Below, piece by piece: positions 1-64,000 of a DNA stretch of 64,000 nt. Numbering within the stretch: the first letter of the stretch is position 1; the number at the start of each line of letters is the position of its first letter. This stretch comes from Gillisella taibaishanensis (GTDB lineage: Bacteria > Pseudomonadota > Alphaproteobacteria > Rhizobiales > Rhizobiaceae), in NCBI RefSeq assembly GCF_001938985.1, contig NZ_MKIN01000021.1, positions 744,001 through 808,000 of the forward strand, in the 5' to 3' direction. A model generated the notes under the pieces. It made no database searches. It was not told where the DNA came from and was given only the letters and a program-made list of their open reading frames with translations. The translations under genes and the position numbers were made by a program.

Positions 1-662
1 TAAAGTCCGATGATCGCCTCTCCGGCTTTGACCTGTTCCAGCACGAAATCCTCGTAGCTTTCCATGGCCGAGCATTCATCCGCCAGTTCCTCGGCAAGAT
101 GCGCCGGAATGACCATGACGCCGTCCTTGTCGCCAACCAGCAAGTCACCCGGAAACACCGCGACATCGCCGCATGAGATCGGCACGTTGATGTCGATCGC
201 CTCGTGATGGGTCAGGTTGGTCGGCGCGGACGGCCGAGCGTAGTAGGCGGGCATGTCGAGGGCGCCGATGCCTTCGGCATCGCGAAAGCCACCGTCAGAG
301 ACGACGCCGGCCGCCCCGCGTAGCGCCAGCCGTGTGATCAGGATGGAGCCGGCCGTGGCGGCGCGGGCGTCCTTGCGGGCATCCATGACCAGCACATGGC
401 CGGGTGGGCAGGTTTCCATGGCAACCCGCTGCGGATGGCTTGGGTCACGGAACACGGTGATCGGGTTGCGATCTTCACGCGCCACGATGTAGCGCAGGGT
501 AAAGGCCTGACCAACCATGGTCTCGGATTTCGGAGCAACCGGCACCACGCCCTGGATGAACTGGTTGCGCAGCCCGCGCTTATACAGCGCCGTGGCAATC
601 GAGGCCGTCGAGATTTTCTTATATTTGGCGCGGGTTGCGTCACTCAGAACATAGTCTGCCAT
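1..662 (-). CDS. RraA-family protein, 3' end cut by window edge
   Basis: Reading the minus strand from the ATG at 662 gives 220 codons that are still open at base 1, so roughly the last 10-15 residues are missing. The protein has the RraA/HMG-CHA aldolase fold signatures: a GGFRDAEG stretch that corresponds to the conserved G-x-R-D active-site segment, and GDLLVGDKDGVMVIP near the C-terminus. AGAAGGATA forms the ribosome site before the ATG. It lies 32 bases downstream of the dehydratase and is almost surely in its operon. Members act as class II (metal, Mg2+) aldolases or oxaloacetate decarboxylases, or as RNase E inhibitors. Next to a sugar-acid dehydratase a retro-aldol or decarboxylase role on a 2-keto acid is more likely than RNase control; that is inference. 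Confidence 0.85.
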   Translation of the reverse strand, partial: MADYVLSDATRAKYKKISTASIATALYKRGLRNQFIQGVVPVAPKSETMVGQAFTLRYIVAREDRNPITVFRDPSHPQRVAMETCPPGHVLVMDARKDARAATAGSILITRLALRGAAGVVSDGGFRDAEGIGALDMPAYYARPSAPTNLTHHEAIDINVPISCGDVAVFPGDLLVGDKDGVMVIPAHLAEELADECSAMESYEDFVLEQVKAGEAIIGL

Positions 663-694
663 GATCTATCCTTCTCTAAAAACTCTGATGGATC

Positions 695-2431
695 TCAATA
701 GATATCCGGTTCGCCAGCGGCTTTGCCGAAGTCGGTCTCGAGGAAATCGAAGTCGCAGCCCTGGTCGGCCTGGGTGACATGACGGGAAAACATCCAGCCA
801 TAGCCGCGCTGGAACCTTGGCTCGGGCGCAACCCATTCCTGCTTGCGGCGGGCGAGTTCCGCTTCGTCGACCAGCATGTCGAGCCGGCGGTTCGGCAAAT
901 CGAGACGGACGATATCGCCGGTCTTCAGCAGCGCCAGCGGCCCACCGATATAGCTTTCAGGCGATACATGCAGCACGCAGGCGCCGTAGGACGTGCCGGA
1001 CATCCGGGCATCGGAAATCCTGAGCATGTCGCGGTGGCCCTGTTTGATCAGTGCCTTCGGGATCGGCAGCATGCCCCATTCGGGAAAGCCCGGCCCGCCC
1101 AAGGGGCCGGCATTGCGCAGGACGAGGACATGATCCGGCGTGACATCGAGGTCTTCGTCGTCGATGGCCTTCTTCATGTCGGGATAGCTGTCGAACACCA
1201 GGGCCGGTCCCTGATGGGTGTGGTATTTCGGATCGCAGGCGGCCGGCTTGATCACGGCACCGTTAGGGCAGAGATTGCCGCGCAGCACGGCCAGCGAACC
1301 CTCGTGATAAACAGGGTTGGACAGCGGACGGATGACATCGTCGTTATAGACCTCCGCACCCTCGAGGTTCTCGCCCATGGTCTTGCCGGTCACGGTCATG
1401 ACAGAGAGGTCCAGCCGCTGGTCGAGCTGCTTCATCAGCGCCCTGAGCCCGCCGGCATAGAAGAAGTCCTCCATCAGGTAGTCCTTGCCGGAGGGACGGA
1501 CATTGGCAATCAGCGGCGTTACCCGGCCCAGCGCATCGAGATCATCAAGCGTGAGGTTGACGCCAGCGCGGCGCGCCATGGCGATCAGATGCACGACTGC
1601 ATTGGTGGAACAGCCTGTGGCCATGGCAACGATGGCCGCGTTGCGGCAGGCGGCATCGGTCACGATCTGGTCCGGCCCCAGGTCTTCCCAGACCATCTCG
1701 ACGATCCGTCGACCGCAGGCAGCCGCCATACGCTGGTGGTTTGCGTCGACCGCAGGGATTGAGGAAGCACCCGGCAGCGTCAGGCCCATGGCGTCGGCAA
1801 TCGCCGTCATGGTCGAGGCGGTGCCCATGGTCATGCAGGTGCCGGCGGAACGGGCGATGCCGCCTTGCACGCCCAGCCATTCCTCGTCGGATATGTTGCC
1901 AGCGCGCCGTTCGTCCCAGTATTTCCAGGCATCGGAGCCGGAGCCCAGAATCTTGCCGGCATAATTGCCGCGCAGCATCGGCCCGGCGGGCAGGTAGATG
2001 ACAGGAACGCCTGCGGAAATCGCCCCCATCACCAGGCCCGGCGTGGTCTTGTCACAGCCGCCCATCAGCACGACGCCGTCGAGCGGATGCGAGCGGATCA
2101 TTTCTTCCGTCTCCATCGCCAGCATGTTGCGATAGAGCATCGAGGTCGGCTTGGTGAAGCTTTCATCGACGGACAGCGACGGCATCTGCACCGGGAAGCC
2201 GCCGGCCTGGCTGACGCCGCGCTTCACATCCTGCACCCGCTCCTTGAAATGCGCGTGGCAGGTGTTGAGCTCGGACCAGGTATCGAGGATGCCGATAACC
2301 GGCTTGTCACGGAAATCCTCCTCGCCATAACCGAGCTGCATCATCCGGGAACGGTGGCCGAAGCTGCGCAGGTCGTCAGGGGCAAACCAGCGCGCACTGC
2401 GCAACGTTTCGGGGGTCTTTTTTGTTGTCAT
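695..2431 (-). CDS. IlvD/Edd family dehydratase, L-arabinonate dehydratase-like
   Basis: A 578-residue Fe-S dehydratase that removes water from an aldonic acid to give a 2-keto-3-deoxy acid. Cys58 (NTCHAHF), Cys126 (GGCDKTTPG) and Cys199 (AGTCMTMG) are the three cluster ligands, and RMSGTSYG near residue 478 carries the catalytic serine of the family. The length and the WFAPDDLRSFGHRSRMMQ amino-terminus match the sugar-acid (L-arabinonate) branch, which uses a [2Fe-2S] cluster, rather than branched-chain IlvD. The ATG at 2431, preceded by AAGG, is preferred over an upstream TTG at 2458. It is downstream of an ABC transporter and 32 bases upstream of the RraA-family gene. The exact substrate (arabinonate, fuconate, galactonate or another) cannot be read from sequence alone. 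Confidence 0.88.
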   Translation of the reverse strand: MTTKKTPETLRSARWFAPDDLRSFGHRSRMMQLGYGEEDFRDKPVIGILDTWSELNTCHAHFKERVQDVKRGVSQAGGFPVQMPSLSVDESFTKPTSMLYRNMLAMETEEMIRSHPLDGVVLMGGCDKTTPGLVMGAISAGVPVIYLPAGPMLRGNYAGKILGSGSDAWKYWDERRAGNISDEEWLGVQGGIARSAGTCMTMGTASTMTAIADAMGLTLPGASSIPAVDANHQRMAAACGRRIVEMVWEDLGPDQIVTDAACRNAAIVAMATGCSTNAVVHLIAMARRAGVNLTLDDLDALGRVTPLIANVRPSGKDYLMEDFFYAGGLRALMKQLDQRLDLSVMTVTGKTMGENLEGAEVYNDDVIRPLSNPVYHEGSLAVLRGNLCPNGAVIKPAACDPKYHTHQGPALVFDSYPDMKKAIDDEDLDVTPDHVLVLRNAGPLGGPGFPEWGMLPIPKALIKQGHRDMLRISDARMSGTSYGACVLHVSPESYIGGPLALLKTGDIVRLDLPNRRLDMLVDEAELARRKQEWVAPEPRFQRGYGWMFSRHVTQADQGCDFDFLETDFGKAAGEPDIY

Positions 2432-2473
2432 GGATCTGACCTTATGCTGGGGCGGCAAGAGATAGTGAAAGAG

Positions 2474-3343
2474 CTATTCCTTCATGCCCCATTTCTGGAT
2501 GGTGTGGCGCTCAAGGGTCTGAAACACCAGGTTTTCGACAATGAGGCCGATGATGATGACGGTCAGCAGCCCGGCAAACACCGCGGGTATATCGAGCAGG
2601 TTGCGGTTTTCGAAGATGAACCAGCCAAGCCCGCCCTGGCCGGAGGAGACGCCGAACACCAGTTCGGCGGCAATCAGCGTGCGCCATGCAAAGGCCCAGC
2701 CGATCTTCAAGCCGGTTAGGATCGACGGAAAGGCAGCAGGTACGAGAATGCGCAGCACGTAGGAAATGCCGGTCAGACCATAATTGGCGCCGACCATGCG
2801 CAGGGTGCGGGATACGCCGAGAAAGCCGGAATGGGTGTTGAGCGCGACGGCCCAGAGCACGGAATGAACCAGCACGAAGACTAGGCTCGACGCACCGAGG
2901 CCAAACCAGATCAACGCCAGCGGCAGAAGCGAAATCGCCGGCAACGGGTTGAACATCGCCGTCATCGTCTCAAGGAAATCGGTGCCGATGCGGGTGTTGA
3001 TCGCGAGCACCGTCAGCAGCGCGGCAAGCACGGTACCGATGATATAGCCCATGAACAGCACTTGCAGCGTCGTCCAGATCCGGGCGGGCAGCGTGCCATC
3101 GGCAAACCGGTCCACCAGCGTCGTCAGCGTATCGCTCAAAGTCGGAAACAGCAGAGGATTGTCGAGATAGCTGGCATAGACCTGCCAGATGGTGGCGAGA
3201 ACAAGGATCAGCAGCGCCTTGCGCAGCGCGCCGATACCCCAGAGGGTTTCGAAGACACTGAGCTTCTGCTCGACTGGCTTGACATTGTCATAGGGCCTCG
3301 ATGTCTCGACATCGCCGGCAAGGATGATGTTGGGCGACAGCAT
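2474..3343 (-). CDS. ABC transporter permease, SsuC/TauC type
   Basis: A 289-residue inner-membrane permease of the BPD_transp_1 family. A hydrophilic amino-terminus is followed by six hydrophobic segments, and the cytoplasmic coupling loop (SRTLRMVGANYGLTG, about residues 165-180) that docks onto the ATPase is visible. The ATG at 3343 follows the ATPase stop by four bases, and AAGGA at the end of the ATPase gene supplies the ribosome site, so the two genes are translationally coupled. Family members import sulfonates, nitrate, taurine, thiamine precursors or aromatic acids. The dehydratase and RraA genes downstream suggest an acid substrate, which is inference. Confidence 0.9.
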   Translation of the reverse strand: MLSPNIILAGDVETSRPYDNVKPVEQKLSVFETLWGIGALRKALLILVLATIWQVYASYLDNPLLFPTLSDTLTTLVDRFADGTLPARIWTTLQVLFMGYIIGTVLAALLTVLAINTRIGTDFLETMTAMFNPLPAISLLPLALIWFGLGASSLVFVLVHSVLWAVALNTHSGFLGVSRTLRMVGANYGLTGISYVLRILVPAAFPSILTGLKIGWAFAWRTLIAAELVFGVSSGQGGLGWFIFENRNLLDIPAVFAGLLTVIIIGLIVENLVFQTLERHTIQKWGMKE

Positions 3344-3347
3344 GGTT

Positions 3348-4163
3348 CTATTCCTTGTGACCGGGCTCGTTGGAAAACAGCAGATTGTGAATATCGCGCT
3401 CCAGGGCCGCAGCGCTGCCATCCGCGTGATTGACCTTGTCGACGTCAATGACCTCGGCTTTCACCCGTCCGGGATGCGGCGACAACAACAGGATACGGTT
3501 GGAGATCTTGATCGCCTCTGCAATCGAGTGGGTCACGAAAATCACCGTGAACTTGGTGTCTTCCCAGAGCTGCAGCAATTCGTCCTGCATCTGGCGCCGG
3601 GTCAGCGCATCGAGTGCGGCAAAGGGCTCGTCCATCAAAAGGATATCCGGCTGCATCGCCATGCCGCGGGCAATCGCCACGCGCTGTTTCATGCCACCCG
3701 ACAGCGTGTGCGGGTAGCTGTCGATGGCGCGGGTAAGCTTGACCTTGTCGATATAATAGCGGGCCAGCTTTTCAGCCTCGGGCCTGGCCAACTTGCGGGC
3801 GACGAGCAGTGGGAACATCACGTTTTCAAGGACGGTTTTCCAGGGCATCAACTGGTCGAATTCCTGAAACACCATCATCCGATCCGGCCCCGGCGCCTTG
3901 ACCTGACGGCCATTGATGTGGATCGAGCCGGAGACAGGCGTCAGGTAACCGCCGACAGCCTTCAGCAAGGTCGACTTGCCGCAGCCGGACGGCCCGAGCA
4001 ACACGAAACGGTCGGATTCACGCACGTCGAAACTGACGTCCTCCGTGGCGGTAATCAGTAGATTGGGCGTCTTGTAGCGCAGTGTCACGCGGTCGACGGA
4101 TAAGAGAGGGGCCTTTTGCGGCGCCGGGGCGGGGCGTTCAGCCGCCATGCTTGCCTGCATCAT
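3348..4163 (-). CDS. ABC transporter ATP-binding protein, SsuB/TauB type
   Basis: A 271-residue ATPase with Walker A GPSGCGKST (57-65), the LSGGMKQR signature (154-161), Walker B ILLMDEP (174-180) and the switch histidine in VTHSIAEA. It energises import by the neighbouring permease and binding protein. The ATG at 4163 has CGGAG eight bases upstream and is chosen over a GTG three codons earlier. The gene lies between the binding-protein gene and the permease, separated from the former by a stable hairpin. Confidence 0.92.
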   Translation of the reverse strand: MMQASMAAERPAPAPQKAPLLSVDRVTLRYKTPNLLITATEDVSFDVRESDRFVLLGPSGCGKSTLLKAVGGYLTPVSGSIHINGRQVKAPGPDRMMVFQEFDQLMPWKTVLENVMFPLLVARKLARPEAEKLARYYIDKVKLTRAIDSYPHTLSGGMKQRVAIARGMAMQPDILLMDEPFAALDALTRRQMQDELLQLWEDTKFTVIFVTHSIAEAIKISNRILLLSPHPGRVKAEVIDVDKVNHADGSAAALERDIHNLLFSNEPGHKE

Positions 4164-4187
4164 GTTCGTCACTCCGTAGGAAGGGTT

Positions 4188-4219
4188 GTGGCGCTCATTC
4201 CATCTCGAAATGACGCCAC
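4188..4219 (-). promoter_or_regulatory. RNA hairpin between binding-protein and ATPase genes
   Basis: GTGGCG-c-TCATT and AATGA-CGCCAC pair as an 11-bp stem with one bulged base and a nine-base loop. The position just after the binding-protein stop is where a 3'-protecting or attenuating hairpin raises binding-protein mRNA relative to the membrane components. There is no U-run, so it is not a simple terminator. Confidence 0.5.
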
Positions 4220-4238
4220 TGCGGGATACCGACAGGCA

Positions 4239-5243
4239 TCAATTGCCGTTGAGATAAGCGCTGTCGGACAAGTAATAGTCCGTCCAGGCCTTCGGCATCG
4301 ACTTGAGCGTCCCAACCTTGTGGAGATGCTCGGCGAATTTCATCGTGCCCTGCGGGTCCGTGCGCCACTCGTCCATGCCCGGCTCCTTCATCATGGTCAT
4401 GAGGTCATCCAGGCTGGTCTTGTCGCCGGAGACCGTCTTGTAAGCCTCAACTGCTGCCTTCGGGTCTTTCTTGATGAAGGCCACGGCCTCTTCAGTCGCC
4501 TTGCGCAGGGCAATGATCAGTTTCGGATTGGCATCGGCAAACGTCGTCGTAGTGAAGAAAGTCGCCTGCGTCAGGGCACCGCCAATAATGTCGCGAGAAT
4601 CCACGACCTTATGAACGCCTGGCTGTTTCAACTCGATATATTGGAAGGGCGGCGCAGAAAAATGGTTCTTCACCTCGTGCTGCGAATTGGCGATCGCCGC
4701 AACGGCATCGGGATGGCCGAGCTGCACGGTGTTCTTGTCGAACTTCTTCACTTGGTCTTCGCCATAGAGCTTGGCGGCAGCCATCTGCAAAAGAATGGCC
4801 TGGGTGGACACGCCAACCGTCGGCACGGCGATCTTGTCGCCATCCTTGATATCCTTCAGCGACTGGATGCGCGGATCGTTAGACACCATGATGACCGGCT
4901 GCGCCGAACTCGTGATGATGCCCTTTACCTTGCCGCGGGTGCGGTCCCACAGCAGCAGGAGATTGCCGGTGCCGGTGTTGACGACATCGACATTGCCGGC
5001 CAGCAGCGCATCGGTCTGGGCACCGCCGCCGCTGAACGTGCGCCATTCGACGGTGACGCCCTTCAGCCCCTCGGCTTCCGCCTGCTTCTCGATCAGCTTC
5101 TGCGTCTCCATCACATGGCTGGCGAGATAGAGAATTCCTGGCTGGCGGGTAATGGACAGGCTGGTCTTCTCCTCTGCCCGTCCTGGACAGGTCAGTCCGA
5201 GAGCAAGAGCGATGGCGGTCACGCCGACAGTCAACAAGCGCAT
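4239..5243 (-). CDS. ABC transporter substrate-binding protein, NMT1/SsuA/TauA family
   Basis: A 334-residue periplasmic protein. The ATG at 5243 sits behind a strong AGGGAGGAAATC ribosome site and begins a Sec signal peptide (hydrophobic core MRLLTVGVTAIALALGL, probable cut after CPGRA). SITRQPGILYLASHVMETQ is typical of the NMT1-like fold, in which two lobes close over a small anionic ligand. It is the first gene of the operon that continues with ATPase, permease, dehydratase and RraA. Ligand class is unknown: sulfonate and nitrate binders are the usual relatives, but the sugar-acid dehydratase argues for an organic acid. Confidence 0.88.
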   Translation of the reverse strand: MRLLTVGVTAIALALGLTCPGRAEEKTSLSITRQPGILYLASHVMETQKLIEKQAEAEGLKGVTVEWRTFSGGGAQTDALLAGNVDVVNTGTGNLLLLWDRTRGKVKGIITSSAQPVIMVSNDPRIQSLKDIKDGDKIAVPTVGVSTQAILLQMAAAKLYGEDQVKKFDKNTVQLGHPDAVAAIANSQHEVKNHFSAPPFQYIELKQPGVHKVVDSRDIIGGALTQATFFTTTTFADANPKLIIALRKATEEAVAFIKKDPKAAVEAYKTVSGDKTSLDDLMTMMKEPGMDEWRTDPQGTMKFAEHLHKVGTLKSMPKAWTDYYLSDSAYLNGN

Positions 5244-5309
5244 GATTTCCTCCCTGAAATCTTTGGCCATGCGGCCATGCCCGCTTCTCTCCCGAGCAGG
5301 CATCTGCAT

Positions 5310-5337
5310 TGAAGCACTAAAACATCAGTGCATCAAT
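5310..5337. promoter_or_regulatory. Inverted repeat in the divergent GntR / ABC promoter region
   Basis: TTGAAGCACT and AGTGCATCAA are inverted copies (9 of 10 positions) separated by eight bases. They lie 67 bases upstream of the binding-protein start and 107 bases upstream of the GntR start, a natural place for the FCD-GntR regulator to control both directions. Binding is inference; the symmetry is seen directly. Confidence 0.5.
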
Positions 5338-5444
5338 CCTATTTTTATGATTTAAGATTTGCAAGGGAAAGCGGGAACAGGTTTCCTCGTCGGTGTGGCA
5401 GTGGCTGCACAGCCACAGGGCCGCAAGCAGAAATGGGTGAACGA

Positions 5445-6137
5445 ATGACCGGAATGATCAGGGGTGGACAGTTGGACCGCTCGCGGCAGGTGGCCCTGCA
5501 GGTGCATGAAATCCTGCGCGACAGGATCTTGAAGGTAGATCTGGCGCCCGGCACGGTTCTGTCACGCGCCTCGTTGCAGCTGGAATTCGGTGTCAGCCAG
5601 ACACCCGTACGCGATGCGCTGATGCGGCTGCAGGAAGAAGATCTTGTCGAGGTCTATCCGCAATATGCGACCGTGGTTGCCAAGATCGATCTCGACCATG
5701 CCCGCCAGGCGCAATTTCTCCGGTTATCGATCGAGCTTGAAGCGGTCCGGCGGCTCACGGAGGAGGCACCGGAGGCAACGGCTGCAACCCTCTCGGCAAT
5801 CCTGATGCGCCAGAAGGAGGTCGCTTCTCCGGAAACCTATGACAAGTTCGACAGCATCGACCGGGAGTTTCATCAGGCCTTTTATGAGAAGACCGGCATC
5901 CTACGGCTCTGGGCCAGTGTGCGGCGCCAGAGCGTGCATCTCGACCGGTTGCGGCGGCTGAACCTGCCGATGCCCGGCAAGATGCAGACCGTGCTTGACG
6001 ACCACCAGGCGATCATCGACGCCATTGCGTCAGGCAAGCCGGACGCTGCGGCATCCGCACTTCGCAAGCATCTCTCCGGCACGCTGTCGATCATCGAAAT
6101 CATCAGCGCCGAATATCCCGATTACATCACCTCTTGA
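5445..6137 (+). CDS. GntR-family transcriptional regulator with FCD domain
   Basis: About 230 residues. The amino-terminal winged helix (QVALQVHEILRDRILKVDLAPGT, then SQTPVRDALMRLQEEDLVEV) is followed by an all-helical FCD ligand domain with the expected polar and metal-site residues in DREFHQAFYEKTG, LDDHQAI and LRKHLSG. The ATG at 5445 with GGTGA just upstream is preferred; an in-frame ATG at 5433 is possible. It is divergent from the ABC/dehydratase operon and most likely represses it until a pathway acid binds, as in FadR-subfamily regulators. Confidence 0.88.
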   Translation: MTGMIRGGQLDRSRQVALQVHEILRDRILKVDLAPGTVLSRASLQLEFGVSQTPVRDALMRLQEEDLVEVYPQYATVVAKIDLDHARQAQFLRLSIELEAVRRLTEEAPEATAATLSAILMRQKEVASPETYDKFDSIDREFHQAFYEKTGILRLWASVRRQSVHLDRLRRLNLPMPGKMQTVLDDHQAIIDAIASGKPDAAASALRKHLSGTLSIIEIISAEYPDYITS

Positions 6138-6171
6138 TGCCAAGGCCGCCCAGGAGACGGGATCACAGGCT

Positions 6172-7464
6172 TCAGTGCGCCGACGCCGGGGTCATGCGGC
6201 GTGTCTTTTCCAGGCTGATCGCCAGGATCGACGCGAGCAGGCAGAAGCCGCCGGCGATGAAAAAGGCCGGCAGATAGCTCTGCAGCTCGGTGCGTGACAG
6301 GCCAGCGCCATAGGCCGCCGTTGCCGCTCCGAGTTGATGCCCGGTGAAAACCCAACCGAAGACGATGCCGGCTTTTTCACGGCCGAAGCGGTCGGCGGCG
6401 ATCTTGACCGTAGGCGGCACGGTGGCGATCCAATCCAGGCCATAGAAGACAGCGAAAATCGACAGTCCGTAGAAGGTGAAATCGCTGAAAGGCAGGAAGA
6501 GAAGGGATAGACCGCGCAGACCGTAATACCAAAAGAGCAGCCAGCGATTGTCGAATCGGTCCGACAGCCAACCAGAGCCGATCGTGCCGAAGAAATCGAA
6601 AATGCCCATGACGGCAAGCACGCTTGCTGCCGCAACCGGCAGAATACCGAAATCGCCGCACAGCGTGACGAAATGGGTCTGGATCAAACCATTGGTGCTC
6701 AATCCGCAAATGAAGAAAGTCGAAAACAAGATCCAGAAGGTCGAGGTTTTCGACACTTCGCGCAAGACCGAAATAGGGGTGCGCAGCATTGCCGACAGGC
6801 CGCCCCTCTGCAACGGCGCAGGAGCTATCTGATCTTCCCCCAAAGCCGCAAGGCCGAGATCGGCAGGACGGTCGCGCATCAAAGCCAATACCACGATGGC
6901 GGCAACGAGGATCATCATGCAGACGAAGCCGACGGTGGTGCGCCATCCGTAATTCTGCGTCAATTGCGCCATGACAGGCAGAAACACCAATTGGCCCGTG
7001 GCCGAACTTGCCGACAGCATGCCGACCACGAGACCACGATGTTTGGTGAACCAGCGGGCCGAAATGGTGGCGGCGAGCACCATCGCCGTCAGTCCGGTTC
7101 CCAGGCCGACGACGATGCCCCAGAGCAGCAGAAGCTGCCAGACCTCTTTCATGAACAGCGAGCCGATGAAGCCGCTGGAAATCAGGATCAGGGCGAAAAC
7201 GATCACCTTGCGGACGCCGAAATAATTCATGAACGCAGCCGCAAATGGCCCCATCAGGCCAAACAGCAGCAGGCGCACGGCAAGCGCCGAGGAGATTTGC
7301 GAGGTTTGCCAGCCAAATTCGTCCTGAAGCGGTTTGATCAGCACTCCGGGGGCGCCCATCGCCCCTGCCGTCACCAGCATAGTTAGAAAGGTCGCGGCAA
7401 CGACGACCCAACCGTAATAGATATTGCGACGGGCCAGTGATCTGGCGATTGCGGATGAGAGCAT
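6172..7464 (-). CDS. MFS transporter
   Basis: A 430-residue protein with about twelve hydrophobic helices in two halves. IYYGWVVVAATFLTMLV is the first helix; a Lys/Arg-containing cytoplasmic loop after helix 2 (the family's A-like motif region) and GSGWLSDRFDNRW, the equivalent loop in the second half, are seen. It resembles oxalate/formate-antiporter-like and monocarboxylate-type MFS carriers. The ATG at 7464 is used; a TTG eleven codons upstream is less likely. It converges with the GntR gene, 34 bases away, and no enzyme gene is attached, so its substrate is unknown. Confidence 0.85.
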   Translation of the reverse strand: MLSSAIARSLARRNIYYGWVVVAATFLTMLVTAGAMGAPGVLIKPLQDEFGWQTSQISSALAVRLLLFGLMGPFAAAFMNYFGVRKVIVFALILISSGFIGSLFMKEVWQLLLLWGIVVGLGTGLTAMVLAATISARWFTKHRGLVVGMLSASSATGQLVFLPVMAQLTQNYGWRTTVGFVCMMILVAAIVVLALMRDRPADLGLAALGEDQIAPAPLQRGGLSAMLRTPISVLREVSKTSTFWILFSTFFICGLSTNGLIQTHFVTLCGDFGILPVAAASVLAVMGIFDFFGTIGSGWLSDRFDNRWLLFWYYGLRGLSLLFLPFSDFTFYGLSIFAVFYGLDWIATVPPTVKIAADRFGREKAGIVFGWVFTGHQLGAATAAYGAGLSRTELQSYLPAFFIAGGFCLLASILAISLEKTRRMTPASAH

Positions 7465-7862
7465 GGCGGGTTCCGGTGGATGTCTCGAGAATAGCAATTG
7501 GCCGGATCGGGAGTGACAGACCGGCTCCAGAACACATCACACCTCGCACAACTTTTCCATAGCATTATAGCTAAAACTGAAATCCCTAGTGCTGTGCGGT
7601 TTTTGAACCTCCGATTGCTTTAGCGTGCCTGCTCCATCAATTCCTGGCGGTCGAAATATCGAAGCCACCATACCAGTCTACATCAATGGCTGCAGATCAG
7701 CGACGGTCCACGCCGGCAAACGATAGCTTGCTTGTGCCAATAGCAGGGAACCGAACTTCTTCTCCGCCGTTCCCGCTGCACCCCTCAACCGTGTCCGGCT
7801 GCCGTGCGAAACCATACGCATTCCAGAGGCAGCGCCGAGACCGTGATCATTGGGAAAGGACC
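7465..7862. other. Divergent intergenic region, no recognised element
   Basis: 398 bases separate the MFS and FNT start codons. The part around 7557-7620 is AT-richer and probably carries promoters, but I could not assign boxes. The frame of the FNT gene stays open upstream to 7686, yet its composition there (RRSTPANDS, QRQRRDRDHW) looks non-coding and the good ribosome site is at 7850-7860. Confidence 0.4.
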
Positions 7863-8747
7863 ATGATGCCGCAAACCGTCCAGCCAGGCTCCGAAGAAGA
7901 GAACGTAGCGGCAGAAGAGGCTAAGCCTTCGCCATCCATGTCGGAAGGCGACAAGCAGGCCGTCGATGAACGAGGCTCGGGCTCGGCCAAAGTCGTGCAC
8001 GAGGTCGTTCGTCTTGAGGGCGACGAGGAACTGGACCGGCCGTTATTGTCGCTGCTGCTTTCGGGCTTCGCGGCCGGTGTGGCGATAAGCGCTTCCATCC
8101 TCGTTGAAGCGTTCTTGCAGATGCATCTGCCGGAGGCGCCGTGGCGCGAGTTGATCGTCTCCTTCGGCTACACAGTCGGCTTCATGATCGTCATTCTGGG
8201 CAATCTGCAACTGTTTACCGAAACGACCGTGACCGCCGTGCTGCCTATGGCGACGCACCCGACGCGCCGCAATCTCATGCGTCTGCTGCGGCTGTGGACA
8301 TTAGTGTTTCTGGCCAATCTCGTCGGTACATTCCTGGTGGCTGTGCTCATGGTGAAGGCCGTCATCATAGAGCCTGAGCAACTCGCCGCCGCTCTCGACA
8401 TCTCAAGGGCGGTGCTGAAGCACGACTTCACCACGACGCTGCTGCTGGCTACTCCCGCCGGCTTCCTGATCGCATCAATTGCCTGGATCTTGCCAAACGC
8501 CCGCGGCAGCGAATTCTGGGTGATCCTGATGATTACCTATGTCATTGCGCTCGGCGGCTTCAGCCACGTCATTGCCGGCTCAGGCGAAGCCTGGCTGGTA
8601 ATGCTTGCAGGCGAAACCGATCTCAAGGGCGCCGTCGGCGGCTTCATCCTGCCGGCGCTGATCGGCAATATCATCGGCGGCACCGGTCTGTTTGCCCTTG
8701 TTGCGCACGGCCAGGTGCGCGGCGAGATCAAACCCGGCAAGGACTGA
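7863..8747 (+). CDS. Formate/nitrite transporter family protein, YfdC-like
   Basis: A 294-residue inner-membrane channel. The ATG at 7863 follows GGGAAAGGACC. A charged amino-terminal tail of about 55 residues precedes six membrane segments, starting LLSLLLSGFAAGVAISASILVEA; GNLQLFTETTVTAVLPM matches the conserved Omega-loop region of FNT pentamers (usual form GN.LFTEN), and the late helix GGFSHVIAGSGEA carries the central-pore histidine. The long tail and the TETTV variant favour the YfdC branch, whose substrate is unknown, over FocA or NirC. Its stop is five bases from the convergent ROK gene stop. Confidence 0.88.
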   Translation: MMPQTVQPGSEEENVAAEEAKPSPSMSEGDKQAVDERGSGSAKVVHEVVRLEGDEELDRPLLSLLLSGFAAGVAISASILVEAFLQMHLPEAPWRELIVSFGYTVGFMIVILGNLQLFTETTVTAVLPMATHPTRRNLMRLLRLWTLVFLANLVGTFLVAVLMVKAVIIEPEQLAAALDISRAVLKHDFTTTLLLATPAGFLIASIAWILPNARGSEFWVILMITYVIALGGFSHVIAGSGEAWLVMLAGETDLKGAVGGFILPALIGNIIGGTGLFALVAHGQVRGEIKPGKD

Positions 8748-8752
8748 ATTGA

Positions 8753-9940
8753 TCAGCCGGGAAGCCGCATTTCGCTCGGCAGATCCTGAGGCGAAAACAG
8801 AGCGTTGTGTAACTGGTTGAGTGCCATCGCCACGGCTCCGACGAGCGTGGCGCGCGCGCCTAGCGTACTTGCCTCCACCGAAATGCCGGCATGCGTTGAA
8901 ATCGGCAGGGCCTCGTTGACGCTTCGCACCATGAGTGGGTTGCGTCCGACATTGCCGCCAAGCAGGATCTTGCCAGGGTCGAGCATGGCGTGAACGGAAA
9001 CCACGAGCAGAGCCGCCAACCGGGCGGTCTCACGCACCGTCTCGATTGCGCGCAGTTCCTGCGTCTCGGCTCGTTCCAGAACATCGCGCACCGTCACCGC
9101 ACCTTCCGGATCGCCGTAGCGCTCCAGGATGCCGCGCGCGCCGATCGCGCATTCCAAGGCACCCCGCTCCAGGCTCTGATCCGCATAAGGATCCGCGCCG
9201 AAGGGCAGATAGGCGATTTCGCCGGCCGCGCCCTTGGCGCCGCGCATCAGCTTGCCGTTGACCAGCAATCCTAGACCGATACCCGTTCCCATCGACAGGA
9301 AGGCAACGGAGTCTAGTCCTACGCCCGCGCCCTTCCAGGTTTCACCGATCACGGCGGCATTGACGTCGTTTTCAATGATGACATCGCAGCGTAAAATCGC
9401 CTGCAGGGTCGCGACGATATCAAGCCCGCCGATATCGGATAGATTCGGGGCAAGCGAAAGGCGACCCGTATCAGGATCGACGACACCCGGCATGGCGACG
9501 GCGGCCAGCAGCACTTTGTTGCGGGCGATCCGCGCCTTCTTCAAGGCGGCTTCGACGATGCCATTGACGTGCTGCAACAGGTCTTCGCCGACATGGTCAC
9601 CAACAGGTCTCTCAACCTCGTGGACGATGGCGCCGGCAATATCGGCGATGGCGAGACGAATGGTTGTCGCGCCAATATCAAGGCCGATGACGCAGCCGGC
9701 GTCCGGTGCCACTTCATAGGTCACGGCGCTACGCCCGACCTTGCCTGATACAATGCCCTTGACGCGAACCCAGCCCTCGGTTTCCAGCATGCGGATCACC
9801 TCCGACATAGTCTGCTTCGACAGACCGGTCTTCTTGGCGAGGTCCGCGCGGGAGGTCGGACCCTCGTGCAGGAGAATGTCCATGGCGGCGCGAACGGAAA
9901 TCTGACGCAGCATGGGAGGCGTGCTCGTCCAGAGATTCAT
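8753..9940 (-). CDS. ROK-family transcriptional regulator
   Basis: A 395-residue sugar-responsive regulator of the NagC/XylR type. An amino-terminal winged helix (TSRADLAKKTGLSKQTMSEVIRML) is followed by an actin-like ROK domain with GLDIGATTIRLAIAD (phosphate 1), ENDVNAAVIGE and SMGTGIGLGLLVNG (phosphate 2). The Cys-rich zinc motif of ROK kinases is absent (GAKGAAGEIAYLPFG follows directly), so it is a regulator and not a kinase. GAGGGA precedes the ATG at 9940. It is divergent from the alcohol dehydrogenase gene, which is its likely target. Confidence 0.9.
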   Translation of the reverse strand: MNLWTSTPPMLRQISVRAAMDILLHEGPTSRADLAKKTGLSKQTMSEVIRMLETEGWVRVKGIVSGKVGRSAVTYEVAPDAGCVIGLDIGATTIRLAIADIAGAIVHEVERPVGDHVGEDLLQHVNGIVEAALKKARIARNKVLLAAVAMPGVVDPDTGRLSLAPNLSDIGGLDIVATLQAILRCDVIIENDVNAAVIGETWKGAGVGLDSVAFLSMGTGIGLGLLVNGKLMRGAKGAAGEIAYLPFGADPYADQSLERGALECAIGARGILERYGDPEGAVTVRDVLERAETQELRAIETVRETARLAALLVVSVHAMLDPGKILLGGNVGRNPLMVRSVNEALPISTHAGISVEASTLGARATLVGAVAMALNQLHNALFSPQDLPSEMRLPG

Positions 9941-10014
9941 CGACAATCCCTCATTATCTCGACAACCGGCGCCATGCCATTGCTCAGGCATCCATCGCAC
10001 AACCACCTCACCGA

Positions 10015-10049
10015 TGCAAATAGTTCGTCTCCGTGACGAATTATTCGCA
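10015..10049. promoter_or_regulatory. Long inverted repeat, candidate ROK operator
   Basis: TGCAAATAGTTCGTC and GACGAATTATTCGCA are inverted copies at 13 of 15 positions around a five-base centre (TCCGT). The site is 75 bases upstream of the ROK start and about 246 bases upstream of the dehydrogenase start. Its length and AT-rich arms suit a NagC/Mlc-type dimer. I see nothing else recognisable in the 354-base interval 9941-10294. Confidence 0.6.
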
Positions 10050-10294
10050 CCGTTCGGGCGAACCCGCCTCATGAACTTGGCGCCAAGGCGATATTCAGTC
10101 CACGGTTGATACGCGAGATCAGTGACGGCAGCAATGCTGCGGAACGGGCAGACGGGAGTACGCCCAAAAAAATCGAGGAACTTCTGCCGGATCGCCATGT
10201 TGGGAGATGCCATGGAAGGCAGTGCGCTGCCCCGCAAGATCGTGAACTACATCTGTTCACCGCACCAGCATCAATACGAAGTCAGGAGACATAC

Positions 10295-11470
10295 ATGCGC
10301 GCCCTGGTATGGCATGGTAAAGAAGATATTCGTTGCGACACCGTCTCTGATCCCGAGATCGAGCATTCCCGCGACGCCATCATCAAGGTGTCAAGCTGCG
10401 CCATTTGCGGCTCCGACCTGCATCTGTTTCACAACTACATTCCCGCTATGATGCCTGGGGACATCATGGGCCATGAGGCCATGGGTGAAGTCGTAGAAGT
10501 CGGCACCCGCGCCAAGAGCAAGCTGAAGAAAGGCGACCGCGTCGTCGTGCCCTTCACCATCTTTTGCGGCGAATGCGAGCAGTGCAAGCGCGGTAATTTC
10601 TCGGTTTGCGAACGATCCAACCGAAAGAAATACTTGGCCGAAAAGGCCTTTGGTCATTCAACTTCCGGCCTGTTCGGCTACACCCATCTGACCGGCGGCT
10701 ATCCCGGCGGCCAGGCGGAATATCTGCGCGTGCCTTTCGCTGATATGACCCATATCAAGGTTCCAGACAGCCTGTCCGACGAGCAGGTGCTGTTTCTGAG
10801 CGATATCCTGCCAACCGGCTGGCAGGCTGCCGTGCAGTGCGAGATCGAGCCTGATGATACCGTCGCCGTCTGGGGCGGAGGCCCCGTCGGCCAGATGGCA
10901 ATCCGCAGCGCCATGCTGCAAGGCGCCCGCCAAGTCATTGCCATCGACTGCGTGGCTGAGCGTCTGTCAATGGCCGAGGCCGCTGGCGCGATTACGATCA
11001 ATTTCGAGGAGGAGAGCGTTGTCACTCGGCTCAACGAACTGACCGGCGGCAAAGGCCCGCAGAAATGCATCGACGCCGTCGGCCTCGAAAGCCATGTCTC
11101 CATGGGCCAGCCGGATACGATCTATGACCGGGCCAAGCAGATGATGATGATGGAAAACGACCGGCCGCATGTGCTGCGCGAGATGATCTATGTCTGCCGT
11201 CCCGGCGGCATCATCTCGATCCCCGGCGTCTATAGCGGCCTCGTTGACAAAATCCCCATGGGCCAGGCGATGAACAAGGGGCTGACGTTCCGCATGGGCC
11301 AGACCCACGTCAAACGCTGGACCGACGAACTGCTGCGGCTGATCGAGGAAGGCCACATCGATCCTTCCTTCGTCATAACCCATACGGCGTCGCTGGATCA
11401 GGGGCCGGACATGTACAAGCTGTTTCGTGACAAGCAGGACAGCTGCATAAAGGTCGTTCTCAAGCCCTGA
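10295..11470 (+). CDS. Zinc-dependent alcohol dehydrogenase (MDR superfamily)
   Basis: A 391-residue cytosolic NAD(P)-dependent dehydrogenase. Catalytic zinc residues are Cys38 (CAICGSDLH) and His60-Glu61 (MGHEAMG); the structural zinc loop is [15 protein letters not shown]. The nucleotide fold has [22 protein letters not shown] lies before the ATG at 10295; the frame is open back to 10106 but that stretch holds the regulatory region. The subfamily (FdhA/YdjJ-like class III-related dehydrogenases with an extra loop at [12 protein letters not shown]) often oxidises formaldehyde adducts or polyols; the ROK regulator next door favours a carbohydrate alcohol. A short palindrome at 11504-11517 lies after the stop. 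Confidence 0.88.
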
Positions 11471-11559
11471 TCGTCGTCACCATCCATTCGTCAACGTATT
11501 CCAGAGGCTGCAGCCTCGCCAGTCTCCGGAATGCGCGTCCCAAACTCGAAAGGTGCACC

Positions 11560-12165
11560 ATGAACTTCTTGTCCAATCTCACTCGTTCCCAAGGCGATCC
11601 GCGGGTCATTAAAACCGGTCCGAGTTCGCTGTCTTCTTCCGACCGCCTGACGCGCGGCCTTGGTTGGTTCAGCCTCGGCCTGGGGCTGACGCAAGTTATT
11701 GCTCCAGCCAGGGTGGCCCAATGGCTCGGCATGCGCGGCAAGGAAAGTGTGGTCAGGGCCTGCGGCGTGCGCGAGATCGGCAGTGGTCTGTTGACCCTTT
11801 CCATCGACAAGCGTGCCGGCCTTGCAAGCCGCGTGGCGGGCGACGGGCTCGATATCGCCCTGCTTTTGTCGGCACTTGCACCCGCAAATCGCCAACGTGG
11901 CTACGCCAGCATTGCCCTTGCTGTGGTCGGAGGAGTTGCTCTTCTCGATATTGCGGCGGCCCAGGCACAGGTTCGCAGGCATAGTCGTGTATCCGGCCCG
12001 GCCCGCGATTATCGTGACCGCAGTGGCTTTCCTAAAGGCGTGGAATCTGCGCGAAAGGCGTGGAAGGCCGTGGTCGGCTCGCCACTTGGCACGCACGGCA
12101 CGCCGAACGGCTCACCCGAGAAACAAGACGCCGGCGCAGGCAAAACTATTCCTCCGGGCACCTAA
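11560..12165 (+). CDS. Small membrane protein found with zinc alcohol dehydrogenases
   Basis: A 201-residue protein of unknown function. Residues 30-145 hold four hydrophobic segments, including GLGWFSLGLGLTQVIAPA and GYASIALAVVGGVALLDIAAA; the tail of about 55 residues is polar and basic (RRHSRVSGPARDYRDRSG). It resembles the membrane part of proteins annotated cyclase/dehydrase or DUF4267-like, where a SRPBCC domain normally follows; that domain is missing here. It is 89 bases after the dehydrogenase and could be in its transcript. No enzymatic residues can be identified. Confidence 0.65.
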   Translation: MNFLSNLTRSQGDPRVIKTGPSSLSSSDRLTRGLGWFSLGLGLTQVIAPARVAQWLGMRGKESVVRACGVREIGSGLLTLSIDKRAGLASRVAGDGLDIALLLSALAPANRQRGYASIALAVVGGVALLDIAAAQAQVRRHSRVSGPARDYRDRSGFPKGVESARKAWKAVVGSPLGTHGTPNGSPEKQDAGAGKTIPPGT

Positions 12166-12447
12166 AGCCCCTACCAGACAGCCAGCGCCGCGCTGCAGCG
12201 TCGCTGGAACAGGACGTAAGAGCGGAGACCTACTTTATATGGCGTTTGGCAGCTTGATATCGCGCTGGACGGCCGTAGGTGGGAAGCGTTCAGCGATCGA
12301 CCTCAATGTTTGCGGTGAACCGGAAAGAAGTTTGAAATCGGTCCGTAGGCCGACACAAGACGTTATTGCCCGGCAGACTTGAACCGCATCATGATCCGTT
12401 CTGTCAGCTTTGTAAGGCGACGCTGCCCCGCGGAGTTGACTGGCTCC

Positions 12448-13164
12448 TTAGGAGCCGCCTCCCCCGTTTCCATTAGACGCTGCCAATTCCTGCAAGCGTT
12501 CTTGCGTGATTTCTTCGGCGACAAGAACGATTGATTTGGCCCGCTCCACTCCGGTCGCATCGAACAGTTGATAAGCTCGCGACGCCGCGGCCATCGAAGC
12601 GTCCGCATCAGTGAACCATGCCTCGAACACGCAATCAACGAACCGCTCACCGACCGGTGGCATCGCAACTTGGTTTTCAGTTAACGCCGCAATTCCATGC
12701 CATGATTGAATCGCCTCGCTCATTTGGTGCAGTATCGCAGACCACCCTTGCTCATCGGTAGTCTCCGATCGGCTGACCAGCACGAAAAGCTTGTGGGTCG
12801 TCCTCGATCCAGCCAAAATTACGCGGGGTGAGACGTTCAAACGAGCGACGCTCGGGTCGTGAACGAAGCGTGGTTCATCCGGTCGCAGATTTGCGAGGTA
12901 ATATGGCGTAGTGACTGCGGCCTGCATTGCGGCGAGGCTTTCGAAGTGCAGTTCCGTCACAAGATCACGTTCAATGGTGTGGACACCATTATACTCCGGA
13001 TATGCGCCGTCTATCACGTGATTTTGCACATAATATGCAGGCATCGGGCCGGCATCAGCCGGCGGCAATACGACCATTGGCCCGTGGACATCGCGATAGT
13101 GGTCAAGGGCCGCCTTGCGAGTAAGGCCTGGGGCGCGGCGAACGACGAAAAAGAACTTTATCAT
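12448..13164 (-). CDS. EthD-domain protein, two tandem ferredoxin-like repeats
   Basis: A 238-residue protein. The amino-terminal half (IKFFFVVRRAPGLTRKAALDHYRDVHGPMV) is a clear EthD-type dimeric alpha-beta barrel unit with the conserved H-Y-x2-x-H-G-P segment. The second half (THKLFVLVSRSETTDEQGW onward, with VFEAWFTDADAS) repeats the fold more weakly. Such proteins accompany ether, steroid and aromatic degradation genes, and some are polyketide cyclases or methylmuconolactone methylisomerases. The end is Gly-rich. It is divergent from the NodD-like regulator, which may control it. Ribosome site is weak (GATGGGTAA). Confidence 0.75.
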   Translation of the reverse strand: MIKFFFVVRRAPGLTRKAALDHYRDVHGPMVVLPPADAGPMPAYYVQNHVIDGAYPEYNGVHTIERDLVTELHFESLAAMQAAVTTPYYLANLRPDEPRFVHDPSVARLNVSPRVILAGSRTTHKLFVLVSRSETTDEQGWSAILHQMSEAIQSWHGIAALTENQVAMPPVGERFVDCVFEAWFTDADASMAAASRAYQLFDATGVERAKSIVLVAEEITQERLQELAASNGNGGGGS

Positions 13165-13531
13165 AAATAATTACCCATCATGTTCGACGGTGAACGCCTC
13201 CCCGCCGATATGGCGGAGCAGGAATCCCGGTGGTCTGTGGCAATTTCAACAAACGCCGTGAATGACTTCAGAGACGGCAAACGCTTTGTAACCTCCCCAG
13301 CGATCACCCTTATCCAGCGGTTGATTGTGCTAGTTCCACCACAACGATCGAGATTGACAAAGATGATATTTTTAATGCAAATCCATTCAGGATATTGATG
13401 CATCCGGCATTTCAGTCGACTGCGATCCACTCCGTCGTCTACTGCGCACGACCAAATAACGCGGCTGGACAGCACTCGCAGAAGCGGCGTTCCGGCTGAA
13501 CGATTATGAACGGGAGGGGCCGTAGGACGGC
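13165..13531. other. Divergent promoter region, EthD gene / NodD-like gene
   Basis: 367 bases with lower GC than the flanking genes. No convincing nod-box copy was found, although the neighbouring regulator belongs to the NodD subclass. Short reading frames on both strands here have no ribosome sites and show no recognisable protein sequence. Confidence 0.4.
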
Positions 13532-14449
13532 ATGCGCTTCAAGGGGCTCGATCTTAATCTGCTTGGCGTGTTCGAGACGCTGATGCGAACGCGGAGCGTA
13601 TCACGAACGGCAGAAGAGTTGCACCTCAGCCAGCCGGCGATCAGCTCAGCGCTAAGGCGAATTCGGGAGTATTTTGACGACGAGATCCTCGTCACGCACA
13701 GCAAGCGTATGTTCCCAACAGCTTACGCAGAAAGCCTTTTACCTCAGGTCCGAGAAAGCCTCCGTGCGATTGAGAATGTAATTGCTACGTCTGCAGGATT
13801 TGATCCGACCACTTCTCAACGCACGTTCCGTCTCGCTGCATCGGATTACATTGTAACGGCACTCCTTGCGCCGCTCTGCCGCAGGCTCACAACCGAGGCA
13901 CCGTCGGTGCGTCTCGAACTGCTGTTCAACGACGACCAAAGCATTGGACAGCTCGAACAAGGCGATGTCGACCTCGTTATAGCGCCGGACGGCTATATCG
14001 CCCATAACCTGCCTGCAGAACACCTGCTCGATGACCGTCATGTCGTGGTCGGCTGGAACGAAAATCCTTTATTTGCCAAGCGGATCGACGAGGCGGCATT
14101 TCTGTCCGCAGGCCATATTCAAGTTGCGGTCGGTCCGCAACGTACGACAGTGTTCGAGGATCGCGAGCTGAATATTCTGGGTAAAAAGCGGCGGATTGAA
14201 CTGATCGCCTCGTCCTTCACCCTGCTCCCTTGGCTACTGGTTAAGACAGACCGCTTGGCATTGATGCATGAACGGCTCGCGCTGGTTATGGCCGAACATC
14301 ATCCAATCGCACTGGCCGAGCTCCCATTTTCTTTTCCATTATTGCGGGAGATGGTGCAGTATCATCCAGCCCGCGCCAACGATACCGGCCTGATTTGGCT
14401 GAGGAAGCGCCTGCAAGAGCAGGCGCTAATCGATAATGTCAGGAAGTAG
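13532..14449 (+). CDS. LysR-family regulator, NodD-like subclass
   Basis: 305 residues. The start MRFKGLDLNLLGVFETLM is nearly the NodD amino-terminal signature, followed by the HTH RTAEELHLSQPAISSALRRIREYF and a periplasmic-binding-like effector domain. NodD proteins of the symbiotic cluster share this beginning, but the rest (for example GRELVPTP-equivalent HSKRMFPTAYAES) is diverged and there are no nod genes here. Its partner is more likely the divergent EthD gene. The effector is unknown; aromatic acids are common for NodD/NahR-type members. Confidence 0.87.
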   Translation: MRFKGLDLNLLGVFETLMRTRSVSRTAEELHLSQPAISSALRRIREYFDDEILVTHSKRMFPTAYAESLLPQVRESLRAIENVIATSAGFDPTTSQRTFRLAASDYIVTALLAPLCRRLTTEAPSVRLELLFNDDQSIGQLEQGDVDLVIAPDGYIAHNLPAEHLLDDRHVVVGWNENPLFAKRIDEAAFLSAGHIQVAVGPQRTTVFEDRELNILGKKRRIELIASSFTLLPWLLVKTDRLALMHERLALVMAEHHPIALAELPFSFPLLREMVQYHPARANDTGLIWLRKRLQEQALIDNVRK

Positions 14450-14567
14450 AGGCCGCAAATTCGTCAGCCTGACATATAGCACAGTCTGCACGAATGCTGC
14501 CTTGTTACCTATCTCATCAGAGCAACGGATCTCTCAAGGTTTGCTAGAATAGCGCGGACTGACCAGT

Positions 14568-15242
14568 TCAAATGTCCACTAGGAGGCCTTTTGCCTTCAG
14601 CACCGCGTCTAGATTGGAAACTTCCACAACAGACTTTCCATCTTTGTATGCAGCGATAAAGCCAGCTTCTGCATCTTCGCGTGCTTGAGAAAGCCTCGCT
14701 GCTTCGCGGGCATCTTCGCGCCTTACCACCACCAAACCGTCGGCGTCGCCAACGATAATATCACCCGGGTGTATGATCTCTCCGCCCAGCACGATTGAAT
14801 CATTGACTGCTGCAATGGTTTCTTTGACCGTTCCTTTGATGCAAACGCTGAGGGAAAAGACCGGGAAGCCAAGGTCTCGCAATTGAAGCGTGTCGCGAAC
14901 ACCGGTATCAGTGACGAGGCCACCAATACCTTTTGCAAGGCAGGCATTCGCAAGGACGTCGCCAAATGAGCCCGCCTCTTCATACTCACCGGCGGAAACG
15001 ACGATAATATCGCCGGGCTTGGCGTAATTGATGGCCAGTTGCAGCATGAGGTTGTCACGCGGCGCGCATTTGACCGTGAAAGCCGGCCCACACAGCTTCA
15101 TCCTGTAGTCGACGGGTTTCAGTCGTGATGACAATGCGCCGCGGCGGCCCTGTGCTTCATGAATAGTTGCGGGAGAAAAAACCGAAAGAGCCTCAATGTC
15201 CTCTTTGGCGGGCCGTTGTGCTATGTCTTTAATATGGATCAC
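14568..15242 (-). CDS. RraA-family protein (HMG/CHA aldolase-like)
   Basis: 224 residues from a GTG at 15242, chosen because GAGGAAATC lies eight bases upstream and the protein then begins VIHIKDIAQRP, the usual start of this branch. The fold signatures are FSPATIHEAQGRRG, GEYEEAGSFGDVLA and DTGVRDTLQLRDLGFPVF, which hold the acidic metal and Arg-Asp active-site residues of class II 4-hydroxy-4-methyl-2-oxoglutarate aldolase and oxaloacetate decarboxylase. It is the last gene of an operon with an SDR and an amino-acid-type ABC transporter, consistent with a catabolic aldolase or decarboxylase rather than an RNase regulator. It is a paralogue of the truncated gene at 1-662. Confidence 0.85.
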   Translation of the reverse strand: MIHIKDIAQRPAKEDIEALSVFSPATIHEAQGRRGALSSRLKPVDYRMKLCGPAFTVKCAPRDNLMLQLAINYAKPGDIIVVSAGEYEEAGSFGDVLANACLAKGIGGLVTDTGVRDTLQLRDLGFPVFSLSVCIKGTVKETIAAVNDSIVLGGEIIHPGDIIVGDADGLVVVRREDAREAARLSQAREDAEAGFIAAYKDGKSVVEVSNLDAVLKAKGLLVDI

Positions 15243-15265
15243 TTTGATTTCCTCGCAGCGGAGTG

Positions 15266-15291
15266 GCTGGCGGTGGATTGGTTCCGCCAGC
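15266..15291 (-). promoter_or_regulatory. RNA hairpin between binding-protein and RraA genes
   Basis: GCTGGCGG and CCGCCAGC form a perfect 8-bp stem with a ten-base loop in the 95-base gap after the binding-protein stop. It lacks a U-run, so read-through into the RraA gene is expected; it probably shields upstream mRNA. Confidence 0.5.
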
Positions 15292-15337
15292 ATCTGCACG
15301 CTTGTCTTCTGGTTAAGCTGAGTACCCGCCTGATGGC

Positions 15338-16174
15338 TTACGGGATGGGATCGAATTTCAATTCGGAAAGCGGCACGACCTTATCGGTGCGCGTCATCTT
15401 GTAGTCGGTGTTCGGGCCAAGCCACTTGTCCCAGATCTGGTTGAGTTCACCGGATGTATCGAGCTTACGCAGCACTTCGTTGATCTTTGCCGTAAGGGCC
15501 GGATTGTCCTTGGCCATGCCGATGCCAATGGGTTGATAGAGCATCGGCTCGGGGATCATCCGCATTTCCTTGCCCTTGGTCTTCGACTCCATGACCAGCT
15601 TGGTCGTGGTCATCGTATTGGCAACCATGCCCCGGGCCTTGCCCTGCTGGGCGGCAAGATAAGCCGACACAGTATCCTGGAATGTCAAAGGATCGGACTT
15701 GTTGAGCTTGATCGACATTTCCGAAGTCGACCCTTTCGTCGATGCCAGTCGCTGGCCTTCGAAATCGGCCTTCTTTTGGCCGGGGTCATCAACCGGCACG
15801 ATCAGCATTTCCTTTGCGAGGTAGTACGGGTCGCTGAACTGGATCTGCTCGGCGCGGCTGACTGTGTAGGCGAGATTCGCAACGGTGATATCGACACGGC
15901 CGAGCTTCACCTCGGGCACGCGGGCCTCAACGGAAACGGGCTTGATTTCGACCTTGACACCCAAAGCCTTGCCAATTGCGTTACAAAGATCAACGTCAAA
16001 ACCAACCATTTCACGCGTCTTCGGGTCGGGCGAGGCAAAGGGTGGAACGTCTGCGAACGTAGCGCAACGCAGCGTTTTAGACGACATAATGGTATCGAGT
16101 TGATCCGCCTTGGCGGGCGAAATTGTCGCGGCGGTCGCAAGCACGGCCGCCAGAGTAATGCTTGTCCAGTTCAT
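15338..16174 (-). CDS. Polar amino-acid-type ABC substrate-binding protein
   Basis: 278 residues of the family-3 binding proteins (GltI, HisJ, FliY). A Sec signal peptide (MNWTSITLAAVLATAATISPAKA) is followed by TLRCATFADVPPFASPDP and GFDVDLCNAIGKALGVKVE, the classic lobe I ligand strand. TAGGAGAAC lies before the ATG. It follows the ATPase by 30 bases as the fifth gene of the operon. The usual R-x-D anchor that holds amino-acid carboxylate and amine is present as PEVKLGRVDITVANL (Arg-Val-Asp). A keto or hydroxy acid ligand is possible given the SDR and RraA partners. Confidence 0.88.
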   Translation of the reverse strand: MNWTSITLAAVLATAATISPAKADQLDTIMSSKTLRCATFADVPPFASPDPKTREMVGFDVDLCNAIGKALGVKVEIKPVSVEARVPEVKLGRVDITVANLAYTVSRAEQIQFSDPYYLAKEMLIVPVDDPGQKKADFEGQRLASTKGSTSEMSIKLNKSDPLTFQDTVSAYLAAQQGKARGMVANTMTTTKLVMESKTKGKEMRMIPEPMLYQPIGIGMAKDNPALTAKINEVLRKLDTSGELNQIWDKWLGPNTDYKMTRTDKVVPLSELKFDPIP

Positions 16175-16204
16175 TGCTGTTCTCCTATTTTTTTGTTTTG
16201 GATG

Positions 16205-16972
16205 TCAGTGACGCAGATCAGCGAGGAACCGCTGCGCACGCGGGTGACGAGGGGTCTTGAAGAACTCCTCCGGCGGGGCCTTCTCGATGATCTCTCCCGC
16301 ATCGATGAACCAGATGAGATCTGCAACATCGTGGGCGAACCCCATTTCATGCGTGACGCACAGCATGGTCATGCCTTCTGCCGCCAGGCTTTTCATCACC
16401 GAAAGGACCTCCCCGACCATTTCCGGATCAAGCGCGCTGGTTGGTTCGTCGAACAGCATGACAGGCGGCTCCATAGCGAGGGCACGCGCTATGGCTACCC
16501 GCTGCTGCTGTCCGCCCGACAGCTGGCCAGGGTAGGCGTTTGCCTTTTCTGCAAGACCGACGCGATCGAGGAGTTTCAACGCCTTGTCATGGGCTACATC
16601 GGGCGCGACGCCCTTCACCCGCACGGGCGACATCGACACGTTCTCAACCACCGACAGATGTGGGAACAGATTGAAGTTCTGGAAAACGAAGCCGATGCTG
16701 CTGCGCAAGAGGTTGAGCTTCTTCGACGGCATAGACGCGTGAATGTCCTGCCCGTCGAACACGATCGAGCCGCTGCTGATCTCTTCCAGACGGTTGATGG
16801 TGCGGATCAGCGTCGACTTGCCGGAACCGGAAGGACCGCAAATGACCACGACCTCACCGCGTGCGACCGAAGCATCTATGTTCTTTAAAACGGGGTGGTC
16901 GCCATAGCTCTTGTACACATTGGAGAGGCGTATCGCAGGCAACTGTTGCGTCGTGGGCGCGGACAAGGTCAT
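16205..16972 (-). CDS. Amino-acid ABC transporter ATPase, GlnQ/HisP type
   Basis: 255 residues with Walker [10 protein letters not shown] (46-54), the Q-loop [14 protein letters not shown], signature LSGGQQQR, Walker [13 protein letters not shown] and the switch VTHEMGFA. The ATG at 16972 overlaps the upstream permease stop by four bases. It powers the two permeases at 16969-18431. Confidence 0.94.
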
Positions 16973-17727
16973 GGCTGCTCCGATAGAATTTGTGACGGTG
17001 CCAGAGGCGCAATTGATACGCCTCTGATAACACCGGCGCGCCGGCGGGTTATCCGTCGCTCGATGGTGTTAGCGATCTTGGTCAAGGTCCAGCAGATGGC
17101 GTAGTAGACGGCCGCCAGAAGCAGGAAGACCTGGAATGGCTGTGTCAGAAGCTGGTTATTGACCTGACTGGCCGCGAAGGTAAGGTCTGGCACGTTGATG
17201 ACGTAGCCGATCGTCGTGTCCTTGATCGTGGAAACGAAGGTCGAGATGATGCTCGGGATCATATTGTAGAGCGCCTGGGGCAGGATGATGAACCGCATCG
17301 CCCCCAAATAGCTATGCCCCAGCGCTTTGGCTGCTTCCATCTGCCCGTGCCCAAGCGCCACGATGCCGCCGCGTACAACTTCGCTCAGAAATGCGCCCTG
17401 GTAGACGACCAGTGTCGTCAACATGATCATGAAGCTTGGAACATCCGCACCGCTCAACAGCGGCACAAGGAAATAGCTCCAAAGAACCAGCATTAGCAGC
17501 GGTACCCCGCGTGTGACGTAGACGAGTCCCGTCAAAGGCCACCGCAAAATCCACCATTTTGACAGGCGCGCCAAGGCAAACAGGATGCTGATCGGAAAGG
17601 CCAGCGCGATACTAAGCGCCGAAAGGATCAGCGTATTGGCCAAGCCGCCAAGCGGACCGTTGGGATATTGACCAACCAGCAATAGCAGCCAGTATTCCTT
17701 GATGATGAGAAGAATGTCAGTGATCAT
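16969..17727 (-). CDS. Amino-acid ABC transporter permease (HisM type)
   Basis: 252 residues with a hydrophobic His/Glu/Gln/Arg-permease core. [21 protein letters not shown] is the first helix after a short periplasmic part, and [21 protein letters not shown] is the conserved cytoplasmic EAA loop. Both ends overlap neighbouring genes by four bases, so all transport genes are translated in a coupled chain. It pairs with the permease at 17724. Confidence 0.92.
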
Positions 17728-18431
17728 GCGCGCGCGCTCCGAACCGGATCTGCACGCAGAGACAAATAAGCGCCAACCCCCATGATCAGCAGCGAAAAGA
17801 AGAGATAGAGCACCGTGCCGATCAGGTAGATTTCGAATGTCCGGAAGCTGAGATTTTCAATCTCTTTCACAGCATGGGTTAGTTCTGGTGCACCGATGAT
17901 GATGGCAAGGCTGCTATTCTTGAAGAGGGATACACTGTGATTGATGAGCGGAGGAAGCGCATTGCGGATCCCCTGCGGCAAAATCACGAAACGCATCGCC
18001 GACAGATAAGCATGCCCGAGAGCGGTAGCCGCTTCCATCTGCCCTGGACTGACAGATCGTAGTCCGGACCGCAGATCTTCGCTGAAATAGGCGGCCTGGC
18101 AAAGCCCGAGCCCAATCACGGCAAATATTGTTTCGGCGTTGTGAGCCGAGAGCCATGCCGTCAATCCGTTCGGCAGCAAATTGAATATGCCGAAGTACCA
18201 GAGCATGAGCTGCACCAGCGTCGGCACGTTGCGGTGATAAGAAACATAGGCTGCAACAATGGGCTCGCCAAAGCGAAATGGAGAAAAGCGGATCGACAGA
18301 AGCGTGATTGCAAGACCGATGGCTAGTATCCATGACCCAACAAAAATGACGAAAGTCATCTCGACGCCATGCACCAACATGGCGACATAGGCTGGGTCCT
18401 TGAGAATGGCCGAAAGATCGAACCCGGTCAC
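17724..18431 (-). CDS. Amino-acid ABC transporter permease (HisQ type)
   Basis: 235 residues, paralogue of the gene at 16969. AATALGHAYLSAMRFVILPQG is the coupling loop, nearly identical to that of its partner. MTFVIFVGSWILAIGLAITLL is the first helix. It overlaps the SDR gene and the second permease gene by four bases each. Confidence 0.92.
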   Translation of the reverse strand: MTGFDLSAILKDPAYVAMLVHGVEMTFVIFVGSWILAIGLAITLLSIRFSPFRFGEPIVAAYVSYHRNVPTLVQLMLWYFGIFNLLPNGLTAWLSAHNAETIFAVIGLGLCQAAYFSEDLRSGLRSVSPGQMEAATALGHAYLSAMRFVILPQGIRNALPPLINHSVSLFKNSSLAIIIGAPELTHAVKEIENLSFRTFEIYLIGTVLYLFFSLLIMGVGAYLSLRADPVRSARA

Positions 18432-19195
18432 CGCTTCGGCTCCTCGGTCTCACTCGCCTGTGGCCGTGCCGTTTGAAGCCCACCCATCACCTGCAGCGTC
18501 GGCGTGATCTCCATGTGTCCGATATTCACCGCCACTGGCGCTGCAATGGCAAAGGCGATCGCTTCGGCGATGTCAGCGGCTTGCGGCAGTTCGAAACCAT
18601 CGATGAACCGCTCGCGAACGCTGCTATCGTTGCCGTGGACGTGATTGAAGATTTCGGTTGCAACACGACCGGGGCAAATCTCCGTCACGCGGACACGCTT
18701 GCCGAAGGCATCCAGCCGCAACTGATTGGAAAGCATAGCCACGCCGGCCTTGACTGCATGATAGGTGGAGTTGCCGCCGAAATTGTAATTTCCGGCAATC
18801 GAGGAGATGTTGATGACGTGGCCGCGATCGCGCGCCACCATGCCAGGCACGATCAGACGGCAAATGTGCAGAACGGCGCGCAAATTGACATCGACAAGCA
18901 GATCGATGTCCTCTTCGTCTGCATCCAGAAACTTCTTTGGCCGATCGACACCCGCATTGTTGACGAGGATGTCGAATGGGATCGTGGACGCGAGTTGGGC
19001 AAGCGCCGCACGATCCGTAACGTCGATGACGTGCGCGATGCATTTGGTACGTTCAGCAAGAGCCTTAAGAGCGTCACCGCTACGGGCGATGGCGTGCACT
19101 TCGATATTCTCGCGACGGAAGCGCTCGACGATGGCAGCACCGATGCCGGAGGATGCACCCGTAACCAATGCTGTCTTGTAATCGGAGAATGGCAT
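18428..19195 (-). CDS. Short-chain dehydrogenase/reductase (SDR), YdfG-like
   Basis: 255 residues. TGASSGIG (12-19) binds the dinucleotide, NNAG (79-82) follows, and the catalytic Ser132-Tyr145-Lys149 set is in SSIAG and TYHAVK. The Arg37-type residue after strand 2 (AIARSG) and absence of an acidic residue there favour NADP. It resembles YdfG and 3-hydroxy acid dehydrogenases that oxidise L-serine, 3-hydroxypropionate or 3-hydroxyisobutyrate. It is the promoter-proximal gene of the six-gene operon; AAGGGGAC precedes its ATG. Operon content suggests oxidation of an imported hydroxy acid followed by RraA-type cleavage. Confidence 0.87.
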   Translation of the reverse strand: MPFSDYKTALVTGASSGIGAAIVERFRRENIEVHAIARSGDALKALAERTKCIAHVIDVTDRAALAQLASTIPFDILVNNAGVDRPKKFLDADEEDIDLLVDVNLRAVLHICRLIVPGMVARDRGHVINISSIAGNYNFGGNSTYHAVKAGVAMLSNQLRLDAFGKRVRVTEICPGRVATEIFNHVHGNDSSVRERFIDGFELPQAADIAEAIAFAIAAPVAVNIGHMEITPTLQVMGGLQTARPQASETEEPKR

Positions 19196-19245
19196 TGACG
19201 TCCCCTTTTTGTTGCCGCAGACATTAGCGGCGCTTTAAATTCTTG

Positions 19246-19314
19246 CCTAAGACCGATTATCTCTGGAGTGATAAGTAACTTGTATGGAGCCCCTGCTCTC
19301 CTAAGAGTAATCGG
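19246..19314. promoter_or_regulatory. Repeat cluster in the SDR / LysR divergent promoter
   Basis: Three arrangements are visible between the two start codons. TTATC and GATAA face each other across eight bases (19257-19274). CCGATTA (19253-19259) is inverted as TAATCGG (19308-19314). CCTAAGA occurs twice in direct order (19246-19252 and 19300-19306). Such dyads 50-55 bases apart suit recruitment and activation sites for the LysR tetramer at 19387. Confidence 0.45.
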
Positions 19315-19386
19315 CGGACCTGTGTTTGCAAAAGGCACCTGCATCTGTAACCATGCATCTACTCTCAACAGAAGCATGCGATCCAA

Positions 19387-20292
19387 ATGGACATCAGGCG
19401 CCTCAAATCATTCATCGTGATCGTCGACAGTGGGAGCATCACCCGCGCGGCTGATCTTCTGCACATCGCGCAGCCGGCGCTTAGTCAGCAATTGGCCGCG
19501 CTGGAAGAACACTTCGGTCAAAAGCTTTTGATACGCAGCCAGCAGGGTGTTAGCATGACTGATGCGGGCCATGCGGTTTATCGCCATTCCCAGATCATCC
19601 TTCGCCAAATGGAACAGGCGCAGGCAGATGCCTCCGCAGCAGGTAATTCGTTGGCAGGGCGTGTTTCCGTCGGGCTCGTACCCTTCAGCAGCGCCGCGAC
19701 ACTTTCCGTCGAACTGCTGGCAGAGACACGTCGGCGCCATCCCGGCATTCTGCTGCATCTGACCGAGAGCGTTGGTCAAACCTATAGTCAGATGATCATG
19801 AACGGTCGGCTGGAGATGGCGCTCATCCACGGGACTGGGCCGATCAAAGGCGTGCGGTTCGATCCGATCCTGAGAGAGGACTTCTATCTTGTCGCGCATC
19901 GCGACTTTGGAATCGAGGATGATGACAAACCCGTCCCATTAGCGGCGCTGGACAGCATGCCTTTGTTGTTGCCGCCGGCTTACAATTTCGTTCGTCGCGC
20001 TGTGGACACGGCTTTCACCCGTACCCGCAACAATATGAAAGTGGTCGCGGAGGTGGAAATCGTACGAACTTTGGCCCGTGCGGTTGCCGCAGGCCTTGGT
20101 GCTACGATCATGCCGAAGGCCATTGCCGACCGTATTGCGACAGAAACCGGCGAACCTCTGATCTGCCGGATCATCTCCCCGCGGATCGAGGAGACGCTGT
20201 CTTTATGTGTCTCCGATCAGAACCCTCTGTCGGAGCCGGCGCTAGCGGTGAGGGACATTCTTGTGGAGCTGACCGAAAGGCTCAAAATTTAG
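19387..20292 (+). CDS. LysR-family regulator (CbbR/NAC-like)
   Basis: 301 residues. The HTH is TRAADLLHIAQPALSQQLAALEEHFG, followed by a binding domain starting GRVSVGLVPFSSAATLSVELL. The long wing and the QMEQAQADASAAG linker helix are normal for the Nac/Cbl-like branch. It is divergent from the SDR/ABC/RraA operon and probably activates it. The TAG stop lies inside the stop region of the convergent aminotransferase (four-base overlap), which leaves no space for a terminator. Confidence 0.88.
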   Translation: MDIRRLKSFIVIVDSGSITRAADLLHIAQPALSQQLAALEEHFGQKLLIRSQQGVSMTDAGHAVYRHSQIILRQMEQAQADASAAGNSLAGRVSVGLVPFSSAATLSVELLAETRRRHPGILLHLTESVGQTYSQMIMNGRLEMALIHGTGPIKGVRFDPILREDFYLVAHRDFGIEDDDKPVPLAALDSMPLLLPPAYNFVRRAVDTAFTRTRNNMKVVAEVEIVRTLARAVAAGLGATIMPKAIADRIATETGEPLICRIISPRIEETLSLCVSDQNPLSEPALAVRDILVELTERLKI

Positions 20293-21500
20293 CGCATGTC
20301 CCTGCAGAACTGGGCAATGCGGGCGCATCCTTCTTCCAGGTTTTCCATGCTGGTTGCATAGGAAATTCGGAAGTACGGGCTCATGCCATAGGCGGTACCC
20401 TGCACGGTTGCGACATGGTGCTCATCGACGAGCGCCATGACGAAATCCACATCGGTTGCAATCTTGCGCCCGCCCCTGCTGGTCTTTCCGATCAGGCCCG
20501 ACATGTTGGGATATACGTAAAAGGCACCTTCCGGCTTGTGGCAGCGTAGGCCTTCGACCTGTGACAGCTTGTCGATGACAAAATCGCGACGCTCGCGGTA
20601 GATCGCTGCCCGCTCCCTCAGCAAGTCTTGCGGGCCATCCAGCGCGGCGATAGCGGCTGCTTGCGTCAATGTGGAGATACCCCCGCCATTTTGGCCGTTG
20701 ACATTGCTGATAGCCGCCATCAGTTCCTTGGAGCCACTGGCACAGAAGCCAAGCCGCCAGCCTGTCATCGCATAAGCCTTGGAAACACCATTCATCGTCA
20801 GCACGCGGTCATGAAGACGAGGCTCGACCTCGGCAATCGTGCAGAATTCGAAATCGTCGTAAACCAGATGCTCGTAGATATCATCGGTCAAGATGAACAC
20901 ATCCGGATGGCGCAGCATGACTTCGGCAATCGCAGCCATTTCGGCTCGCGAGCATGCCGCACCTGTTGGATTGTTGGGGAAGTTCAGAAACAACCACTTG
21001 GTTCGCGGTGTCAGCGCGGCTTCCAAGTCTTGCGGACGTAGCTTGAAGCCCGCCTGCTCAAAACAGGGAACTGCCACCGGAACCCCGCCGGCAAATTTGA
21101 CGATATCTGCATAGCTTACCCAGGAAGGTGTGGGTATCACGACCTCATCGCCGGGATTGCAGGTCGCAAGCATCGCATTGAAGATGACCTGCTTTCCGCC
21201 ACCCGACACGACAATCTGGTTGGGATCGTAATCGAGGTTATTGTCGCGCTTGAACTTCCTGCTGATCGCGGCCTTGAGAGCTGCAGTGCCATCCATGGGC
21301 GGATATTTGGTTTCGCCCTTCAGGGCGGCAGAATAGGCAGCTTCGATGGCATTGGCTGGCGTCGGAAAGTCGGGCTCGCCTGAGGAGAGGCTGACGACTT
21401 TGATACCGTTGGCTGCCAGCTCCCGGGCGCGCTGGGTCATGGCTGCGGAGGCGGAAATGGAGACATTCTTCAGGCGTTCGGCGGCGACGGACATCAGCAT
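20289..21500 (-). CDS. Class I/II aminotransferase, aspartate aminotransferase-like
   Basis: 403 residues of PLP fold type I. NFPNNPTG (173-180) and LTDDIYEHLVY are the substrate and cofactor-pocket segments, GVSKAYAMTGWRLG carries the Schiff-base Lys241, and PYFRISYATS near the C-terminus has the alpha-carboxylate Arg. It belongs to the AspC/Ib-gamma (broad amino-acid) group. It is the last gene of the operon with the PxpABC and biotin carboxylase genes, so it may convert the amino-acid product, such as glutamate from 5-oxoproline, to a keto acid. That role is inference. Confidence 0.87.
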   Translation of the reverse strand: MLMSVAAERLKNVSISASAAMTQRARELAANGIKVVSLSSGEPDFPTPANAIEAAYSAALKGETKYPPMDGTAALKAAISRKFKRDNNLDYDPNQIVVSGGGKQVIFNAMLATCNPGDEVVIPTPSWVSYADIVKFAGGVPVAVPCFEQAGFKLRPQDLEAALTPRTKWLFLNFPNNPTGAACSRAEMAAIAEVMLRHPDVFILTDDIYEHLVYDDFEFCTIAEVEPRLHDRVLTMNGVSKAYAMTGWRLGFCASGSKELMAAISNVNGQNGGGISTLTQAAAIAALDGPQDLLRERAAIYRERRDFVIDKLSQVEGLRCHKPEGAFYVYPNMSGLIGKTSRGGRKIATDVDFVMALVDEHHVATVQGTAYGMSPYFRISYATSMENLEEGCARIAQFCRDMR

Positions 21501-21554
21501 GGTCTTTCGATGACAGATTGAAATTGGGGACCGCCCGGAAGGCGATCAAGCATA

Positions 21555-22322
21555 TTAGCTGGCGAGTTCCGCCGCAGGCACAAGACGAGCGCCGGCGGCT
21601 TCGATTTCGCTGCGCACGATGCGCGCGAGTTCAAGTGAACCCGGTGTATCGCTGTGAACGAGAATGGAACGCGCGCGCATTGGGATAATAGATCCATCGA
21701 TCGCTTCAAGGACACCGTCGATCAGGAAGCGACGCACGCGCGCACGTACCGATGCCTCATCCTTGACGAGCGCACCCGGCAGACCCCTGGCAACGAGCTT
21801 GCCGTGAGCATCGTAGGCGCGGTCTGCCAGAAACAAAGCGAGCACCTTCAACCGGGCGCGCCGAGCCGCCTTTTCGATCTCGCTGCCTGCGGTAACAAAG
21901 ATCGCCAAACCAGGGTCGACCGTGAAAATTGTTTGCATCATGAGGTCCGCCAGCGACGGATCACGCTCGACCATATTCCCCATGGCCGCGTGGAAGCTGA
22001 AATGGCCGACAGTCATACCTTCGCTTCTGGCAATCGCCATCAAGGCACCAAGCTGGTAAAGCATCTGCTGACGCAACTCATCAGGTTGAAACGGCATTTC
22101 GCGACGCCCGAACCCTAGGCGGTCCGGCAAACCCGGATGCGCACCGATACCAACGCCGTTCGCCTTGGCCAACCGTACCATTCGCATCATCGTGTCCGGA
22201 TCGCCGCCATGAAATCCGCAGGCAATATTGGCCGAGGACACGATCTTCATCATCGCCTCATCGTCGCACAGCCGGTACGGTCCAAATCCTTCGCCCATGT
22301 CGGAATTCAGATCAATCTTCAT
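21555..22322 (-). CDS. pxpA: LamB/YcsF family protein, 5-oxoprolinase subunit A
   Basis: 255 residues. DLNSDMGEGFGPYRLCDDEAMM and the following SSANIACGFHGGDPDTM are the family signature, with carboxylate and histidine residues in a TIM-like barrel; GIGAHPGLPDRLGFGRREM and GALVKDEA are further motifs. PxpA with PxpB and PxpC hydrolyses 5-oxo-L-proline at ATP cost in many bacteria. Here it sits 35 bases after pxpC. The usual three-gene set is fused to a biotin carboxylase set in the same transcript. Confidence 0.88.
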   Translation of the reverse strand: MKIDLNSDMGEGFGPYRLCDDEAMMKIVSSANIACGFHGGDPDTMMRMVRLAKANGVGIGAHPGLPDRLGFGRREMPFQPDELRQQMLYQLGALMAIARSEGMTVGHFSFHAAMGNMVERDPSLADLMMQTIFTVDPGLAIFVTAGSEIEKAARRARLKVLALFLADRAYDAHGKLVARGLPGALVKDEASVRARVRRFLIDGVLEAIDGSIIPMRARSILVHSDTPGSLELARIVRSEIEAAGARLVPAAELAS

Positions 22323-22357
22323 CCCACGTCCCTCTCATCGCCAACCATCAGGCCCAC

Positions 22358-23353
22358 TCACGCCATCGCCTTCAGCGCGCGTTTGACCATGGGTATGGTT
22401 TGCCTGACATCTGCCACGTATTGGTCGACGGCTCTTTCGACGTCCCGCGCTTCCGCATAGCTCGATTGTACGAACTGCACACGGCTACCGATGCGAGCCT
22501 GTCCAAGACGCCACAGGTCGCATTCAATCACCCCGGCAATCTTCGGATAACCACCAGCGGTATTCGCGTCGCTCATCTGCACGATTGGTTCGCCACCGGG
22601 CGGGATCTGGATGACTCCCGGCACCACCCCATGAGAGCGCATCTCGACGGTTTGCGTTGGCACGATTGCAGCTCCGGATAGACGAAAGCCGGTGCGATCG
22701 CTACGCGACGAGATACGCCAGATCTGATCCCAGAACGCCTTGCCATTGTCCGCAAACAGGCCGTGCTCTCCCGCCGGCAAAGCACGAATGAGCAAAATCT
22801 CGTCCGAACCGGACGGGAAGACATCACCCAACGCAATCTCTGGCTCGACGATCGCAAGACCGGAGGCAGGGAGCGGGATGAACCCGGGGGTCTCACCCAC
22901 AGCGAGCCGGTCGCCTTTCTCCAGAGGGCGTCCGGCATGTCCACCGAAGTTGCCGCGCAAAGACGTGCTACGCGAGCCCATGACCGCGGGAACATCGACA
23001 CCGCCTGCGACACTGACATAGGCACGCGCGCGTTTGGGAGGATGCATCAACTCGAGCGTCTGGCCCGCTTCGGCGGTATAGGCACACCAGGCAGGCAGTT
23101 CGATGCCGTCGATCACGGGATTGCCATCCGTACCGGTCACGGCAAAGACGGTCGGTTCGGTGAAACGCAGGCGAAATGGAAACGTCTGGATCTCCAGAAC
23201 CGCCGCGCCCTCGTCATTGCCTGCAAGGCTATTGCCGATCCTGACCGCAAGAGGGTCCATCGCGCCGCTGGCGGAGACACCGATATCTCTGTAGCCGGGA
23301 CGACCGAGGTCTTGCACAGTGTTGAAGGGGCCGGATTCGAGGACTTCAATCAT
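22358..23353 (-). CDS. pxpC: Biotin-dependent carboxyltransferase-family protein, 5-oxoprolinase subunit C
   Basis: 331 residues of the AHS2/KipA family. MIEVLESGPFNTVQDLGRPGYRDIGVSASGAMD and later GGVDVPAVMGSRSTSLRGNFGGHAGRPL are the hallmarks, and GVVPGVIQIPPGGEPIVQM is the conserved active-site segment shared with the carboxyltransferase domain of urea carboxylase. Its ATG overlaps pxpB by four bases. With PxpB it forms a cyclophilin-like assembly. The homology to urea carboxylase matters because biotin carboxylase and carrier genes are cotranscribed. Confidence 0.88.
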   Translation of the reverse strand: MIEVLESGPFNTVQDLGRPGYRDIGVSASGAMDPLAVRIGNSLAGNDEGAAVLEIQTFPFRLRFTEPTVFAVTGTDGNPVIDGIELPAWCAYTAEAGQTLELMHPPKRARAYVSVAGGVDVPAVMGSRSTSLRGNFGGHAGRPLEKGDRLAVGETPGFIPLPASGLAIVEPEIALGDVFPSGSDEILLIRALPAGEHGLFADNGKAFWDQIWRISSRSDRTGFRLSGAAIVPTQTVEMRSHGVVPGVIQIPPGGEPIVQMSDANTAGGYPKIAGVIECDLWRLGQARIGSRVQFVQSSYAEARDVERAVDQYVADVRQTIPMVKRALKAMA

Positions 23354-24057
23354 AACTCGACCCTCGCAGGAACGAAGCGAACCGTGTCACCAGGCGCCAT
23401 CATAGCCGGCGTGGGTGAATGTGGGTCGAACATCTGCAAATCGGCAAAGCCAATGGAATTCCAGCCATTGGGTCCGGTCAGCATGGCGACGCCAGTCTGC
23501 ATGCCGCCGATAGTTACGCAGCCCTTTGCCATCTTCAACGAAGGGACGGCCTTTCGTGGCATGTAGATGCGCGGATCAAGTCCGTGGAGATAGCCGAAGC
23601 CAGGGGCACTGCCGAGCGCAAAAACCCTGTAGGTTGCTTCATGATGGATACGGATCACCTCCCTATCAGTAAGCCCCGACAGGTCACACAAGGCTGGCAG
23701 ATCTATCGCGAACTCGCCGCCGTAATGAACTGGTATCTCCACGGTTTTGCCGGCAAGATCGATACTAAGGGCACGATCCCAGGCTTCGGATAACCGATCT
23801 ATGACCAGACCGAGGTCATCTGGCGTCTGCTTGAAGATCGCAAGCAGATTGGTCATTCCAGGAATGATTTCCGCCAAGTCTGTCCAGCTCTTCAACGTCT
23901 GCGAGAGCGCCCAGATGCGACGCTGGGCGGGAAGGTCGAAATCACCGGGCGCCTCGAGGAGGAACGATCGGCTGCCGATCGCAGAAACACGGGGTTGATC
24001 CTTGCCGGCGGGAATGACATTCAATGTCAGAATTTGCGTAGTTGCCGTAGCTATCAT
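23350..24057 (-). CDS. pxpB: Allophanate hydrolase subunit 1 family, 5-oxoprolinase subunit B
   Basis: 235 residues of the AHS1/KipI family. Key stretches are PVHYGGEFAIDLPALCDLSGL, GFGYLHGLDPRIYMPRKAVP and TGVAMLTGPNGWNSIG, all typical (GxPGFxYLxGLD, PRLxxP, GPGGWxIIG). It partners PxpC. Its start overlaps the preceding BCCP-like stop by four bases, so all genes from accB to pxpC are in one coupled chain. Confidence 0.88.
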   Translation of the reverse strand: MIATATTQILTLNVIPAGKDQPRVSAIGSRSFLLEAPGDFDLPAQRRIWALSQTLKSWTDLAEIIPGMTNLLAIFKQTPDDLGLVIDRLSEAWDRALSIDLAGKTVEIPVHYGGEFAIDLPALCDLSGLTDREVIRIHHEATYRVFALGSAPGFGYLHGLDPRIYMPRKAVPSLKMAKGCVTIGGMQTGVAMLTGPNGWNSIGFADLQMFDPHSPTPAMMAPGDTVRFVPARVEL

Positions 24058-24452
24058 AATTGAGGCTCAATCTCGAACAGAGCATCGCCGAAGCCAACGA
24101 GGGCTCCAGGCTCGACCGACCGTCTGGTTAAGAGGCCTGGACGACCAGCGATCAGAGGAACCAGAACCGGACCAATCCGAAGGAAGCCCAACATTTCGTT
24201 CTTAGCGACGGCATGCGGGATGTCTGTGATTATGCCGCTCTTGAGACAGAAGATACCTGCCATCGGAGCCCTAACGACGAGAGCCTTGGATGGCGGCTTG
24301 TCGACCTGCGGAGGGGCACGGCGACCAGACGAAACGGTGATGTGCAGCTGTCCGGAGGCACTCGAGATTTCCAGTCCATCTACGCCGGCTGCCGTCAGCG
24401 CGTCGGTCAGAAAAGTAATCTTTTCCAGATCGGCGAAGTCGATCGCGCTCAT
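24054..24452 (-). CDS. BCCP-like protein lacking the biotin lysine
   Basis: 132 residues from the ATG at 24452, which makes a four-base ATGA overlap with the accC stop. Residues 1-45 resemble the AccB amino-terminus and 56-130 the biotinyl/lipoyl beta-barrel (VVRAPMAGIFCL, then GALVGFGDALFEIEP). In true BCCPs the hairpin turn is E-A-M-K-M; here it reads LRIGPVLVPL, with Pro96 aligned to the biotin-bearing lysine, and no other lysine is nearby. It therefore cannot be biotinylated in the standard way. It may be a structural partner or adaptor of the neighbouring carboxylase. A second, apparently functional BCCP is encoded at 25828. Confidence 0.75.
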   Translation of the reverse strand: MSAIDFADLEKITFLTDALTAAGVDGLEISSASGQLHITVSSGRRAPPQVDKPPSKALVVRAPMAGIFCLKSGIITDIPHAVAKNEMLGFLRIGPVLVPLIAGRPGLLTRRSVEPGALVGFGDALFEIEPQL

Positions 24453-25831
24453 CGCGGAGCCCTTTGTTTCAGCCATTGCTCCAGATAGTGAATGTCGACC
24501 TCGCCTTTGGCGAAGTCAGCATCCTCGAAAAATGCACGCAGGAAGGGAATGTTTGTGGAGATCCCATCCACGCGCGTGGTAGCAAGCGCCTGGCGCATCT
24601 TCTCCAGCGCCTCATTCCGCGTCGGTGCGTGAACGATCACCTTGGCAATCAGCGAGTCATAGTAGGGAGAGACCTTATACCCTGCATGGATATGGGTATC
24701 GACACGGATGCCCTCCCCTTCTGGCAATTCGAGCGCAGTGATGAGGCCAGCGGACGACATGAAGCTCTCGGGATCCTCGGCGTTGATGCGGCACTCGAAG
24801 GAATGGCCCTCGCATGTCACTTGTCGTTGCATCATCGCCAACGGAGCGCCTAGCGCCACTCTGATCTGTTCCTTGACTATATCGATCCCGGCCGTGAGTT
24901 CGGTGACCGGATGCTCGACTTGGAGCCGCGTATTCATCTCGATGAAGTAGAAGGCATTGTCCTCATACAGGAACTCAAAGGTTCCCACGCCGCGATATCC
25001 GATCTGGCGGCAGGCTTGGACACAGGCTTCACCGATTGGCCCGATGACCTCAGGAGCAATTCCTGGTGCAGGCGCTTCCTCGACAACCTTCTGGTGACGT
25101 CGCTGAATTGAGCAATCGCGATGCCCGAGCCAAACTGCGTTGCCATGGCAATCGCAGAGAACCTGGATTTCGACATGACGGGGATGCTGGAGGAACTTTT
25201 CCATGTAGAGCGCCGGCGTCCCGAAAGCCTGGCGCGCCTCTTCACGCGTCAGCGCCAGGGCATCGTGCAGCCGGGCCGGTTCATCTACCACGCGCATGCC
25301 GCGCCCGCCGCCGCCGCCGGTCGCCTTGATAATGACAGGGTAACCTATATCGAGTGCGATCTCCTCAACGCGCTTTGGGTCATCTGGCAACGCCGTATCC
25401 GGGCCGGGAACACAAGGAACGCCGGCGGCGATCATTGCCCGCTTCGCCGCGATCTTGTCACCCATCGTGGCGATCGCGTCGGCGGTCGGCCCAATGAAAG
25501 TCAGTCCTGCACTCTCGACGGCCTCGGCGAACAAAGCATTTTCGGAGAGGAACCCATAGCCAGGATGAATCGCCGTTGCGCCGGTAAGCCTGGCTGCAAG
25601 AAGAATGGCGTCTTTGTTTAAGTAGCTTTTTGCCGGGCTGGATGGCCCGATGCAGAGAAACACCTCTGCAGTTTTACCATAGGAAGCGTCACGATCGGCC
25701 TCGGAACACACCACCACCGTTTTGAGCCCGAGATCGCGGCAGGCGCGCTGGATTCGCGTCGCGATTTCACCGCGGTTTGCGATCATAACGGTGTCGAAAA
25801 GCGGCTTCTTCTCGGGAGTTAACGACATCAA
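24449..25831 (-). CDS. accC: Biotin carboxylase (AccC-type)
   Basis: 460 residues, ATP-grasp enzyme that carboxylates biotin on a carrier using ATP and bicarbonate. IANRGEIATRIQRACRDLG starts the BC amino-terminal domain, IKATGGGGGRGMRVV is the Gly-rich ATP loop, HRDCSIQRRHQKVVEEAP is the central motif, and EMNTRLQVEHPVTE holds the Mg/bicarbonate residues. It is probably a paralogue dedicated to this operon and not the fatty-acid AccC, since it lies with pxpBCA. It overlaps both neighbours by four bases. Confidence 0.92.
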   Translation of the reverse strand: MMSLTPEKKPLFDTVMIANRGEIATRIQRACRDLGLKTVVVCSEADRDASYGKTAEVFLCIGPSSPAKSYLNKDAILLAARLTGATAIHPGYGFLSENALFAEAVESAGLTFIGPTADAIATMGDKIAAKRAMIAAGVPCVPGPDTALPDDPKRVEEIALDIGYPVIIKATGGGGGRGMRVVDEPARLHDALALTREEARQAFGTPALYMEKFLQHPRHVEIQVLCDCHGNAVWLGHRDCSIQRRHQKVVEEAPAPGIAPEVIGPIGEACVQACRQIGYRGVGTFEFLYEDNAFYFIEMNTRLQVEHPVTELTAGIDIVKEQIRVALGAPLAMMQRQVTCEGHSFECRINAEDPESFMSSAGLITALELPEGEGIRVDTHIHAGYKVSPYYDSLIAKVIVHAPTRNEALEKMRQALATTRVDGISTNIPFLRAFFEDADFAKGEVDIHYLEQWLKQRAPR

Positions 25832-26256
25832 GCTATCTCCGCGAGCACATTGCCCGGCTCAACTTCACCGCCATCAATGTCGGTAAGGTGCACAATGCGC
25901 CCAGAGCGTGGAGATGAAATAGCGTTGAATACCTTCATCGCTTCGATGACAAAGAGCGTCTGCCCTTCCTCAACCGAAGCACCGAGCGTGACGAATGGCG
26001 GGGCATCCGGCGCTGGGGCTCGGTGAAGCACGCCGAAGATTGGTGCTTTGACAGGGATGGCAGCAGTTTGGGATTCGGTGGCTAAATTCTCGGATATTGC
26101 CAAGCCGGTATTTTGAAGGTCAGAAGGTGCCAGAACCGGGTCGCACTTCTGATCGCGAAAAATCCGAACTGTCACATCCTGCTCGGTAACCACCAGCCGC
26201 ACTACGTTCGATCGCCCGACAAAATCTATAAGTGTTTTGATTTTCGATAGATCCAT
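25828..26256 (-). CDS. accB: Biotin carboxyl carrier protein (AccB-type)
   Basis: 142 residues. The amino-terminus MDLSKIKTLIDFVGRSNVVRLVV resembles AccB oligomerisation helices, a Pro/Ala-rich linker follows, and the biotinyl domain has FVIEAMKVFNAISSPRSGRI with Lys108 as the biotin site. The E-A-M-K-V motif is intact, so this is the working carrier in the operon. It is the first gene of the seven-gene unit accB-accC-(BCCP-like)-pxpB-pxpC-pxpA-aminotransferase. Confidence 0.9.
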   Translation of the reverse strand: MDLSKIKTLIDFVGRSNVVRLVVTEQDVTVRIFRDQKCDPVLAPSDLQNTGLAISENLATESQTAAIPVKAPIFGVLHRAPAPDAPPFVTLGASVEEGQTLFVIEAMKVFNAISSPRSGRIVHLTDIDGGEVEPGNVLAEIA

Positions 26257-26677
26257 GACGCGCCTGAAATCAGAATGACGGCTCCGCCCCCAAACGATTG
26301 GGGTGGGACCAATTTAAGGTCATTCGTAACATGAGCGGTTCATTGATGGGGTCAGACGAAGTTTGAATGGAATGACATCAACGGTGTTGGCGCTGCAGTC
26401 AAATTGCTCCACCTTGGCAGTCGGGCGCTGAAAAACGTAGCGATCTGCGGCGCAGGTTGAACTTCAAATTTGGCCCGCGTTTCAGAGCATGACCTTAAAA
26501 TTTCTCATCTATCTGAAGCTATGGCTGGAGCGTGCTAGATCAGGCTTAGTTGCCACCTTCGCCCAGGGATGCCTTAAAAAGACCGGGCAGCCGTCATTGC
26601 GATCAGGTTGCTCTGAGTAAAAGGATAGACAGAAGGGGAGACACTAAAAATATTTCCCGCGAGACCTCGGTGGCAGA
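26257..26677. promoter_or_regulatory. Promoter region of the accB operon
   Basis: 421 bases without a protein gene, between the class V aminotransferase stop and the accB start. CCCCAA-ACGA-TTGGGG (26288-26303) makes a 6-bp hairpin just upstream of accB and could be an operator or a translation-blocking structure. The part 26480-26640 is AT-richer (CTTAAAATTTCTC) and likely carries the promoter. No known riboswitch was recognised. Confidence 0.4.
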
Positions 26678-27886
26678 TCAGCTATAAGCCAAGGCGGCGA
26701 TCGCTTTAAGAAACGCATCTACCTCTTCCTCGGTATTATAATAGTGCGGAGATGCGCGCACCACGGGCGGAAGGAGGCGTGCCGAGGCGTCAACCGGTGT
26801 GCTGGAGGGGGGCGAAACCGAGACATTGATCGCCCTGTCCGTCAGATAGGCCATGACCGCTGATGCTTCCCACCCCTTAACCGTGAAAGAGATGATGGAC
26901 GCAAGCGGAGCCCCGAGATCGTGCACAGATACAGCTTGCATGTCTCTGAGGCCTTCTCTAAGCCTTGAGGAAAGATGAATGCAGCGCTCTTCAATCTTTT
27001 CGAGCCCAATCTCGAGAGCGTATTCGACTGCCGCCCGAAGGCCGAGGCGAACAGAATAGTTTTTTTCCCAGGTTTCAAATCGCCTTGCATCGGGTCGCAG
27101 CTCATATCCACCGGGGCCGGTCCAAGGTGCACCGTAAAGGTCGATCATCGCCGGCTCGATCGTCTCCAAGACCGACTTCCGCATGTACATGAAACCAGTT
27201 CCTCGCGGCGCACGAAGAAACTTCCTGCCAGTCGCCGTAAGAATGTCGCAGCCCAACGCGTTGACATCGATCGGCGTTTGACCTGCCGCTTGGCAAGCGT
27301 CGAGGAGATAGAGAATGCCGTTATCTCGTGCAATCCGACCGATAGCTGCAGCTGGATTGATGAGACCGCCGTTCGTGGGGATCCAGGTAACCGCTATCAA
27401 ACGCACCCGATCGTCTATCATTTTCAACAGTGCTTCTGGATCGAGAACACCAGAGGAGTCATTTGGAATAATCTCAACCGATGCACCCGTGCGTTTGGCG
27501 ACCTGCTGAAAAGCGATATAATTGGCCGCAAATTCGGCACTTGCGGTCAGGATCCTGTCTCCAGGGCCAAATGAAAGAGAATAGAAGGCTCGCTGCCAAG
27601 CAATCGTTGCGTTTTCCGCTATTGCTATCTCGTCGCGGCTGCAGTTTAGAAAGGTGCCTAAACTGTCATAGGTTCCTTCTAACGAGGAACTGGCCTCCGC
27701 TGCGGCCTCGTAGCCACCGATCTCACCTTCCCTCGTCAGGTACCCGGTGACGGCATTGATTACCGGGCTCGGCATCAAAGCCGCGCCAGCATTGTTCAGA
27801 TGATTTCTGTTGTGTGTCCCAGAGGTGTCAGCACGAAGACGAACAAGGTCCAGTGTCTTGCTGGCATTGTAGGTGAATTCCGACAT
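26678..27886 (-). CDS. Class V aminotransferase, isopenicillin N epimerase/cysteine desulfurase-like
   Basis: 402 residues, PLP fold type I. LDACQAAGQTPIDV (Asp196 pairs with the pyridine N) and ATGRKFLRAPRGTGF (Lys222 Schiff base) are diagnostic, and HLNNAGAALMPSPV is the usual amino-terminal signature. No cysteine sits at the persulfide loop used by IscS-type desulfurases. The ATG at 27886 has AGGAAGGAAG upstream. Relatives are annotated aminotransferase V or isopenicillin epimerase; some act as selenocysteine or cysteine sulfinate lyases. The LysR gene upstream and a divergent RidA/nitrilase/molybdoenzyme operon suggest a common pathway (inference). Confidence 0.85.
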   Translation of the reverse strand: MSEFTYNASKTLDLVRLRADTSGTHNRNHLNNAGAALMPSPVINAVTGYLTREGEIGGYEAAAEASSSLEGTYDSLGTFLNCSRDEIAIAENATIAWQRAFYSLSFGPGDRILTASAEFAANYIAFQQVAKRTGASVEIIPNDSSGVLDPEALLKMIDDRVRLIAVTWIPTNGGLINPAAAIGRIARDNGILYLLDACQAAGQTPIDVNALGCDILTATGRKFLRAPRGTGFMYMRKSVLETIEPAMIDLYGAPWTGPGGYELRPDARRFETWEKNYSVRLGLRAAVEYALEIGLEKIEERCIHLSSRLREGLRDMQAVSVHDLGAPLASIISFTVKGWEASAVMAYLTDRAINVSVSPPSSTPVDASARLLPPVVRASPHYYNTEEEVDAFLKAIAALAYS

Positions 27887-28041
27887 CGGCTTCCTTCCTC
27901 TGATCGACCCACAACCTTGTTGATGCAATTGCTGTGGTAACAGAAGCCAATACTTTCGCAACGCGCTGTGCAAAAATGCGCATCCGGTCTTGCTAGCCTT
28001 TGAAGTCCGCCTCGATGGTGGAGGTGGGCATCTGAGAGACC

Positions 28042-28962
28042 TCACTCAACCCATGAAGCCTTTCTCAAAAGTCGTTGCTCGTCGCGACGCAGCAGTTCTT
28101 TTACAAATTGCTTTACGGCCCTCACTCTGGGGAGATGGGCTAGGTCGTGATGCGCCGACATCCAGATCTCACGCTCCCCAATCAGCTCTTCGAGCACCGG
28201 AACGAGGCCGAGATTTGGACTGCGTGCGAATTCAGGAAGGGCCACGATTCCCGCTCCAGCAGATGCCGCGAACATCTGCGACATCATACTGTTTGAGCTG
28301 AACACGATTTTCGGGGCGGCTACCAACTCGTCCAGCCATAGGACGCTTTCAAGCTGGACCAGTTCCTCGATGTAGCCGACGAACAGGTGATGGCTCAGAT
28401 CCGCGACGTTAGAGGGAACGCCGTTTCGCTCAAGATACGTCTTTGAAGCGAACAAGCCCGTCCTGAAACGTCCGATCATCTGACTATCGAGGGACGTGCC
28501 ACTGGGCTTGAAGAAACTCAGGAATAGGTCGGCTTCCCGTCGGGCGACGCGGACGGTTTGCGGCGATGTTACGAGCTCGATTTCAAGTTCGGGGTACCGG
28601 TAACGAAGCTCGATGAGCCGTTCGGTAAGATAAAGCGTTGCGATGCCCTCCATGGTGGCCAATCTGACAGTGCCCCGCACCTCGTCTCTGTTGCCAACGT
28701 CGCTTCGAAGAGCGTTCACTCCATTCTCGATTTCCTCCGCTCTTCGCATCGTAACAAGTCCGGCTGGTGTCAGTAGAAGCCCATCCTTGGTCCGTTCGAC
28801 AAGCGCGCTGCCTACCGTGTATTCCAAACGGGCAAGCCGGCGGGAAACAGTGGAATGGCTAACCTTCAGTGTCCGGGCTGCCCCGGTTACGCTTTTGCAC
28901 CGGACGACGACGAGGAAGAGTTTCAGATCGTCCCAGTCAAGATGATCGATTGCAGTTGCCAT
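28042..28962 (-). CDS. LysR-family regulator (DSF/GcvA-like)
   Basis: About 306 residues. The HTH is KSVTGAARTLKVSHSTVSRRLARLEYTVG, of the S-H-S-T-V-S-R-R type seen in regulators that act on single targets. EVRGTVRLATMEGIATLYLTERL opens the effector domain. ATG at 28962 is preferred over a GTG two codons earlier. It is 156 bases upstream of the aminotransferase and divergent from the RidA operon. A symmetric site lies just ahead of its start. Confidence 0.87.
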   Translation of the reverse strand: MATAIDHLDWDDLKLFLVVVRCKSVTGAARTLKVSHSTVSRRLARLEYTVGSALVERTKDGLLLTPAGLVTMRRAEEIENGVNALRSDVGNRDEVRGTVRLATMEGIATLYLTERLIELRYRYPELEIELVTSPQTVRVARREADLFLSFFKPSGTSLDSQMIGRFRTGLFASKTYLERNGVPSNVADLSHHLFVGYIEELVQLESVLWLDELVAAPKIVFSSNSMMSQMFAASAGAGIVALPEFARSPNLGLVPVLEELIGEREIWMSAHHDLAHLPRVRAVKQFVKELLRRDEQRLLRKASWVE

Positions 28963-28980
28963 ATCCACCCCGTCTATTTT

Positions 28981-28996
28981 TGCACAGAGTAGTGCA
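28981..28996. promoter_or_regulatory. LysR-type inverted repeat near the LysR start
   Basis: TGCAC and GTGCA are perfect inverted copies around AGAGTA, in a 16-base element 19 bases upstream of the LysR start. The whole 28963-29138 interval is the divergent promoter between LysR and RidA. The position suggests autorepression combined with control of the RidA operon. Confidence 0.5.
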
Positions 28997-29138
28997 TCCT
29001 ATTCCGGTTGGCGCGCAAATTCGTTCTGCTAGTCTGGAAGCTGTCGCAGAGGCGAGCACGCCGCTCAAATGAAGCAAAGCGTCTGGAAAGGCTGGCTTCT
29101 AATAGGCTGCGCTGCTCTAACTTAACCCGGGAGAACCC

Positions 29139-29522
29139 ATGTCTAGACGAGTTGTGACTGCGTCGAATGCCGCAGCAGTAGGCCCATATTCGCACGCAAC
29201 ATGGGCCGGCGACCTGCTATTTTGCTCCGGCCAGACGCCTATTGATCCCAACACCGGCAAACTCCTCGATGGAACTGTCGCTGATCAGACGCGCCAGTGT
29301 TTCGACAATCTGTTCCAAGTCCTAGAAGCGGCAGGCTTAGGGCCCGATGATGTCGTGTCGGTCAACGTCTATCTGACCGAGATGAATGACTTTGCTCAGA
29401 TGAACGAGATTTATTCGACGCGCTTTTTATCGCCCTATCCAGCCCGGACCACCATCGGATGCGCCAGCCTTCCGCTTGGAGCTCGCATTGAAATTGGTCT
29501 GACAGCAAAGCGGCAGTCATAA
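29139..29522 (+). CDS. RidA-family imine/enamine deaminase
   Basis: 127 residues, YjgF/YER057c/UK114 fold. Arg103 in PARTTIG anchors substrate carboxylate and Glu118 in ARIEIGLTA is the catalytic acid, as in active RidA; NVYLTEMNDFAQMNEIY is the trimer interface helix. RidA enzymes hydrolyse reactive 2-aminoacrylate-type enamines to keto acids. As the first gene before a nitrilase and a molybdoenzyme, it may remove an unstable imine made in this pathway. Ribosome site GGGAGAA. Confidence 0.9.
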   Translation: MSRRVVTASNAAAVGPYSHATWAGDLLFCSGQTPIDPNTGKLLDGTVADQTRQCFDNLFQVLEAAGLGPDDVVSVNVYLTEMNDFAQMNEIYSTRFLSPYPARTTIGCASLPLGARIEIGLTAKRQS

Positions 29523-29583
29523 CTCTGGTCAGAGTATCGAGCGATTTGGGTGATGAGGACAGTTGATTAGCAGGGGAATGACG

Positions 29584-30606
29584 ATGAGAAATTCGAACTT
29601 TAAGGCCGCTGCTGCTCATGTTGCTCCGGTCTATCTTGAGCCCTTAGCGAGCGCCGAAAAAGCGTGCTCGATAATAGCCGAAGCTGCCCGAAACGGTGCA
29701 TCGCTTGTGGTGTTTTCGGAAAGTTTTCTTCCCGGCTTTCCCGTCTGGGCGGCGCTTTATCCGCCCTTCCAATCGCACGGGCATTTCAAACGCTTCCTGA
29801 CCGCTTCAATATATGTAGATGGGCCAGAAATCGACCTTGTGCGGAAAGCTGCTTCAAACAACGGCGTTTTCGTATCCATCGGCTTCTCCGAGCGCAATCC
29901 AGCAAGCATCGGAGGTATGTGGAACAGCAATGTCCTGATTTCCGATACGGGCGAGATCCTGATCCACCATCGAAAGCTGGTCGCAACGTTCTTCGAAAAG
30001 CTGGTATGGGATCCAGGCGATGGCGCGGGTCTGATGGTCGCCGATACAAAAATCGGGCGCATTGGCGGGTTGATTTGCGGGGAAAACACCAATCCACTGG
30101 CGCGATACAGCCTGATGACGCAGGCGGAGCAAGTTCACATAAGCACCTATCCACCTATTTGGCCAACTCGCGCGCCGACTGAGAGTGACAACTACGATAA
30201 TCGGTTGGCCAACCGGATCCGGGCTTCGGCCCATTGCTTTGAAGCGAAGTGCTTCGGCGTTGTTGTTGCAGGTTGCCTTGACGGCGTCGCTCGCGACGCC
30301 ATCGCTCTGGGTGAACCCGCCATTGAAGCAATTATAGATGCCAGTCCGCGGGCGAGCAGCTTTTTCGTGGGCCCAACCGGCACGCCAATAGGTGATGAGA
30401 TGATCGATGAAGGGATTGGCTACGCCCATATCGATCTTGACGACTGCATTGAGCCCAAGCGATTTCACGATGTCGTTGCTGGATACAACCGGTTCGACAT
30501 ATTTGACCTCACGGTTAATCGGACACGCCGAGAACCAATAAGGTTTTCGCAGGATCGCTCCGGGGAAACTACCGGCGAGCCCGGCGCGACTGCTTCGCGG
30601 GAGTGA
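29584..30606 (+). CDS. Nitrilase (carbon-nitrogen hydrolase)
   Basis: 340 residues. The catalytic triad is Glu47 (VVFSESFLPGFPVW), Lys131 (IHHRKLVATFFEKLVW, with auxiliary Glu138) and Cys165 (GLICGENTNPLARYSL). C-G-E-N rather than the amidase form C-Y-D-x-R points to the true nitrilase branch, which turns organic nitriles into carboxylates plus ammonia. The C-terminus is polar and may help spiral oligomer formation. AGGGGAA at seven bases favours the ATG at 29584 over the one at 29578. It lies 61 bases after RidA and four bases before the sulfite-oxidase-type gene. Confidence 0.9.
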   Translation: MRNSNFKAAAAHVAPVYLEPLASAEKACSIIAEAARNGASLVVFSESFLPGFPVWAALYPPFQSHGHFKRFLTASIYVDGPEIDLVRKAASNNGVFVSIGFSERNPASIGGMWNSNVLISDTGEILIHHRKLVATFFEKLVWDPGDGAGLMVADTKIGRIGGLICGENTNPLARYSLMTQAEQVHISTYPPIWPTRAPTESDNYDNRLANRIRASAHCFEAKCFGVVVAGCLDGVARDAIALGEPAIEAIIDASPRASSFFVGPTGTPIGDEMIDEGIGYAHIDLDDCIEPKRFHDVVAGYNRFDIFDLTVNRTRREPIRFSQDRSGETTGEPGATASRE

Positions 30607-30610
30607 AGCG

Positions 30611-31627
30611 ATGAAGCGGACGGGCCTTCAAATGACCAAAACCGGGTTTTCTTTCCGAGGCCCGGATGCAGGGGTGCATGCGCTAAAATCATGGATTACC
30701 CCAGATGACGATCTGTTCCTGGTGACCCACATGGGTTTCGTCGAGATAGACCCGGTGCACTGGTATCTCGATATCGATGGCATGGTCGGAAACCCTCTAC
30801 GGCTGCGTCTATCCGATCTGCAAGCCATGCCACAGCGCGAGTATATGTCGTTTCACGAATGCGCTGGAAGTCCTCTCGCACCGACGGTCGCAAAACGCAG
30901 GGTCGGTAACGTAGTTTGGAAAGGCGTACCGCTGTCGACTGTTCTGGAAAAGGCCGAGATCCACACCGATGCCTCCTATATTTGGACTGCAGGTCTGGAG
31001 TGGGGGGAGTATGCAGACATCAACGAACCTTATCAGAAAGACCTTCCCATCGATAAAGCGCTTTCAAACGAAGTTCTTCTCGCTCTTGAGGTCAACGGCC
31101 GACCGCTTACCCCGGAGCGCGGAGGCCCGGTGCGCTTGGTGGTGCCAGGCTGGTATGGGACGAATTCAGTGAAGTGGGTTGGTTCGCTCAGGGCCGAAAA
31201 CAGGCGGGCGACCGGCGCCTACACGACGCGCTTCTATAACGACCCTGCCCCGTCAGGCATGACGCCGGTTTGGAGTGTCGCGCCGGAATCTGTCATCGTG
31301 TCGCCGTCCCCGGATCATCCGCTGGAGGCTGGCGTACCGACAAAAATCTGGGGTTGGGCATGGGGAGATCGTCTAATAACTGGTGTCGAGATCAGTTTAG
31401 ATGGAGGGAACCTGTGGCAGACCGCAACCCTCGGGCCACGCAGGGATAAAAGTTGGCAACGTTTTGAATTGCCGTGGATCCCGACATCCGGCACCCATTC
31501 GTTGCTGTGTCGCTGCATCGACGAACTTGGCCAAGGACAACCGCAATCCGACGCTCGAAACGCAGTGCATTCGGTCCAAATCCAGGTGAGTGATGGTGGC
31601 ATCCGAAACGATCAAACCGCGACGTGA
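30611..31627 (+). CDS. Sulfite-oxidase-type molybdopterin oxidoreductase
   Basis: 338 residues. The oxidoreductase molybdopterin domain is followed by the Mo-cofactor dimerisation domain (from about 245, PTKIWGWAWGDRLITGVEISLDGG). Cys84 in SFHECAGSP is the Mo-ligand position; the classical sulfite oxidase motif is C-A-G-N-R-R, here C-A-G-S-P with KRRVGN a little further on. There is no haem domain and no signal peptide, so it is likely cytoplasmic. The substrate is uncertain: sulfite or another small compound. It is cotranscribed with nitrilase and RidA. Confidence 0.85.
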   Translation: MKRTGLQMTKTGFSFRGPDAGVHALKSWITPDDDLFLVTHMGFVEIDPVHWYLDIDGMVGNPLRLRLSDLQAMPQREYMSFHECAGSPLAPTVAKRRVGNVVWKGVPLSTVLEKAEIHTDASYIWTAGLEWGEYADINEPYQKDLPIDKALSNEVLLALEVNGRPLTPERGGPVRLVVPGWYGTNSVKWVGSLRAENRRATGAYTTRFYNDPAPSGMTPVWSVAPESVIVSPSPDHPLEAGVPTKIWGWAWGDRLITGVEISLDGGNLWQTATLGPRRDKSWQRFELPWIPTSGTHSLLCRCIDELGQGQPQSDARNAVHSVQIQVSDGGIRNDQTAT

Positions 31628-31693
31628 GCCTTGTTGCCCGGCCTGCCATCGTCGGGATACTGCGTTATGCTAAACCCTCATATTTTCGGTCTG

Positions 31694-31762
31694 TCATCTG
31701 GCGGCGATAGACCGCGATAGGATGCCGACGCTGAAGATGTAGAGGTTCATCGAAGCGCCCAT
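31694..31762 (-). CDS. Possible 22-residue peptide with strong ribosome site
   Basis: A short open frame (ATG at 31762, TGA at 31694) preceded by CAAGGAGTAATC, an excellent Shine-Dalgarno at the right distance. The peptide starts MGASMNLYIFSVGILSR, one hydrophobic segment with a basic end. It sits alone in a 1 kb gap, antisense to the flanking operons. Whether it is translated or is a gene remnant is not decidable here. Confidence 0.35.
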   Translation of the reverse strand: MGASMNLYIFSVGILSRSIAAR

Positions 31763-31832
31763 GATTACTCCTTGCGGTGGATCCTTCGATGGGATTCATC
31801 CGCTGATTTTCCATGGATTTGCTGCGCAAAGT

Positions 31833-31848
31833 CATATTATGTCATATG
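31833..31848. repeat. AT-rich 16-base element, copy 1
   Basis: CATATTATGTCATATG, matched at 14 of 16 positions by the element at 32598. Its ends (TCATAT and ATATGA including neighbours) are inverted copies, as in a dimer-binding operator. Confidence 0.4.
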
Positions 31849-32597
31849 AAAACTATGTACTCGGGAGCTGATCGGACGGTTTGTTTTGCTGCTCCATCGG
31901 CGATCAATAACAGCGTATGCTTGCCGGACTATCCATACATATACTCTGTCCCGCCCCTTCTGCATCTCATTGGCGATGGCAATGAGGATCTCCCAGCGCT
32001 CCGCGTGAACATTCCAGATAGGGGATCTGTCAGTCATGTTACGCCACTGTGAACTGATGGCGCGGGTGCCGAAACATCGAAGGACAACGATATAGTTCGG
32101 ATCGCCGAACCCTTTTAAGTTGCAATACGAAGCAGAAATCCGCTTTCACCACCAGCAGGGTGCCGGCGCGGATGCAGCGTCCCGCACGGTGGCTGGGCGA
32201 GAGGATACGATGGCATAAACCATCCAAAATCCCAGAAAGTTTGGGTTTTCGGGTGGGTTTGATCTCTACCAGCGTAAGCGACAGTGGCCACCAGCTGTCG
32301 GCTTCTCACCAAACATGTCCATTTTCCAAATCGGCCTGACATCACTCACCGAGCGCAGGTGGCAATACCTTTGCGCACCAATGTGCGGCTCGAGCCGGAG
32401 CCTGCTTGGAATGCGTCTGATTTGGAAGTTGCCCCGCTGCTTCGGCCTCCCCGTCTCGTTCCGTTGCTTAAGGTTGTCGACAATCTGCTGCACGCCATTC
32501 CCTGTGTGAGCTATCCTGGCGCTTCATTTTTCGTCTCAGTGTAATTTGGAGGTGACACGCCATCGACCCTTGCAAAGCCTATTGATGCCATGATAAT

Positions 32598-32613
32598 CAT
32601 ATTATGACATACG
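32598..32613. repeat. AT-rich 16-base element, copy 2
   Basis: CATATTATGACATACG, 45 bases ahead of the binding-protein start, in the expected promoter. Next to it ACGAT (32611-32615) faces ATCGT across about eleven bases. Candidate operator shared with copy 1. Confidence 0.45.
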
Positions 32614-32657
32614 ATGCACATAATACGTATCGTGCGTCGAATCTGGGAGGAGTTTCA

Positions 32658-34253
32658 ATGAGGTGCTTTTCGCGACACATGGTTGTCAGCATAGCTCTTG
32701 GTGCGCTGGCGCTTACTGCATCGGCCGCCTCTGCTGCAACACCGAAGAACCAACTTGTCATCGGAACGTCGCTGGCGCAGGTCGTATCGCTCGATCCACA
32801 GCAGGGGAGCGAGGCGAAGGCGCTGGAGATCATGTCCAATCTCTATGATCGGCTTGTTGCCACCGATGTTGACGGGAAGATCATTCCGCAGCTGGCTGAA
32901 AGCTGGACGGTCGACGAGAAAGGTATCACCTTCAAGCTGCGCGAAGCGAAGTTCGCCTCCGGAAATCCGGTGACGGCCGCCGACTTCGTTTACTCGCTGA
33001 CACGCCTCCTGAAGTTAAACCAATCTGCGGCCTCCAACCTGACGCGTGTCGGCTATAGTGGCGACAATGTCGAGCAATTGGTGAAGGCGGTCGACGAGCA
33101 CACCCTTCGCATCGACCTGACTGACAAGGTGACCTCCGAATTACTACTCTATCGCCTCGCCGGCGTGGTTGCGAGTGCCGTCGACAGTGTGGAGGTGAAG
33201 AAGCACGTCGAAAACGATGACTATGGCAATCAGTGGCTGCGCACAAACTCTGCGGGTTCCGGGCCGTTCACGCTAAATCGCTGGTCACCGAACGAGATGG
33301 TGATCATGGATGCCAACCCGAATTACGTTGCGGGGCCGCCGAAGATGCGTCGCGTCATCGTCCGCCATGTCCCAGAGAGCCAGGTCGAGCGATTGATGCT
33401 GAATCGAGGTGATCTCGATATCGCCAGCGCATTGACGGCCGCGGATCTGAAAACCTTCGAGGGTAACAAGGGCTATGTCATCCAGCGCGTGCCGACAGGC
33501 GGCTTCTACGTTCTGGCAATGAATGCCGCAAACAAATATCTATCCAACCCCAAGGTCCGGGAAGCGATCGCCTACGGCATCGACTATGCTGGCATCGAAA
33601 AGACGATCATGGGACCTTATGGCAGGGTTCGCACGGTTCCTGTTCCCGAAAATTACGAATACGCCATCAAGAGCCCGGATTGGCATCTGGATGTCCCCAA
33701 GGCCAAGGCCTTGCTTGCCGAAGCCGGATTCAAGGACGGATTCAGACTGACATTGAAGACGATCGCCCAGACGCCACGCATCGATCTTGCTACTGCCATT
33801 CAGGCATCTCTCGGCGAGATCGGCATCACGCTCGACATCCAGCAAGGCAATGGTTCGGAAATCATTGCCGCGCACCGTTCCCGCTCCTTCGATCTGCTGA
33901 TTCCGCAGACAAGCGCCTATATGCCAAATGTCATCGGCTCGATGGAACAGTTCACCAGCAATCCCGACAACTCGCTCGAAGCCAATAATGCCGGCAATTT
34001 CGTCTGGCGCTCCGGCTGGGATATCCCCGAGTTGACCGCCTTGACGGCCAAGGCATCGATGGAAGCGGATGCCGAAAAGCGGGGTGCACTCTTTGTCGAA
34101 CTGCAGAAAAAGTTCATCGCCCAGAGCCCGGCTGTACTGCCGATGTTCGAACGTTTCGAGCCAATCGTCCTGAATGCCGCCGTCAAGGGATATGTCGGCC
34201 ATCCCAATCAGACGACAAGACTTGAAAACGTCACCAAATCAGACGCGGAATAA
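32658..34253 (+). CDS. Peptide/nickel-type ABC substrate-binding protein
   Basis: 531 residues, SBP_bac_5 family. GGGAGGAGTTTCA precedes the ATG at 32658; a signal peptide (hydrophobic core VVSIALGALALTASAASA, probable cut near AAT) leads into LVIGTSLAQVVSLDPQQG and the typical LAESWTVDEKGITFKLREAKFASG. It delivers a peptide or peptide-like ligand to the permeases downstream. The family also includes opine, glutathione and nickel binders. It is the first gene of a dppABCDF-like operon. Confidence 0.9.
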   Translation: MRCFSRHMVVSIALGALALTASAASAATPKNQLVIGTSLAQVVSLDPQQGSEAKALEIMSNLYDRLVATDVDGKIIPQLAESWTVDEKGITFKLREAKFASGNPVTAADFVYSLTRLLKLNQSAASNLTRVGYSGDNVEQLVKAVDEHTLRIDLTDKVTSELLLYRLAGVVASAVDSVEVKKHVENDDYGNQWLRTNSAGSGPFTLNRWSPNEMVIMDANPNYVAGPPKMRRVIVRHVPESQVERLMLNRGDLDIASALTAADLKTFEGNKGYVIQRVPTGGFYVLAMNAANKYLSNPKVREAIAYGIDYAGIEKTIMGPYGRVRTVPVPENYEYAIKSPDWHLDVPKAKALLAEAGFKDGFRLTLKTIAQTPRIDLATAIQASLGEIGITLDIQQGNGSEIIAAHRSRSFDLLIPQTSAYMPNVIGSMEQFTSNPDNSLEANNAGNFVWRSGWDIPELTALTAKASMEADAEKRGALFVELQKKFIAQSPAVLPMFERFEPIVLNAAVKGYVGHPNQTTRLENVTKSDAE

Positions 34254-34269
34254 CATCAGGCGGCCAGTC

Positions 34270-35298
34270 ATGAAGGAACTCTCAATCAGCGAACTCGGCA
34301 AGCGCTTCTCGCAACTTGTCGTCAGTTTGTTCATCCTCTTGTGTGTCACCTTTGTCATTGGCCGCGTGCTGCCGGCAGATCCGGTGGGCGCAATCGTCGG
34401 CGAGCTCGCCGATCCTGCGGCGCTCGCGATGATGCGGGCGAGGCTCGGGCTCGACTTGCCGCTCTACCAACAGTTTTTCGTCTACTTGACCGGTCTGGTT
34501 CATGGTGACTTCGGCAACGCCATCCTGACGGGCAATCCCGTAGCCGCCGATATGAAGCAGGCGTTTCCGGCAACGCTCGAACTCGCTACGCTTGCAGTCC
34601 TCATTTCGACCTTCCTCGGCGTTCCGCTGGGGCTGATTGCCGCCTTGTTTCGCGACACGTTCATCGACAAGTTTATCCGGGTGGTTGCCCTCGTTGGGCA
34701 TTCCATACCGGTATTCTGGTTCGGTATCGTCGGTCTCGTTATTTTCTACGCCGGCCTCAACTGGGCCGGGGGCCCAGGGCGCATAGACGTATTCTACGAG
34801 GGTCTGGTTACGCCACAGACCGGACTTCTGCTCGTTGACAGCCTCATGCAGGGCGAGACGGAAATATTCTGGAATGCACTTTCGCACATCATACTTCCGG
34901 CGCTGATCCTTGCCTATGCGGCGATGGCTTATATCACCCGCATGACCCGAAGCTTCACGCTCGAGCAATTGAACCAGGATTATGTGATCGCCGCGCGTGC
35001 CAAGGGCGTGCGCCCGATGCGCACGCTCACTGGACATATCCTGCCGAATATTGCCGTTCAGCTGATCACCGTTCTGGCGATTTCTTACGGCGGGCTGCTC
35101 GAGGGGGCCGTGGTGACTGAGATCGTCTTCTCCTGGCCAGGGATCGGCCAGTACATGACCAACGCATTGATGATCGGCGACATGAACGCGGTGCTCGCCG
35201 GCACGATCATCATCGGCTTCGTCTTCATGCTTTTGAATTTCCTGGCCGATGTCGCCTACGCACTGCTTGATCCACGCACACGGGAGACCGCGATATGA
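34270..35298 (+). CDS. Peptide ABC transporter permease (DppB type)
   Basis: 342 residues with about six membrane helices. LPADPVGAIVGELADPAALAMMRARLGLDLPLYQQF is the DppB periplasmic signature after helix 1, and ARAKGVRPMRTLTGHILPN is the coupling loop. It starts 16 bases after the binding-protein stop and overlaps the next gene by four bases. Confidence 0.92.
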   Translation: MKELSISELGKRFSQLVVSLFILLCVTFVIGRVLPADPVGAIVGELADPAALAMMRARLGLDLPLYQQFFVYLTGLVHGDFGNAILTGNPVAADMKQAFPATLELATLAVLISTFLGVPLGLIAALFRDTFIDKFIRVVALVGHSIPVFWFGIVGLVIFYAGLNWAGGPGRIDVFYEGLVTPQTGLLLVDSLMQGETEIFWNALSHIILPALILAYAAMAYITRMTRSFTLEQLNQDYVIAARAKGVRPMRTLTGHILPNIAVQLITVLAISYGGLLEGAVVTEIVFSWPGIGQYMTNALMIGDMNAVLAGTIIIGFVFMLLNFLADVAYALLDPRTRETAI

Positions 35299-36197
35299 GC
35301 GACACCGTTCACAGCGACATCCTCGTTCAGCCGCCAGGGATGATATCGCGCCTTGCTGCGTCGCTCAGCGTCGCCATGCGCAAATTGGCCCACGAGCCAT
35401 TGGGGCTTGCCGGCTTCATCATCCTGGCGCTGCTTTGCGTGATTGCCATCTTCGCGCCGCTGATAGCACCCTATAATCCGGTTAGTCAAAACCTCGGCAA
35501 CACGCTTCAGCCGCCGAGTTGGACCCATATTGCCGGCACGGATGAATTCGGCCGCGATATTCTCAGCCGCCTGATCTACGGCACCCGCATCACCATACAA
35601 ACGGTGCTGTCCGTCTCGCTTATCGTCGGTCCGTTGGGGCTGATCATTGGTGTCGTTGCCGGCTATTTCGGAGGACGAACGGACGCGGTGCTGATGCGTG
35701 CCACCGACATTGTCTTGTCGTTCCCGTCATTGATCCTCGCGCTTGCCTTTGCCGCCGCGCTCGGCGCTGGGCTAAACACCGCCATCATTGCCATCTCGCT
35801 CACCGGCTGGCCGCCGATCGCCCGTCTGGCACGTGCCGAAGCCCTTGTTGTCCGCAACACAGACTACGTCGCTGCTGCCAGGCTTTACGGTGCATCGCCG
35901 CTGCGCATCCTCTTGCGTTACATCGCGCCGATGTGCATCCCGTCGGTCATCGTCCGGCTGACGCTCAACATGGCCGGCATCATCCTCACTGCGGCATCGC
36001 TCGGCTTTCTCGGGCTCGGCGCGCAGCCGCCGGCACCTGAATGGGGCGCGATGATCTCGAGTGGCCGCAAGTTCATGCTCGACAACTGGTGGGTCGCGGT
36101 CATGCCAGGCCTTGCCATTCTCGTCACCAGCCTTGCCTTCAACATTGCCGGCGATGCGCTGCGCGATATTCTGGATCCCCGCCATGCCCGTTCTTGA
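35295..36197 (+). CDS. Peptide ABC transporter permease (DppC type)
   Basis: 300 residues. IIALLC-type first helix (LAGFIILALLCVIAIFAPLIAPYNP), then HIAGTDEFGRDILSRLIYGTR, the conserved DppC/OppC motif, and AARLYGASPLRILLRYIAPM as the coupling loop. It pairs with the DppB-type permease. Confidence 0.93.
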   Translation: MSDTVHSDILVQPPGMISRLAASLSVAMRKLAHEPLGLAGFIILALLCVIAIFAPLIAPYNPVSQNLGNTLQPPSWTHIAGTDEFGRDILSRLIYGTRITIQTVLSVSLIVGPLGLIIGVVAGYFGGRTDAVLMRATDIVLSFPSLILALAFAAALGAGLNTAIIAISLTGWPPIARLARAEALVVRNTDYVAAARLYGASPLRILLRYIAPMCIPSVIVRLTLNMAGIILTAASLGFLGLGAQPPAPEWGAMISSGRKFMLDNWWVAVMPGLAILVTSLAFNIAGDALRDILDPRHARS

Positions 36198-37029
36198 TCA
36201 ATCGCCAGTCATTTCAGTGCGCGACCTCAACGTACGCTTCGCTCAAAACACGCTTCAGGCCGTGTCCAACGTCAGTTTTGATATTGGTTGCGAACGTGTG
36301 GGCATCGTTGGAGAATCCGGTTCGGGCAAGTCGACCACGGGACGCGCCCTGATGCGGCTCCTGCCGCCAAGCGCAGTGGTCACGGCTGAGCGTATGGCGT
36401 TCGGCGGCGAGGCGCTTCTCGCAAAGAGCGAACGGCAGATGGGTACCCTGCGCGGCAAAGACATAGCCTTGATCATGCAGGACCCGCGCTATTCGCTCAA
36501 TCCACTGCTGCGGATCGGTAAACAGGTGGCAGAGGCGGCAAGCTTGCACCTGGCTCTGAAAGGCAAAGCTGCATATGAGCAGGCAAGAGCGATGCTCGAG
36601 CGTGTCCGCATCGACAACCCGGAACGGGTGATGGCGCTTTATCCGCACCAGATCTCCGGCGGCATGGGGCAGCGCGTAATGATCGCGATGATGCTTATCG
36701 CGCGCCCGAGGCTCGTTATCGCCGACGAGCCGACATCGGCACTCGATGTCAGTGTCCGGCGCGACGTCCTGATGTTGCTGGATGAACTGGTTCGCGAGAA
36801 CAATTCGGGGCTGCTCCTGATCAGTCACGATATCCGGATGGTTGCTGCCTTCTGTGAACGGATCCTTGTTATGTATGCCGGGCGCGTCGTCGAGACGCTG
36901 ACCAGGCTGGAGGATGCTGCCCATCCCTATACGCAGGGCCTGATAGCGGCGTTGCCCGATCCCCGCCATCCCGTCCGCAGGTTGAAGATTTTCGATCGCA
37001 GCGCACTCAACGCGGAGCTTGCGCAATGA
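36184..37029 (+). CDS. Peptide ABC transporter ATPase (DppD type)
   Basis: 281 residues from the ATG at 36184, which overlaps the upstream permease by 14 bases. Walker [10 protein letters not shown] (43-51), signature [13 protein letters not shown], Walker [13 protein letters not shown] and switch [10 protein letters not shown] are present. The usual C-terminal extension with the iron-sulfur cysteines of OppD/DppD is absent: the protein ends soon after AALPDPRHP, so it is a short version. Confidence 0.9.
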
Positions 37030-37763
37030 TTAAAGTTGAAAAACTGGACGTCGTCTTTGGCGCCAACAAGAGCCGAAATCATGTTGTTCGCAACGTAAGC
37101 TTCGATGTCGCCTCCGGCGAAACGCTGGGGATCGTCGGTGAATCCGGTTGCGGAAAGTCGACGGTTCTACGAGCCCTGGCTGGCATAGAAGCTGGATGGA
37201 CTGGCAGCATCGCCTTCGACGGCCGGCCAATTGGCAAGATACGCACACGAGACGAGTTGTTGCGGGCGCAAATGGTCTTTCAGGATCCTTATGGATCATT
37301 GCATCCTCGCCTGCGGATCGGCACAGCGCTTGCCGAACCAATCCGCTCGATGGGACTGGGCGACGGTTGGGATCAGGCGCAGCGGGCTTTGGTACAGGTC
37401 GGCTTGCCAGCGGCGTTCGCAAACCGGTTCCCGCATGAACTATCGGGCGGTCAGCGTCAGCGCGTTGCGATTGCCCGCGCTCTTATCCTCGAGCCGGCGA
37501 TCCTGCTGCTGGATGAGCCGACATCGGCGCTCGACGTCTCCGTGCAGGCGGAAATCCTCAACCTGCTTGCTGACCAGAAAGACGAGCGCAACCTCACTTT
37601 TGTGCTTGTCAGTCACGATCTATCGGTCATTGCACATATGTGCAATCGGGTGCTGGTCATGAAGGACGGCACATTTGTCGATGAGCTGACACAGCGGGAT
37701 CTTGAACAGGGTATTACCCATGCAGACTACTCGCGGCAGCTGTTCGAGGCGAGTTTTCTCTAG
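37026..37763 (+). CDS. Peptide ABC transporter ATPase (DppF type)
   Basis: 245 residues. Walker A GESGCGKST (38-46), signature [15 protein letters not shown], Walker [13 protein letters not shown], and switch VSHDLSVI. It lacks the long C-terminal tail of DppF. It overlaps the DppD-type gene by four bases and ends the operon. Confidence 0.92.
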   Translation: MIKVEKLDVVFGANKSRNHVVRNVSFDVASGETLGIVGESGCGKSTVLRALAGIEAGWTGSIAFDGRPIGKIRTRDELLRAQMVFQDPYGSLHPRLRIGTALAEPIRSMGLGDGWDQAQRALVQVGLPAAFANRFPHELSGGQRQRVAIARALILEPAILLLDEPTSALDVSVQAEILNLLADQKDERNLTFVLVSHDLSVIAHMCNRVLVMKDGTFVDELTQRDLEQGITHADYSRQLFEASFL

Positions 37764-37854
37764 CAGCAGCTATCGCCGTTCAGATGTTGCGGCGGTGGCG
37801 AGGCTGCCGGAAAGCCCTTCTGGTTACCTGCGATGCCGCGGCTACCACTGCTGC

Positions 37855-37889
37855 GCACAATAATCTACACGATCAGTAGATTATTGTGC
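37855..37889. promoter_or_regulatory. Perfect 14-bp inverted repeat upstream of metQ-type gene
   Basis: GCACAATAATCTAC and GTAGATTATTGTGC match at all 14 positions around a seven-base centre ACGATCA. It lies 137 bases upstream of the MetQ-type start and 91 bases after the peptide-ABC stop. No U-run follows, so a dimer-protein operator is as likely as a terminator for the upstream operon. Confidence 0.6.
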
Positions 37890-38025
37890 TGCCTTCCTTG
37901 TTCAGAAAAGACGGCTATTCCCGATTGCAGCTGCAAAAGAAACATGGCTTCGTCGAAAGTGTCCTCAGTTCCTGCGATTGTTCCGAGCATTGGAAGTTCA
38001 TCTTCCGGATGCAATCGCGAGGCAC

Positions 38026-38859
38026 ATGAAAATGAAGAATAGCAGCAAAAACACGTTTACCTGGACCCGCCGCGCGGGACTTGCCGCCCTCCTCGCCGGG
38101 GCCATTGCCGGTTTCGGCCTGCCAACGGCGCAGGCGGCGGACAAGACGATCAAGGTCGGTATCATCAGCGGTGAGGATGAAGATGTCTGGCGGGCCGTGA
38201 CCGCTGAAGCCGCCAAGAAGGGGCTCACCATCAAGACGGTGGTCTTCAATGACTACACTCAGCCTAACGAGGCGCTGGAGCGGGGCGAAATCGACGCCAA
38301 CGCCTTCCAGCACAAGCCCTACCTTGACAACCAGATCAAGCAGCATGGGTATCACATCGTGCCGGTAGGCTATACCGGTGTCTGGCCGATCGGCCTCTAT
38401 TCGAAAAAACACAAATCGATTGCCGATATTCAAAGCGGTGCACAGATCGGCGTTCCCAATGACCCCTCCAATGAAGGACGGGCTCTGTGGGTGCTGCAGA
38501 ATGCAGGCCTGATCAAGCTGAAGGACGGAACCGGCATCCTGGCAACCGTTGCAGACGTCGCCGAAAACCAAAAGGGCATCAAGATCAAGGAACTGGACGC
38601 CGGTATTGTCGGTCGCTCCATTGATGATCTGGACGCCGCAGTCGTCAACACCGACTGGGCGTTAAAGTCGGGTCTCAGCCCTGCCGAGCGCATCGCGCAA
38701 GAGCCCATCACGGATAATCCCTATCGTAATTTCATTGCTGTCAAACAGGGGAATGAAAATCAGGAGTGGGTGAAGACGCTGGTCGCGTCCTACCAGAACG
38801 ACAGCGTCAAAGCCGTCTTCGAGAAGGTCTACAAGGGAACCGGCCTCATTGCTTACTGA
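38026..38859 (+). CDS. metQ: MetQ/NlpA-family substrate-binding protein
   Basis: 277 residues. A possible Tat signal (TWTRRAGLAALLAGAIAGFG, cut near AQAA) precedes the family pattern IKVGIISGEDEDVWRAV, FNDYTQPNEALERGEIDANAFQHKPYLDNQ and GLYSKKHKSIADI. There is no lipobox cysteine, so this is probably a soluble periplasmic form. It delivers methionine or a related sulfur compound to MetN/MetI. GAGGCAC is upstream of the ATG at 38026. Relatives with an N-x-F-Q-H motif bind D/L-methionine; some bind other ligands. Confidence 0.88.
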   Translation: MKMKNSSKNTFTWTRRAGLAALLAGAIAGFGLPTAQAADKTIKVGIISGEDEDVWRAVTAEAAKKGLTIKTVVFNDYTQPNEALERGEIDANAFQHKPYLDNQIKQHGYHIVPVGYTGVWPIGLYSKKHKSIADIQSGAQIGVPNDPSNEGRALWVLQNAGLIKLKDGTGILATVADVAENQKGIKIKELDAGIVGRSIDDLDAAVVNTDWALKSGLSPAERIAQEPITDNPYRNFIAVKQGNENQEWVKTLVASYQNDSVKAVFEKVYKGTGLIAY

Positions 38860-38886
38860 CAGGGCGATCGGTTTTTAGGTTTTCAC

Positions 38887-38908
38887 GGCGGCGGGCACAC
38901 CCGCCGCC
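38887..38908 (+). promoter_or_regulatory. RNA hairpin between metQ- and metN-type genes
   Basis: GGCGGCGGG and CCCGCCGCC form a perfect 9-bp GC stem with loop CACA, 27 bases after the binding-protein stop. No U-run follows, so it likely attenuates or stabilises rather than ending transcription. Confidence 0.6.
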
Positions 38909-38932
38909 TCTCGCTATTTGGAGAAAATGGTC

Positions 38933-40012
38933 ATGAACAGCCATGCTTTCATACCCGTGGGCATTGAGGCGAGCGAATCCCTGCCGCATCTGAAAGACGA
39001 GGTCGTGCGACTCGTCGATGTGCGCCGGCGGTTCAATCGGACGATCGCCCTTGACGGCGTTTCCCTGTCCGTTCCAAAGGGGCAGATTCTTGGTATTATC
39101 GGCCGCAGCGGTGCCGGCAAATCCACGCTCATCCGCTGCCTGAATGGACTTGAACGTCCCGATAGTGGTCAGATCGTCATTGAGGGCAAACGGATCGATC
39201 AATTGCCGGAGCGGTCGCTGCAACCTCTGCGCCGCCGCATCGGCATGATCTTCCAGCACTTCAATCTTCTGTCGGCCAAAACGGTGGAGGCCAATGTTGC
39301 CCTGCCCCTTAAAATCGAAGGCGTCCCGAAGGCTGAACGGCTGGCCCGCGCCCGCGAACTGCTGGATCTGGTAGGATTATCGGACAAGGCAAAGGCCTAT
39401 CCGGCACAGCTTTCCGGCGGCCAAAAGCAACGTGTGGGCATCGCTCGGGCGCTTGCCGCCCGCCCAGCTCTGCTTCTCTCAGACGAGGCAACCTCGGCGC
39501 TCGATCCGGAAACGACCCGCTCCATCCTTGCGCTGCTCAGGGACATCAATAAAAAGCTTGGCCTCACCATCGTGCTGATTACCCACGAAATGGATGTGGT
39601 GCGCACGATTGCCGATCGAGTTGCCGTCATCGATGCGGGACGGATTGTTGAGGAAGGGGACGTCCGCAGCGTCTTTGCCAATCCGCAAGCGCAGATCACC
39701 AAAAGTCTTCTGGCGGGTAGCCGGCCGCAACTCCCTGGCCATCTCGAAACGAGACTTGGTCCATCGGGAGATCAGATCGTGGTCAGCGTGGATTTACTGG
39801 GTTCCTACGGCCAACAGCAGTTTTTTGCCGATCTGGCACAAACCATTAAAAATGGCGGCGCACTTCTTCAGGGTAGCCTGGAGCATATACAAGGTGAACC
39901 CGTTGCTCGTTTCTTTATCGGCATTCCCGCAGGAAACACTGCGATCCTGGAACGCCTTCGCATGAAGATCGAGGCCGCCGGCGCACGTCTGGAGGTTCTC
40001 GGATATGTCTGA
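38933..40012 (+). CDS. metN: Methionine ABC transporter ATPase with NIL domain
   Basis: 359 residues. Walker A GRSGAGKST (57-65), Q-loop MIFQHFNLLSAKTV, signature LSGGQKQRVGIARAL, Walker B LLLSDEATSALD. Residues from about 270 form the NIL regulatory domain (VSVDLLGSYGQQQFFADLAQTIKNGGALLQGSLEHIQG) that senses cytoplasmic ligand and trans-inhibits uptake. GGAGAAAATGG precedes the ATG at 38933; ATG 38927 is possible. Stop overlaps metI by eight bases. Confidence 0.9.
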   Translation: MNSHAFIPVGIEASESLPHLKDEVVRLVDVRRRFNRTIALDGVSLSVPKGQILGIIGRSGAGKSTLIRCLNGLERPDSGQIVIEGKRIDQLPERSLQPLRRRIGMIFQHFNLLSAKTVEANVALPLKIEGVPKAERLARARELLDLVGLSDKAKAYPAQLSGGQKQRVGIARALAARPALLLSDEATSALDPETTRSILALLRDINKKLGLTIVLITHEMDVVRTIADRVAVIDAGRIVEEGDVRSVFANPQAQITKSLLAGSRPQLPGHLETRLGPSGDQIVVSVDLLGSYGQQQFFADLAQTIKNGGALLQGSLEHIQGEPVARFFIGIPAGNTAILERLRMKIEAAGARLEVLGYV

Positions 40013-40670
40013 CATCATGATTGACTTACTGCTCAGCGCCATCTGGGAAACCCTGCTGATGACGCTTGCCTCCGGGCTGATTTCGCTGCTCGCCGGGCTA
40101 CCACTGGGTCTGGCCCTCGTGGCAACAGACAAAGGTGGACTTGCGGAAAACCGATGGATCAACAGCGGCCTTGGCGCAATCGTCAACGCCTTCCGCTCCG
40201 TGCCCTTCATCATCCTGCTGGTGGCGCTCATTCCCGTCACGCGCCTCATCGTTGGCACGGCACTCGGCACATGGGCGGCGATTGTGCCCCTGTCGATCGC
40301 AGCTACGCCCTATTATGCCCGCATCGCCGAAGTTTCGTTGCGGGAGGTGGACCGCGGCCTCATCGACGCGGTGCGGGCGATGGGCGGCAACCGCTGGACC
40401 GTGATCCGAGAAGTACTGATCCCTGAAGCGCTCCCGGGCATCATCGCCGGCTTCACCGTCACTCTCGTCACCCTGATCGGGGCCTCGGCCATGGCCGGCG
40501 CCATTGGCGCTGGTGGTCTTGGCGATCTCGCCATCCGCTACGGTTACCAACGGTTCGAAACCGGCGTCATGGTTGCAGTGGTCGTGGTGCTGGTCATTCT
40601 CGTCTGTGGCATCCAATGGATTGGAGACCGGGTCGTCGCGGCGCTCTCGAGCAGACAGACGTCTTCCTAG
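40005..40670 (+). CDS. metI: Methionine ABC transporter permease
   Basis: 221 residues with five membrane helices. FRSVPFIILLVALIPVTRLIVGT and AIRYGYQRFETGVM are typical of MetI. The coupling loop is EVDRGLIDAVRAMGGNRWTVIREVLIPEALPG. It completes the MetQNI-type transporter. Confidence 0.92.
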   Translation: MSDIMIDLLLSAIWETLLMTLASGLISLLAGLPLGLALVATDKGGLAENRWINSGLGAIVNAFRSVPFIILLVALIPVTRLIVGTALGTWAAIVPLSIAATPYYARIAEVSLREVDRGLIDAVRAMGGNRWTVIREVLIPEALPGIIAGFTVTLVTLIGASAMAGAIGAGGLGDLAIRYGYQRFETGVMVAVVVVLVILVCGIQWIGDRVVAALSSRQTSS

Positions 40671-40685
40671 GATTTCTTAAAGAAA

Positions 40686-40727
40686 ACTGGAGACCGGCTG
40701 GTTCAATCTCAATCTGACGGTTCTCCA
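40686..40727. terminator. Candidate terminator after metI
   Basis: CTGGAGA (40686-40692) pairs with TCTCCAG (40721-40727), and neighbouring CCG/CGG extend the pairing. A second hairpin GTCCC-N9-GGGAC lies at 40791-40809. Both sit between convergent operons, so either could end transcription from one side. Confidence 0.4.
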
Positions 40728-40790
40728 GAGTTTACCGGAAGATCCCGGGCTCCGTTTCCGTGGGACATCTTGAACATCATGATGCGTTTT

Positions 40791-40809
40791 GTCCCATCGC
40801 TTTTGGGAC
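40791..40809. terminator. Second small hairpin in the convergent gap
   Basis: GTCCC and GGGAC separated by nine bases, with a T-stretch in the loop and flank. Weak stem; placed 19 bases before the end of the ribose-type permease gene that is read from the right. Confidence 0.35.
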
Positions 40810-40827
40810 GGAAAGCCCTTCCAAGCG

Positions 40828-41805
40828 CTATCCTCTTTGTGTCTTGCGGGTAGCGAAGCTCAATGCAAGCACGAGAAAGATCAGTAGGCCTGTCCCGACC
40901 TGCTGCCAGTAAAAATTCAACCCGCTGAGGAGCAGCCCGTTGGACACGATGGCGAGAAGCAGAACACCCAGGATCGTTCCGAGAACATTGGGGCGGCCAT
41001 GCGGATGGATCGTTGTGCCGATAAAGGCGGCGCCAATTGCATTCAGCAGAAAGGCGTTGCCTGAATTGGGAATGTAAACAGTGATCGTCGATGTCAGGAT
41101 CAGGCCGGCGAACGCGGCAGTCAACCCGACCAGGATGTAGGCGCCACCGAGATAGAGCCGTAGCGGCAGGCCTGAATAACGAACCACATCGGGTTGGACG
41201 CCCGACGCGATAACGACGCGACCAAACCGGGTCTGACCAAGGAGGAAAGCCGCGACTGCCGCAAGCGCCAAGGCCGCTAGCAACGACAGCGGAATGCCAA
41301 CGATCGTACCGTGGCCGAGCGCCCTGAAGCTCTCGGGAATACCCGATTGCGATAGATAGATCGGATTACCGCCGTTGGTGAGGAGTTGCTGAATACTCCT
41401 GCCAACGAAAAGCGTGCCGAGGGTTGCCAGAAACGGCGACAAGCCAACGCCTGAAATCAGCAGCGCATTGAAAAGGCCCACCAACGCCCCTGCTCCCAAT
41501 CCAGCGAAAAGCGCTAGCCACACGGGGTTTCCAGCCAAAACCAGAGAAACAAAAGCGAAGCTCGCAAAGTCGATTGCCGCCCCCACCGAGAGATCAATGC
41601 CGCCGGACGCTACGGCGAAAGTCATAGCCACCGCGACGACGGCAAGCAAAGTGAAGTTGTTGACGAGCAGGCTCTGCAGGTTGCCTGTCGTCAGGAAGCT
41701 CGGGGCCGTGAGAGCAAAGGTCGAGAACACGATCACAAGCGCGGCCAAGAGCGCCGAGCGAGCACCGAGGGCCATGAGACTTCCGGAGATAGCCCGATAT
41801 GACAT
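40828..41805 (-). CDS. Ribose-type ABC permease 2
   Basis: 325 residues, RbsC/BPD_transp_2 family. [21 protein letters not shown] is the family signature, with about ten helices. AGGGAAAG precedes the ATG at 41805; the gene starts two bases after the other permease stop. The ten-helix pattern and GTLFVGRSIQQLLTNG support a sugar/autoinducer-like importer, but the operon points to a sulfur or amine substrate. Confidence 0.9.
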   Translation of the reverse strand: MSYRAISGSLMALGARSALLAALVIVFSTFALTAPSFLTTGNLQSLLVNNFTLLAVVAVAMTFAVASGGIDLSVGAAIDFASFAFVSLVLAGNPVWLALFAGLGAGALVGLFNALLISGVGLSPFLATLGTLFVGRSIQQLLTNGGNPIYLSQSGIPESFRALGHGTIVGIPLSLLAALALAAVAAFLLGQTRFGRVVIASGVQPDVVRYSGLPLRLYLGGAYILVGLTAAFAGLILTSTITVYIPNSGNAFLLNAIGAAFIGTTIHPHGRPNVLGTILGVLLLAIVSNGLLLSGLNFYWQQVGTGLLIFLVLALSFATRKTQRG

Positions 41806-41807
41806 GA

Positions 41808-42827
41808 TCAGCTTTCCCTGCGAATGAGCGTTGTCGCAGACACCGTCAGTAGAATGAGGACACCTTGAACGCCGCTGACAAGCGTGCTGGACAAGTTGAG
41901 CAGTTGAAACCCATTGAGAAGGACGCCGACAAACAGCGCCGATAGCAGCGTGCCACCAATCGTAGGAACAAGCCGCCTAGAAAAGACCGATCCCAGGAGA
42001 GCCGTGACAACGACAGGCAGGAGCATTTCACCAGAGCCGGTGCTGGAACCGCTGAGATAGGCGGTGTTCAGGATGCCCGCGATGCCCCCGCAAAACCCGC
42101 TGATCAAAAACGAGGCTGAAACATATGCCTTGACCGGGATACCTGCCGCCCGCGCCGCTTCCGGAAACTCCCCCACGGCGTAGAGTCTAAGGCCAAAGCG
42201 CGTGTTCTGGATGATCAGCCCCATCACAAGCGAAAATCCGATCAGGACATAACCGAGCGACGGTATCCCGAACAGAGCGCCAGACGAAAGGTCAGTCAGT
42301 AGATCGCTGGAGGCTGGTATGACGGTATTTTCCGTCAGCACCAGTTCAAGCCCTGCGACGACATTCATGACCGCAAGTGTCGCGAGAAGTGGGACGATAC
42401 CGATCTGCGCCACGGCCAAAGCGTTGACGGCTCCGATGATCAGCCCTGTACCCAGTGCGGAGAGTGCTGCAAAGCCGTCGCCGTATCCCATCTGAAGGAG
42501 GCTCGCGTAGACGGCGGCGCTGAGGCCCATATTGGCCGCCAGCGAAAGATCGATACCACCGGTGACGACATTTGGACCTCCCGCGATGACCACAACCGTC
42601 AACCCGATCGCCAGCACCCCGGTCACTGCCGTCTGGCCAAGAATGTTGCCGATGTTGAAAATCGACAAAAAGAAGGGTGCCGATGTTGAAAAGATGACGA
42701 GAATAACGAGAAAGGTCAAAAGCGCCCCATAGCGCAAGGCTGCAACCGCAAGGCGCGTTCTCCCCTTAGCGCTAGGCTTGGGTCGCCTTCTTTTAACGAA
42801 CGCATAGTTTTGGGCATCAACCGACAT
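41808..42827 (-). CDS. Ribose-type ABC permease 1
   Basis: 339 residues, RbsC family. VVTGGIDLSLAANMGLSAAVYASLL is the signature. A polar amino-terminal part of about 30 residues is basic (KRRRPKPSAKGRTR). It overlaps the ATPase gene by 11 bases and is followed immediately by the second permease, so the transporter is a heterodimeric membrane unit. Confidence 0.9.
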   Translation of the reverse strand: MSVDAQNYAFVKRRRPKPSAKGRTRLAVAALRYGALLTFLVILVIFSTSAPFFLSIFNIGNILGQTAVTGVLAIGLTVVVIAGGPNVVTGGIDLSLAANMGLSAAVYASLLQMGYGDGFAALSALGTGLIIGAVNALAVAQIGIVPLLATLAVMNVVAGLELVLTENTVIPASSDLLTDLSSGALFGIPSLGYVLIGFSLVMGLIIQNTRFGLRLYAVGEFPEAARAAGIPVKAYVSASFLISGFCGGIAGILNTAYLSGSSTGSGEMLLPVVVTALLGSVFSRRLVPTIGGTLLSALFVGVLLNGFQLLNLSSTLVSGVQGVLILLTVSATTLIRRES

Positions 42828-44361
42828 GACGCGACCTTTCCGGGGCTCCGGTCGCCTCTGCTAGAATTTCTGTTGCTGTCGTATGGCTGGAAAGAAGTTC
42901 ACAGGTAATCCGCCCCCGGAACATCACCAGGACGCGATCAGCGAGCCCTACCAATTCGTCGAGATCGGACGAAAGAAGAATAATGCTGGCGCCTTGTGCT
43001 GCAAGGTCGGCAATCAGACTGTAGATTTCGGCCTTCGCACCGATATCGACCCCCACGGTCGGCTCATCCAGGAGATAAAGTTCGGTGTCGCGCCCGAGCC
43101 ATTTGGCGATCGCCACCTTTTGTTGATTACCGCCGGAGAGGGAACGCACCAGCGCTCTAGGGCCGGATGTCTTGATTTGCAGCTTGCGGATCAATTCCTG
43201 GGTTGCGTTTTCCTCGGCGCGTGGATCAAGCCGACCAAACCGGAGAAAGCGTCCGAGATTGGCAAGTGTTGTATTTTCCTGCACCGTCATCTCGAGAGCG
43301 ACTCCATGTCGGCGCCGGTCCTCCGGCACGAGGGCGATACGTGCTCTCGCCGCTTGTCTGGGCGTGTCGAAACGCAGTTTCCGTTCGCCGATGACAATTT
43401 CTCCCGACGTCGCAGCTTCAAGCCCGAAGAGGACCCGCATGAGATCCTTCGCTCCCGAGCCAAGCAGTCCTGTCAGACCCAGGATTTCGCCGCGCCGAAG
43501 CGTAAAGGACAACGGTTCGAATTTTCGATCGAGCGCGAGATCACGCACCCGAAGATAATCTGTGCCGATTGCGGAATGACGAGGCGGGAAGAGATCACCG
43601 GCTTCTCTGGCCACCATTAGCTGGCCAATTTCCGCAGCCGATGTGTCGGAAAGAGAAAGCGTCGCCACGTCACGGCCATTCCGCAAGACGGTCACAGCAT
43701 CGCATATCTCTTCGATTTCCCGCAGGTAATGAGAGATGTAGAGGATGGTAACCCCTTCTCCTGCGAGGCGGCGGATCAACCCGAACAGGATGTCCGCCTC
43801 TCGACGCACCAGCGCCGCTGTCGGTTCATCGAACACGAGGATCTTGGGCTTGCGAATGAGTGCACGCGTGATCTGGATTATCTGCTTTTCAGCGGTCGTA
43901 AGATCCGCGATCAGCGCGCCGTCCGGGAGTTCAAGATCAAAGTAACTCTTGAGCAACCGCGCCGCCTCACGCCGCATGCCGGAGCGATTGAGAAGCTGCA
44001 AGCCGCCATATACAGGCTCGTCGCCAAGAAACAGCGCCTCGCCAACGCTAAAGCTCGGTGGCAGCAACCGGTCCTGGTGAATGAAGTGGATGCCTAATGC
44101 CTCCGCGAGCTTGGGGGTCAGGCGGTCCTGCGGCGTGCCACAAATCTCAATGATGCCTTCGTCAGGCTGATAAAGCCCGGCGAGGATCTTGATCAACGTG
44201 GATTTACCTGCACCGTTTTGCCCGACAAGACCGTGCACCGATCCCCGCCCAACCTCCAGCGCCGCTCCGTCAAGCGCCCGGGCGCCGCCGAACGTCTTGA
44301 CGATCCCGGTCATGCGCAGAACGCTTGCACCGGTCGTCGGTTGCCCACAAAATTCGTTCAT
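42817..44361 (-). CDS. Ribose-type ABC ATPase with two nucleotide-binding domains
   Basis: 514 residues, RbsA/MglA/XylG type. Domain 1 has Walker A GQNGAGKST (47-55) and Walker B ILVFDEPTAAL; domain 2 has the degenerate Walker A GLLGSGAKDL and signature LSGGNQQKVAIAKWL with Walker B LYLLDEPTVGVD. The protein reads as intact. It is separated from the binding-protein gene by a 65-base gap with a hairpin. Confidence 0.92.
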   Translation of the reverse strand: MNEFCGQPTTGASVLRMTGIVKTFGGARALDGAALEVGRGSVHGLVGQNGAGKSTLIKILAGLYQPDEGIIEICGTPQDRLTPKLAEALGIHFIHQDRLLPPSFSVGEALFLGDEPVYGGLQLLNRSGMRREAARLLKSYFDLELPDGALIADLTTAEKQIIQITRALIRKPKILVFDEPTAALVRREADILFGLIRRLAGEGVTILYISHYLREIEEICDAVTVLRNGRDVATLSLSDTSAAEIGQLMVAREAGDLFPPRHSAIGTDYLRVRDLALDRKFEPLSFTLRRGEILGLTGLLGSGAKDLMRVLFGLEAATSGEIVIGERKLRFDTPRQAARARIALVPEDRRRHGVALEMTVQENTTLANLGRFLRFGRLDPRAEENATQELIRKLQIKTSGPRALVRSLSGGNQQKVAIAKWLGRDTELYLLDEPTVGVDIGAKAEIYSLIADLAAQGASIILLSSDLDELVGLADRVLVMFRGRITCELLSSHTTATEILAEATGAPERSRHVG

Positions 44362-44386
44362 CGCGATACTCCGGAACAGGACTGCC

Positions 44387-44408
44387 GGCTCCCACAGCGG
44401 TGGAGGCC
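44387..44408 (-). promoter_or_regulatory. RNA hairpin between binding-protein and ATPase genes
   Basis: GGCTCCCAC and GTGGAGGCC pair at 7 of 9 positions with a four-base loop, in the gap after the ribose-type binding-protein stop. Placed as the other SBP-trailing hairpins in this window. Confidence 0.45.
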
Positions 44409-44426
44409 GATCGAAGAGTAGAGACG

Positions 44427-45434
44427 TCAGCCAATGCCAAGTTTTTTGCTGACATCAGCCACGTTGGTCTTGTTGGCGAGCAGGGCTGGGACATAGGTCT
44501 CACGCGGCAATGTCTGACCCGCCAACAGCCGGGCGACGTTGCGGATGGCGGTCCGGCCAAGTTCGGCGGGCTGCTGGGCGACGTCTGCGGCAGCCGGTGA
44601 TTTCGGGTCGGCGACGAGCTGCAGGACTTCGGGGCTGCCATCTACGCCGTAGGTCTTGATCTCTGTACGGCCAGCGGCTGACAGCGCTTGCGTTGCGCCA
44701 AGCTGCGGAATATCCCATGCGGACCAGATCGCTTTGATCGATCCCTTTTCCGGATAGCGATTGAGGATGGCGGTGATCTGGGTGAACGCGTCCTGCACCG
44801 TGTTGGGGATGACGTCGCGCAGCTCAGGCTTGATAATCTCGACCTTCGGAAAATATTTCACGACATTGACAAGCTGATCGTAGCGGATCGCGCAGGGCGT
44901 AACGCCATAAAAGCCATTGAACACGACGATCTTGCCTTCGCCACCGATGTCCGACACCAGCTGCAGTGCGAGATCCTTGCCGATACCCCAATTATCCGAG
45001 GTGGAATTGTTCAGCGAATTGGTAGAACCGACATCGATGGTCAGGACCGGAATGCCCGCGTCACGTGCCTTTTTAAGCCATGGATCAATAACGGTCAGCG
45101 TTCCCAGCAACTGGACGATCGCGTCAGGCTTCTGGGCGATCAGCGTTTGCAGCTGCGACACGAGTTTACCGTCATTGCGGCCCGCATCGACCGCGATCGG
45201 TTCGCCGCCAAGACGTTTTACCTCCTCGATCTGGGCATTATAGGCATGCAGGTCGAAGAAGTGATCGGTGCCTGCTGCGCTGATGCCAATGCGTTTGCCT
45301 TTGAGCGAAAGTTCGCCGTCGGCAAGGCTGGGTCGAGCGCCGATCATGGCGGCCCCGGCGACGGACGCTCCTGCGAGTGCCGTGAATTTCAAGAGATCGC
45401 GCCGGCCAAGACCTGTGCTGCTGTCGTTCGTCAT
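44427..45434 (-). CDS. Ribose-type periplasmic binding protein
   Basis: 335 residues, Peripla_BP_4 fold. ACAGGAGGCACTT sits just before the ATG at 45434. A Tat signal peptide (GRRDLLKFTALAGASVAGAA) is unusual for this family and may mean folding or cofactor/ligand binding before export. KGKRIGISAAGTDHFFDLHAYN begins the first lobe. Ligand unknown; monooxygenase genes directly upstream suggest a sulfur- or nitrogen-containing compound. Confidence 0.88.
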   Translation of the reverse strand: MTNDSSTGLGRRDLLKFTALAGASVAGAAMIGARPSLADGELSLKGKRIGISAAGTDHFFDLHAYNAQIEEVKRLGGEPIAVDAGRNDGKLVSQLQTLIAQKPDAIVQLLGTLTVIDPWLKKARDAGIPVLTIDVGSTNSLNNSTSDNWGIGKDLALQLVSDIGGEGKIVVFNGFYGVTPCAIRYDQLVNVVKYFPKVEIIKPELRDVIPNTVQDAFTQITAILNRYPEKGSIKAIWSAWDIPQLGATQALSAAGRTEIKTYGVDGSPEVLQLVADPKSPAAADVAQQPAELGRTAIRNVARLLAGQTLPRETYVPALLANKTNVADVSKKLGIG

Positions 45435-45472
45435 AAGTGCCTCCTGTAGGAATTGGTCCGTCGAATGCCGCT

Positions 45473-46687
45473 TCAGAGAGCCCCATTCTTGGGCGGCAAA
45501 ACGCCGTTGAGCAGGTAGTTGCCCACAGCATGAAACTTCCACCGCACGGGATCATGCAGCGTGTGGGTGCGGGCGTTGCGCCAGTGCCGATCGAAATTGT
45601 GTTCGGCCCGCGCCGATTGCGTGCCCGCGAGTTCGAACAACGTGTTTGACGCCTCAAGCGCGGCCTCTGTTGTCAGTACCTTGGCGCTGGCGACAGCGAG
45701 GGTTGCCGCAAGCGTGTCGGACTCAGAGAGCGTTTCACGCGCCCGATCGACCTTGCGGCCTGCTTCGGCGATGAGTGCCGCGCCAGCATCAATCCGAACG
45801 GCAATCTGGCCGACCCGGTGGATCGTCAGTGGATCTTCGGAAGCCTTCTCGACGCCGGCATCCATCCACGGTCGCGAGCGGCTGGTGACGAAGGTGATCG
45901 TATCGCGAAGTGCCGCGCGGGCAATGCCGAGGTCGACGGCTGCCTGAATGATCTGTCCCACGGATCCGATGGTCTGCGGACGTTCGAAACTCCGGTGATG
46001 CCGGACGACCGCATCACCGGGCACGTGGACATTGTTGAGAACTGTGGTACCCGAGCCGGTTGTGCGTTGCCCGATGCCGTCCCAGTCATCAACGAGTTCG
46101 ATGCCCTGCGTACCCTTCGGCGTGAAGGACATGGTGAGCTTCTCGTTTTCGTCATTGGCAAAGATGACGATCCAATCGGCAAAAAGGACCCCGGTGGAAT
46201 AGAACTTTTTGCCATTGATGACGAAGCCCTCACCATCAGGACGGATCGTCGTATTGTAATGTCCGACGGTTTTTGTACCGATCTCGGAAAGCGCGTTGCC
46301 AAACTTGTCGCCCGCAAGAGCCCGGCCGAAATAGAAAGCCTTCTGCTCCTCCGATCCCTCAATGCGCAAGGCTTCGAGAATATAGAAGTGATTTTGCGGG
46401 ATCTGGCCGATTGATCCGTCAGCTTCCGCCAGAAGGGCTATCACCTCGCCGAGTACCGCGTTGGAAACATCGATCCCGCCATAGGCTTTGGGAACAGTAA
46501 TCGCCAACAGGCCGGAGCGCGCGAGTTCGTCCATCTCCTTGTACGGCAGAACGCGATCACGGTCGCGGATGGCAGCGCCTTCCGCAAAGCGCAACGACAG
46601 GGCGCGTGCGACATCAAGAGCTTCCGCTTCATTGTGGATGCGATGGGCGGCGCCATCGGTCTTAAACTGCAGCGCGTGGCTGGTCAT
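45473..46687 (-). CDS. SfnB-family acyl-CoA-dehydrogenase-fold flavoenzyme 1
   Basis: 404 residues. ACAD amino-terminal helices (YKEMDELARSGLLAITVPKAYGG), the middle strand domain with NALSEIGTKTVGHYNT and the C-terminal four-helix part ending DRHWRNARTHTLHDPVRWK match SfnB/DszC proteins of the group D flavin monooxygenases, which use FMNH2 from a partner. The catalytic Glu of true acyl-CoA dehydrogenases is not conserved in this group. AAGAGGGG precedes the ATG at 46687. It lies 38 bases upstream of the binding-protein gene. Confidence 0.85.
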   Translation of the reverse strand: MTSHALQFKTDGAAHRIHNEAEALDVARALSLRFAEGAAIRDRDRVLPYKEMDELARSGLLAITVPKAYGGIDVSNAVLGEVIALLAEADGSIGQIPQNHFYILEALRIEGSEEQKAFYFGRALAGDKFGNALSEIGTKTVGHYNTTIRPDGEGFVINGKKFYSTGVLFADWIVIFANDENEKLTMSFTPKGTQGIELVDDWDGIGQRTTGSGTTVLNNVHVPGDAVVRHHRSFERPQTIGSVGQIIQAAVDLGIARAALRDTITFVTSRSRPWMDAGVEKASEDPLTIHRVGQIAVRIDAGAALIAEAGRKVDRARETLSESDTLAATLAVASAKVLTTEAALEASNTLFELAGTQSARAEHNFDRHWRNARTHTLHDPVRWKFHAVGNYLLNGVLPPKNGAL

Positions 46688-46712
46688 CTCTTTACCCCTC
46701 TTCGAAACGATG

Positions 46713-47984
46713 TCAGGCGGCGGCCGGCGCGGCGCCAGTTTGGGCGGTAGACACAGCGGTGGGCGTTTCGCCGATGCGCCATTGATAGGGCGGCGGCGTC
46801 CCGTTGACGGCAAAATTGCCGACGATCCGATCCTTGTAGATACGGGGGTTGTGGGAGGACAGCGTGCGGGCATTGCGCCAGTGCCGATCAAGAGCGGCCG
46901 AGCTTTTCACCGCGGATGCACCAAGCGTGTCGAACAAGATTGTCGAGGCTTCGAGAACAAGATTGGTGACCACGCCCAGCGCCTGCGACGTCTCGAGTTC
47001 GGCAACGGCATTGGCGCGCTCCTCAGCCTCTGCATTGCCCGCGAAATGGCCGGCGTAAGCCCGCTCGAGAGAGGCTGCGACCTGCAGCACGATGGCGCCC
47101 GCCGCATAGGCATTGGACCGAATGCGGCCGACCACCTGGAGGATCTGCGGGTCCTGGCTCGAACGCGGCCCTGCTGCATTGGAGAATTGGCGCGTTCGGG
47201 CAGCAACGGCCAGCGCTGTTTCCTTGGCGATTGCCCGACCGATGCCGGCCAGCGTTGCCAGATGCACCGTCTGATAGAAGGCCGCAGCATAGCGGAATTT
47301 ATCGTCGTCCAGAACGATATCGATCGGATCGACGGACGCATTCGAAAATATGGTCGTACCGCTGGCGGTGAGTTTCTGACCGAAGCCGTCCCAGTCGTCG
47401 ACGACACGAACGCCCGGATCATCGCGGCGGACGAGAACGGTCACGGCTTCGCCATCAAGGCCAGTCGCGCCGACATCGATCCAGTCCGCGAAAAGCGATC
47501 CGGTCGTATAATATTTCGTACCGTTCAGAACCAGATTTGCCCCTTTGCGTGCGATATGGGTCGCAAAAGTCGCCTGACTTGCATTGCCGATCTCCGTCCA
47601 GGCATTGCCGGCAATTTCGCCCTTGGCAATCCGCTCCGACCAACGTGTGCGGAAGCCGCCGGGAGCCGTATTGACGACGTTTTCGGCGAAACCGAAATGC
47701 CCGCGCAGCGCCTGGGTCACATTGGAATCGGCAGCAGACAATTCGATAAGCAGATTGAAGAATTCCGGAAGCGTAGCGCCGAAGCCGCCCTCGCTTTCCG
47801 GCAGGCGAAGCGCGCCGAAGCCTACCTCTTTCACGCTGTTGATCTCCGCCACCGGAAGGATACGACCCGTCTCGCGGGAGACGGCGCCTTTCTCGATCTC
47901 AGCGAAAAGCGGACGAAATCGCTTGGCCAGGTCTTCATAGCGCAAGGAAGGACCAGCTCCCCAGGCCTCATCGATCTGTGACAT
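46713..47984 (-). CDS. SfnB-family acyl-CoA-dehydrogenase-fold flavoenzyme 2
   Basis: 423 residues, paralogue of the gene at 45473 (same start pattern, VAEINSVKEVGFGALRLPESEGGFG, GNAWTEIGNASQATF, and the DRHWRNARTLSSHNP C-terminal helix). The C-terminus carries an extra Ala/Thr-rich tail. AGGTGCATC precedes the ATG at 47984. Two such enzymes side by side resemble dsz- or sfn-like operons where different oxidation steps use separate flavoproteins. Confidence 0.85.
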   Translation of the reverse strand: MSQIDEAWGAGPSLRYEDLAKRFRPLFAEIEKGAVSRETGRILPVAEINSVKEVGFGALRLPESEGGFGATLPEFFNLLIELSAADSNVTQALRGHFGFAENVVNTAPGGFRTRWSERIAKGEIAGNAWTEIGNASQATFATHIARKGANLVLNGTKYYTTGSLFADWIDVGATGLDGEAVTVLVRRDDPGVRVVDDWDGFGQKLTASGTTIFSNASVDPIDIVLDDDKFRYAAAFYQTVHLATLAGIGRAIAKETALAVAARTRQFSNAAGPRSSQDPQILQVVGRIRSNAYAAGAIVLQVAASLERAYAGHFAGNAEAEERANAVAELETSQALGVVTNLVLEASTILFDTLGASAVKSSAALDRHWRNARTLSSHNPRIYKDRIVGNFAVNGTPPPYQWRIGETPTAVSTAQTGAAPAAA

Positions 47985-48018
47985 GATGCACCTATGCTGT
48001 TTTAACGGATTGCGACGC

Positions 48019-49437
48019 TCAGGCGCCCACGGTCTTGAGTTGCGGCTTTCCCACCTCGGCATCACGGCGCTTTACCGCCTCGATGTCCCGGTAACGGTCG
48101 GCAGGATGGCTAGCGGGAAGGTAGGGGCCGTCACCAAACAGCTTCTCCCTGAGGGTGCCGGGCTTATAGGCTGTCGGATAGGCGCCACGCTTCTGAAGCT
48201 CGGGAACGATATGCTCGACGACATCCTCGAAACTGCCGGGCGTCACTGCATAAGCAATATTGAAGCCGTCGACATCGGTGTCGGCCACCCATTCTTGCAA
48301 GATATCGGCGATCGTCTGCGCGGAGCCTACGAAGACCGGACCCATACCGCCGATACCACCGAACTTGGCCAGTTCATCCATCGTCCAGGACTTATCGCCG
48401 CCGGCAATATGCTCGACGAAGGAATGGATGGCGTTCGTTTCCACCTTCTGAATGATGTCAGTGGGCGCATATTGGCCAAAGTCGATGCCGCTCCAACCCG
48501 ACATGAAGACCAGCGAGCCGTCATATGAGACGTAACTCTTGTAATCCTCAAATTTCGCTTGGGCCTTTTCCTCGGTCTCATCAGTGATGATCGTGATCAG
48601 CGTGTAGATATAGACCTTCCTTGGATTGCGACCTGCCTTGGCAATCCGCTCGCGAATGTCGGACACATAAGCCTTGAGAACGGACTTGGTGGGGGCGGCG
48701 ACAAAAATGCATTCCGCGTTTTCGGCAGCAAACGCCTTGCCTGGCCCCGAAGCACCGGCCTGATAGAGCACCGGCATGCGCTGTGGGGACGGCTCCGTCA
48801 GTTGGTAACCCGGCACATCGAAATATTTTCCTTTGTGAGCGATCTCATGGACCTTCGAAGGGTCGGTGAAGATCCGCCGGTCGCGGTCGCGCACGACAGC
48901 CCCCTCCTCCCAGGATCCTTCGAGCAACTTGTACAGCACCTCGAGATATTCGTTGGCGGTCTCGTAGCGGTTGTCATGACGCTGAAGCCCGGCCTGACCG
49001 ACATTCTTGGCACCGCTTTCCAGATAGGAAGTAACGATGTTCCAGCCCAAGCGCCCCTTGCTGTGATGGTCGGCCGTCGCCAGCCGGCGGGCAAAAGTAT
49101 AGGGATGCTCGAACGACGTGGAGGCGGTGACCCCGATACCCAAGTGTTCAGTCGCAAGCGCGATGGGCGCGACAAGCTGTAGCGGATCATTGACCGGTAT
49201 CTGCGCGGCTTGCTCGATAGCGTGATGGTTCGAGCCATTGTAGACGTCGTAATAACCGATGACGTCGGCGATAAAAATTCCATCGAACACGCCTCGCTCA
49301 AGCGTCCGTGCAAGATTTTGCCAGTAATCCAAGTCCTTGTAGGTCCACGACTGGTCCTTCGGATGCGCCCAGAGCCCTGGCGATTGGTGGCCGACACAGT
49401 TCATGTCGAAGGCGTTGAAACGGATCTGGCGTGTCAT
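48019..49437 (-). CDS. NtaA/SnaA/DszA-type LLM class flavin monooxygenase
   Basis: 472 residues, bacterial luciferase-like TIM barrel. GHQSPGLWAHPKDQSWTYKDLDYW and ADHHSKGRLGWNIVTSY (the FMN/active-site loop) are characteristic of nitrilotriacetate and dibenzothiophene-sulfone monooxygenase A subunits. These cleave C-N or C-S bonds using reduced flavin from a separate reductase, which is not visible in this window. AAGAGGTGATCC lies before the ATG. It is the first gene of the operon. Confidence 0.9.
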   Translation of the reverse strand: MTRQIRFNAFDMNCVGHQSPGLWAHPKDQSWTYKDLDYWQNLARTLERGVFDGIFIADVIGYYDVYNGSNHHAIEQAAQIPVNDPLQLVAPIALATEHLGIGVTASTSFEHPYTFARRLATADHHSKGRLGWNIVTSYLESGAKNVGQAGLQRHDNRYETANEYLEVLYKLLEGSWEEGAVVRDRDRRIFTDPSKVHEIAHKGKYFDVPGYQLTEPSPQRMPVLYQAGASGPGKAFAAENAECIFVAAPTKSVLKAYVSDIRERIAKAGRNPRKVYIYTLITIITDETEEKAQAKFEDYKSYVSYDGSLVFMSGWSGIDFGQYAPTDIIQKVETNAIHSFVEHIAGGDKSWTMDELAKFGGIGGMGPVFVGSAQTIADILQEWVADTDVDGFNIAYAVTPGSFEDVVEHIVPELQKRGAYPTAYKPGTLREKLFGDGPYLPASHPADRYRDIEAVKRRDAEVGKPQLKTVGA

Positions 49438-49761
49438 GGATCACCTCTTGTCTGTGATCGACACCGTATCAACTTCAATGCAATTAACGAGTTAAACTAT
49501 GTTTTTAGTAGATTAATGAGGAGAAAAATTTGCTCGGTTTCTTTGGAAATGGAGGATTCACCCGCCCCATCCCCTGTTAAAGCGGAAAGGCCATCGCACC
49601 ATCGCGCTATGCAGATGTCAAATTGCGCCATGCGTTTAGCTGTTATTTACGCCATCATGCGATTGGACGGAGGTCTCTGCAGGGCTGTATATCGTCCTCC
49701 AGCGAACAATGGTGCCTACCACTGTCTTCTGAAATGTTACATGCACCGAACCGGAGGCTTC
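49438..49761. promoter_or_regulatory. Divergent promoter region with RBS hairpin
   Basis: GATCAC (49439-49444) and GTGATC (49454-49459) pair in the 5' leader of the flavin monooxygenase gene, with the AGAGG ribosome site partly in the loop; translation could be modulated. The adjacent AT-rich part (49480-49535) probably contains promoters for both directions. Confidence 0.45.
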
Positions 49762-49974
49762 ATGGAAACCATTACCATCGAGACGCGCACAGACTTTGCG
49801 AACTGGGCGATTGAGCGGGCGCGTGCCATCATCGCTGAACAAGGCGGAGATCTCGCCGTTGCTGCGCGTGACATGGATGAGGCAAAGATCGGCATCGCAG
49901 GGAACGCCCTGGGCCAAGCGATCGTCGATGCGCTTCTCGAGGTATTCGATGGCTTAAGCCAGGACGAAGACTAA
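49762..49974 (+). CDS. Small conserved-looking protein, 70 residues
   Basis: The ATG at 49762 follows CCGGAGGCTTC, a good ribosome site. The protein (METITIETRTDFANWAIERARAIIAEQGGDLAVAARDMD...) is soluble, acidic and mostly helical. No family is recognised. An upstream extension of the frame has no such site and antisense-like composition. It is divergent from the monooxygenase operon. Confidence 0.65.
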   Translation: METITIETRTDFANWAIERARAIIAEQGGDLAVAARDMDEAKIGIAGNALGQAIVDALLEVFDGLSQDED

Positions 49975-50139
49975 GGACGCCGAGATTGCGCATCCCGCGA
50001 CCGGTGTCACCCTTCATCTGCGATAGGACGAGTTCCTTAACGTGAACAATGAATGCATTGCCTGCACATGTTCGGCGGCCTGGTGGCAACCCCAAGACCG
50101 CACATCCTGCCGGTCGAGCACACTTGTATAGTCTCGACG

Positions 50140-51339
50140 CTAATGCTCTGAATTTAAAGCTTGCTTGACACGCAAGATCGTCAGACAGACCGTCCCGATC
50201 ACAATCGGGATCGCTATTAGCATCACCATGGGATCAATATGATATCCGGCGTGATCCGCGGTTTCGAAGGTGACTTTGAGAAGACTTAAAAGATAATAGC
50301 TGATGGCGATGATCGAAAAACCTTCGACCGCCCGCTGGATCTTGACCTGCGTTGCCGCTCTTTCGGCCATTGCTCTGATCTGGACGGCATTCTGGTGCTC
50401 GATCTCCACCTGGATTCGTGTCTGCAAAAGATTGATCAGATGAGTTGTCGCCTGTGAAAGTTGCTCAAGACGCAACGCTGTTGCCTGACAGGTCCGGACG
50501 GCAGGTTTGAAGCGGCGTTCCACGAAGGTGCCGTAGCGCTGGAACCCCGGCACATGGGTCTCTCGCAACGATGCTATTCGCTCCTCGACAATCGTCGTAT
50601 AGGCCGCGGTCGCGCTGAACCTATGACGAACTTCGGATGTAGCCGAGATGATCTGCGATGCTAGTACCGTAATGTCAGCCAAGAGACCCTTGTGCTCGTC
50701 TGACGGGGTCTGAAGATTCCTGTTGGTCAGTTCAATCAACCGTCGGTCATAGTCGGAGATCATGGGAGCCAGACTCTGTGCAACGGGGAGCCCAAGCAAA
50801 GCCATGGTCCGATAGGTCTCAATTTCAAAGATACGCCGGACCATCCGCCCGAGCCGGCGTGCGTTGAGTTCCCTGTTCAGCATAAGGATTCGACTGGAGC
50901 CATCTTGCATGACCTTGAAGTCAGAGCATATCTGCGCAGAGCCGCCGCCGATAGATGATACGGCAGTGTCACCGAAACTGAAACTCGACAGATACGAGGA
51001 TATATCCGCGGAAACTTTGTCGACAACCAATATCGAAACGCGGCAAATCTGCTTTGGTGAAGCGATACCCGTCAGTTCCAGAACTTCAAGATCCGATAGT
51101 TCCGAAGCAGGCCATTCTGAGGCCTCAGCCGTCAATTTCCGCAGTCTCGTTACGGTGACGAACTCGGTGTGGCGCTCCACACGCAACGTAACATCTGCGT
51201 CGTGCGACTGCGTGTCATGAAATCCCAGGGGGCTGGCTTCACCTCGCATGATGGCAACATGCTCGACGAAAGCTGGCCCATCAAAATAGATCGACGGGCG
51301 CGCATGTAATTCTGCATTGAAATCCGAAAACGATCTCAT
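50140..51339 (-). CDS. DUF3422 membrane protein
   Basis: 399 residues. The start NAELHARPSIYFDGPAFVEHVAIM is diagnostic of DUF3422, followed by long helical/coiled parts (RMVRRIFEIETYRTMALLGLP, QTRIQVEIEHQNAVQIRAM) and two C-terminal membrane segments (FSIIAISYYLLSLLKV and MLIAIPIVIGTVCLTILRV). Function is unknown; the family is widespread in Alpha- and Betaproteobacteria. No operon partner. Confidence 0.88.
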   Translation of the reverse strand: MRSFSDFNAELHARPSIYFDGPAFVEHVAIMRGEASPLGFHDTQSHDADVTLRVERHTEFVTVTRLRKLTAEASEWPASELSDLEVLELTGIASPKQICRVSILVVDKVSADISSYLSSFSFGDTAVSSIGGGSAQICSDFKVMQDGSSRILMLNRELNARRLGRMVRRIFEIETYRTMALLGLPVAQSLAPMISDYDRRLIELTNRNLQTPSDEHKGLLADITVLASQIISATSEVRHRFSATAAYTTIVEERIASLRETHVPGFQRYGTFVERRFKPAVRTCQATALRLEQLSQATTHLINLLQTRIQVEIEHQNAVQIRAMAERAATQVKIQRAVEGFSIIAISYYLLSLLKVTFETADHAGYHIDPMVMLIAIPIVIGTVCLTILRVKQALNSEH

Positions 51340-51732
51340 CTTATCGTCATTCCCCTGAAATTTATAGGAATCTACAGAGGGCGATTTAAGAAGAAAAGGG
51401 ACAAAGACAGATCGAAATCAGATCGCCGCATAAATATCGATTGAAATTAAATACAAGCTTGGGAGTGCTAGACTGCACGGTGTTCTGCGGCACCGATTGA
51501 TTTGCCGAAGACGTCGCTTAGTGCTGTAATGATGAGATCTCAGAAGTGCCTCGGCGTCCATCGATCTGCGATATACGCATTCGAGCGTCGCCTTAATGTT
51601 CTGCCTGTATAGCTGAAACGAGCATCTACAGCTGGAGAAGCGCGGAAGTTATCGATCCGGGTTCGGGATATGAAAGGCCCAGATAGCCGTATCATCGGAG
51701 TGGACGTTGCGTGCCAATCTTAGTGCGCATAT
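51340..51732. other. Intergenic region without recognised features
   Basis: About 390 bases upstream of the second ribose-type operon. Apart from AT-rich stretches around 51430-51460 I see no gene, repeat or hairpin. Confidence 0.4.
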
Positions 51733-51797
51733 TTAAGCTCAGCTTCACATCTCTTTAACTTTAGTAAATTTCCGCAATTTACTCCCTCGACTAAAGT
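51733..51797. promoter_or_regulatory. Shared promoter element with nested inverted repeats
   Basis: TTAAGCTCAGCTTCA (51733-51747; AAGCT-c-AGCTT dyad) is repeated with one change at 57433. Downstream, AGTAAATT-TCCGC-AATTTACT (51763-51783) is a perfect 8-bp inverted repeat enclosed by ACTTTAGT (51758-51765) and ACTAAAGT (51790-51797). The set lies just before a strong ribosome site at 51804-51812. Probable operator of the LysR regulator at 56427 (inference). Confidence 0.6.
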
Positions 51798-51818
51798 CAT
51801 TCTCGGGAGGAATTGGAA

Positions 51819-51908
51819 ATGATGCAAGAAGCTTATGGCCGCTTGCGGCCGATAACTGTGACAAGTCTATCTGCCGAAATGGCAAGGTGGGCCGCGAATG
51901 GCCGCTGA
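51819..51908 (+). CDS. Possible 29-residue leader peptide, ribose-type operon
   Basis: ATG at 51819 follows CGGGAGGAATTGG. The frame encodes 29 residues (MMQEAYGRLRPITVTSLSAE...) and its TGA overlaps the ATPase start (51898) by 11 bases, so translation of the ATPase may be coupled to it. The 71-base distance from the shared promoter element to this ATG resembles the 79 bases before the transketolase start, which supports it as the first translated frame. Alternatively the ATPase site (AAGGTGGG) acts alone. Confidence 0.45.
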   Translation: MMQEAYGRLRPITVTSLSAEMARWAANGR

Positions 51909-53361
51909 TAAGCTTCCGTTGATTTCGGTTCGTAACCTTCAAAAGAGCTTTGGCGTAACGAAGGTTCTGCGAGGTGTGAATTTCACCGTCAGCGCTGGCC
52001 AGATCCACGCCCTGCTCGGCGGCAATGGCGCCGGAAAGAGTACGATGATCCGTATCATCACCGGCGGCATCCGGAAGGATGACGGCGAGATCTCCCTTTC
52101 CTCACAGCGCGATACCGAGCCGAAAATTGCCGTAGTCCACCAGGAACTCGCGCTACTTGCCGATCTGTCGGTCGCCGAAAACATCGCAATCGTCCATGCC
52201 GCCTCGGCTAGGTCCTTCGTCCACGCCAGGAAGCAAGCGGAGATCGGCTATAAGGCGCTGTCATTGATTGATCCGCACCTTGCAAATACCGCCCTTCATC
52301 GCCGGGCAGCCGATCTTTCTATGCACGAGGGCCAAATCGTAGAAATAGCGCGGGCGCTGTCGACCGGTGCTGACGTAATTATGCTGGACGAACCGACAGC
52401 CAATCTCACGGCAGGGGAAACAGAACGCCTCTTTGCTGTGCTGCGCCGGTTGGTGACGGAGACAAATATCGGCATCGTCTTCGTTTCCCACCGTATGAAA
52501 GAAATCCGACAGCTTTGCGATGTCTGCACGATCATCCGCGACGGCATGACGGTGATTGATGCCGCCCCGCTCGAAAGCCTCACTGACGTCGAGATCGTGC
52601 ATCACATGGGGCAACCGGACGCGCGCAACGAGATACCTGCCCGACGCAAGATCGATCACGCAGATGTCGGTCTGGTCCTCAAGGGACCGGAATGCGCAGT
52701 CCCGGTTCTCAAAGGCCAAATCCTCGGCCTTGCCGGTGCTCCTGCAGGTCCCAGCCAAGTGATCGCCTTATTGAATGGCACCGCGCGTTCCAGCACCTGG
52801 GTTTTGGAAGCAGAGGGATGGCCAGAAAGGCCCATGTCGCCCCGCCAGGCGGTAGAACTCGGCATCGGCTATGTTTCAGGGGATCGTCGCAGTAAGGGTG
52901 TCCTTGCGCAATTGCCCATCATCGACAACGTGTTGGCGTCGCGCAGGGTTCGGGAGGGGCGGGTGTTCGTCCGGCGTTCGGAGCGCGCAGAGTGCCTTGA
53001 TCTCGTTCAAGCCCTGAAACTGAAGGCCGGCTCTATCCTTGATCTTCCCTCTACATTGTCCGGCGGCAATCAACAGAAGCTACTCATCGCCCGTTGGCTC
53101 GGCATGTCATTGCGGCTTGTCGTTTTTGAAGAGCCGACCCGTGGCGTCGATATTGGCACCAAACGCGACATCTACGAACTGATCCGCCGCATGGCCGATG
53201 CCGGGACCATCGTCATCTGGTGGTCGACGGAAAATGTAGAGCTTCTCGAACTGTGCGATGAAATCCTCGCTTTTGATACGGATGGGCAGGCGAAGGGCCT
53301 GCTGCAATCCAGCCAGTTCAATGAAGACGCTCTGGCAGACCTCACGGGAATGGCGGCATGA
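51898..53361 (+). CDS. Ribose-type ABC ATPase, two domains
   Basis: 487 residues. Walker A GGNGAGKST (41-49), Walker B VIMLDEPTANL; domain 2 has a strongly degenerate Walker A (GAPAGPSQ), LSGGNQQKLLIARWL and Walker B LVVFEEPTRGVD, in which Glu replaces the usual Asp. The D-loop/H-loop region of domain 2 reads WWSTENVELLELCD. A duplicated NBD with one weak catalytic site is normal for RbsA-like proteins. Overlaps the permease by four bases. Confidence 0.9.
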   Translation: MAADKLPLISVRNLQKSFGVTKVLRGVNFTVSAGQIHALLGGNGAGKSTMIRIITGGIRKDDGEISLSSQRDTEPKIAVVHQELALLADLSVAENIAIVHAASARSFVHARKQAEIGYKALSLIDPHLANTALHRRAADLSMHEGQIVEIARALSTGADVIMLDEPTANLTAGETERLFAVLRRLVTETNIGIVFVSHRMKEIRQLCDVCTIIRDGMTVIDAAPLESLTDVEIVHHMGQPDARNEIPARRKIDHADVGLVLKGPECAVPVLKGQILGLAGAPAGPSQVIALLNGTARSSTWVLEAEGWPERPMSPRQAVELGIGYVSGDRRSKGVLAQLPIIDNVLASRRVREGRVFVRRSERAECLDLVQALKLKAGSILDLPSTLSGGNQQKLLIARWLGMSLRLVVFEEPTRGVDIGTKRDIYELIRRMADAGTIVIWWSTENVELLELCDEILAFDTDGQAKGLLQSSQFNEDALADLTGMAA

Positions 53362-54350
53362 ATACGAAAGCACGATCCATGACTTCGAACGACAAGAACA
53401 GCCCTACGCCGCGTGCTCCCTCCGTCCTGTTGGCCTACCGCTCGGAACTGGCAATTGCCATGGCCTGTGTAGCGCTTCTGGTTGGTGTCGGCATTTTTGT
53501 ACCCGCCGCCCTTTCCTCAGGCAACTTTGCCAATATTCTGCAGGCGTCTGCGCCGTTGGTGATCATGTCGCTCGGCGTGCTCGTGGTGATTATAACCGGA
53601 GGGATCGATCTCTCGGTTGGATCGATCTTTTCTTTGACGGGCATGGTTACGGCGTTGGCCATGGCCAACGGCTTCGGCGATGTGACCGCGAGCCTTCTTG
53701 GTCTGGGAGTTGGCATCGTCTTCGGGTCGATCAATGGCGCGCTCATCACACTTGTCGGGCTTGCACCCTTCGTCGTCACGCTCATCACATACGCGGTGGC
53801 CGCTTCGCTCGCATTCATCGTCACCAATGGTCGCTCGCTGGGCGTTGATTCCTCTGATTATTGGCTGCTCAACAGTGGCGAACTTTTGCCAGGCATCCCC
53901 AATTTCGTGGTCTTCTGTCTCGTCTTAACAGTCGTGCTGGAATTCGTGTTGCGGAAAATTACGGCCGGGCGCTGGTTCTATTCGGTAGGTAGTTCGCCAA
54001 TGGCCGCCTACCTGCTGGGAATTCCGGTGAAACGCACACGCTTCGCCGCCTATGTGATCTCTGGGACCATGGCATCCTTTGCCGGTCTTCTGACGGTCAG
54101 CTACATCTTGAACGCAGAAGCGACCGCCGGCGCCTCGCTGATGCTGCAGGCAATTGCCGCTGTCGTGATCGGCGGGGCGAGCCTTGCAGGCGGCACTGGG
54201 TCTGCCGTGGGCGCCGTGCTCGGCGCGCTGATGATCACCATCATCCAGAATGGCGTCAATCTTATAGGCATCAACAGTTTCTGGCAGGGGTCCGTCACAG
54301 GTCTAGCAATTCTGGTGGCGGTTCTCATCGACAGATTTAGTCATCGATAA
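53358..54350 (+). CDS. Ribose-type ABC permease
   Basis: 330 residues, RbsC family with about ten helices. [20 protein letters not shown] is the signature. Only one permease is present here, so it probably acts as a homodimer, unlike the two-permease system at 40828-42827. Confidence 0.9.
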
Positions 54351-54370
54351 AAAGCTCAAGGAGGAGGAGC

Positions 54371-55333
54371 ATGATGAAAACACTGGTTAAGGCACTTGCC
54401 GTTGCGGCTGCCGTCTTGGTTGCGCAGAGCGCGGGTGCGGAGGAAAAGAAATTCACGGTTGCCTATATCGCACCGTCACTCGACATCGACTATTGGCAGT
54501 GGGTCGCTCATGGCGTTCAGCAGAAGGCCAAGGAACTCGGCATGAGCTATGTCGAATATACCTCGGAAAACTCGCCGGCCAAACAGATGGACAATGCGCG
54601 GGTCGCAGTAACCCGCGGCGTGAATGCGGTGGTCATTGGTCCCGTCAGTTCTACGTCTACGCCGCCTCTTCTCGCCTATCTGGCACAGCAGAAGATCCCG
54701 GTGGCCTTTGCCGGCATCGGTCCGCAGCAGGGGCAGACAAAATTTACGTCAGCGGTCACGGCCAACAATTATGAAACCGGCCTTGCCCAAGGCAAATATA
54801 CTTGTGAACTGGCAAAGGAGCGAGGCGGCAAGGAAGTCGGCATGCTATCGCTTCCACAGGATCGCGAGAACGCCCAGAAATATCTCAAAGGCGCGAAGGA
54901 AGCATTCCAGGCGAATGGCTGCGACCTCGTGCAGATGCTCGAAACGAAGGGTTTGACGATCAATGAAGCCGTCACCCAGGCCAACGATCTGCTGACAGCG
55001 CATCCGAACATAAAGGCGATCTACGGCATGTACGACCAGGCAGGCAGCGGCGCTGCCAAGGCATTGGCGACTCGTGGTCTCACAGGCAAAATCGGCATCA
55101 CGGTCGCTGACGGTAGCCCAGCCACGATCCAGCTCCTAAAGGACGGCGGTATTCAAGGCATCTTCTTCCAGGAAGCCGTCGGTCAGGGTATCGATGCGAC
55201 ACAGCAGGTTTATAACGCGCTGACCGGCACCCAAACGACCCAGAACATGGCGCTCATCATGCCGCTGGTAAAGGCCACAGACATTAATTCCGATGCAGCT
55301 AAGAAGGTGATTGCACGGGTTTTTCCGCAGTGA
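54371..55333 (+). CDS. Ribose-type periplasmic binding protein
   Basis: 320 residues, Peripla_BP_4 fold. AAGGAGGAGGAGC precedes the ATG. Sec signal peptide ([18 protein letters not shown], cut near AEE), then [24 protein letters not shown] and [28 protein letters not shown]. It lies 20 bases after the permease. The ligand is probably a sugar, polyol or sugar acid in view of the lactonase and transketolase genes downstream. Confidence 0.88.
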
Positions 55334-55339
55334 TCGAAT

Positions 55340-55368
55340 GGCCGGAAGCGGATCTACCGCCTCCGGCC
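55340..55368 (+). terminator. Strong hairpin after binding-protein gene
   Basis: GGCCGGAAGCGG and CCGCCTCCGGCC match at 11 of 12 positions around ATCTA, seven bases after the binding-protein stop, and are followed by TTATC. It may end or process the ABC operon transcript before the lactonase gene at 55412. Confidence 0.6.
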
Positions 55369-55411
55369 TTATCAGCACCATCGCCCTTTTACATCCGATC
55401 GGCTTCTATCG

Positions 55412-56305
55412 ATGAACGAAATTCCCCTGATCGATCCCCACCACCACCTGTGGGACATTACAAACAACTACTATCCTTGGCTCAATGACGGCCCGAAACC
55501 ATCGGCCTTCGGAGATTATTCCGAGATCATCTCAGACTATCTGATTGAAGACTTTCTCCAGGACGCGAAAAACCAGAACCTGGTAAAGTCCGTCCATCTT
55601 GACGTTGGATATGATCCCAAAGACCCCGTCGGTGAAACCCGCTGGCTGCAATCGATCGCCGACCGCTGCGGCTTTCCGCACGGCATCGTCGGCTATGCGG
55701 ATTTCAGCAAGCCGGATGTGGCCGACCTGCTGGACGGTCATCTCCAACACAGGAATTTCCGGGGAATCCGGCAGTCGATGAACTACCATCCCGATGCGGC
55801 AAAGACCTATCTGGATCGACCGGAAGTGAGCCGGACGCCGGAATGGCGAAGAGGGTTTAAAGAACTCGTCAAACGAAACCTCTCTTACGACTTGCAGCTT
55901 TACTACTGGCAGATGGAGGAATTCTACGATCTGGCAAGAGATTTTCCGAACACGCAGATTATCCTCAACCACACCGGCATGCAGGTGGACGGACCCGAGC
56001 ATTTCGATGGCTGGCGCAACAACATGCGTGTACTGGCGCAGGCAGAAAATGTCGCGTGTAAGATTTCCGGCCTGGGAATGGGCAACTTCACATGGACGAC
56101 CGAGACGATCCGTCCTTATGTGGAGACGACCATCGAGATCTTCGGCGTCGACCGCTGCATGTTCGCGTCAAACTTTCCAGTCGACAAGCTCTTCTCATCC
56201 TACGACGCCATCTTCGATGCCTTCAAGAGCATCACGGCTGCCTACCCCCACAGCGACAGGATGAAGCTCTTTCACGATAACGCCGAAAAATTCTACCGGC
56301 TGTGA
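55412..56305 (+). CDS. Amidohydrolase family protein, COG3618 lactonase-like
   Basis: 297 residues, TIM-barrel metal hydrolase. The H-x-H pair (His10 and His12 in IDPHHHLWD), a middle HTG (His in ILNHTGMQVDG) and ASNFPVD near the end carry the active-site residues of L-rhamnono/L-fuconolactonase and 2-pyrone-4,6-dicarboxylate lactonase. It opens a sugar lactone or a related ester. No clear ribosome site precedes the ATG; translation may be weak. It sits between the ABC importer and LysR/transketolase genes. Confidence 0.85.
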   Translation: MNEIPLIDPHHHLWDITNNYYPWLNDGPKPSAFGDYSEIISDYLIEDFLQDAKNQNLVKSVHLDVGYDPKDPVGETRWLQSIADRCGFPHGIVGYADFSKPDVADLLDGHLQHRNFRGIRQSMNYHPDAAKTYLDRPEVSRTPEWRRGFKELVKRNLSYDLQLYYWQMEEFYDLARDFPNTQIILNHTGMQVDGPEHFDGWRNNMRVLAQAENVACKISGLGMGNFTWTTETIRPYVETTIEIFGVDRCMFASNFPVDKLFSSYDAIFDAFKSITAAYPHSDRMKLFHDNAEKFYRL

Positions 56306-56426
56306 CCGCTCGATATCAGCCGGAGAATACATAAATAACCGTCAGGCGACGTCCCAAAAGCGCCGCCTCGACTTCCTGCCGCTCGAGCCATGGATCGCGC
56401 CGGAGCAATCGGCTACCATACACATC

Positions 56427-57413
56427 ATGCGCGATCTCAATCTCAAAGCTACAGAATATTTCGAGGCCGTTGCCCGGCTCGGCAGCGTCACCAAAGCCTC
56501 GGAGGAACTGGGCATATCGCCTTCCGCCGTCAGTCAACAATTGTCGCTGCTCGAAGCCCAGCTGGGCGTGAAACTATTCCGGCGTGAAAAGCGCCGGTTG
56601 GTGCTGACCCTTGATGGCGACCGATTGTTCCAGACGACGACGCAAGCCTTCAGCGCCATCCGCAACGCCCGTTCTGCCATTTCCTTCCAACGCGACCGAC
56701 GCAATTTCGTCATCCGCGTCAGCCCCAGCTTTGGCGTGCGATGGCTTGGCCCAAGAGTCGGAGCCTTTGCCGCTGAAAATGAAGATTGGAATATCCGCAT
56801 CGATGCCACGCCCGACTTTTCGGCATTCGATACGGAAAATGTGGACGTCGATCTTCGCTACGGCATGGGGACATGGAATGGCGTCGCTGTCGTGCCTCTT
56901 ATGCACGACCTTGTCCTTCCACTTTGCAGCCCGGCCTATCTCGAGCGGCTGCAGGCGATCGACCCGGATCCCACCCGCCAGCTCGTCAAGGCGAGGTTGA
57001 TCGATAGTGTGAAGACGCTTTATCGCTGGGATCTCTGGCTGGCATTCAACAAAATTCAGATTCCAAAAATCAACTATCCCTTGCGTTTCGACCGCTCGTC
57101 CATGTCGATCGAGATGGCCAAACAGGGTGGCGGCATTGCGCTCGATAGCGTCACATTGTGCCTGGGTGAATTGCAGCGCGGGGAGCTGGTTCCTTTCTCT
57201 GTCGACTTCGACGTAATCGATTTTCCAGCTTACTGGTTCGTCTGTCCGTCACGGCACCTCAACCGACGGATATTGCAGCGATTTTCGCAGTGGATGACCT
57301 CTGCCTGCAAGAGCCACGACGACATGGCGCGCGCGCATCTGCAGGCTCTGGGCTGCCGCTTCCGCCCCGGTTCTCCGACCGATTTAATCGATGTAAAGCC
57401 CTGGGGTCTCTGA
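56427..57413 (+). CDS. LysR-family regulator (GcvA/AmpR-like)
   Basis: 328 residues. HTH TKASEELGISPSAVSQQLSLLEAQLGVKLFRR, then FVIRVSPSFGVRWLGPRVGAFAAE, the GcvA-group hallmark. The C-terminus is about 25 residues longer than usual. It sits centrally between the ABC operon and the transketolase operon, which share a promoter element, so it likely controls both. Confidence 0.88.
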   Translation: MRDLNLKATEYFEAVARLGSVTKASEELGISPSAVSQQLSLLEAQLGVKLFRREKRRLVLTLDGDRLFQTTTQAFSAIRNARSAISFQRDRRNFVIRVSPSFGVRWLGPRVGAFAAENEDWNIRIDATPDFSAFDTENVDVDLRYGMGTWNGVAVVPLMHDLVLPLCSPAYLERLQAIDPDPTRQLVKARLIDSVKTLYRWDLWLAFNKIQIPKINYPLRFDRSSMSIEMAKQGGGIALDSVTLCLGELQRGELVPFSVDFDVIDFPAYWFVCPSRHLNRRILQRFSQWMTSACKSHDDMARAHLQALGCRFRPGSPTDLIDVKPWGL

Positions 57414-57432
57414 TCGATTGCAGCACCGTCAA

Positions 57433-57470
57433 TTAAGCTCTGCTTCAAAGGTATTTCACTTTTCTTAAAA
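57433..57470. promoter_or_regulatory. Second copy of the shared promoter element
   Basis: TTAAGCTCTGCTTCA matches the 51733 copy at 14 of 15 positions, and an ungapped 38-base comparison gives 27 identities. It lies 79 bases before the transketolase ATG and directly downstream of the LysR stop. Confidence 0.6.
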
Positions 57471-57525
57471 TCATTCTCCTCTCAGCAATGCTATCTGCAG
57501 CTGTATGAATTGCCGGGAGGAGAAT

Positions 57526-58380
57526 ATGAATTTGGCAAGCCGCTCCGTGGCGCGATCGAACGTATCGCTGGAACTGCGCGCATGGAATATCCGCCGCAAA
57601 GCTCTCTTGATGGGGCAGGTGCAAGGACAAGGTTATATCGGGCAGGCGCTCGGTATTGCGGACGTCCTAGCGGCGTCCTATTTCCACGCTCTTGAATATC
57701 GGCCGGAAGATCCTGAATGGGAAGGCCGCGACCGGTTTCTTCTGTCCATTGGCCATTATGCCATCGCGCTATACGCGGTCTTGATGGAATCCGGCATTCT
57801 GCCCGAGGATGAGCTCGAGACCTACGGCATGGACGACAGTCGTATGCCGATGTCCGGGATGGCTTCCTATACTCCGGGTATGGAAATCACCGGTGGTTCC
57901 CTCGGCCACGGCCTCGGCATTGCCGTCGGTATGGCCATGGGCCTGAAGCGCAAGAACAACAGGGCGCTGGTTTACAACCTGATGTCAGACGGCGAACTCG
58001 GTGAAGGCTCGACTTGGGAAGCCGCCATGTCCGGTGCGCACCACAAGCTCGACAACCTGATTTGCCTCATCGACTTCAACGATCAGCAGGCAGACGGAAA
58101 GTCCACCCAAATGCTGTGCTCCGAGCCACTAATCGAGAAGTGGGAGGCTTTCGGCTGGCACGCGCAGCGCGTCAACGGCAACGACCTCGCCGCCGTCGTT
58201 GCGGCCTTCGACAATGCGCGGGCTGTGAAAGACGCCAAGCCGCGCGTGATTATCTTCGACACCACCATGTGCAAGGGTGTGCCCTTCCTGGAGAGCCGTG
58301 AAATTACTCATTTCGTTCGTGTGGAAGCCGATGAATGGGACAAGGCACTTGCAGTTCTGGAAGAGGGGAAGCCAGCATGA
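57526..58380 (+). CDS. Transketolase, amino-terminal subunit
   Basis: 284 residues. The thiamine diphosphate motif spans SDGELGEGSTWEAAM to FNDQQADG (153-191), with Asp155 and Asn185 as metal ligands. GGSLGHGLGIAVGMAMG is the conserved helix before it. CGGGAGGAGAAT precedes the ATG at 57526. Split transketolases pair with the separate C-terminal subunit, which follows in a four-base overlap. They transfer two-carbon ketol units; specific types act in apulose-phosphate, sulfosugar and other ketose catabolism. Confidence 0.9.
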   Translation: MNLASRSVARSNVSLELRAWNIRRKALLMGQVQGQGYIGQALGIADVLAASYFHALEYRPEDPEWEGRDRFLLSIGHYAIALYAVLMESGILPEDELETYGMDDSRMPMSGMASYTPGMEITGGSLGHGLGIAVGMAMGLKRKNNRALVYNLMSDGELGEGSTWEAAMSGAHHKLDNLICLIDFNDQQADGKSTQMLCSEPLIEKWEAFGWHAQRVNGNDLAAVVAAFDNARAVKDAKPRVIIFDTTMCKGVPFLESREITHFVRVEADEWDKALAVLEEGKPA

Positions 58381-59411
58381 CATTCGCATCGATGGCGCGC
58401 AAATACGAGGCACGCAAGGTTCCTGAAGGCGAACGACAGGCTACATCAGCGATGATTGCATCGCTCGCAGCCGAAGGCTATGACACAGTTGCCGCTCCGT
58501 TCGGCAACGCCCTGGTGGAGGCCGCTCAGAAAGATGAGCGAATTGTGGGGCTCACCGCAGATTTGGGCAAATATACCGATCTTCACGTCTTTGCTCAGGC
58601 AATGCCGGATCGCTTCTACCAAATGGGCATGGCTGAACAAGTCCTTATGTCGGCCGCCGCAGGTCTTGCCCGAGAAGGATTTCTGCCCTTCGCCACCACC
58701 TATGCAGTCTTCGCCTCCCGCCGCGCCTATGATTTCATCGCCATGGCGATTGCGGAGGAAAATCTGCCGGTAAAGATCGTATGCGCCCTCCCCGGTCTGA
58801 CCACTGGCTATGGGCCAAGTCACCAGGCGACGGAAGATTTGGCGATTTTTCGTGGACTGCCCAACATGACGATCATCGATCCATGTGATGCGGACGATAT
58901 TCTCGGCATGGTGCCCGCTATGTGCGCGCATGACGGACCCGTCTATGCTCGCCTCCTGCGTGGTAAGGTGCCATCGGTTCTCAAGAAGCATAAGCCCGAC
59001 TACAAGTTTCAGCTTGGCAAGGCACAAGTGATCCGGGACGGCAGGGACGTGCTAGTCATTTCCACCGGTCTGATGACCATGCGCGCCCTCGATGCCGCAG
59101 TCAAACTGGCAGAAGATAACATTGATGTCGCGGTTCTCCATTGCCCGACGATCAAGCCGCTCGATCTGGCAACGATTGCCGCCGAAGCCGCAAAAGGTGG
59201 TCGTCTGGTCGTTACTGCCGAAAATCATACCGTGGTGGGCGGCCTGGGCGAGGCAGTCGCCGCCGGCCTGCTGTCGCGCGGCATCGCACCTCGCTTCCGC
59301 ATGATCGGCCTGCCGGATCAGTTCCTGGAAGCGGGCGCCTTGCCGACATTGCACGAGATGTATGGCATCTCGGTTGGCAAGGTCATCGATCAGATCAAAG
59401 GTTGGCTCTGA
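58377..59411 (+). CDS. Transketolase, carboxy-terminal subunit
   Basis: 344 residues. The pyrimidine-binding domain (ALVEAAQKDERIVGLTADLGKYTDL, FYQMGMAEQVLMSAAAGLAREGFLPFATTYAVFASRRAYDF) contains the Glu in GMAEQ that activates ThDP, and the C-terminal regulatory domain ends LPTLHEMYGISVGKV. It forms an alpha2beta2 enzyme with the preceding subunit. No sugar kinase is adjacent, so the phosphorylated substrate would be made elsewhere. Confidence 0.9.
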   Translation: MTFASMARKYEARKVPEGERQATSAMIASLAAEGYDTVAAPFGNALVEAAQKDERIVGLTADLGKYTDLHVFAQAMPDRFYQMGMAEQVLMSAAAGLAREGFLPFATTYAVFASRRAYDFIAMAIAEENLPVKIVCALPGLTTGYGPSHQATEDLAIFRGLPNMTIIDPCDADDILGMVPAMCAHDGPVYARLLRGKVPSVLKKHKPDYKFQLGKAQVIRDGRDVLVISTGLMTMRALDAAVKLAEDNIDVAVLHCPTIKPLDLATIAAEAAKGGRLVVTAENHTVVGGLGEAVAAGLLSRGIAPRFRMIGLPDQFLEAGALPTLHEMYGISVGKVIDQIKGWL

Positions 59412-59454
59412 AAGCCGCCGAATTCATTCACAGTTATCGGGAGGAGAAAGGCTC

Positions 59455-60207
59455 ATGAGCCTGCTGAAGGGTAAATTTGCAATCGTAACCGGCGCAGCGT
59501 CTGCACGTGGCCTTGGAAAGGCGACCGCAAAGCTGTTTGCCGACCACGGCGCGACAGTCGCCATACTCGATCTTGACGCAGACGCAGCCAAGGCAGCGGC
59601 CGCCGACCTCGGCGCCGAGCATGTCGGTCTTGCTTGCAACGTTACGGATAAGGCGGCATGCGACGCCGCGGTCGCGGATCTCAACAAGCGCTGGGGTCGG
59701 ATCGACATTCTCGTCAACAATGCCGGCATCACCCAGCCGCTAAAAATTATGGAAATCGGACCAGGTAACTATGACGCGGTTCTCGATGTGAACCTGCGGG
59801 GTACGCTTTACATGAGCCAGGCTGTCATTCCCGGCATGCGCGAGCAGAAGTCCGGTTCGATCGTCAACCTCAGTTCCGTCTCAGCCCAACGCGGCGGCGG
59901 CATTTTCGGGGGGCCTCACTATTCCGCCGCCAAGGCTGGCGTTCTCGGACTGACCAAAGCCATGGCCCGTGAACTCGCTCCGTCGAACATCCGTGTCAAC
60001 GCGATCTGCCCTGGCTTCATTGCAACTGACATTACAGCCGGAAAACTGACGCCGGATATGTTGGGGACAATCATCGAAAGCATCCCAATGGGCCGTGCTG
60101 GAGAAGCCTCGGATGTCGCGGGCTGCGCTTTGTTTCTGGCCTCAGACCTCTCAAGCTACTGCACCGGCACGGAAGTGGATGTCAACGGTGGGTCGCTGAT
60201 CCACTGA
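59455..60207 (+). CDS. SDR oxidoreductase, classical FabG-like
   Basis: 250 residues. TGAASARGLG (12-21), NNAG (88-91), Ser141/143, Tyr156 and Lys160 (HYSAAK) form the active site, and Asp39 after strand 2 (ILDLD) favours NAD over NADP. CGGGAGGAGAAAGG lies before the ATG at 59455, 43 bases after the transketolase. Probable polyol or sugar-alcohol dehydrogenase in the same pathway. Confidence 0.88.
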   Translation: MSLLKGKFAIVTGAASARGLGKATAKLFADHGATVAILDLDADAAKAAAADLGAEHVGLACNVTDKAACDAAVADLNKRWGRIDILVNNAGITQPLKIMEIGPGNYDAVLDVNLRGTLYMSQAVIPGMREQKSGSIVNLSSVSAQRGGGIFGGPHYSAAKAGVLGLTKAMARELAPSNIRVNAICPGFIATDITAGKLTPDMLGTIIESIPMGRAGEASDVAGCALFLASDLSSYCTGTEVDVNGGSLIH

Positions 60208-60216
60208 TCGAGCCCG

Positions 60217-60240
60217 GTTCGCCTTGGACAAGGCCCGAAC
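60217..60240 (+). promoter_or_regulatory. Hairpin after SDR gene
   Basis: GTTCG-CCTT and AAGG-cc-CGAAC form a 9-bp stem with a two-base bulge and four-base loop, nine bases after the SDR stop. It could attenuate read-through into the TRAP genes; the 217-base gap otherwise shows nothing recognised. Confidence 0.4.
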
Positions 60241-60424
60241 ATCGACATTGCGAGCATGACGTGGTTGTGCAAGGCGACCGTACATCCACGATATAATCAC
60301 ACAACCGATCTGCAACGACAGACGTTCGACGGCGGGAGCGAGGCCGTCGGACAACGCCTATCGTCGGCATGGAGAGAGCTGCCGAGCAGGGCGAAATAAC
60401 CTTTTGAAATGGGAGAGGAACATA

Positions 60425-61447
60425 ATGGCCACTACATTTGCTATAAGCCGCAGAACCATGGTTAAGGGCGCACTGGCGCTGCCTTTCATAACGGTGCTCA
60501 GGCGCCCGGCTTCGGCAGCCGAATTCACGCTGAAATACGCTACGGGGCAGGATCCGACACATCCGGTCAACATTCGTGCCAAGGAAGCCTTCGACCGCAT
60601 TCGTGACGCGACATCGGGGCGGGTGGAGATCAGACTTTATCCTGCCAACCAGCTCGGTTCCGACACCGACCTTCTGTCGCAGGTGCGTAACGGCGCCATC
60701 GATTTTTTCAATCTCTCCTCTCTGGTTCTGGCCACTTTCGTGCCACTGTCGGGAATTACCAGCCTCGGCTTCGCCTTCAAGAATTACGATCAGGTCTGGC
60801 AGGCAATGGATGGCGAGCTCGGAGCGCACATTCGGGAGATGATCGCCAAAACCCCGATTTTCGCTATGTCGAAAATCTGGGATAACGGCTTTCGCCAGAT
60901 TACTTCTTCCACCAAGGAGATCAAAACGCCGCAGGATCTGAAAGGATTCAAACTCCGCGTTCCGCCGGCTCCCGCGCTGACATCGCTGTTCAAGGCGCTG
61001 GAGGCAGCCCCTTCCCCGATCAATTTCAATGAGCTTTATTCCGCCTTGCAAACCAAGGTCGTCGAAGGCCAGGAGAATCCCCTCGCGATCATCGCAACGG
61101 CCCGCCTCTACGAAGTGCAAAAAAGCATCAGCCTGACCAACCACGTCTGGGACGGATATTGGGTCCTCGGCAACAAGGCTTCCTTCGCACGACTTCCGAA
61201 GGAATTGCAGGATGTCATTTCGCACGAACTCGACCAGTCGGCGCTTGATCAGCGCTCCGACATTGCTCGCCTCAGCGAAAGTTTGAAGACCGACCTGAAG
61301 GGCAAGGGCATTAACCTCATCGACGTTGATCAGGATGCATTCCGGACCGTTCTGGCATCCACCAGTTTCTATAATGACTGGAAACAGAAATACGGCGAGG
61401 ATGCTTGGAAGAGCCTGGAAAAGGTATCTGGTCCGCTCGGTAAATAA
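60425..61447 (+). CDS. TRAP transporter substrate-binding protein, DctP family
   Basis: 340 residues. A Tat-type signal (ISRRTMVKGALALPFITVL) leads into EFTLKYATGQDPTHPVNIRAKEAFDRI. FKLRVPPAPALTSLFKALEA carries the conserved carboxylate-binding Arg. GAGAGGAACATA precedes the ATG. The ligand is usually a carboxylate such as a C4 acid, keto acid or sugar acid. It feeds DctQM downstream. Confidence 0.9.
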   Translation: MATTFAISRRTMVKGALALPFITVLRRPASAAEFTLKYATGQDPTHPVNIRAKEAFDRIRDATSGRVEIRLYPANQLGSDTDLLSQVRNGAIDFFNLSSLVLATFVPLSGITSLGFAFKNYDQVWQAMDGELGAHIREMIAKTPIFAMSKIWDNGFRQITSSTKEIKTPQDLKGFKLRVPPAPALTSLFKALEAAPSPINFNELYSALQTKVVEGQENPLAIIATARLYEVQKSISLTNHVWDGYWVLGNKASFARLPKELQDVISHELDQSALDQRSDIARLSESLKTDLKGKGINLIDVDQDAFRTVLASTSFYNDWKQKYGEDAWKSLEKVSGPLGK

Positions 61448-61516
61448 TTGCCGCTGCCGCACCACACACTGCCCTTCATCTGATGAGAAGCGCAGTGCCA
61501 TATATGCGAACCCCTA

Positions 61517-61544
61517 GGATGCCGCGCAGGCTATCGCGGCATCC
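61517..61544 (+). promoter_or_regulatory. RNA hairpin between TRAP binding protein and DctQM
   Basis: GGATGCCGCG and CGCGGCATCC form a perfect 10-bp stem around an eight-base loop, about 70 bases after the binding-protein stop. As at other SBP genes here it may raise binding protein over membrane component levels. Confidence 0.6.
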
Positions 61545-61708
61545 GGAGGCGTTGACAGAAGCAAACAGTTTTCCGTCTCAGGACATTCAGCAGCGGCAAA
61601 GATGCCGGACGCGTTTCGGCATGTCGACAGAACATGCACCGGACGGCGCCTCACGGTCGGTCACGCCTCGGCAGGAATGCATTCACAAGACGATGGGAGG
61701 AGAAGGCG

Positions 61709-63589
61709 ATGACAGCCCAACAATACCAGGAACTCGACGGCCACGACCGTCCACCAACCGGAATCGCTCTTTGGGCTGCCAATGCCGAAAGGCTCCTCGG
61801 CCTGATTGTCGAAATGCCCGCCGCCCTTCTTCTCCTTGCAGAAGTGGTTGTGCTGATGATGGGAGTGATTTGGCGCTACGCGTTGCACCAGCCGCTGATC
61901 TGGTCCGACGAACTGGCTGGCATCCTGTTTCTCTGGCTGGCGATGTTCGGCGCCGTCGTGGCCTTGCGTCGCGGTGAGCATATGCGCATGACCGCTGTCG
62001 TTGGCGCGCTGAAGCCACAGTGGCGCTCGCTGCTCGACCTTGTTGCCATAGCGGCAGCCCTCGCCTTTCTGCTGCTGACCATTGCACCCGCGTATCATTT
62101 TGCGGCAGAAGAAGTCTGGGTCACCACCCCGGCTCTCGAAATTCCCAATGCCTGGAGGGCCGCCGCACTCCCTGTCGGCATCTTTTTCATGCTGCTGATT
62201 GCGACGCTGCGCCTGTTGCAGAAAGGCGGTTTGCGGCAGATCGTCTTGGCGCTGCTCAGCGTTTCACTTGTGGTCGCGGCCGTTACTCTGCTCGGACCGG
62301 GTTTGAGCGGCATCGGCAACTGGAACCTGCTGCTGTTCTTTGTCTTCGGCGTCGGAGTCATGGTTTTTCTCGGCGTTCCGATTGCCTTCTCGTTCGGGCT
62401 CGCGACGTTCGGCTATATCGCTTCGACGACAACGACGCCGACCATGGTCGTCATCGGTCGCATGGACGAAGGCATGAGCCATATCATCTTGCTTGCTGTT
62501 CCTCTGTTCGTGCTCCTTGGCCTGCTCATTGAAATGACCGGCATGGCGCGTGCGATGGTGAGCTTTTTGGCGAACCTACTAGGCCATGTCAGGGGCGGTC
62601 TTTCCTATGTTTTGATCGGTGCCATGTATCTCGTATCCGGTATTTCCGGGTCCAAGGCCGCAGATATGGCCGCTGTTGCGCCGGCATTGTTTCCAGAAAT
62701 GCAAAAGCGGGGTGCAAAGCCCGGAGATCTGGTCGCGCTGCTCTCGGCCACCGGCGCCCAAACGGAAACTATTCCGCCTTCCATCGTGTTGATCACGATC
62801 GGTTCCGTCACAGGCGTCTCGATCGCGGCGCTCTTCACCGGTGGCTTGCTGCCTGCCGTGATCCTAGGGCTGACGCTGGCCGCGGTGGTCTGGTGGCGCT
62901 ATCGCGATGAAGACCTGTCGAGTATCCGTAGGGCAAGTTGGAAGGAGATCGTATCCAGCTTCATTATCGCGCTTCCAGCGATCGCATTGCCATTCTTGAT
63001 CCGGGCTGCCGTGATCGAAGGCGTTGCAACGGCAACAGAAGTGTCGACGATCGGGATCGCCTATACCGTCGTCGCAGGCCTGTTAATCTATCGCCGGTTC
63101 GAGTGGACGCGGCTCTATCCGATGCTTGTCGATGCGGCGGCTCTGTCCGGTGCCATTCTGCTCATCATTGGCGCTGCGACCTCCATGGCCTGGGCATTGA
63201 CGCAATCAGGCTTTTCCACCGAACTCGCGGAGATCATGCGGGGGCTGCCTGGCGGCGCCATAACCTTTATGGCAGTATCCGTTCTTGCCTTCATCATTCT
63301 GGGCTCTGTCCTGGAAGGTATCCCGGCAATCGTTCTGTTCGGGCCGCTACTCTTCCCAATCGCACGTGATGTCGGCTTGCATGAAGTCCATTATTCGATC
63401 GTGGTCATTCTGGCGATGGGCATGGGTCTCTTTGCTCCACCCTTCGGTGTCGGCTACTACGCCGCCTGCGCCATTAGCCGGATAAAGCCGGACGAGGGCA
63501 TGAAGCCGATTATCGGCTATATGATCGCCCTGCTCGTTGGTCTTATCGTCGTTGCCGCTATTCCGTGGATCTCCACAGGGTTCCTTTGA
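61709..63589 (+). CDS. TRAP transporter DctQ-DctM fused membrane subunit
   Basis: 626 residues. Residues 1-200 form the four-helix DctQ part (VIWRYALHQPLIWSDELAGILFLWLAMFGAVVALRRGEH) and the rest the DctM part with GVPIAFSFGLATFGYI, VSGISGSKAADMAAVAPALFPEM and PPSIVLITIGSVTGVSIAALF, the sodium/substrate motifs. Fusion of Q and M is a known TRAP variant. GGGAGGAGAAGG precedes the ATG at 61709. It uses the binding protein at 60425 for Na+-coupled uptake. Confidence 0.93.
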   Translation: MTAQQYQELDGHDRPPTGIALWAANAERLLGLIVEMPAALLLLAEVVVLMMGVIWRYALHQPLIWSDELAGILFLWLAMFGAVVALRRGEHMRMTAVVGALKPQWRSLLDLVAIAAALAFLLLTIAPAYHFAAEEVWVTTPALEIPNAWRAAALPVGIFFMLLIATLRLLQKGGLRQIVLALLSVSLVVAAVTLLGPGLSGIGNWNLLLFFVFGVGVMVFLGVPIAFSFGLATFGYIASTTTTPTMVVIGRMDEGMSHIILLAVPLFVLLGLLIEMTGMARAMVSFLANLLGHVRGGLSYVLIGAMYLVSGISGSKAADMAAVAPALFPEMQKRGAKPGDLVALLSATGAQTETIPPSIVLITIGSVTGVSIAALFTGGLLPAVILGLTLAAVVWWRYRDEDLSSIRRASWKEIVSSFIIALPAIALPFLIRAAVIEGVATATEVSTIGIAYTVVAGLLIYRRFEWTRLYPMLVDAAALSGAILLIIGAATSMAWALTQSGFSTELAEIMRGLPGGAITFMAVSVLAFIILGSVLEGIPAIVLFGPLLFPIARDVGLHEVHYSIVVILAMGMGLFAPPFGVGYYAACAISRIKPDEGMKPIIGYMIALLVGLIVVAAIPWISTGFL

Positions 63590-63646
63590 TAAGAGTTGAG
63601 GTGGCTTCCAAGTATAGCCCCGGCATAATTATCCGTCGCACGCCAG

Positions 63647-63673
63647 GCCAAGCTTTCGCGCTGAGAGCTTGGC
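63647..63673. terminator. Bidirectional terminator candidate
   Basis: GCCAAGCTTTC and GAGAGCTTGGC pair at 10 of 11 positions around a five-base loop. It lies between the convergent DctQM and MocR genes, 57 bases after DctQM and just before the MocR stop. Confidence 0.6.
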
Positions 63674-63706
63674 ACTGCCTATGGAAGGGGAACGGTCATC
63701 CGTAGG

Positions 63707-64000
63707 CTACGAGGCCCCACAACTTACAGTTTGGTAAGCGCGCCGAAGAAGCTTCACTCCCAAGCGGATCTGATGTTCGGACAGACTGGCATAGCCCATC
63801 ACGAGCCCAAGATACTCATGTGCATAGGGCTGGTCGACGTAATGGGGTCGGATCGAATACACTCCAACCGATAAGGACGCGGCGGTTTCTATGAAGGGCG
63901 TTGCCATTGATGGCTGGATATCGAGAAACCAAACGACCAAATGTAGACCTGCCTCTGCGCCTTCCACTCGAACGTCTTCGCCAAACTCCTCCTGAAGCGC
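63707..64000 (-). CDS. MocR-type GntR/aminotransferase regulator, C-terminal part
   Basis: 98 codons, open at the right edge. The sequence (EGAEAGLHLVVWFLD, then LGLVMGYASLSEHQIRLGVKLL) is the last part of the aminotransferase-like domain of MocR/PdxR regulators, where G-L-H and G-Y-A-x-L are conserved. The DNA-binding domain and PLP lysine lie outside the window. Orientation is opposite to the transketolase/TRAP cluster, so it may or may not regulate it. Confidence 0.75.
   Translation of the reverse strand, partial: ALQEEFGEDVRVEGAEAGLHLVVWFLDIQPSMATPFIETAASLSVGVYSIRPHYVDQPYAHEYLGLVMGYASLSEHQIRLGVKLLRRAYQTVSCGAS

Follow-up and report, generated by a model that had tools for sequence, protein, structure and literature searches.

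A recurrent Rhizobiaceae operon joining a ribose-type ABC importer to flavin monooxygenases, with a possible role in organosulfur scavenging

Results

We analysed a 64,000-nucleotide stretch of contig NZ_MKIN01000021.1 from Gillisella taibaishanensis, hereafter the window. On its minus strand, positions 40828-49437 hold seven tightly packed genes: three for monooxygenases, one DmoA-type and two SfnB/DszC-type, and four for a complete importer of the CUT2 (ribose-type) class. In gene order, these are an FMN-dependent monooxygenase (LLM, TIM-barrel) with putative C-S bond-cleaving activity (48019-49437); two monooxygenases of acyl-CoA dehydrogenase fold with putative S-oxygenating activity, one SfnB/DszC-like (46713-47984) and one SfnB (45473-46687); a Tat-exported solute-binding protein (44427-45434); a two-domain ATPase (42817-44361); and two permeases (A, 41808-42827; B, 40828-41805). 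Gene and profile checks bore out the set and order given in a preliminary description of this DNA; the preferred gene starts are 45434, 46687 and 47984, where the longest open reading frames were not chosen. The intergenic gaps are short (34, 25, 38, 65, -11 and 2 bases), and therefore a single transcription unit is likely, judging from sequence. Promoter-like sites occur at the rate of shuffled sequence (4 found, 3.4 expected). An Rfam search of the window for a riboswitch linking the operon to methionine gave no match, and in the loci of seven relatives it returned two tRNAs only and no riboswitch; this tie was dropped.

The enzyme at 48019-49437 passes the NtaA/DmoA family profile TIGR03860 (537.8 bits against a cut-off of 279.7), and its top-scoring solved relative is a dimethyl-sulfide monooxygenase (PDB 6ak1, 522 bits). 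NTA/EDTA-type and DszA enzymes score much further away. Its solved relatives also include YtnJ, which we take to be CmoJ. Among the 20 predicted FMN- and substrate-binding residues of DmoA (PMC9259527), 19 are kept, the exception being L367, replaced by Met.

Of the two partner enzymes, that at 45473-46687 passes the SfnB profile TIGR04022 (587.9 bits against a cut-off of 430.9). The other, at 46713-47984, is of the same superfamily and is named SfnB/DszC-like because its score of 263.8 bits falls below that cut-off. Neither reaches the 850 bits of the DszC profile NF043015 (223.1 and 92.4 bits), and both have DszC and methanesulfinate monooxygenase among their solved relatives. According to PMC13352529, enzymes of this fold convert dimethyl sulfide (DMS) to DMSO and then DMSO2, and DMS assimilation by monooxygenases of the operon's type is known.

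A genome-wide profile search for PF01613 flavin reductases gave five matches, all of them outside the window. The closest lies some 12.5 kb ahead of the window start, is RutF-like and shares its stretch with a RutA gene. The earlier statement that the window has no flavin reductase agrees with this for the PF01613 family, as distinct from the SsuE/MsuE type (PF03358); the Pfam scan took in part of the window's genes.

The other four genes belong to the CUT2 class: the ATPase, of the sugar-importer ATPase family, has two stretches matching PF00005 (ABC_tran), both permeases match PF02653 (BPD_transp_2), and the binding protein matches Peripla_BP_4. Scores lie below the NCBIfam equivalog cut-offs for RbsA (425 against 745 bits), RbsB (59 against 337) and RbsC (121 and 106 against 398). 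The binding protein is an orthologue of Avi_5165 from Agrobacterium vitis (PDB 4wt7), with 89.5% identity over 294 residues and the same pocket at 16 of 16 positions compared. That structure was solved with bound allitol, a plain polyol (PMC10318746), and no physiological role for Avi_5165 was found in the literature examined. Identity is 26.2% to the 5-methylthioribose importer binding protein TLET_1677 (4ry8) and 26.0% to the ribose-binding protein 2ioy, and the pocket is mixed. At the positions that we take to contact ribose in RbsB, Asn13, Phe16, Arg90, Asn190 and Phe214 are changed, and Phe15, Asp89, Ser103, Asn105, Arg141, Asp215 and Gln235 are retained. Arg90 and Asn190 become Val and Trp here and Leu and Trp in 4ry8, while Gln235, Asn105 and Ser103 match the ribose-binding protein and not 4ry8. 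A predicted structure of the window protein (mean pLDDT 47, 13 rows) was left out of the argument.

The binding protein carries the Tat motif GRRDLLK, originally read as the sign of an unusual ligand. The pattern RRx[LFI][LIFV]K is family-wide, seen in 30 of the 32 binding proteins related to this one, and the signal is also retained in stand-alone importer copies (L094, L139-L141). It is therefore uninformative on the ligand, and was discarded as a clue.

A MetQ-MetN-MetI-type importer on the plus strand (38026-40670) directly adjoins the operon, and its components are recurrent companions. It comprises a convergently oriented MetQ/NlpA-type binding lipoprotein (38026-38859; TIGR00363, 238.7 bits against a cut-off of 228.9), a MetN-type ATPase (38927-40012; TIGR02314, 326 bits, below the cut-off of 500; cluster c13) and a MetI-type permease (40005-40670; NF008049, 236 bits against 212; cluster c11). 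In one relative (L132), MetQ, MetN (assigned by cluster c13), MetI, binding protein, ATPase, permeases and DmoA form a single run. An O-acetylhomoserine sulfhydrylase gene lies in the importer's run in L129, with orthologues by clustering in L126 and L130, and SsuD and MetQ are further sulfur neighbours in relatives. These neighbours support a genomic setting of sulfur acquisition and bear out the sulfur link proposed in the preliminary description.

Across 297 Rhizobiaceae genomes, the binding protein is present in 22, of which 21 also carry a DmoA-type gene (Fisher 6e-22). The two genes lie within 15 kb of each other in 17 of the 22, and the importer's same-strand run includes a DmoA/SfnB/DszC-type gene in 18, in varied orders. 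The linkage is maintained across many rearrangements; the union of a sugar-type importer with monooxygenases, recognized at the outset, is a real, recurrent unit and not chance. Importers without monooxygenases occur in 4 of the 22 genomes, plus a Rhizobium leguminosarum plasmid copy, and the most distant relative of the binding protein (58%; L153) sits in a run of PfkB kinase, class II aldolase and dehydrogenase genes typical of sugar catabolism.

A second CUT2 importer (c7/c8/c10) is found in 18 of the 297 genomes, 16 of which also have the window-type binding protein (Fisher 9e-20). Its ATPase and permease lie inside the run of the first importer in L124, L127 and L135. A structure model of the c7 binding protein (mean pLDDT 87.4) has 4ry8, '5-methylthioribose transporter', as its best solved match, with Z 39.3 at 38% identity, ahead of the next row at Z 35.7. 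A beta-propeller gene adjoins the c7 importer; its identification as a methanethiol oxidase was rejected at 25.7 bits on Pfam SBP56, below the cut-off of 34, and a search for its solved relatives at E up to 1 returned none. MtnK and MtnA were searched for in this genome and are both absent. This is uninformative, because MtnK exceeds its cut-off in 7 of the 22 operon genomes (with MtnA in the same seven) and in 111 of 297 overall, about as often; it was dropped as support.

Discussion

On balance, we favour organosulfur scavenging as the function of the operon, with import of a sugar-like thioether, S-oxygenation and C-S cleavage yielding a sulfur source. The ligand class, reaction order and product fate we infer as follows. 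The CUT2 importer would take up a small sugar- or polyol-shaped thioether (an S-alkyl thiosugar), which both SfnB/DszC-type flavin monooxygenases may oxidize in the cytoplasm to the sulfoxide and sulfone. The DmoA-type monooxygenase would then cleave a C-S bond and release methanethiol or methanesulfinate as a one-carbon fragment carrying the sulfur. This fragment could enter methionine via O-acetylhomoserine sulfhydrylase; alternatively, SsuD/MsuD-type enzymes whose genes lie elsewhere could convert it to sulfite. A flavin reductase encoded outside the window would supply the FMNH2. Among the ligands first suggested, thiosugars are the best-supported class; aminocarboxylates, furans and thiophenes are unsupported, since among the solved relatives of the LLM enzyme the dimethyl sulfide monooxygenase scores best and the NTA/EDTA-type and DszA enzymes rank far lower.

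The allitol bound in near-identical 4WT7 (PMC10318746) would also suit a carbon-uptake importer for an ordinary polyol or sugar, with DMS/dimethyl sulfone-type monooxygenases at the same locus whose substrates diffuse in carrier-free. The importer stands alone in 3 of the 22 genomes and on the R. leguminosarum plasmid, its 58% relative lies in a kinase/aldolase operon, and the DMS assimilation described in PMC13352529 would, we infer, need no importer. The allitol, the 4 of 22 importers lacking monooxygenases and the sugar-catabolic run of L153 all count against the sulfur reading, as do an identity to 4ry8 no higher than that to 2ioy and the agreement of Gln235, Asn105 and Ser103 with the ribose-binding protein. 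We nevertheless consider carbon uptake the distinctly less probable explanation: the annotated genes of the 18 linked genomes include no sugar kinase or isomerase in the importer's run (possible sugar-type exceptions being the GntP permease of L142 and, in L126-type runs, a zinc-type dehydrogenase of the curcumin-reductase family), the linkage survives many rearrangements, and sulfur importers join it repeatedly.

A sulfonated or otherwise oxidized sugar of sulfoquinovose-like type, attacked as in the sulfoquinovose monooxygenase pathway, is an improbable ligand. Such routes are established, but they employ an alkanesulfonate-type monooxygenase; the operon encodes thioether/sulfone-type enzymes (DmoA, SfnB), and its DmoA-type member scores 64 bits on the alkanesulfonate monooxygenase profile, far below the cut-off of 518. 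We see as little likelihood that the monooxygenases form a LadA-like hydrocarbon or xenobiotic system with the sugar importer as an unrelated hitch-hiker. The DmoA-type enzyme is as close to LadA (50.0% identity) as to DmoA (49.6%), which also tells against the sulfur reading, and hexachlorobenzene dehalogenase and riboflavin lyase belong to its family. However, the enzyme retains Gln18, Tyr138, Ala229, Gly231 and the Gly-x-Gly loop of DmoA, which in LadA are altered or absent; of its two partners, one exceeds the SfnB sulfur-acquisition cut-off; and the neighbours are sulfur genes.

Within organosulfur scavenging, the leading specific candidate for the ligand is 5-methylthioribose or a similar compound, in view of the co-occurring c7-type importer with its match to 4ry8 and of the pocket changes at Arg90 and Asn190. 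Sugar-like thioethers such as methylthioribose are a sulfur by-product of S-adenosylmethionine use, and in the known bacterial salvage routes a kinase or phosphorylase acts first. If the scavenging reading is true, a dedicated importer with oxidative C-S cleavage would be a different aerobic salvage route, and would provide a substrate for widespread proteins labelled at present by similarity alone, the 'ribose-type' importers and 'DmoA/SfnB' enzymes. As a tentative extension, which we think more doubtful than scavenging itself, Rhizobiaceae might salvage 5-methylthioribose-type thiosugars by a kinase-free, O2-dependent route, in which a pair of paralogous CUT2 importers would supply the thiosugar to S-oxygenases of group D and a C-S monooxygenase of DmoA type, and neither methylthioribose kinase nor the methionine salvage pathway would be needed to recover the sulfur.

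Among the open-access matches listed, the literature gave no account of this operon or of a thiosugar importer with such monooxygenases. The SsuABCDE and sulfoquinovose monooxygenase systems likewise pair an importer with a flavin monooxygenase for sulfur, but differ in importer class or monooxygenase family. Avi_5165 is a near-identical binding protein, and an A. vitis locus (L020) has DmoA- and SfnB-type genes beside such a protein. TLET_1677 (4ry8), the top solved match of the companion c7 protein, is also of CUT2 type and shares with the window protein a Trp at Asn190 and an aliphatic residue at Arg90, but the two are only 26% identical and the window protein retains several ribose-binding-protein residues. 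With DmoA (6ak1) and the SfnB/Dms-type group D monooxygenases the operon shares its enzyme families and 19 of 20 predicted DmoA residues; its enzyme is, however, only about 50% identical to DmoA, and it adds a CUT2 importer, needless for volatile DMS. In the CmoO/CmoJ salvage of S-alkylcysteine by Bacillus subtilis, two flavoenzymes likewise act in series, with sulfoxidation followed by C-S cleavage (PMC10863075), but the substrate there is N-acetyl-S-alkylcysteine, whereas the operon described here has a sugar-type importer, and its candidate S-oxygenases have the acyl-CoA dehydrogenase fold.

A probable operon joins monooxygenases to a sugar-type importer

Positions 40828-49437 of the window (contig C21 of the 5.4-Mb genome G000) carry seven minus-strand genes arranged head to tail, in the order DmoA-type LLM monooxygenase, two SfnB/DszC-type monooxygenases, binding protein (SBP), double ATPase and two permeases (PermA and PermB) of a ribose-type (CUT2) ABC importer. 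Since the intergenic gaps measure only 34, 25, 38, 65, -11 and 2 bases, these genes very probably form a single operon. The preliminary description correctly recognized this joining of monooxygenases and importer, while its ligand interpretation, an unusual compound such as a thiosugar, was right only in part. We predict that these genes form a sulfur-scavenging module, equipped with a CUT2 importer, that recurs among rhizobia; a 5-methylthioribose-like thiosugar is the best specific ligand hypothesis, which goes beyond what sequence settles and is easily testable.

Upstream, beyond a 702-base gap, a DUF3422 protein is encoded on the minus strand (50140-51339). Downstream and convergent is a MetQ-MetN-MetI-type importer (38026-40670), for which a profile search placed the MetQ-family and MetI models above their cut-offs and the MetN model below. 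Immediately before it lies a Dpp/Opp/nickel-type ABC importer operon (32679-37763). A nitrilase-type hydrolase gene (29563-30606) precedes one for a molybdopterin oxidoreductase (30611-31627), a SoxC/SorA sulfite dehydrogenase relative scoring below the SoxC/SorA cut-offs. On the other flank (51898-60207) are a further CUT2 ATPase and permease, then a fuconolactonase-like gene, a LysR-type regulator, a transketolase N-terminal part and a short-chain dehydrogenase.

Among 297 Rhizobiaceae genomes, 22 had the binding protein at E-values up to 1e-120 and 35 had the DmoA-type gene at E-values up to 1e-200, with co-occurrence in 21 of the 22 (Fisher 6e-22, indicative only as the sampled genomes are related). 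The two were within 15 kb in 17/22 genomes and, when same-strand gene runs were scored, the importer shared a run with a DmoA/SfnB/DszC-type gene in 18/22. Five genomes fall outside the 15-kb linkage: in G088, G304 and G076 the importer is solitary and the DmoA-type gene is on a different contig; in G068 an SfnB-type gene stands immediately behind the importer; and G132 (binding protein at 57% identity) is without a DmoA-type gene. Gene orders vary widely (SBP-ATPase-PermA-PermB-SfnB; likewise with DmoA after it; MetQNI-SBP-...-DmoA; others), which means that, on many occasions, the link was either preserved or assembled anew. The window's exact order, DmoA-SfnB-SfnB-SBP-ATPase-PermA-PermB, recurs in Allorhizobium terrae (locus L023), retrieved via DmoA similarity and outside the 22 genomes.

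Sulfur genes and a second importer accompany the operon

Recurrent gene clusters were taken from 37 related loci plus the window, their frequencies being biased because several of these loci were picked by DmoA similarity. They were annotated as DszC-like (c6), SsuD (c14), O-acetylhomoserine sulfhydrylase (c12), MetQNI (c11/c13/c17), an FAD/NAD(P)-binding protein (c9) and a second CUT2 importer (c7/c8/c10). An O-acetylhomoserine sulfhydrylase family gene lies inside the importer's run at L129 and, by clustering, at L126 and L130; L132 has MetQNI genes there. According to PMC4958253, MetQ/MetN proteins and O-acetylhomoserine sulfhydrylases increase in Rhodospirillum rubrum with 5-methylthioadenosine as sulfur source, which may serve as a parallel only. 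Close to DmoA/SfnB genes at L123:3018-3548 is an Rrf2-family regulator with a weak match to CymR, a cysteine regulator.

The c7 binding protein shares 37.5% identity with 4ry8, whose record is titled '5-methylthioribose transporter solute binding protein TLET_1677'. Its AlphaFold model (pLDDT 87) also matched 4ry8 best (Z 39.3, rmsd 3.0, 315 residues), the next match having Z 35.7 and the remainder 31 or less. Present in 18/297 genomes (E up to 1e-140), c7 co-occurs with the window-type binding protein in 16 of these (Fisher 9e-20), and within 15 kb of it in 8/18 (tallied by hand). At L124, L127 and L135, the second importer's ATPase and permease are inside the window-type importer's run.

A second sulfur locus in the window's genome lies at a contig end (L157, C22:1263341-1283339) and comprises a DmoA paralogue, MetQNI-type genes, taurine-type importer genes, an SsuD-like enzyme, the c7/c8/c10 importer and a second c7-type protein, so that this 5-methylthioribose-type CUT2 importer has two binding proteins. 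Here the taurine-binding protein exceeds its cut-off and the SsuD-like enzyme falls below. A beta-propeller protein adjoins the 5-methylthioribose-type importer at L157:13382-14593, L021:1862-3115 and L146:3240-4451; it is an LVIVD protein with a below-cut-off match to SBP56, a family whose members the title of PMC5739008 presents as methanethiol oxidases.

The binding pocket and the ligand

The window binding protein shares 89.5% identity with 4wt7, described in PMC10318746 as Avi_5165 of Agrobacterium vitis with allitol bound. All 16 compared pocket positions are identical. The EFI structures arose from ligand screens, and the natural ligand may therefore differ from allitol. Taking the E. 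coli RbsB ribose-pocket positions as reference, we found Phe15, Asp89, Ser103, Asn105, Arg141, Asp215 and Gln235 retained, and Asn13 replaced by His, Phe16 by Asp, Arg90 by Val, Asn190 by Trp and Phe214 by Val. On this basis, the pocket is predicted to retain polyol-binding polar residues yet not to be a ribose site. The Arg90 change would make that position more hydrophobic; at RbsB Arg90, Asn190 and Phe214, 4ry8 has Leu, Trp and Val. Such a pocket would fit a thiosugar and also a six-carbon polyol.

Other loci count against the sulfur reading. The importer occurs without monooxygenases at L139, L140 and L141, and on a Rhizobium leguminosarum plasmid beside glycerol genes; such solitary importers speak against sulfur scavenging. 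So does the setting of the most distant binding protein (58% identity; L153:3611-17819), whose run with a PfkB kinase, a class II aldolase and two short-chain dehydrogenases is probably a true polyol operon; this relative offers a contrast for work on the ligand. That the window protein is as identical to a ribose-binding protein as to 4ry8 counts against 5-methylthioribose. The absence of MtnK/MtnA was dropped as an argument, being uninformative.

A proposed route and its precedents

Under the sulfur-scavenging reading, the CUT2 importer would take up the ligand, the imported compound would be S-oxygenated and its C-S bond cleaved, and the sulfur would pass to methionine or sulfite. Because one flavin reductase supplies all the monooxygenases of Acinetobacter baylyi (PMC13352529), the absence of a local reductase would, by analogy, be no obstacle. 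A PF01613 reductase is found in three relatives' loci (L023, profile-tested; L123 and L142, by clustering).

The order of import, S-oxygenation and C-S cleavage is proposed from three observations: acyl-CoA-dehydrogenase-fold ('group D') monooxygenases of A. baylyi convert DMS to DMSO and DMSO2 (PMC13352529); CmoO/CmoJ carry out thioether oxidation, then sulfoxide cleavage (PMC10863075); and the window's DmoA-type enzyme keeps 19/20 predicted DmoA binding residues (list from PMC9259527). The residues kept include positions at which LadA differs from DmoA.

Follow-up and report, generated by a model that had tools for sequence, protein, structure and literature searches.

The region analysed here (the window) is a stretch of 64,000 nucleotides from Gillisella taibaishanensis, and its right-hand part carries two transport and putative catabolic gene sets on the same strand, with a gene for a LysR-type regulator between them. 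The genes and sites, including those predicted from the comparisons described below, are as follows.

51733–51747 (centre 51740), plus strand: putative LysR recognition site of the ABC operon, dyad TTAAGCTCAGCTTCA recognised by inspection, motif score 18.9
51753–51769 (centre 51761), plus strand: probable activation site, a weaker repeat of the dyad, placed by the peak at an offset of 21 bp among 55 orthologous TktN promoters
51790–51795, plus strand: candidate -10 element ACTAAA, placed at the distance (50 bp) from the centre of the dyad that the conserved GCTATC has in the TktN promoter
51819–51908, plus strand: leader ORF of 29 codons that has a strong ribosome site and overlaps the start of the ABC ATPase gene
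51898–53361, plus strand: ATPase of a sugar-type ABC importer (PF00005), AraG/RbsA-like, under every equivalog cut-off
53358–54350, plus strand: ABC permease (PF02653)
54371–55333, plus strand: periplasmic sugar-type binding protein (PF13407)
55412–56305, plus strand: amidohydrolase-2 family protein (PF04909), lactonase-like, with a weak FuconLaconase match
56427–57413, plus strand: LysR-type regulator, GcvA-like (PF00126 and PF03466), proposed from its co-occurrence with the dyad to bind both dyads
57433–57447 (centre 57440), plus strand: putative LysR recognition site of the transketolase operon, dyad TTAAGCTCTGCTTCA, score 16.8, conserved in orthologs
57453–57469 (centre 57461), plus strand: probable activation site ATTTCACTTTTCTTAAA, at the second motif peak (+21)
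57490–57495, plus strand: candidate -10 element GCTATC
57526–58380, plus strand: transketolase N-terminal subunit, TktN (PF00456)
58377–59411, plus strand: transketolase C-terminal subunit, TktC (PF02779 and PF02780)
59452–60207, plus strand: SDR dehydrogenase (PF13561)
60404–61447, plus strand: TRAP solute-binding protein, DctP (PF03480)
61709–63589, plus strand: fused small and large TRAP permease, DctQM (PF04290 and PF06808)

The LysR protein has the N-terminal HTH_1 domain (PF00126, 4.8e-21) and the C-terminal substrate domain (PF03466, 1.8e-18), and its closest relative of solved structure is GcvA (8y6u). It scores 224.7 bits against the NCBIfam model of GcvA, below the cut-off of 288; going by sequence, the regulator would be GcvA-like in its working, yet it is not GcvA by the strict cut-off. 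Its gene starts 121 bp past the amidohydrolase gene on the same strand, and a consensus scan gave no terminator-like site between the two, where such scans, like those for sigma-70 promoters, stayed at the level of shuffled sequence and are uninformative. On this arrangement LysR may belong to the operon that it would activate, which may mean positive feedback. In addition, leader ORFs of 25–29 codons with a strong ribosome site overlap the start of the ABC ATPase gene in four Rhizobium loci, namely the window and L049, L050 and L056 (25–28 codons in the latter three). The peptide sequence is hardly conserved, which suggests that the leader couples translation to the ATPase gene. Another sugar-type ABC ATPase and substrate-binding protein are encoded at 42817–45542 on the minus strand, and no TTAAG-type dyad near them was found among the top motif matches of the window.

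A preliminary description, made from the window by eye, had noted a common 38-base element ahead of the two operons. Direct comparison of 51733–51770 with 57433–57470 gave exactly the match that it had counted, 27 of 38 positions and 14 of 15 in the core, while pairs of shuffled leader regions reached at best 24/38 and 13/15 in 150 shuffles. The LysR gene does lie between the two operon heads, as it had also said. As for the distance of 70–80 bases from the element to a start, position 57526 is indeed the start of TktN, but 51819 is that of the leader ORF; the ATPase gene has its own start at 51898, in a different frame and 158 bp from the centre of the dyad. Moreover, the repeat is present but is not a single element: its core is a 15-bp dyad, TTAAG-N5-CTTcA by inspection, and a weaker, half-conserved copy is centred 21 bp downstream. 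It had further called for a search of the genome for more copies, and in the 5.42-Mb genome the 15-base core TTAAGCTCWGCTTCA has exact matches only at the two sites in the window. The degenerate dyad, searched for by pattern and not by position weight matrix (PWM), is not enriched in the genome (17 matches vs 15 in the control), and on this basis we propose no other target operon. The remaining near matches lie mostly within ORFs or upstream of motility genes. The latter, at a flagellin gene and three genes that look by sequence like chemoreceptor genes (L133, L135, L145 and L147, each centred near 1509), are probably the box of another regulator; the flagellin gene of a congener lacking the LysR (L190) has a TTAAG-N5-CTTAA-like dyad as well.

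The comparison was extended to about 100 related bacteria. One scan with the LysR protein yielded 79 loci, which range from Rhizobium to Rhodobacterales and further; in most of them LysR is found near TktN-TktC-SDR, usually together with a TRAP transporter, and often at the distal end of the operon and convergent to it. A palindromic EM search without a seed on 58 non-redundant 220-bp regions upstream of TktN returned the motif gT(T/G)(A/T)AG-N5-CT(A/T)(A/C)Ac, the same dyad as the core in the window, mostly 85–130 bp before TktN. A score of at least 8 was reached by 57/58 of these regions vs 2.6% of shuffles, and a score of at least 11 by 95% vs 0.7%; since the same regions trained the PWM, their high scores alone are not independent. 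Outside the training set, all nine heads of orthologous ABC operons scored at least 10, and the ABC site of the window, on which the PWM was not trained either, is the top motif match of the window. No strong site was present at the expected place in L102 and L107. At position 14 of the dyad both window sites have C, where the family has A or C; position 2 is T or G in the family, and T-N11-A fits part of the sites. In Mesorhizobium (L120–L122), the genes for the ABC importer, the amidohydrolase, the SDR and the transketolase are arranged in a single run that diverges from LysR, and the dyad stands at the operon head (19.0–19.7), while TktN inside the operon is without it (-4.3). Furthermore, on the Aminobacter plasmid pAA03 (L159) all gene types of both window operons stand in one run behind a single dyad with a score of 18.7. 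From these sequence comparisons, the dyad tracks the operon head and not TktN itself.

When 55 TktN promoters were aligned on the dyad, the second-highest mean PWM score was found at +21 bp, and a -10-like TGCTAtc was recovered 50 bp from the dyad centre, with TGCTA conserved 57–61 bases after the start of the site. The second copy can be seen directly at +21 in S. meliloti and Shinella, with scores of 8.9 and 10.0, respectively. On the ABC side, CTTTAACTTtAGTAA of the probable activation site is conserved in L049, L050 and L056; the ABC region of L052 aligned poorly and was left out of this alignment. The weaker copy at +21 suggests that the 38-base element is composed of a recognition site and an activation site. 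This would be the usual layout of a LysR-type promoter, with the dyad in the zone from -50 to -75 of the transcription start, predicted near 51801 and 57501 for the two operons, and the weaker site some two helical turns further on, near -35.

In order to separate the regulator from its target, further loci were fetched by similarity to TktN without reference to LysR. The dyad was at an operon head in 8/8 plasmid loci with a LysR ortholog (56–72% identity), and the TTAAG-type dyad was found in 0/19 loci without one, though their TktN is up to 80% identical. The exact p value is 4.5e-7, but it ignores phylogeny and is only a guide, since the loci are not phylogenetically independent. The absence of the LysR ortholog was checked within the fetched 14–19 kb for plasmid-derived loci and genome-wide for genome-derived ones; L159 and L180, which have the dyad at another operon head, were counted as positive after the fact, and L161 was left out as a duplicate of the training locus L076. 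In sister operons with a diverged LysR, an EM search on ten intergenic regions between LysR and the operon head gave GTGAA-N5-TTCAC, strong in 8/10, which suggests that the operator follows the regulator. Thus the neighbouring LysR very probably binds the dyad. The same site heads the member operons and is lost without the regulator, as predicted for a single regulon, and the common LysR-linked regulon of the preliminary description is well supported by the conservation of the dyad ahead of the same operons in Alphaproteobacteria, by its link to the LysR ortholog and by the one dyad where the operons are fused.

It could be argued that some other regulator binds the dyad, for example one of a motility type with TTAAG/CTTAA half-sites, and that the LysR gene is between the operons by coincidence; the dyads at the flagellin and chemoreceptor-like genes, and the presence of such dyads in congeners without a LysR ortholog, are in its favour. 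However, the operon dyad is missing ahead of transketolase operons without the ortholog, it changes in sequence along with the sister LysR, and the pattern occurs in the genome at control level, which leaves this explanation highly improbable. That the two copies are alike by chance or by recent duplication, with no regulatory meaning, might be considered for just two copies 5.7 kb apart in one genome, but we give it practically no weight, because shuffled sequences never attained their similarity, and the dyad is kept at a nearly fixed position in dozens of genomes where the flanks are not.

We therefore favour with considerable confidence, on comparative grounds, the reading that the element at 51733 and 57433 is the operator of the LysR protein, whose inducer-bound tetramer would co-induce both operons. 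One LysR dimer would occupy the recognition site at about -61, which is the strong 15-bp dyad, and a second would occupy the activation site at about -40, the weak copy that lies 21 bp, or two helical turns, downstream and beside the -35 region, so that the tetramer could recruit RNA polymerase at both promoters. The inducer would probably be the compound that is imported or the first product made from it. On the ABC side the importer, the amidohydrolase and, by read-through, probably LysR itself would be induced; on the other side it would be the split transketolase, the SDR and, by read-through, the TRAP transporter, which probably belongs to the regulon as judged from the conserved gene order. 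A LysR that acts at both sites mainly as a repressor is unlikely, although somewhat less so than the explanations above: the sign of regulation does not follow from the comparison, and GcvA of Escherichia coli both represses and activates (PMC5002191), but the dyad precedes the core promoter, some 50 bp ahead of the -10 element, and the weaker copy is next to -35, which is the usual geometry of an activator. A similar activator layout is known for gcvB, where the gcvA-gcvB region has two 15-bp ATTAG-n5-CTAAT inverted repeats centred at -65 and -43 (PMC5002191).

The proposed operators resemble those of GcvA in having a 15-bp inverted repeat with an N5 centre, here T(T/G)(A/T)AG-N5-CT(A/T)(A/C)A, and in the pairing of two such repeats at a distance of about two helical turns, here with 21 bp between centres, and the LysR is nearest to the GcvA subfamily. 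The differences are that it falls under the 288-bit cut-off, that the predicted targets are catabolic and transport genes and not gcvTHP/gcvB, that the outermost bases read TT or TG and not AT, and that the gene for LysR often lies downstream or in convergent orientation and not divergently. The sister split-transketolase operons on plasmids of Pantoea, Rhizobium, Agrobacterium and Azoarcus encode a LysR of 31–37% identity that is usually divergent; they have the same SDR-TktN-TktC content, mostly with TRAP, and most have a 15-bp dyad at their head, but the dyad is GTGAA-N5-TTCAC (LysR-SDR-transketolase-TRAP operons L153–L155, L174 and L176–L179) and the TTAAG-type motif is absent.

A possible parallel, offered only as a lead, is D-apulose-4-phosphate transketolase (AptAB), likewise a split enzyme, whose genes share an operon for the breakdown of a plant sugar with those for an importer. 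Genes for dihydroxyacetone kinase and a TIM-barrel protein adjoin the transketolase genes in some relatives, whereas no dedicated sugar kinase or isomerase was seen in the window operons. Genes for dihydroxyacetone kinase and/or TIM-barrel isomerase-like proteins were seen beside the split transketolase in L158, L160, L171, L173, L174 and L180. These neighbours suggest, only as a lead, a pathway of C2 transfer that leaves a triose. A literature search, outside of which most subscription papers lay, gave nothing on point for the operon, for regulons of LysR with transketolase or for apulose transketolases.

The circuit is of a well-known kind, a GcvA-like LysR regulon, clear but fairly ordinary, and this regulon appears to be undescribed in the literature searched. 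It is rather likely that it represents an undescribed and widespread catabolic regulon of Alphaproteobacteria, in which two sister LysR clades would act on closely similar transketolase operons by way of different dyads (TTAAG/CTWMA vs GTGAA/TTCAC). A repeat seen by eye becomes in this way a proposed regulator, operator and target set open to direct testing, and an orphan importer is tied to an orphan split-transketolase pathway, so that the ligand of the importer should equal the substrate of the pathway. If this is true, the two LysR clades with their different dyads would be a natural experiment on the switching of LysR operator specificity, and the sister clade would make this specificity testable through the exchange of domains or residues.
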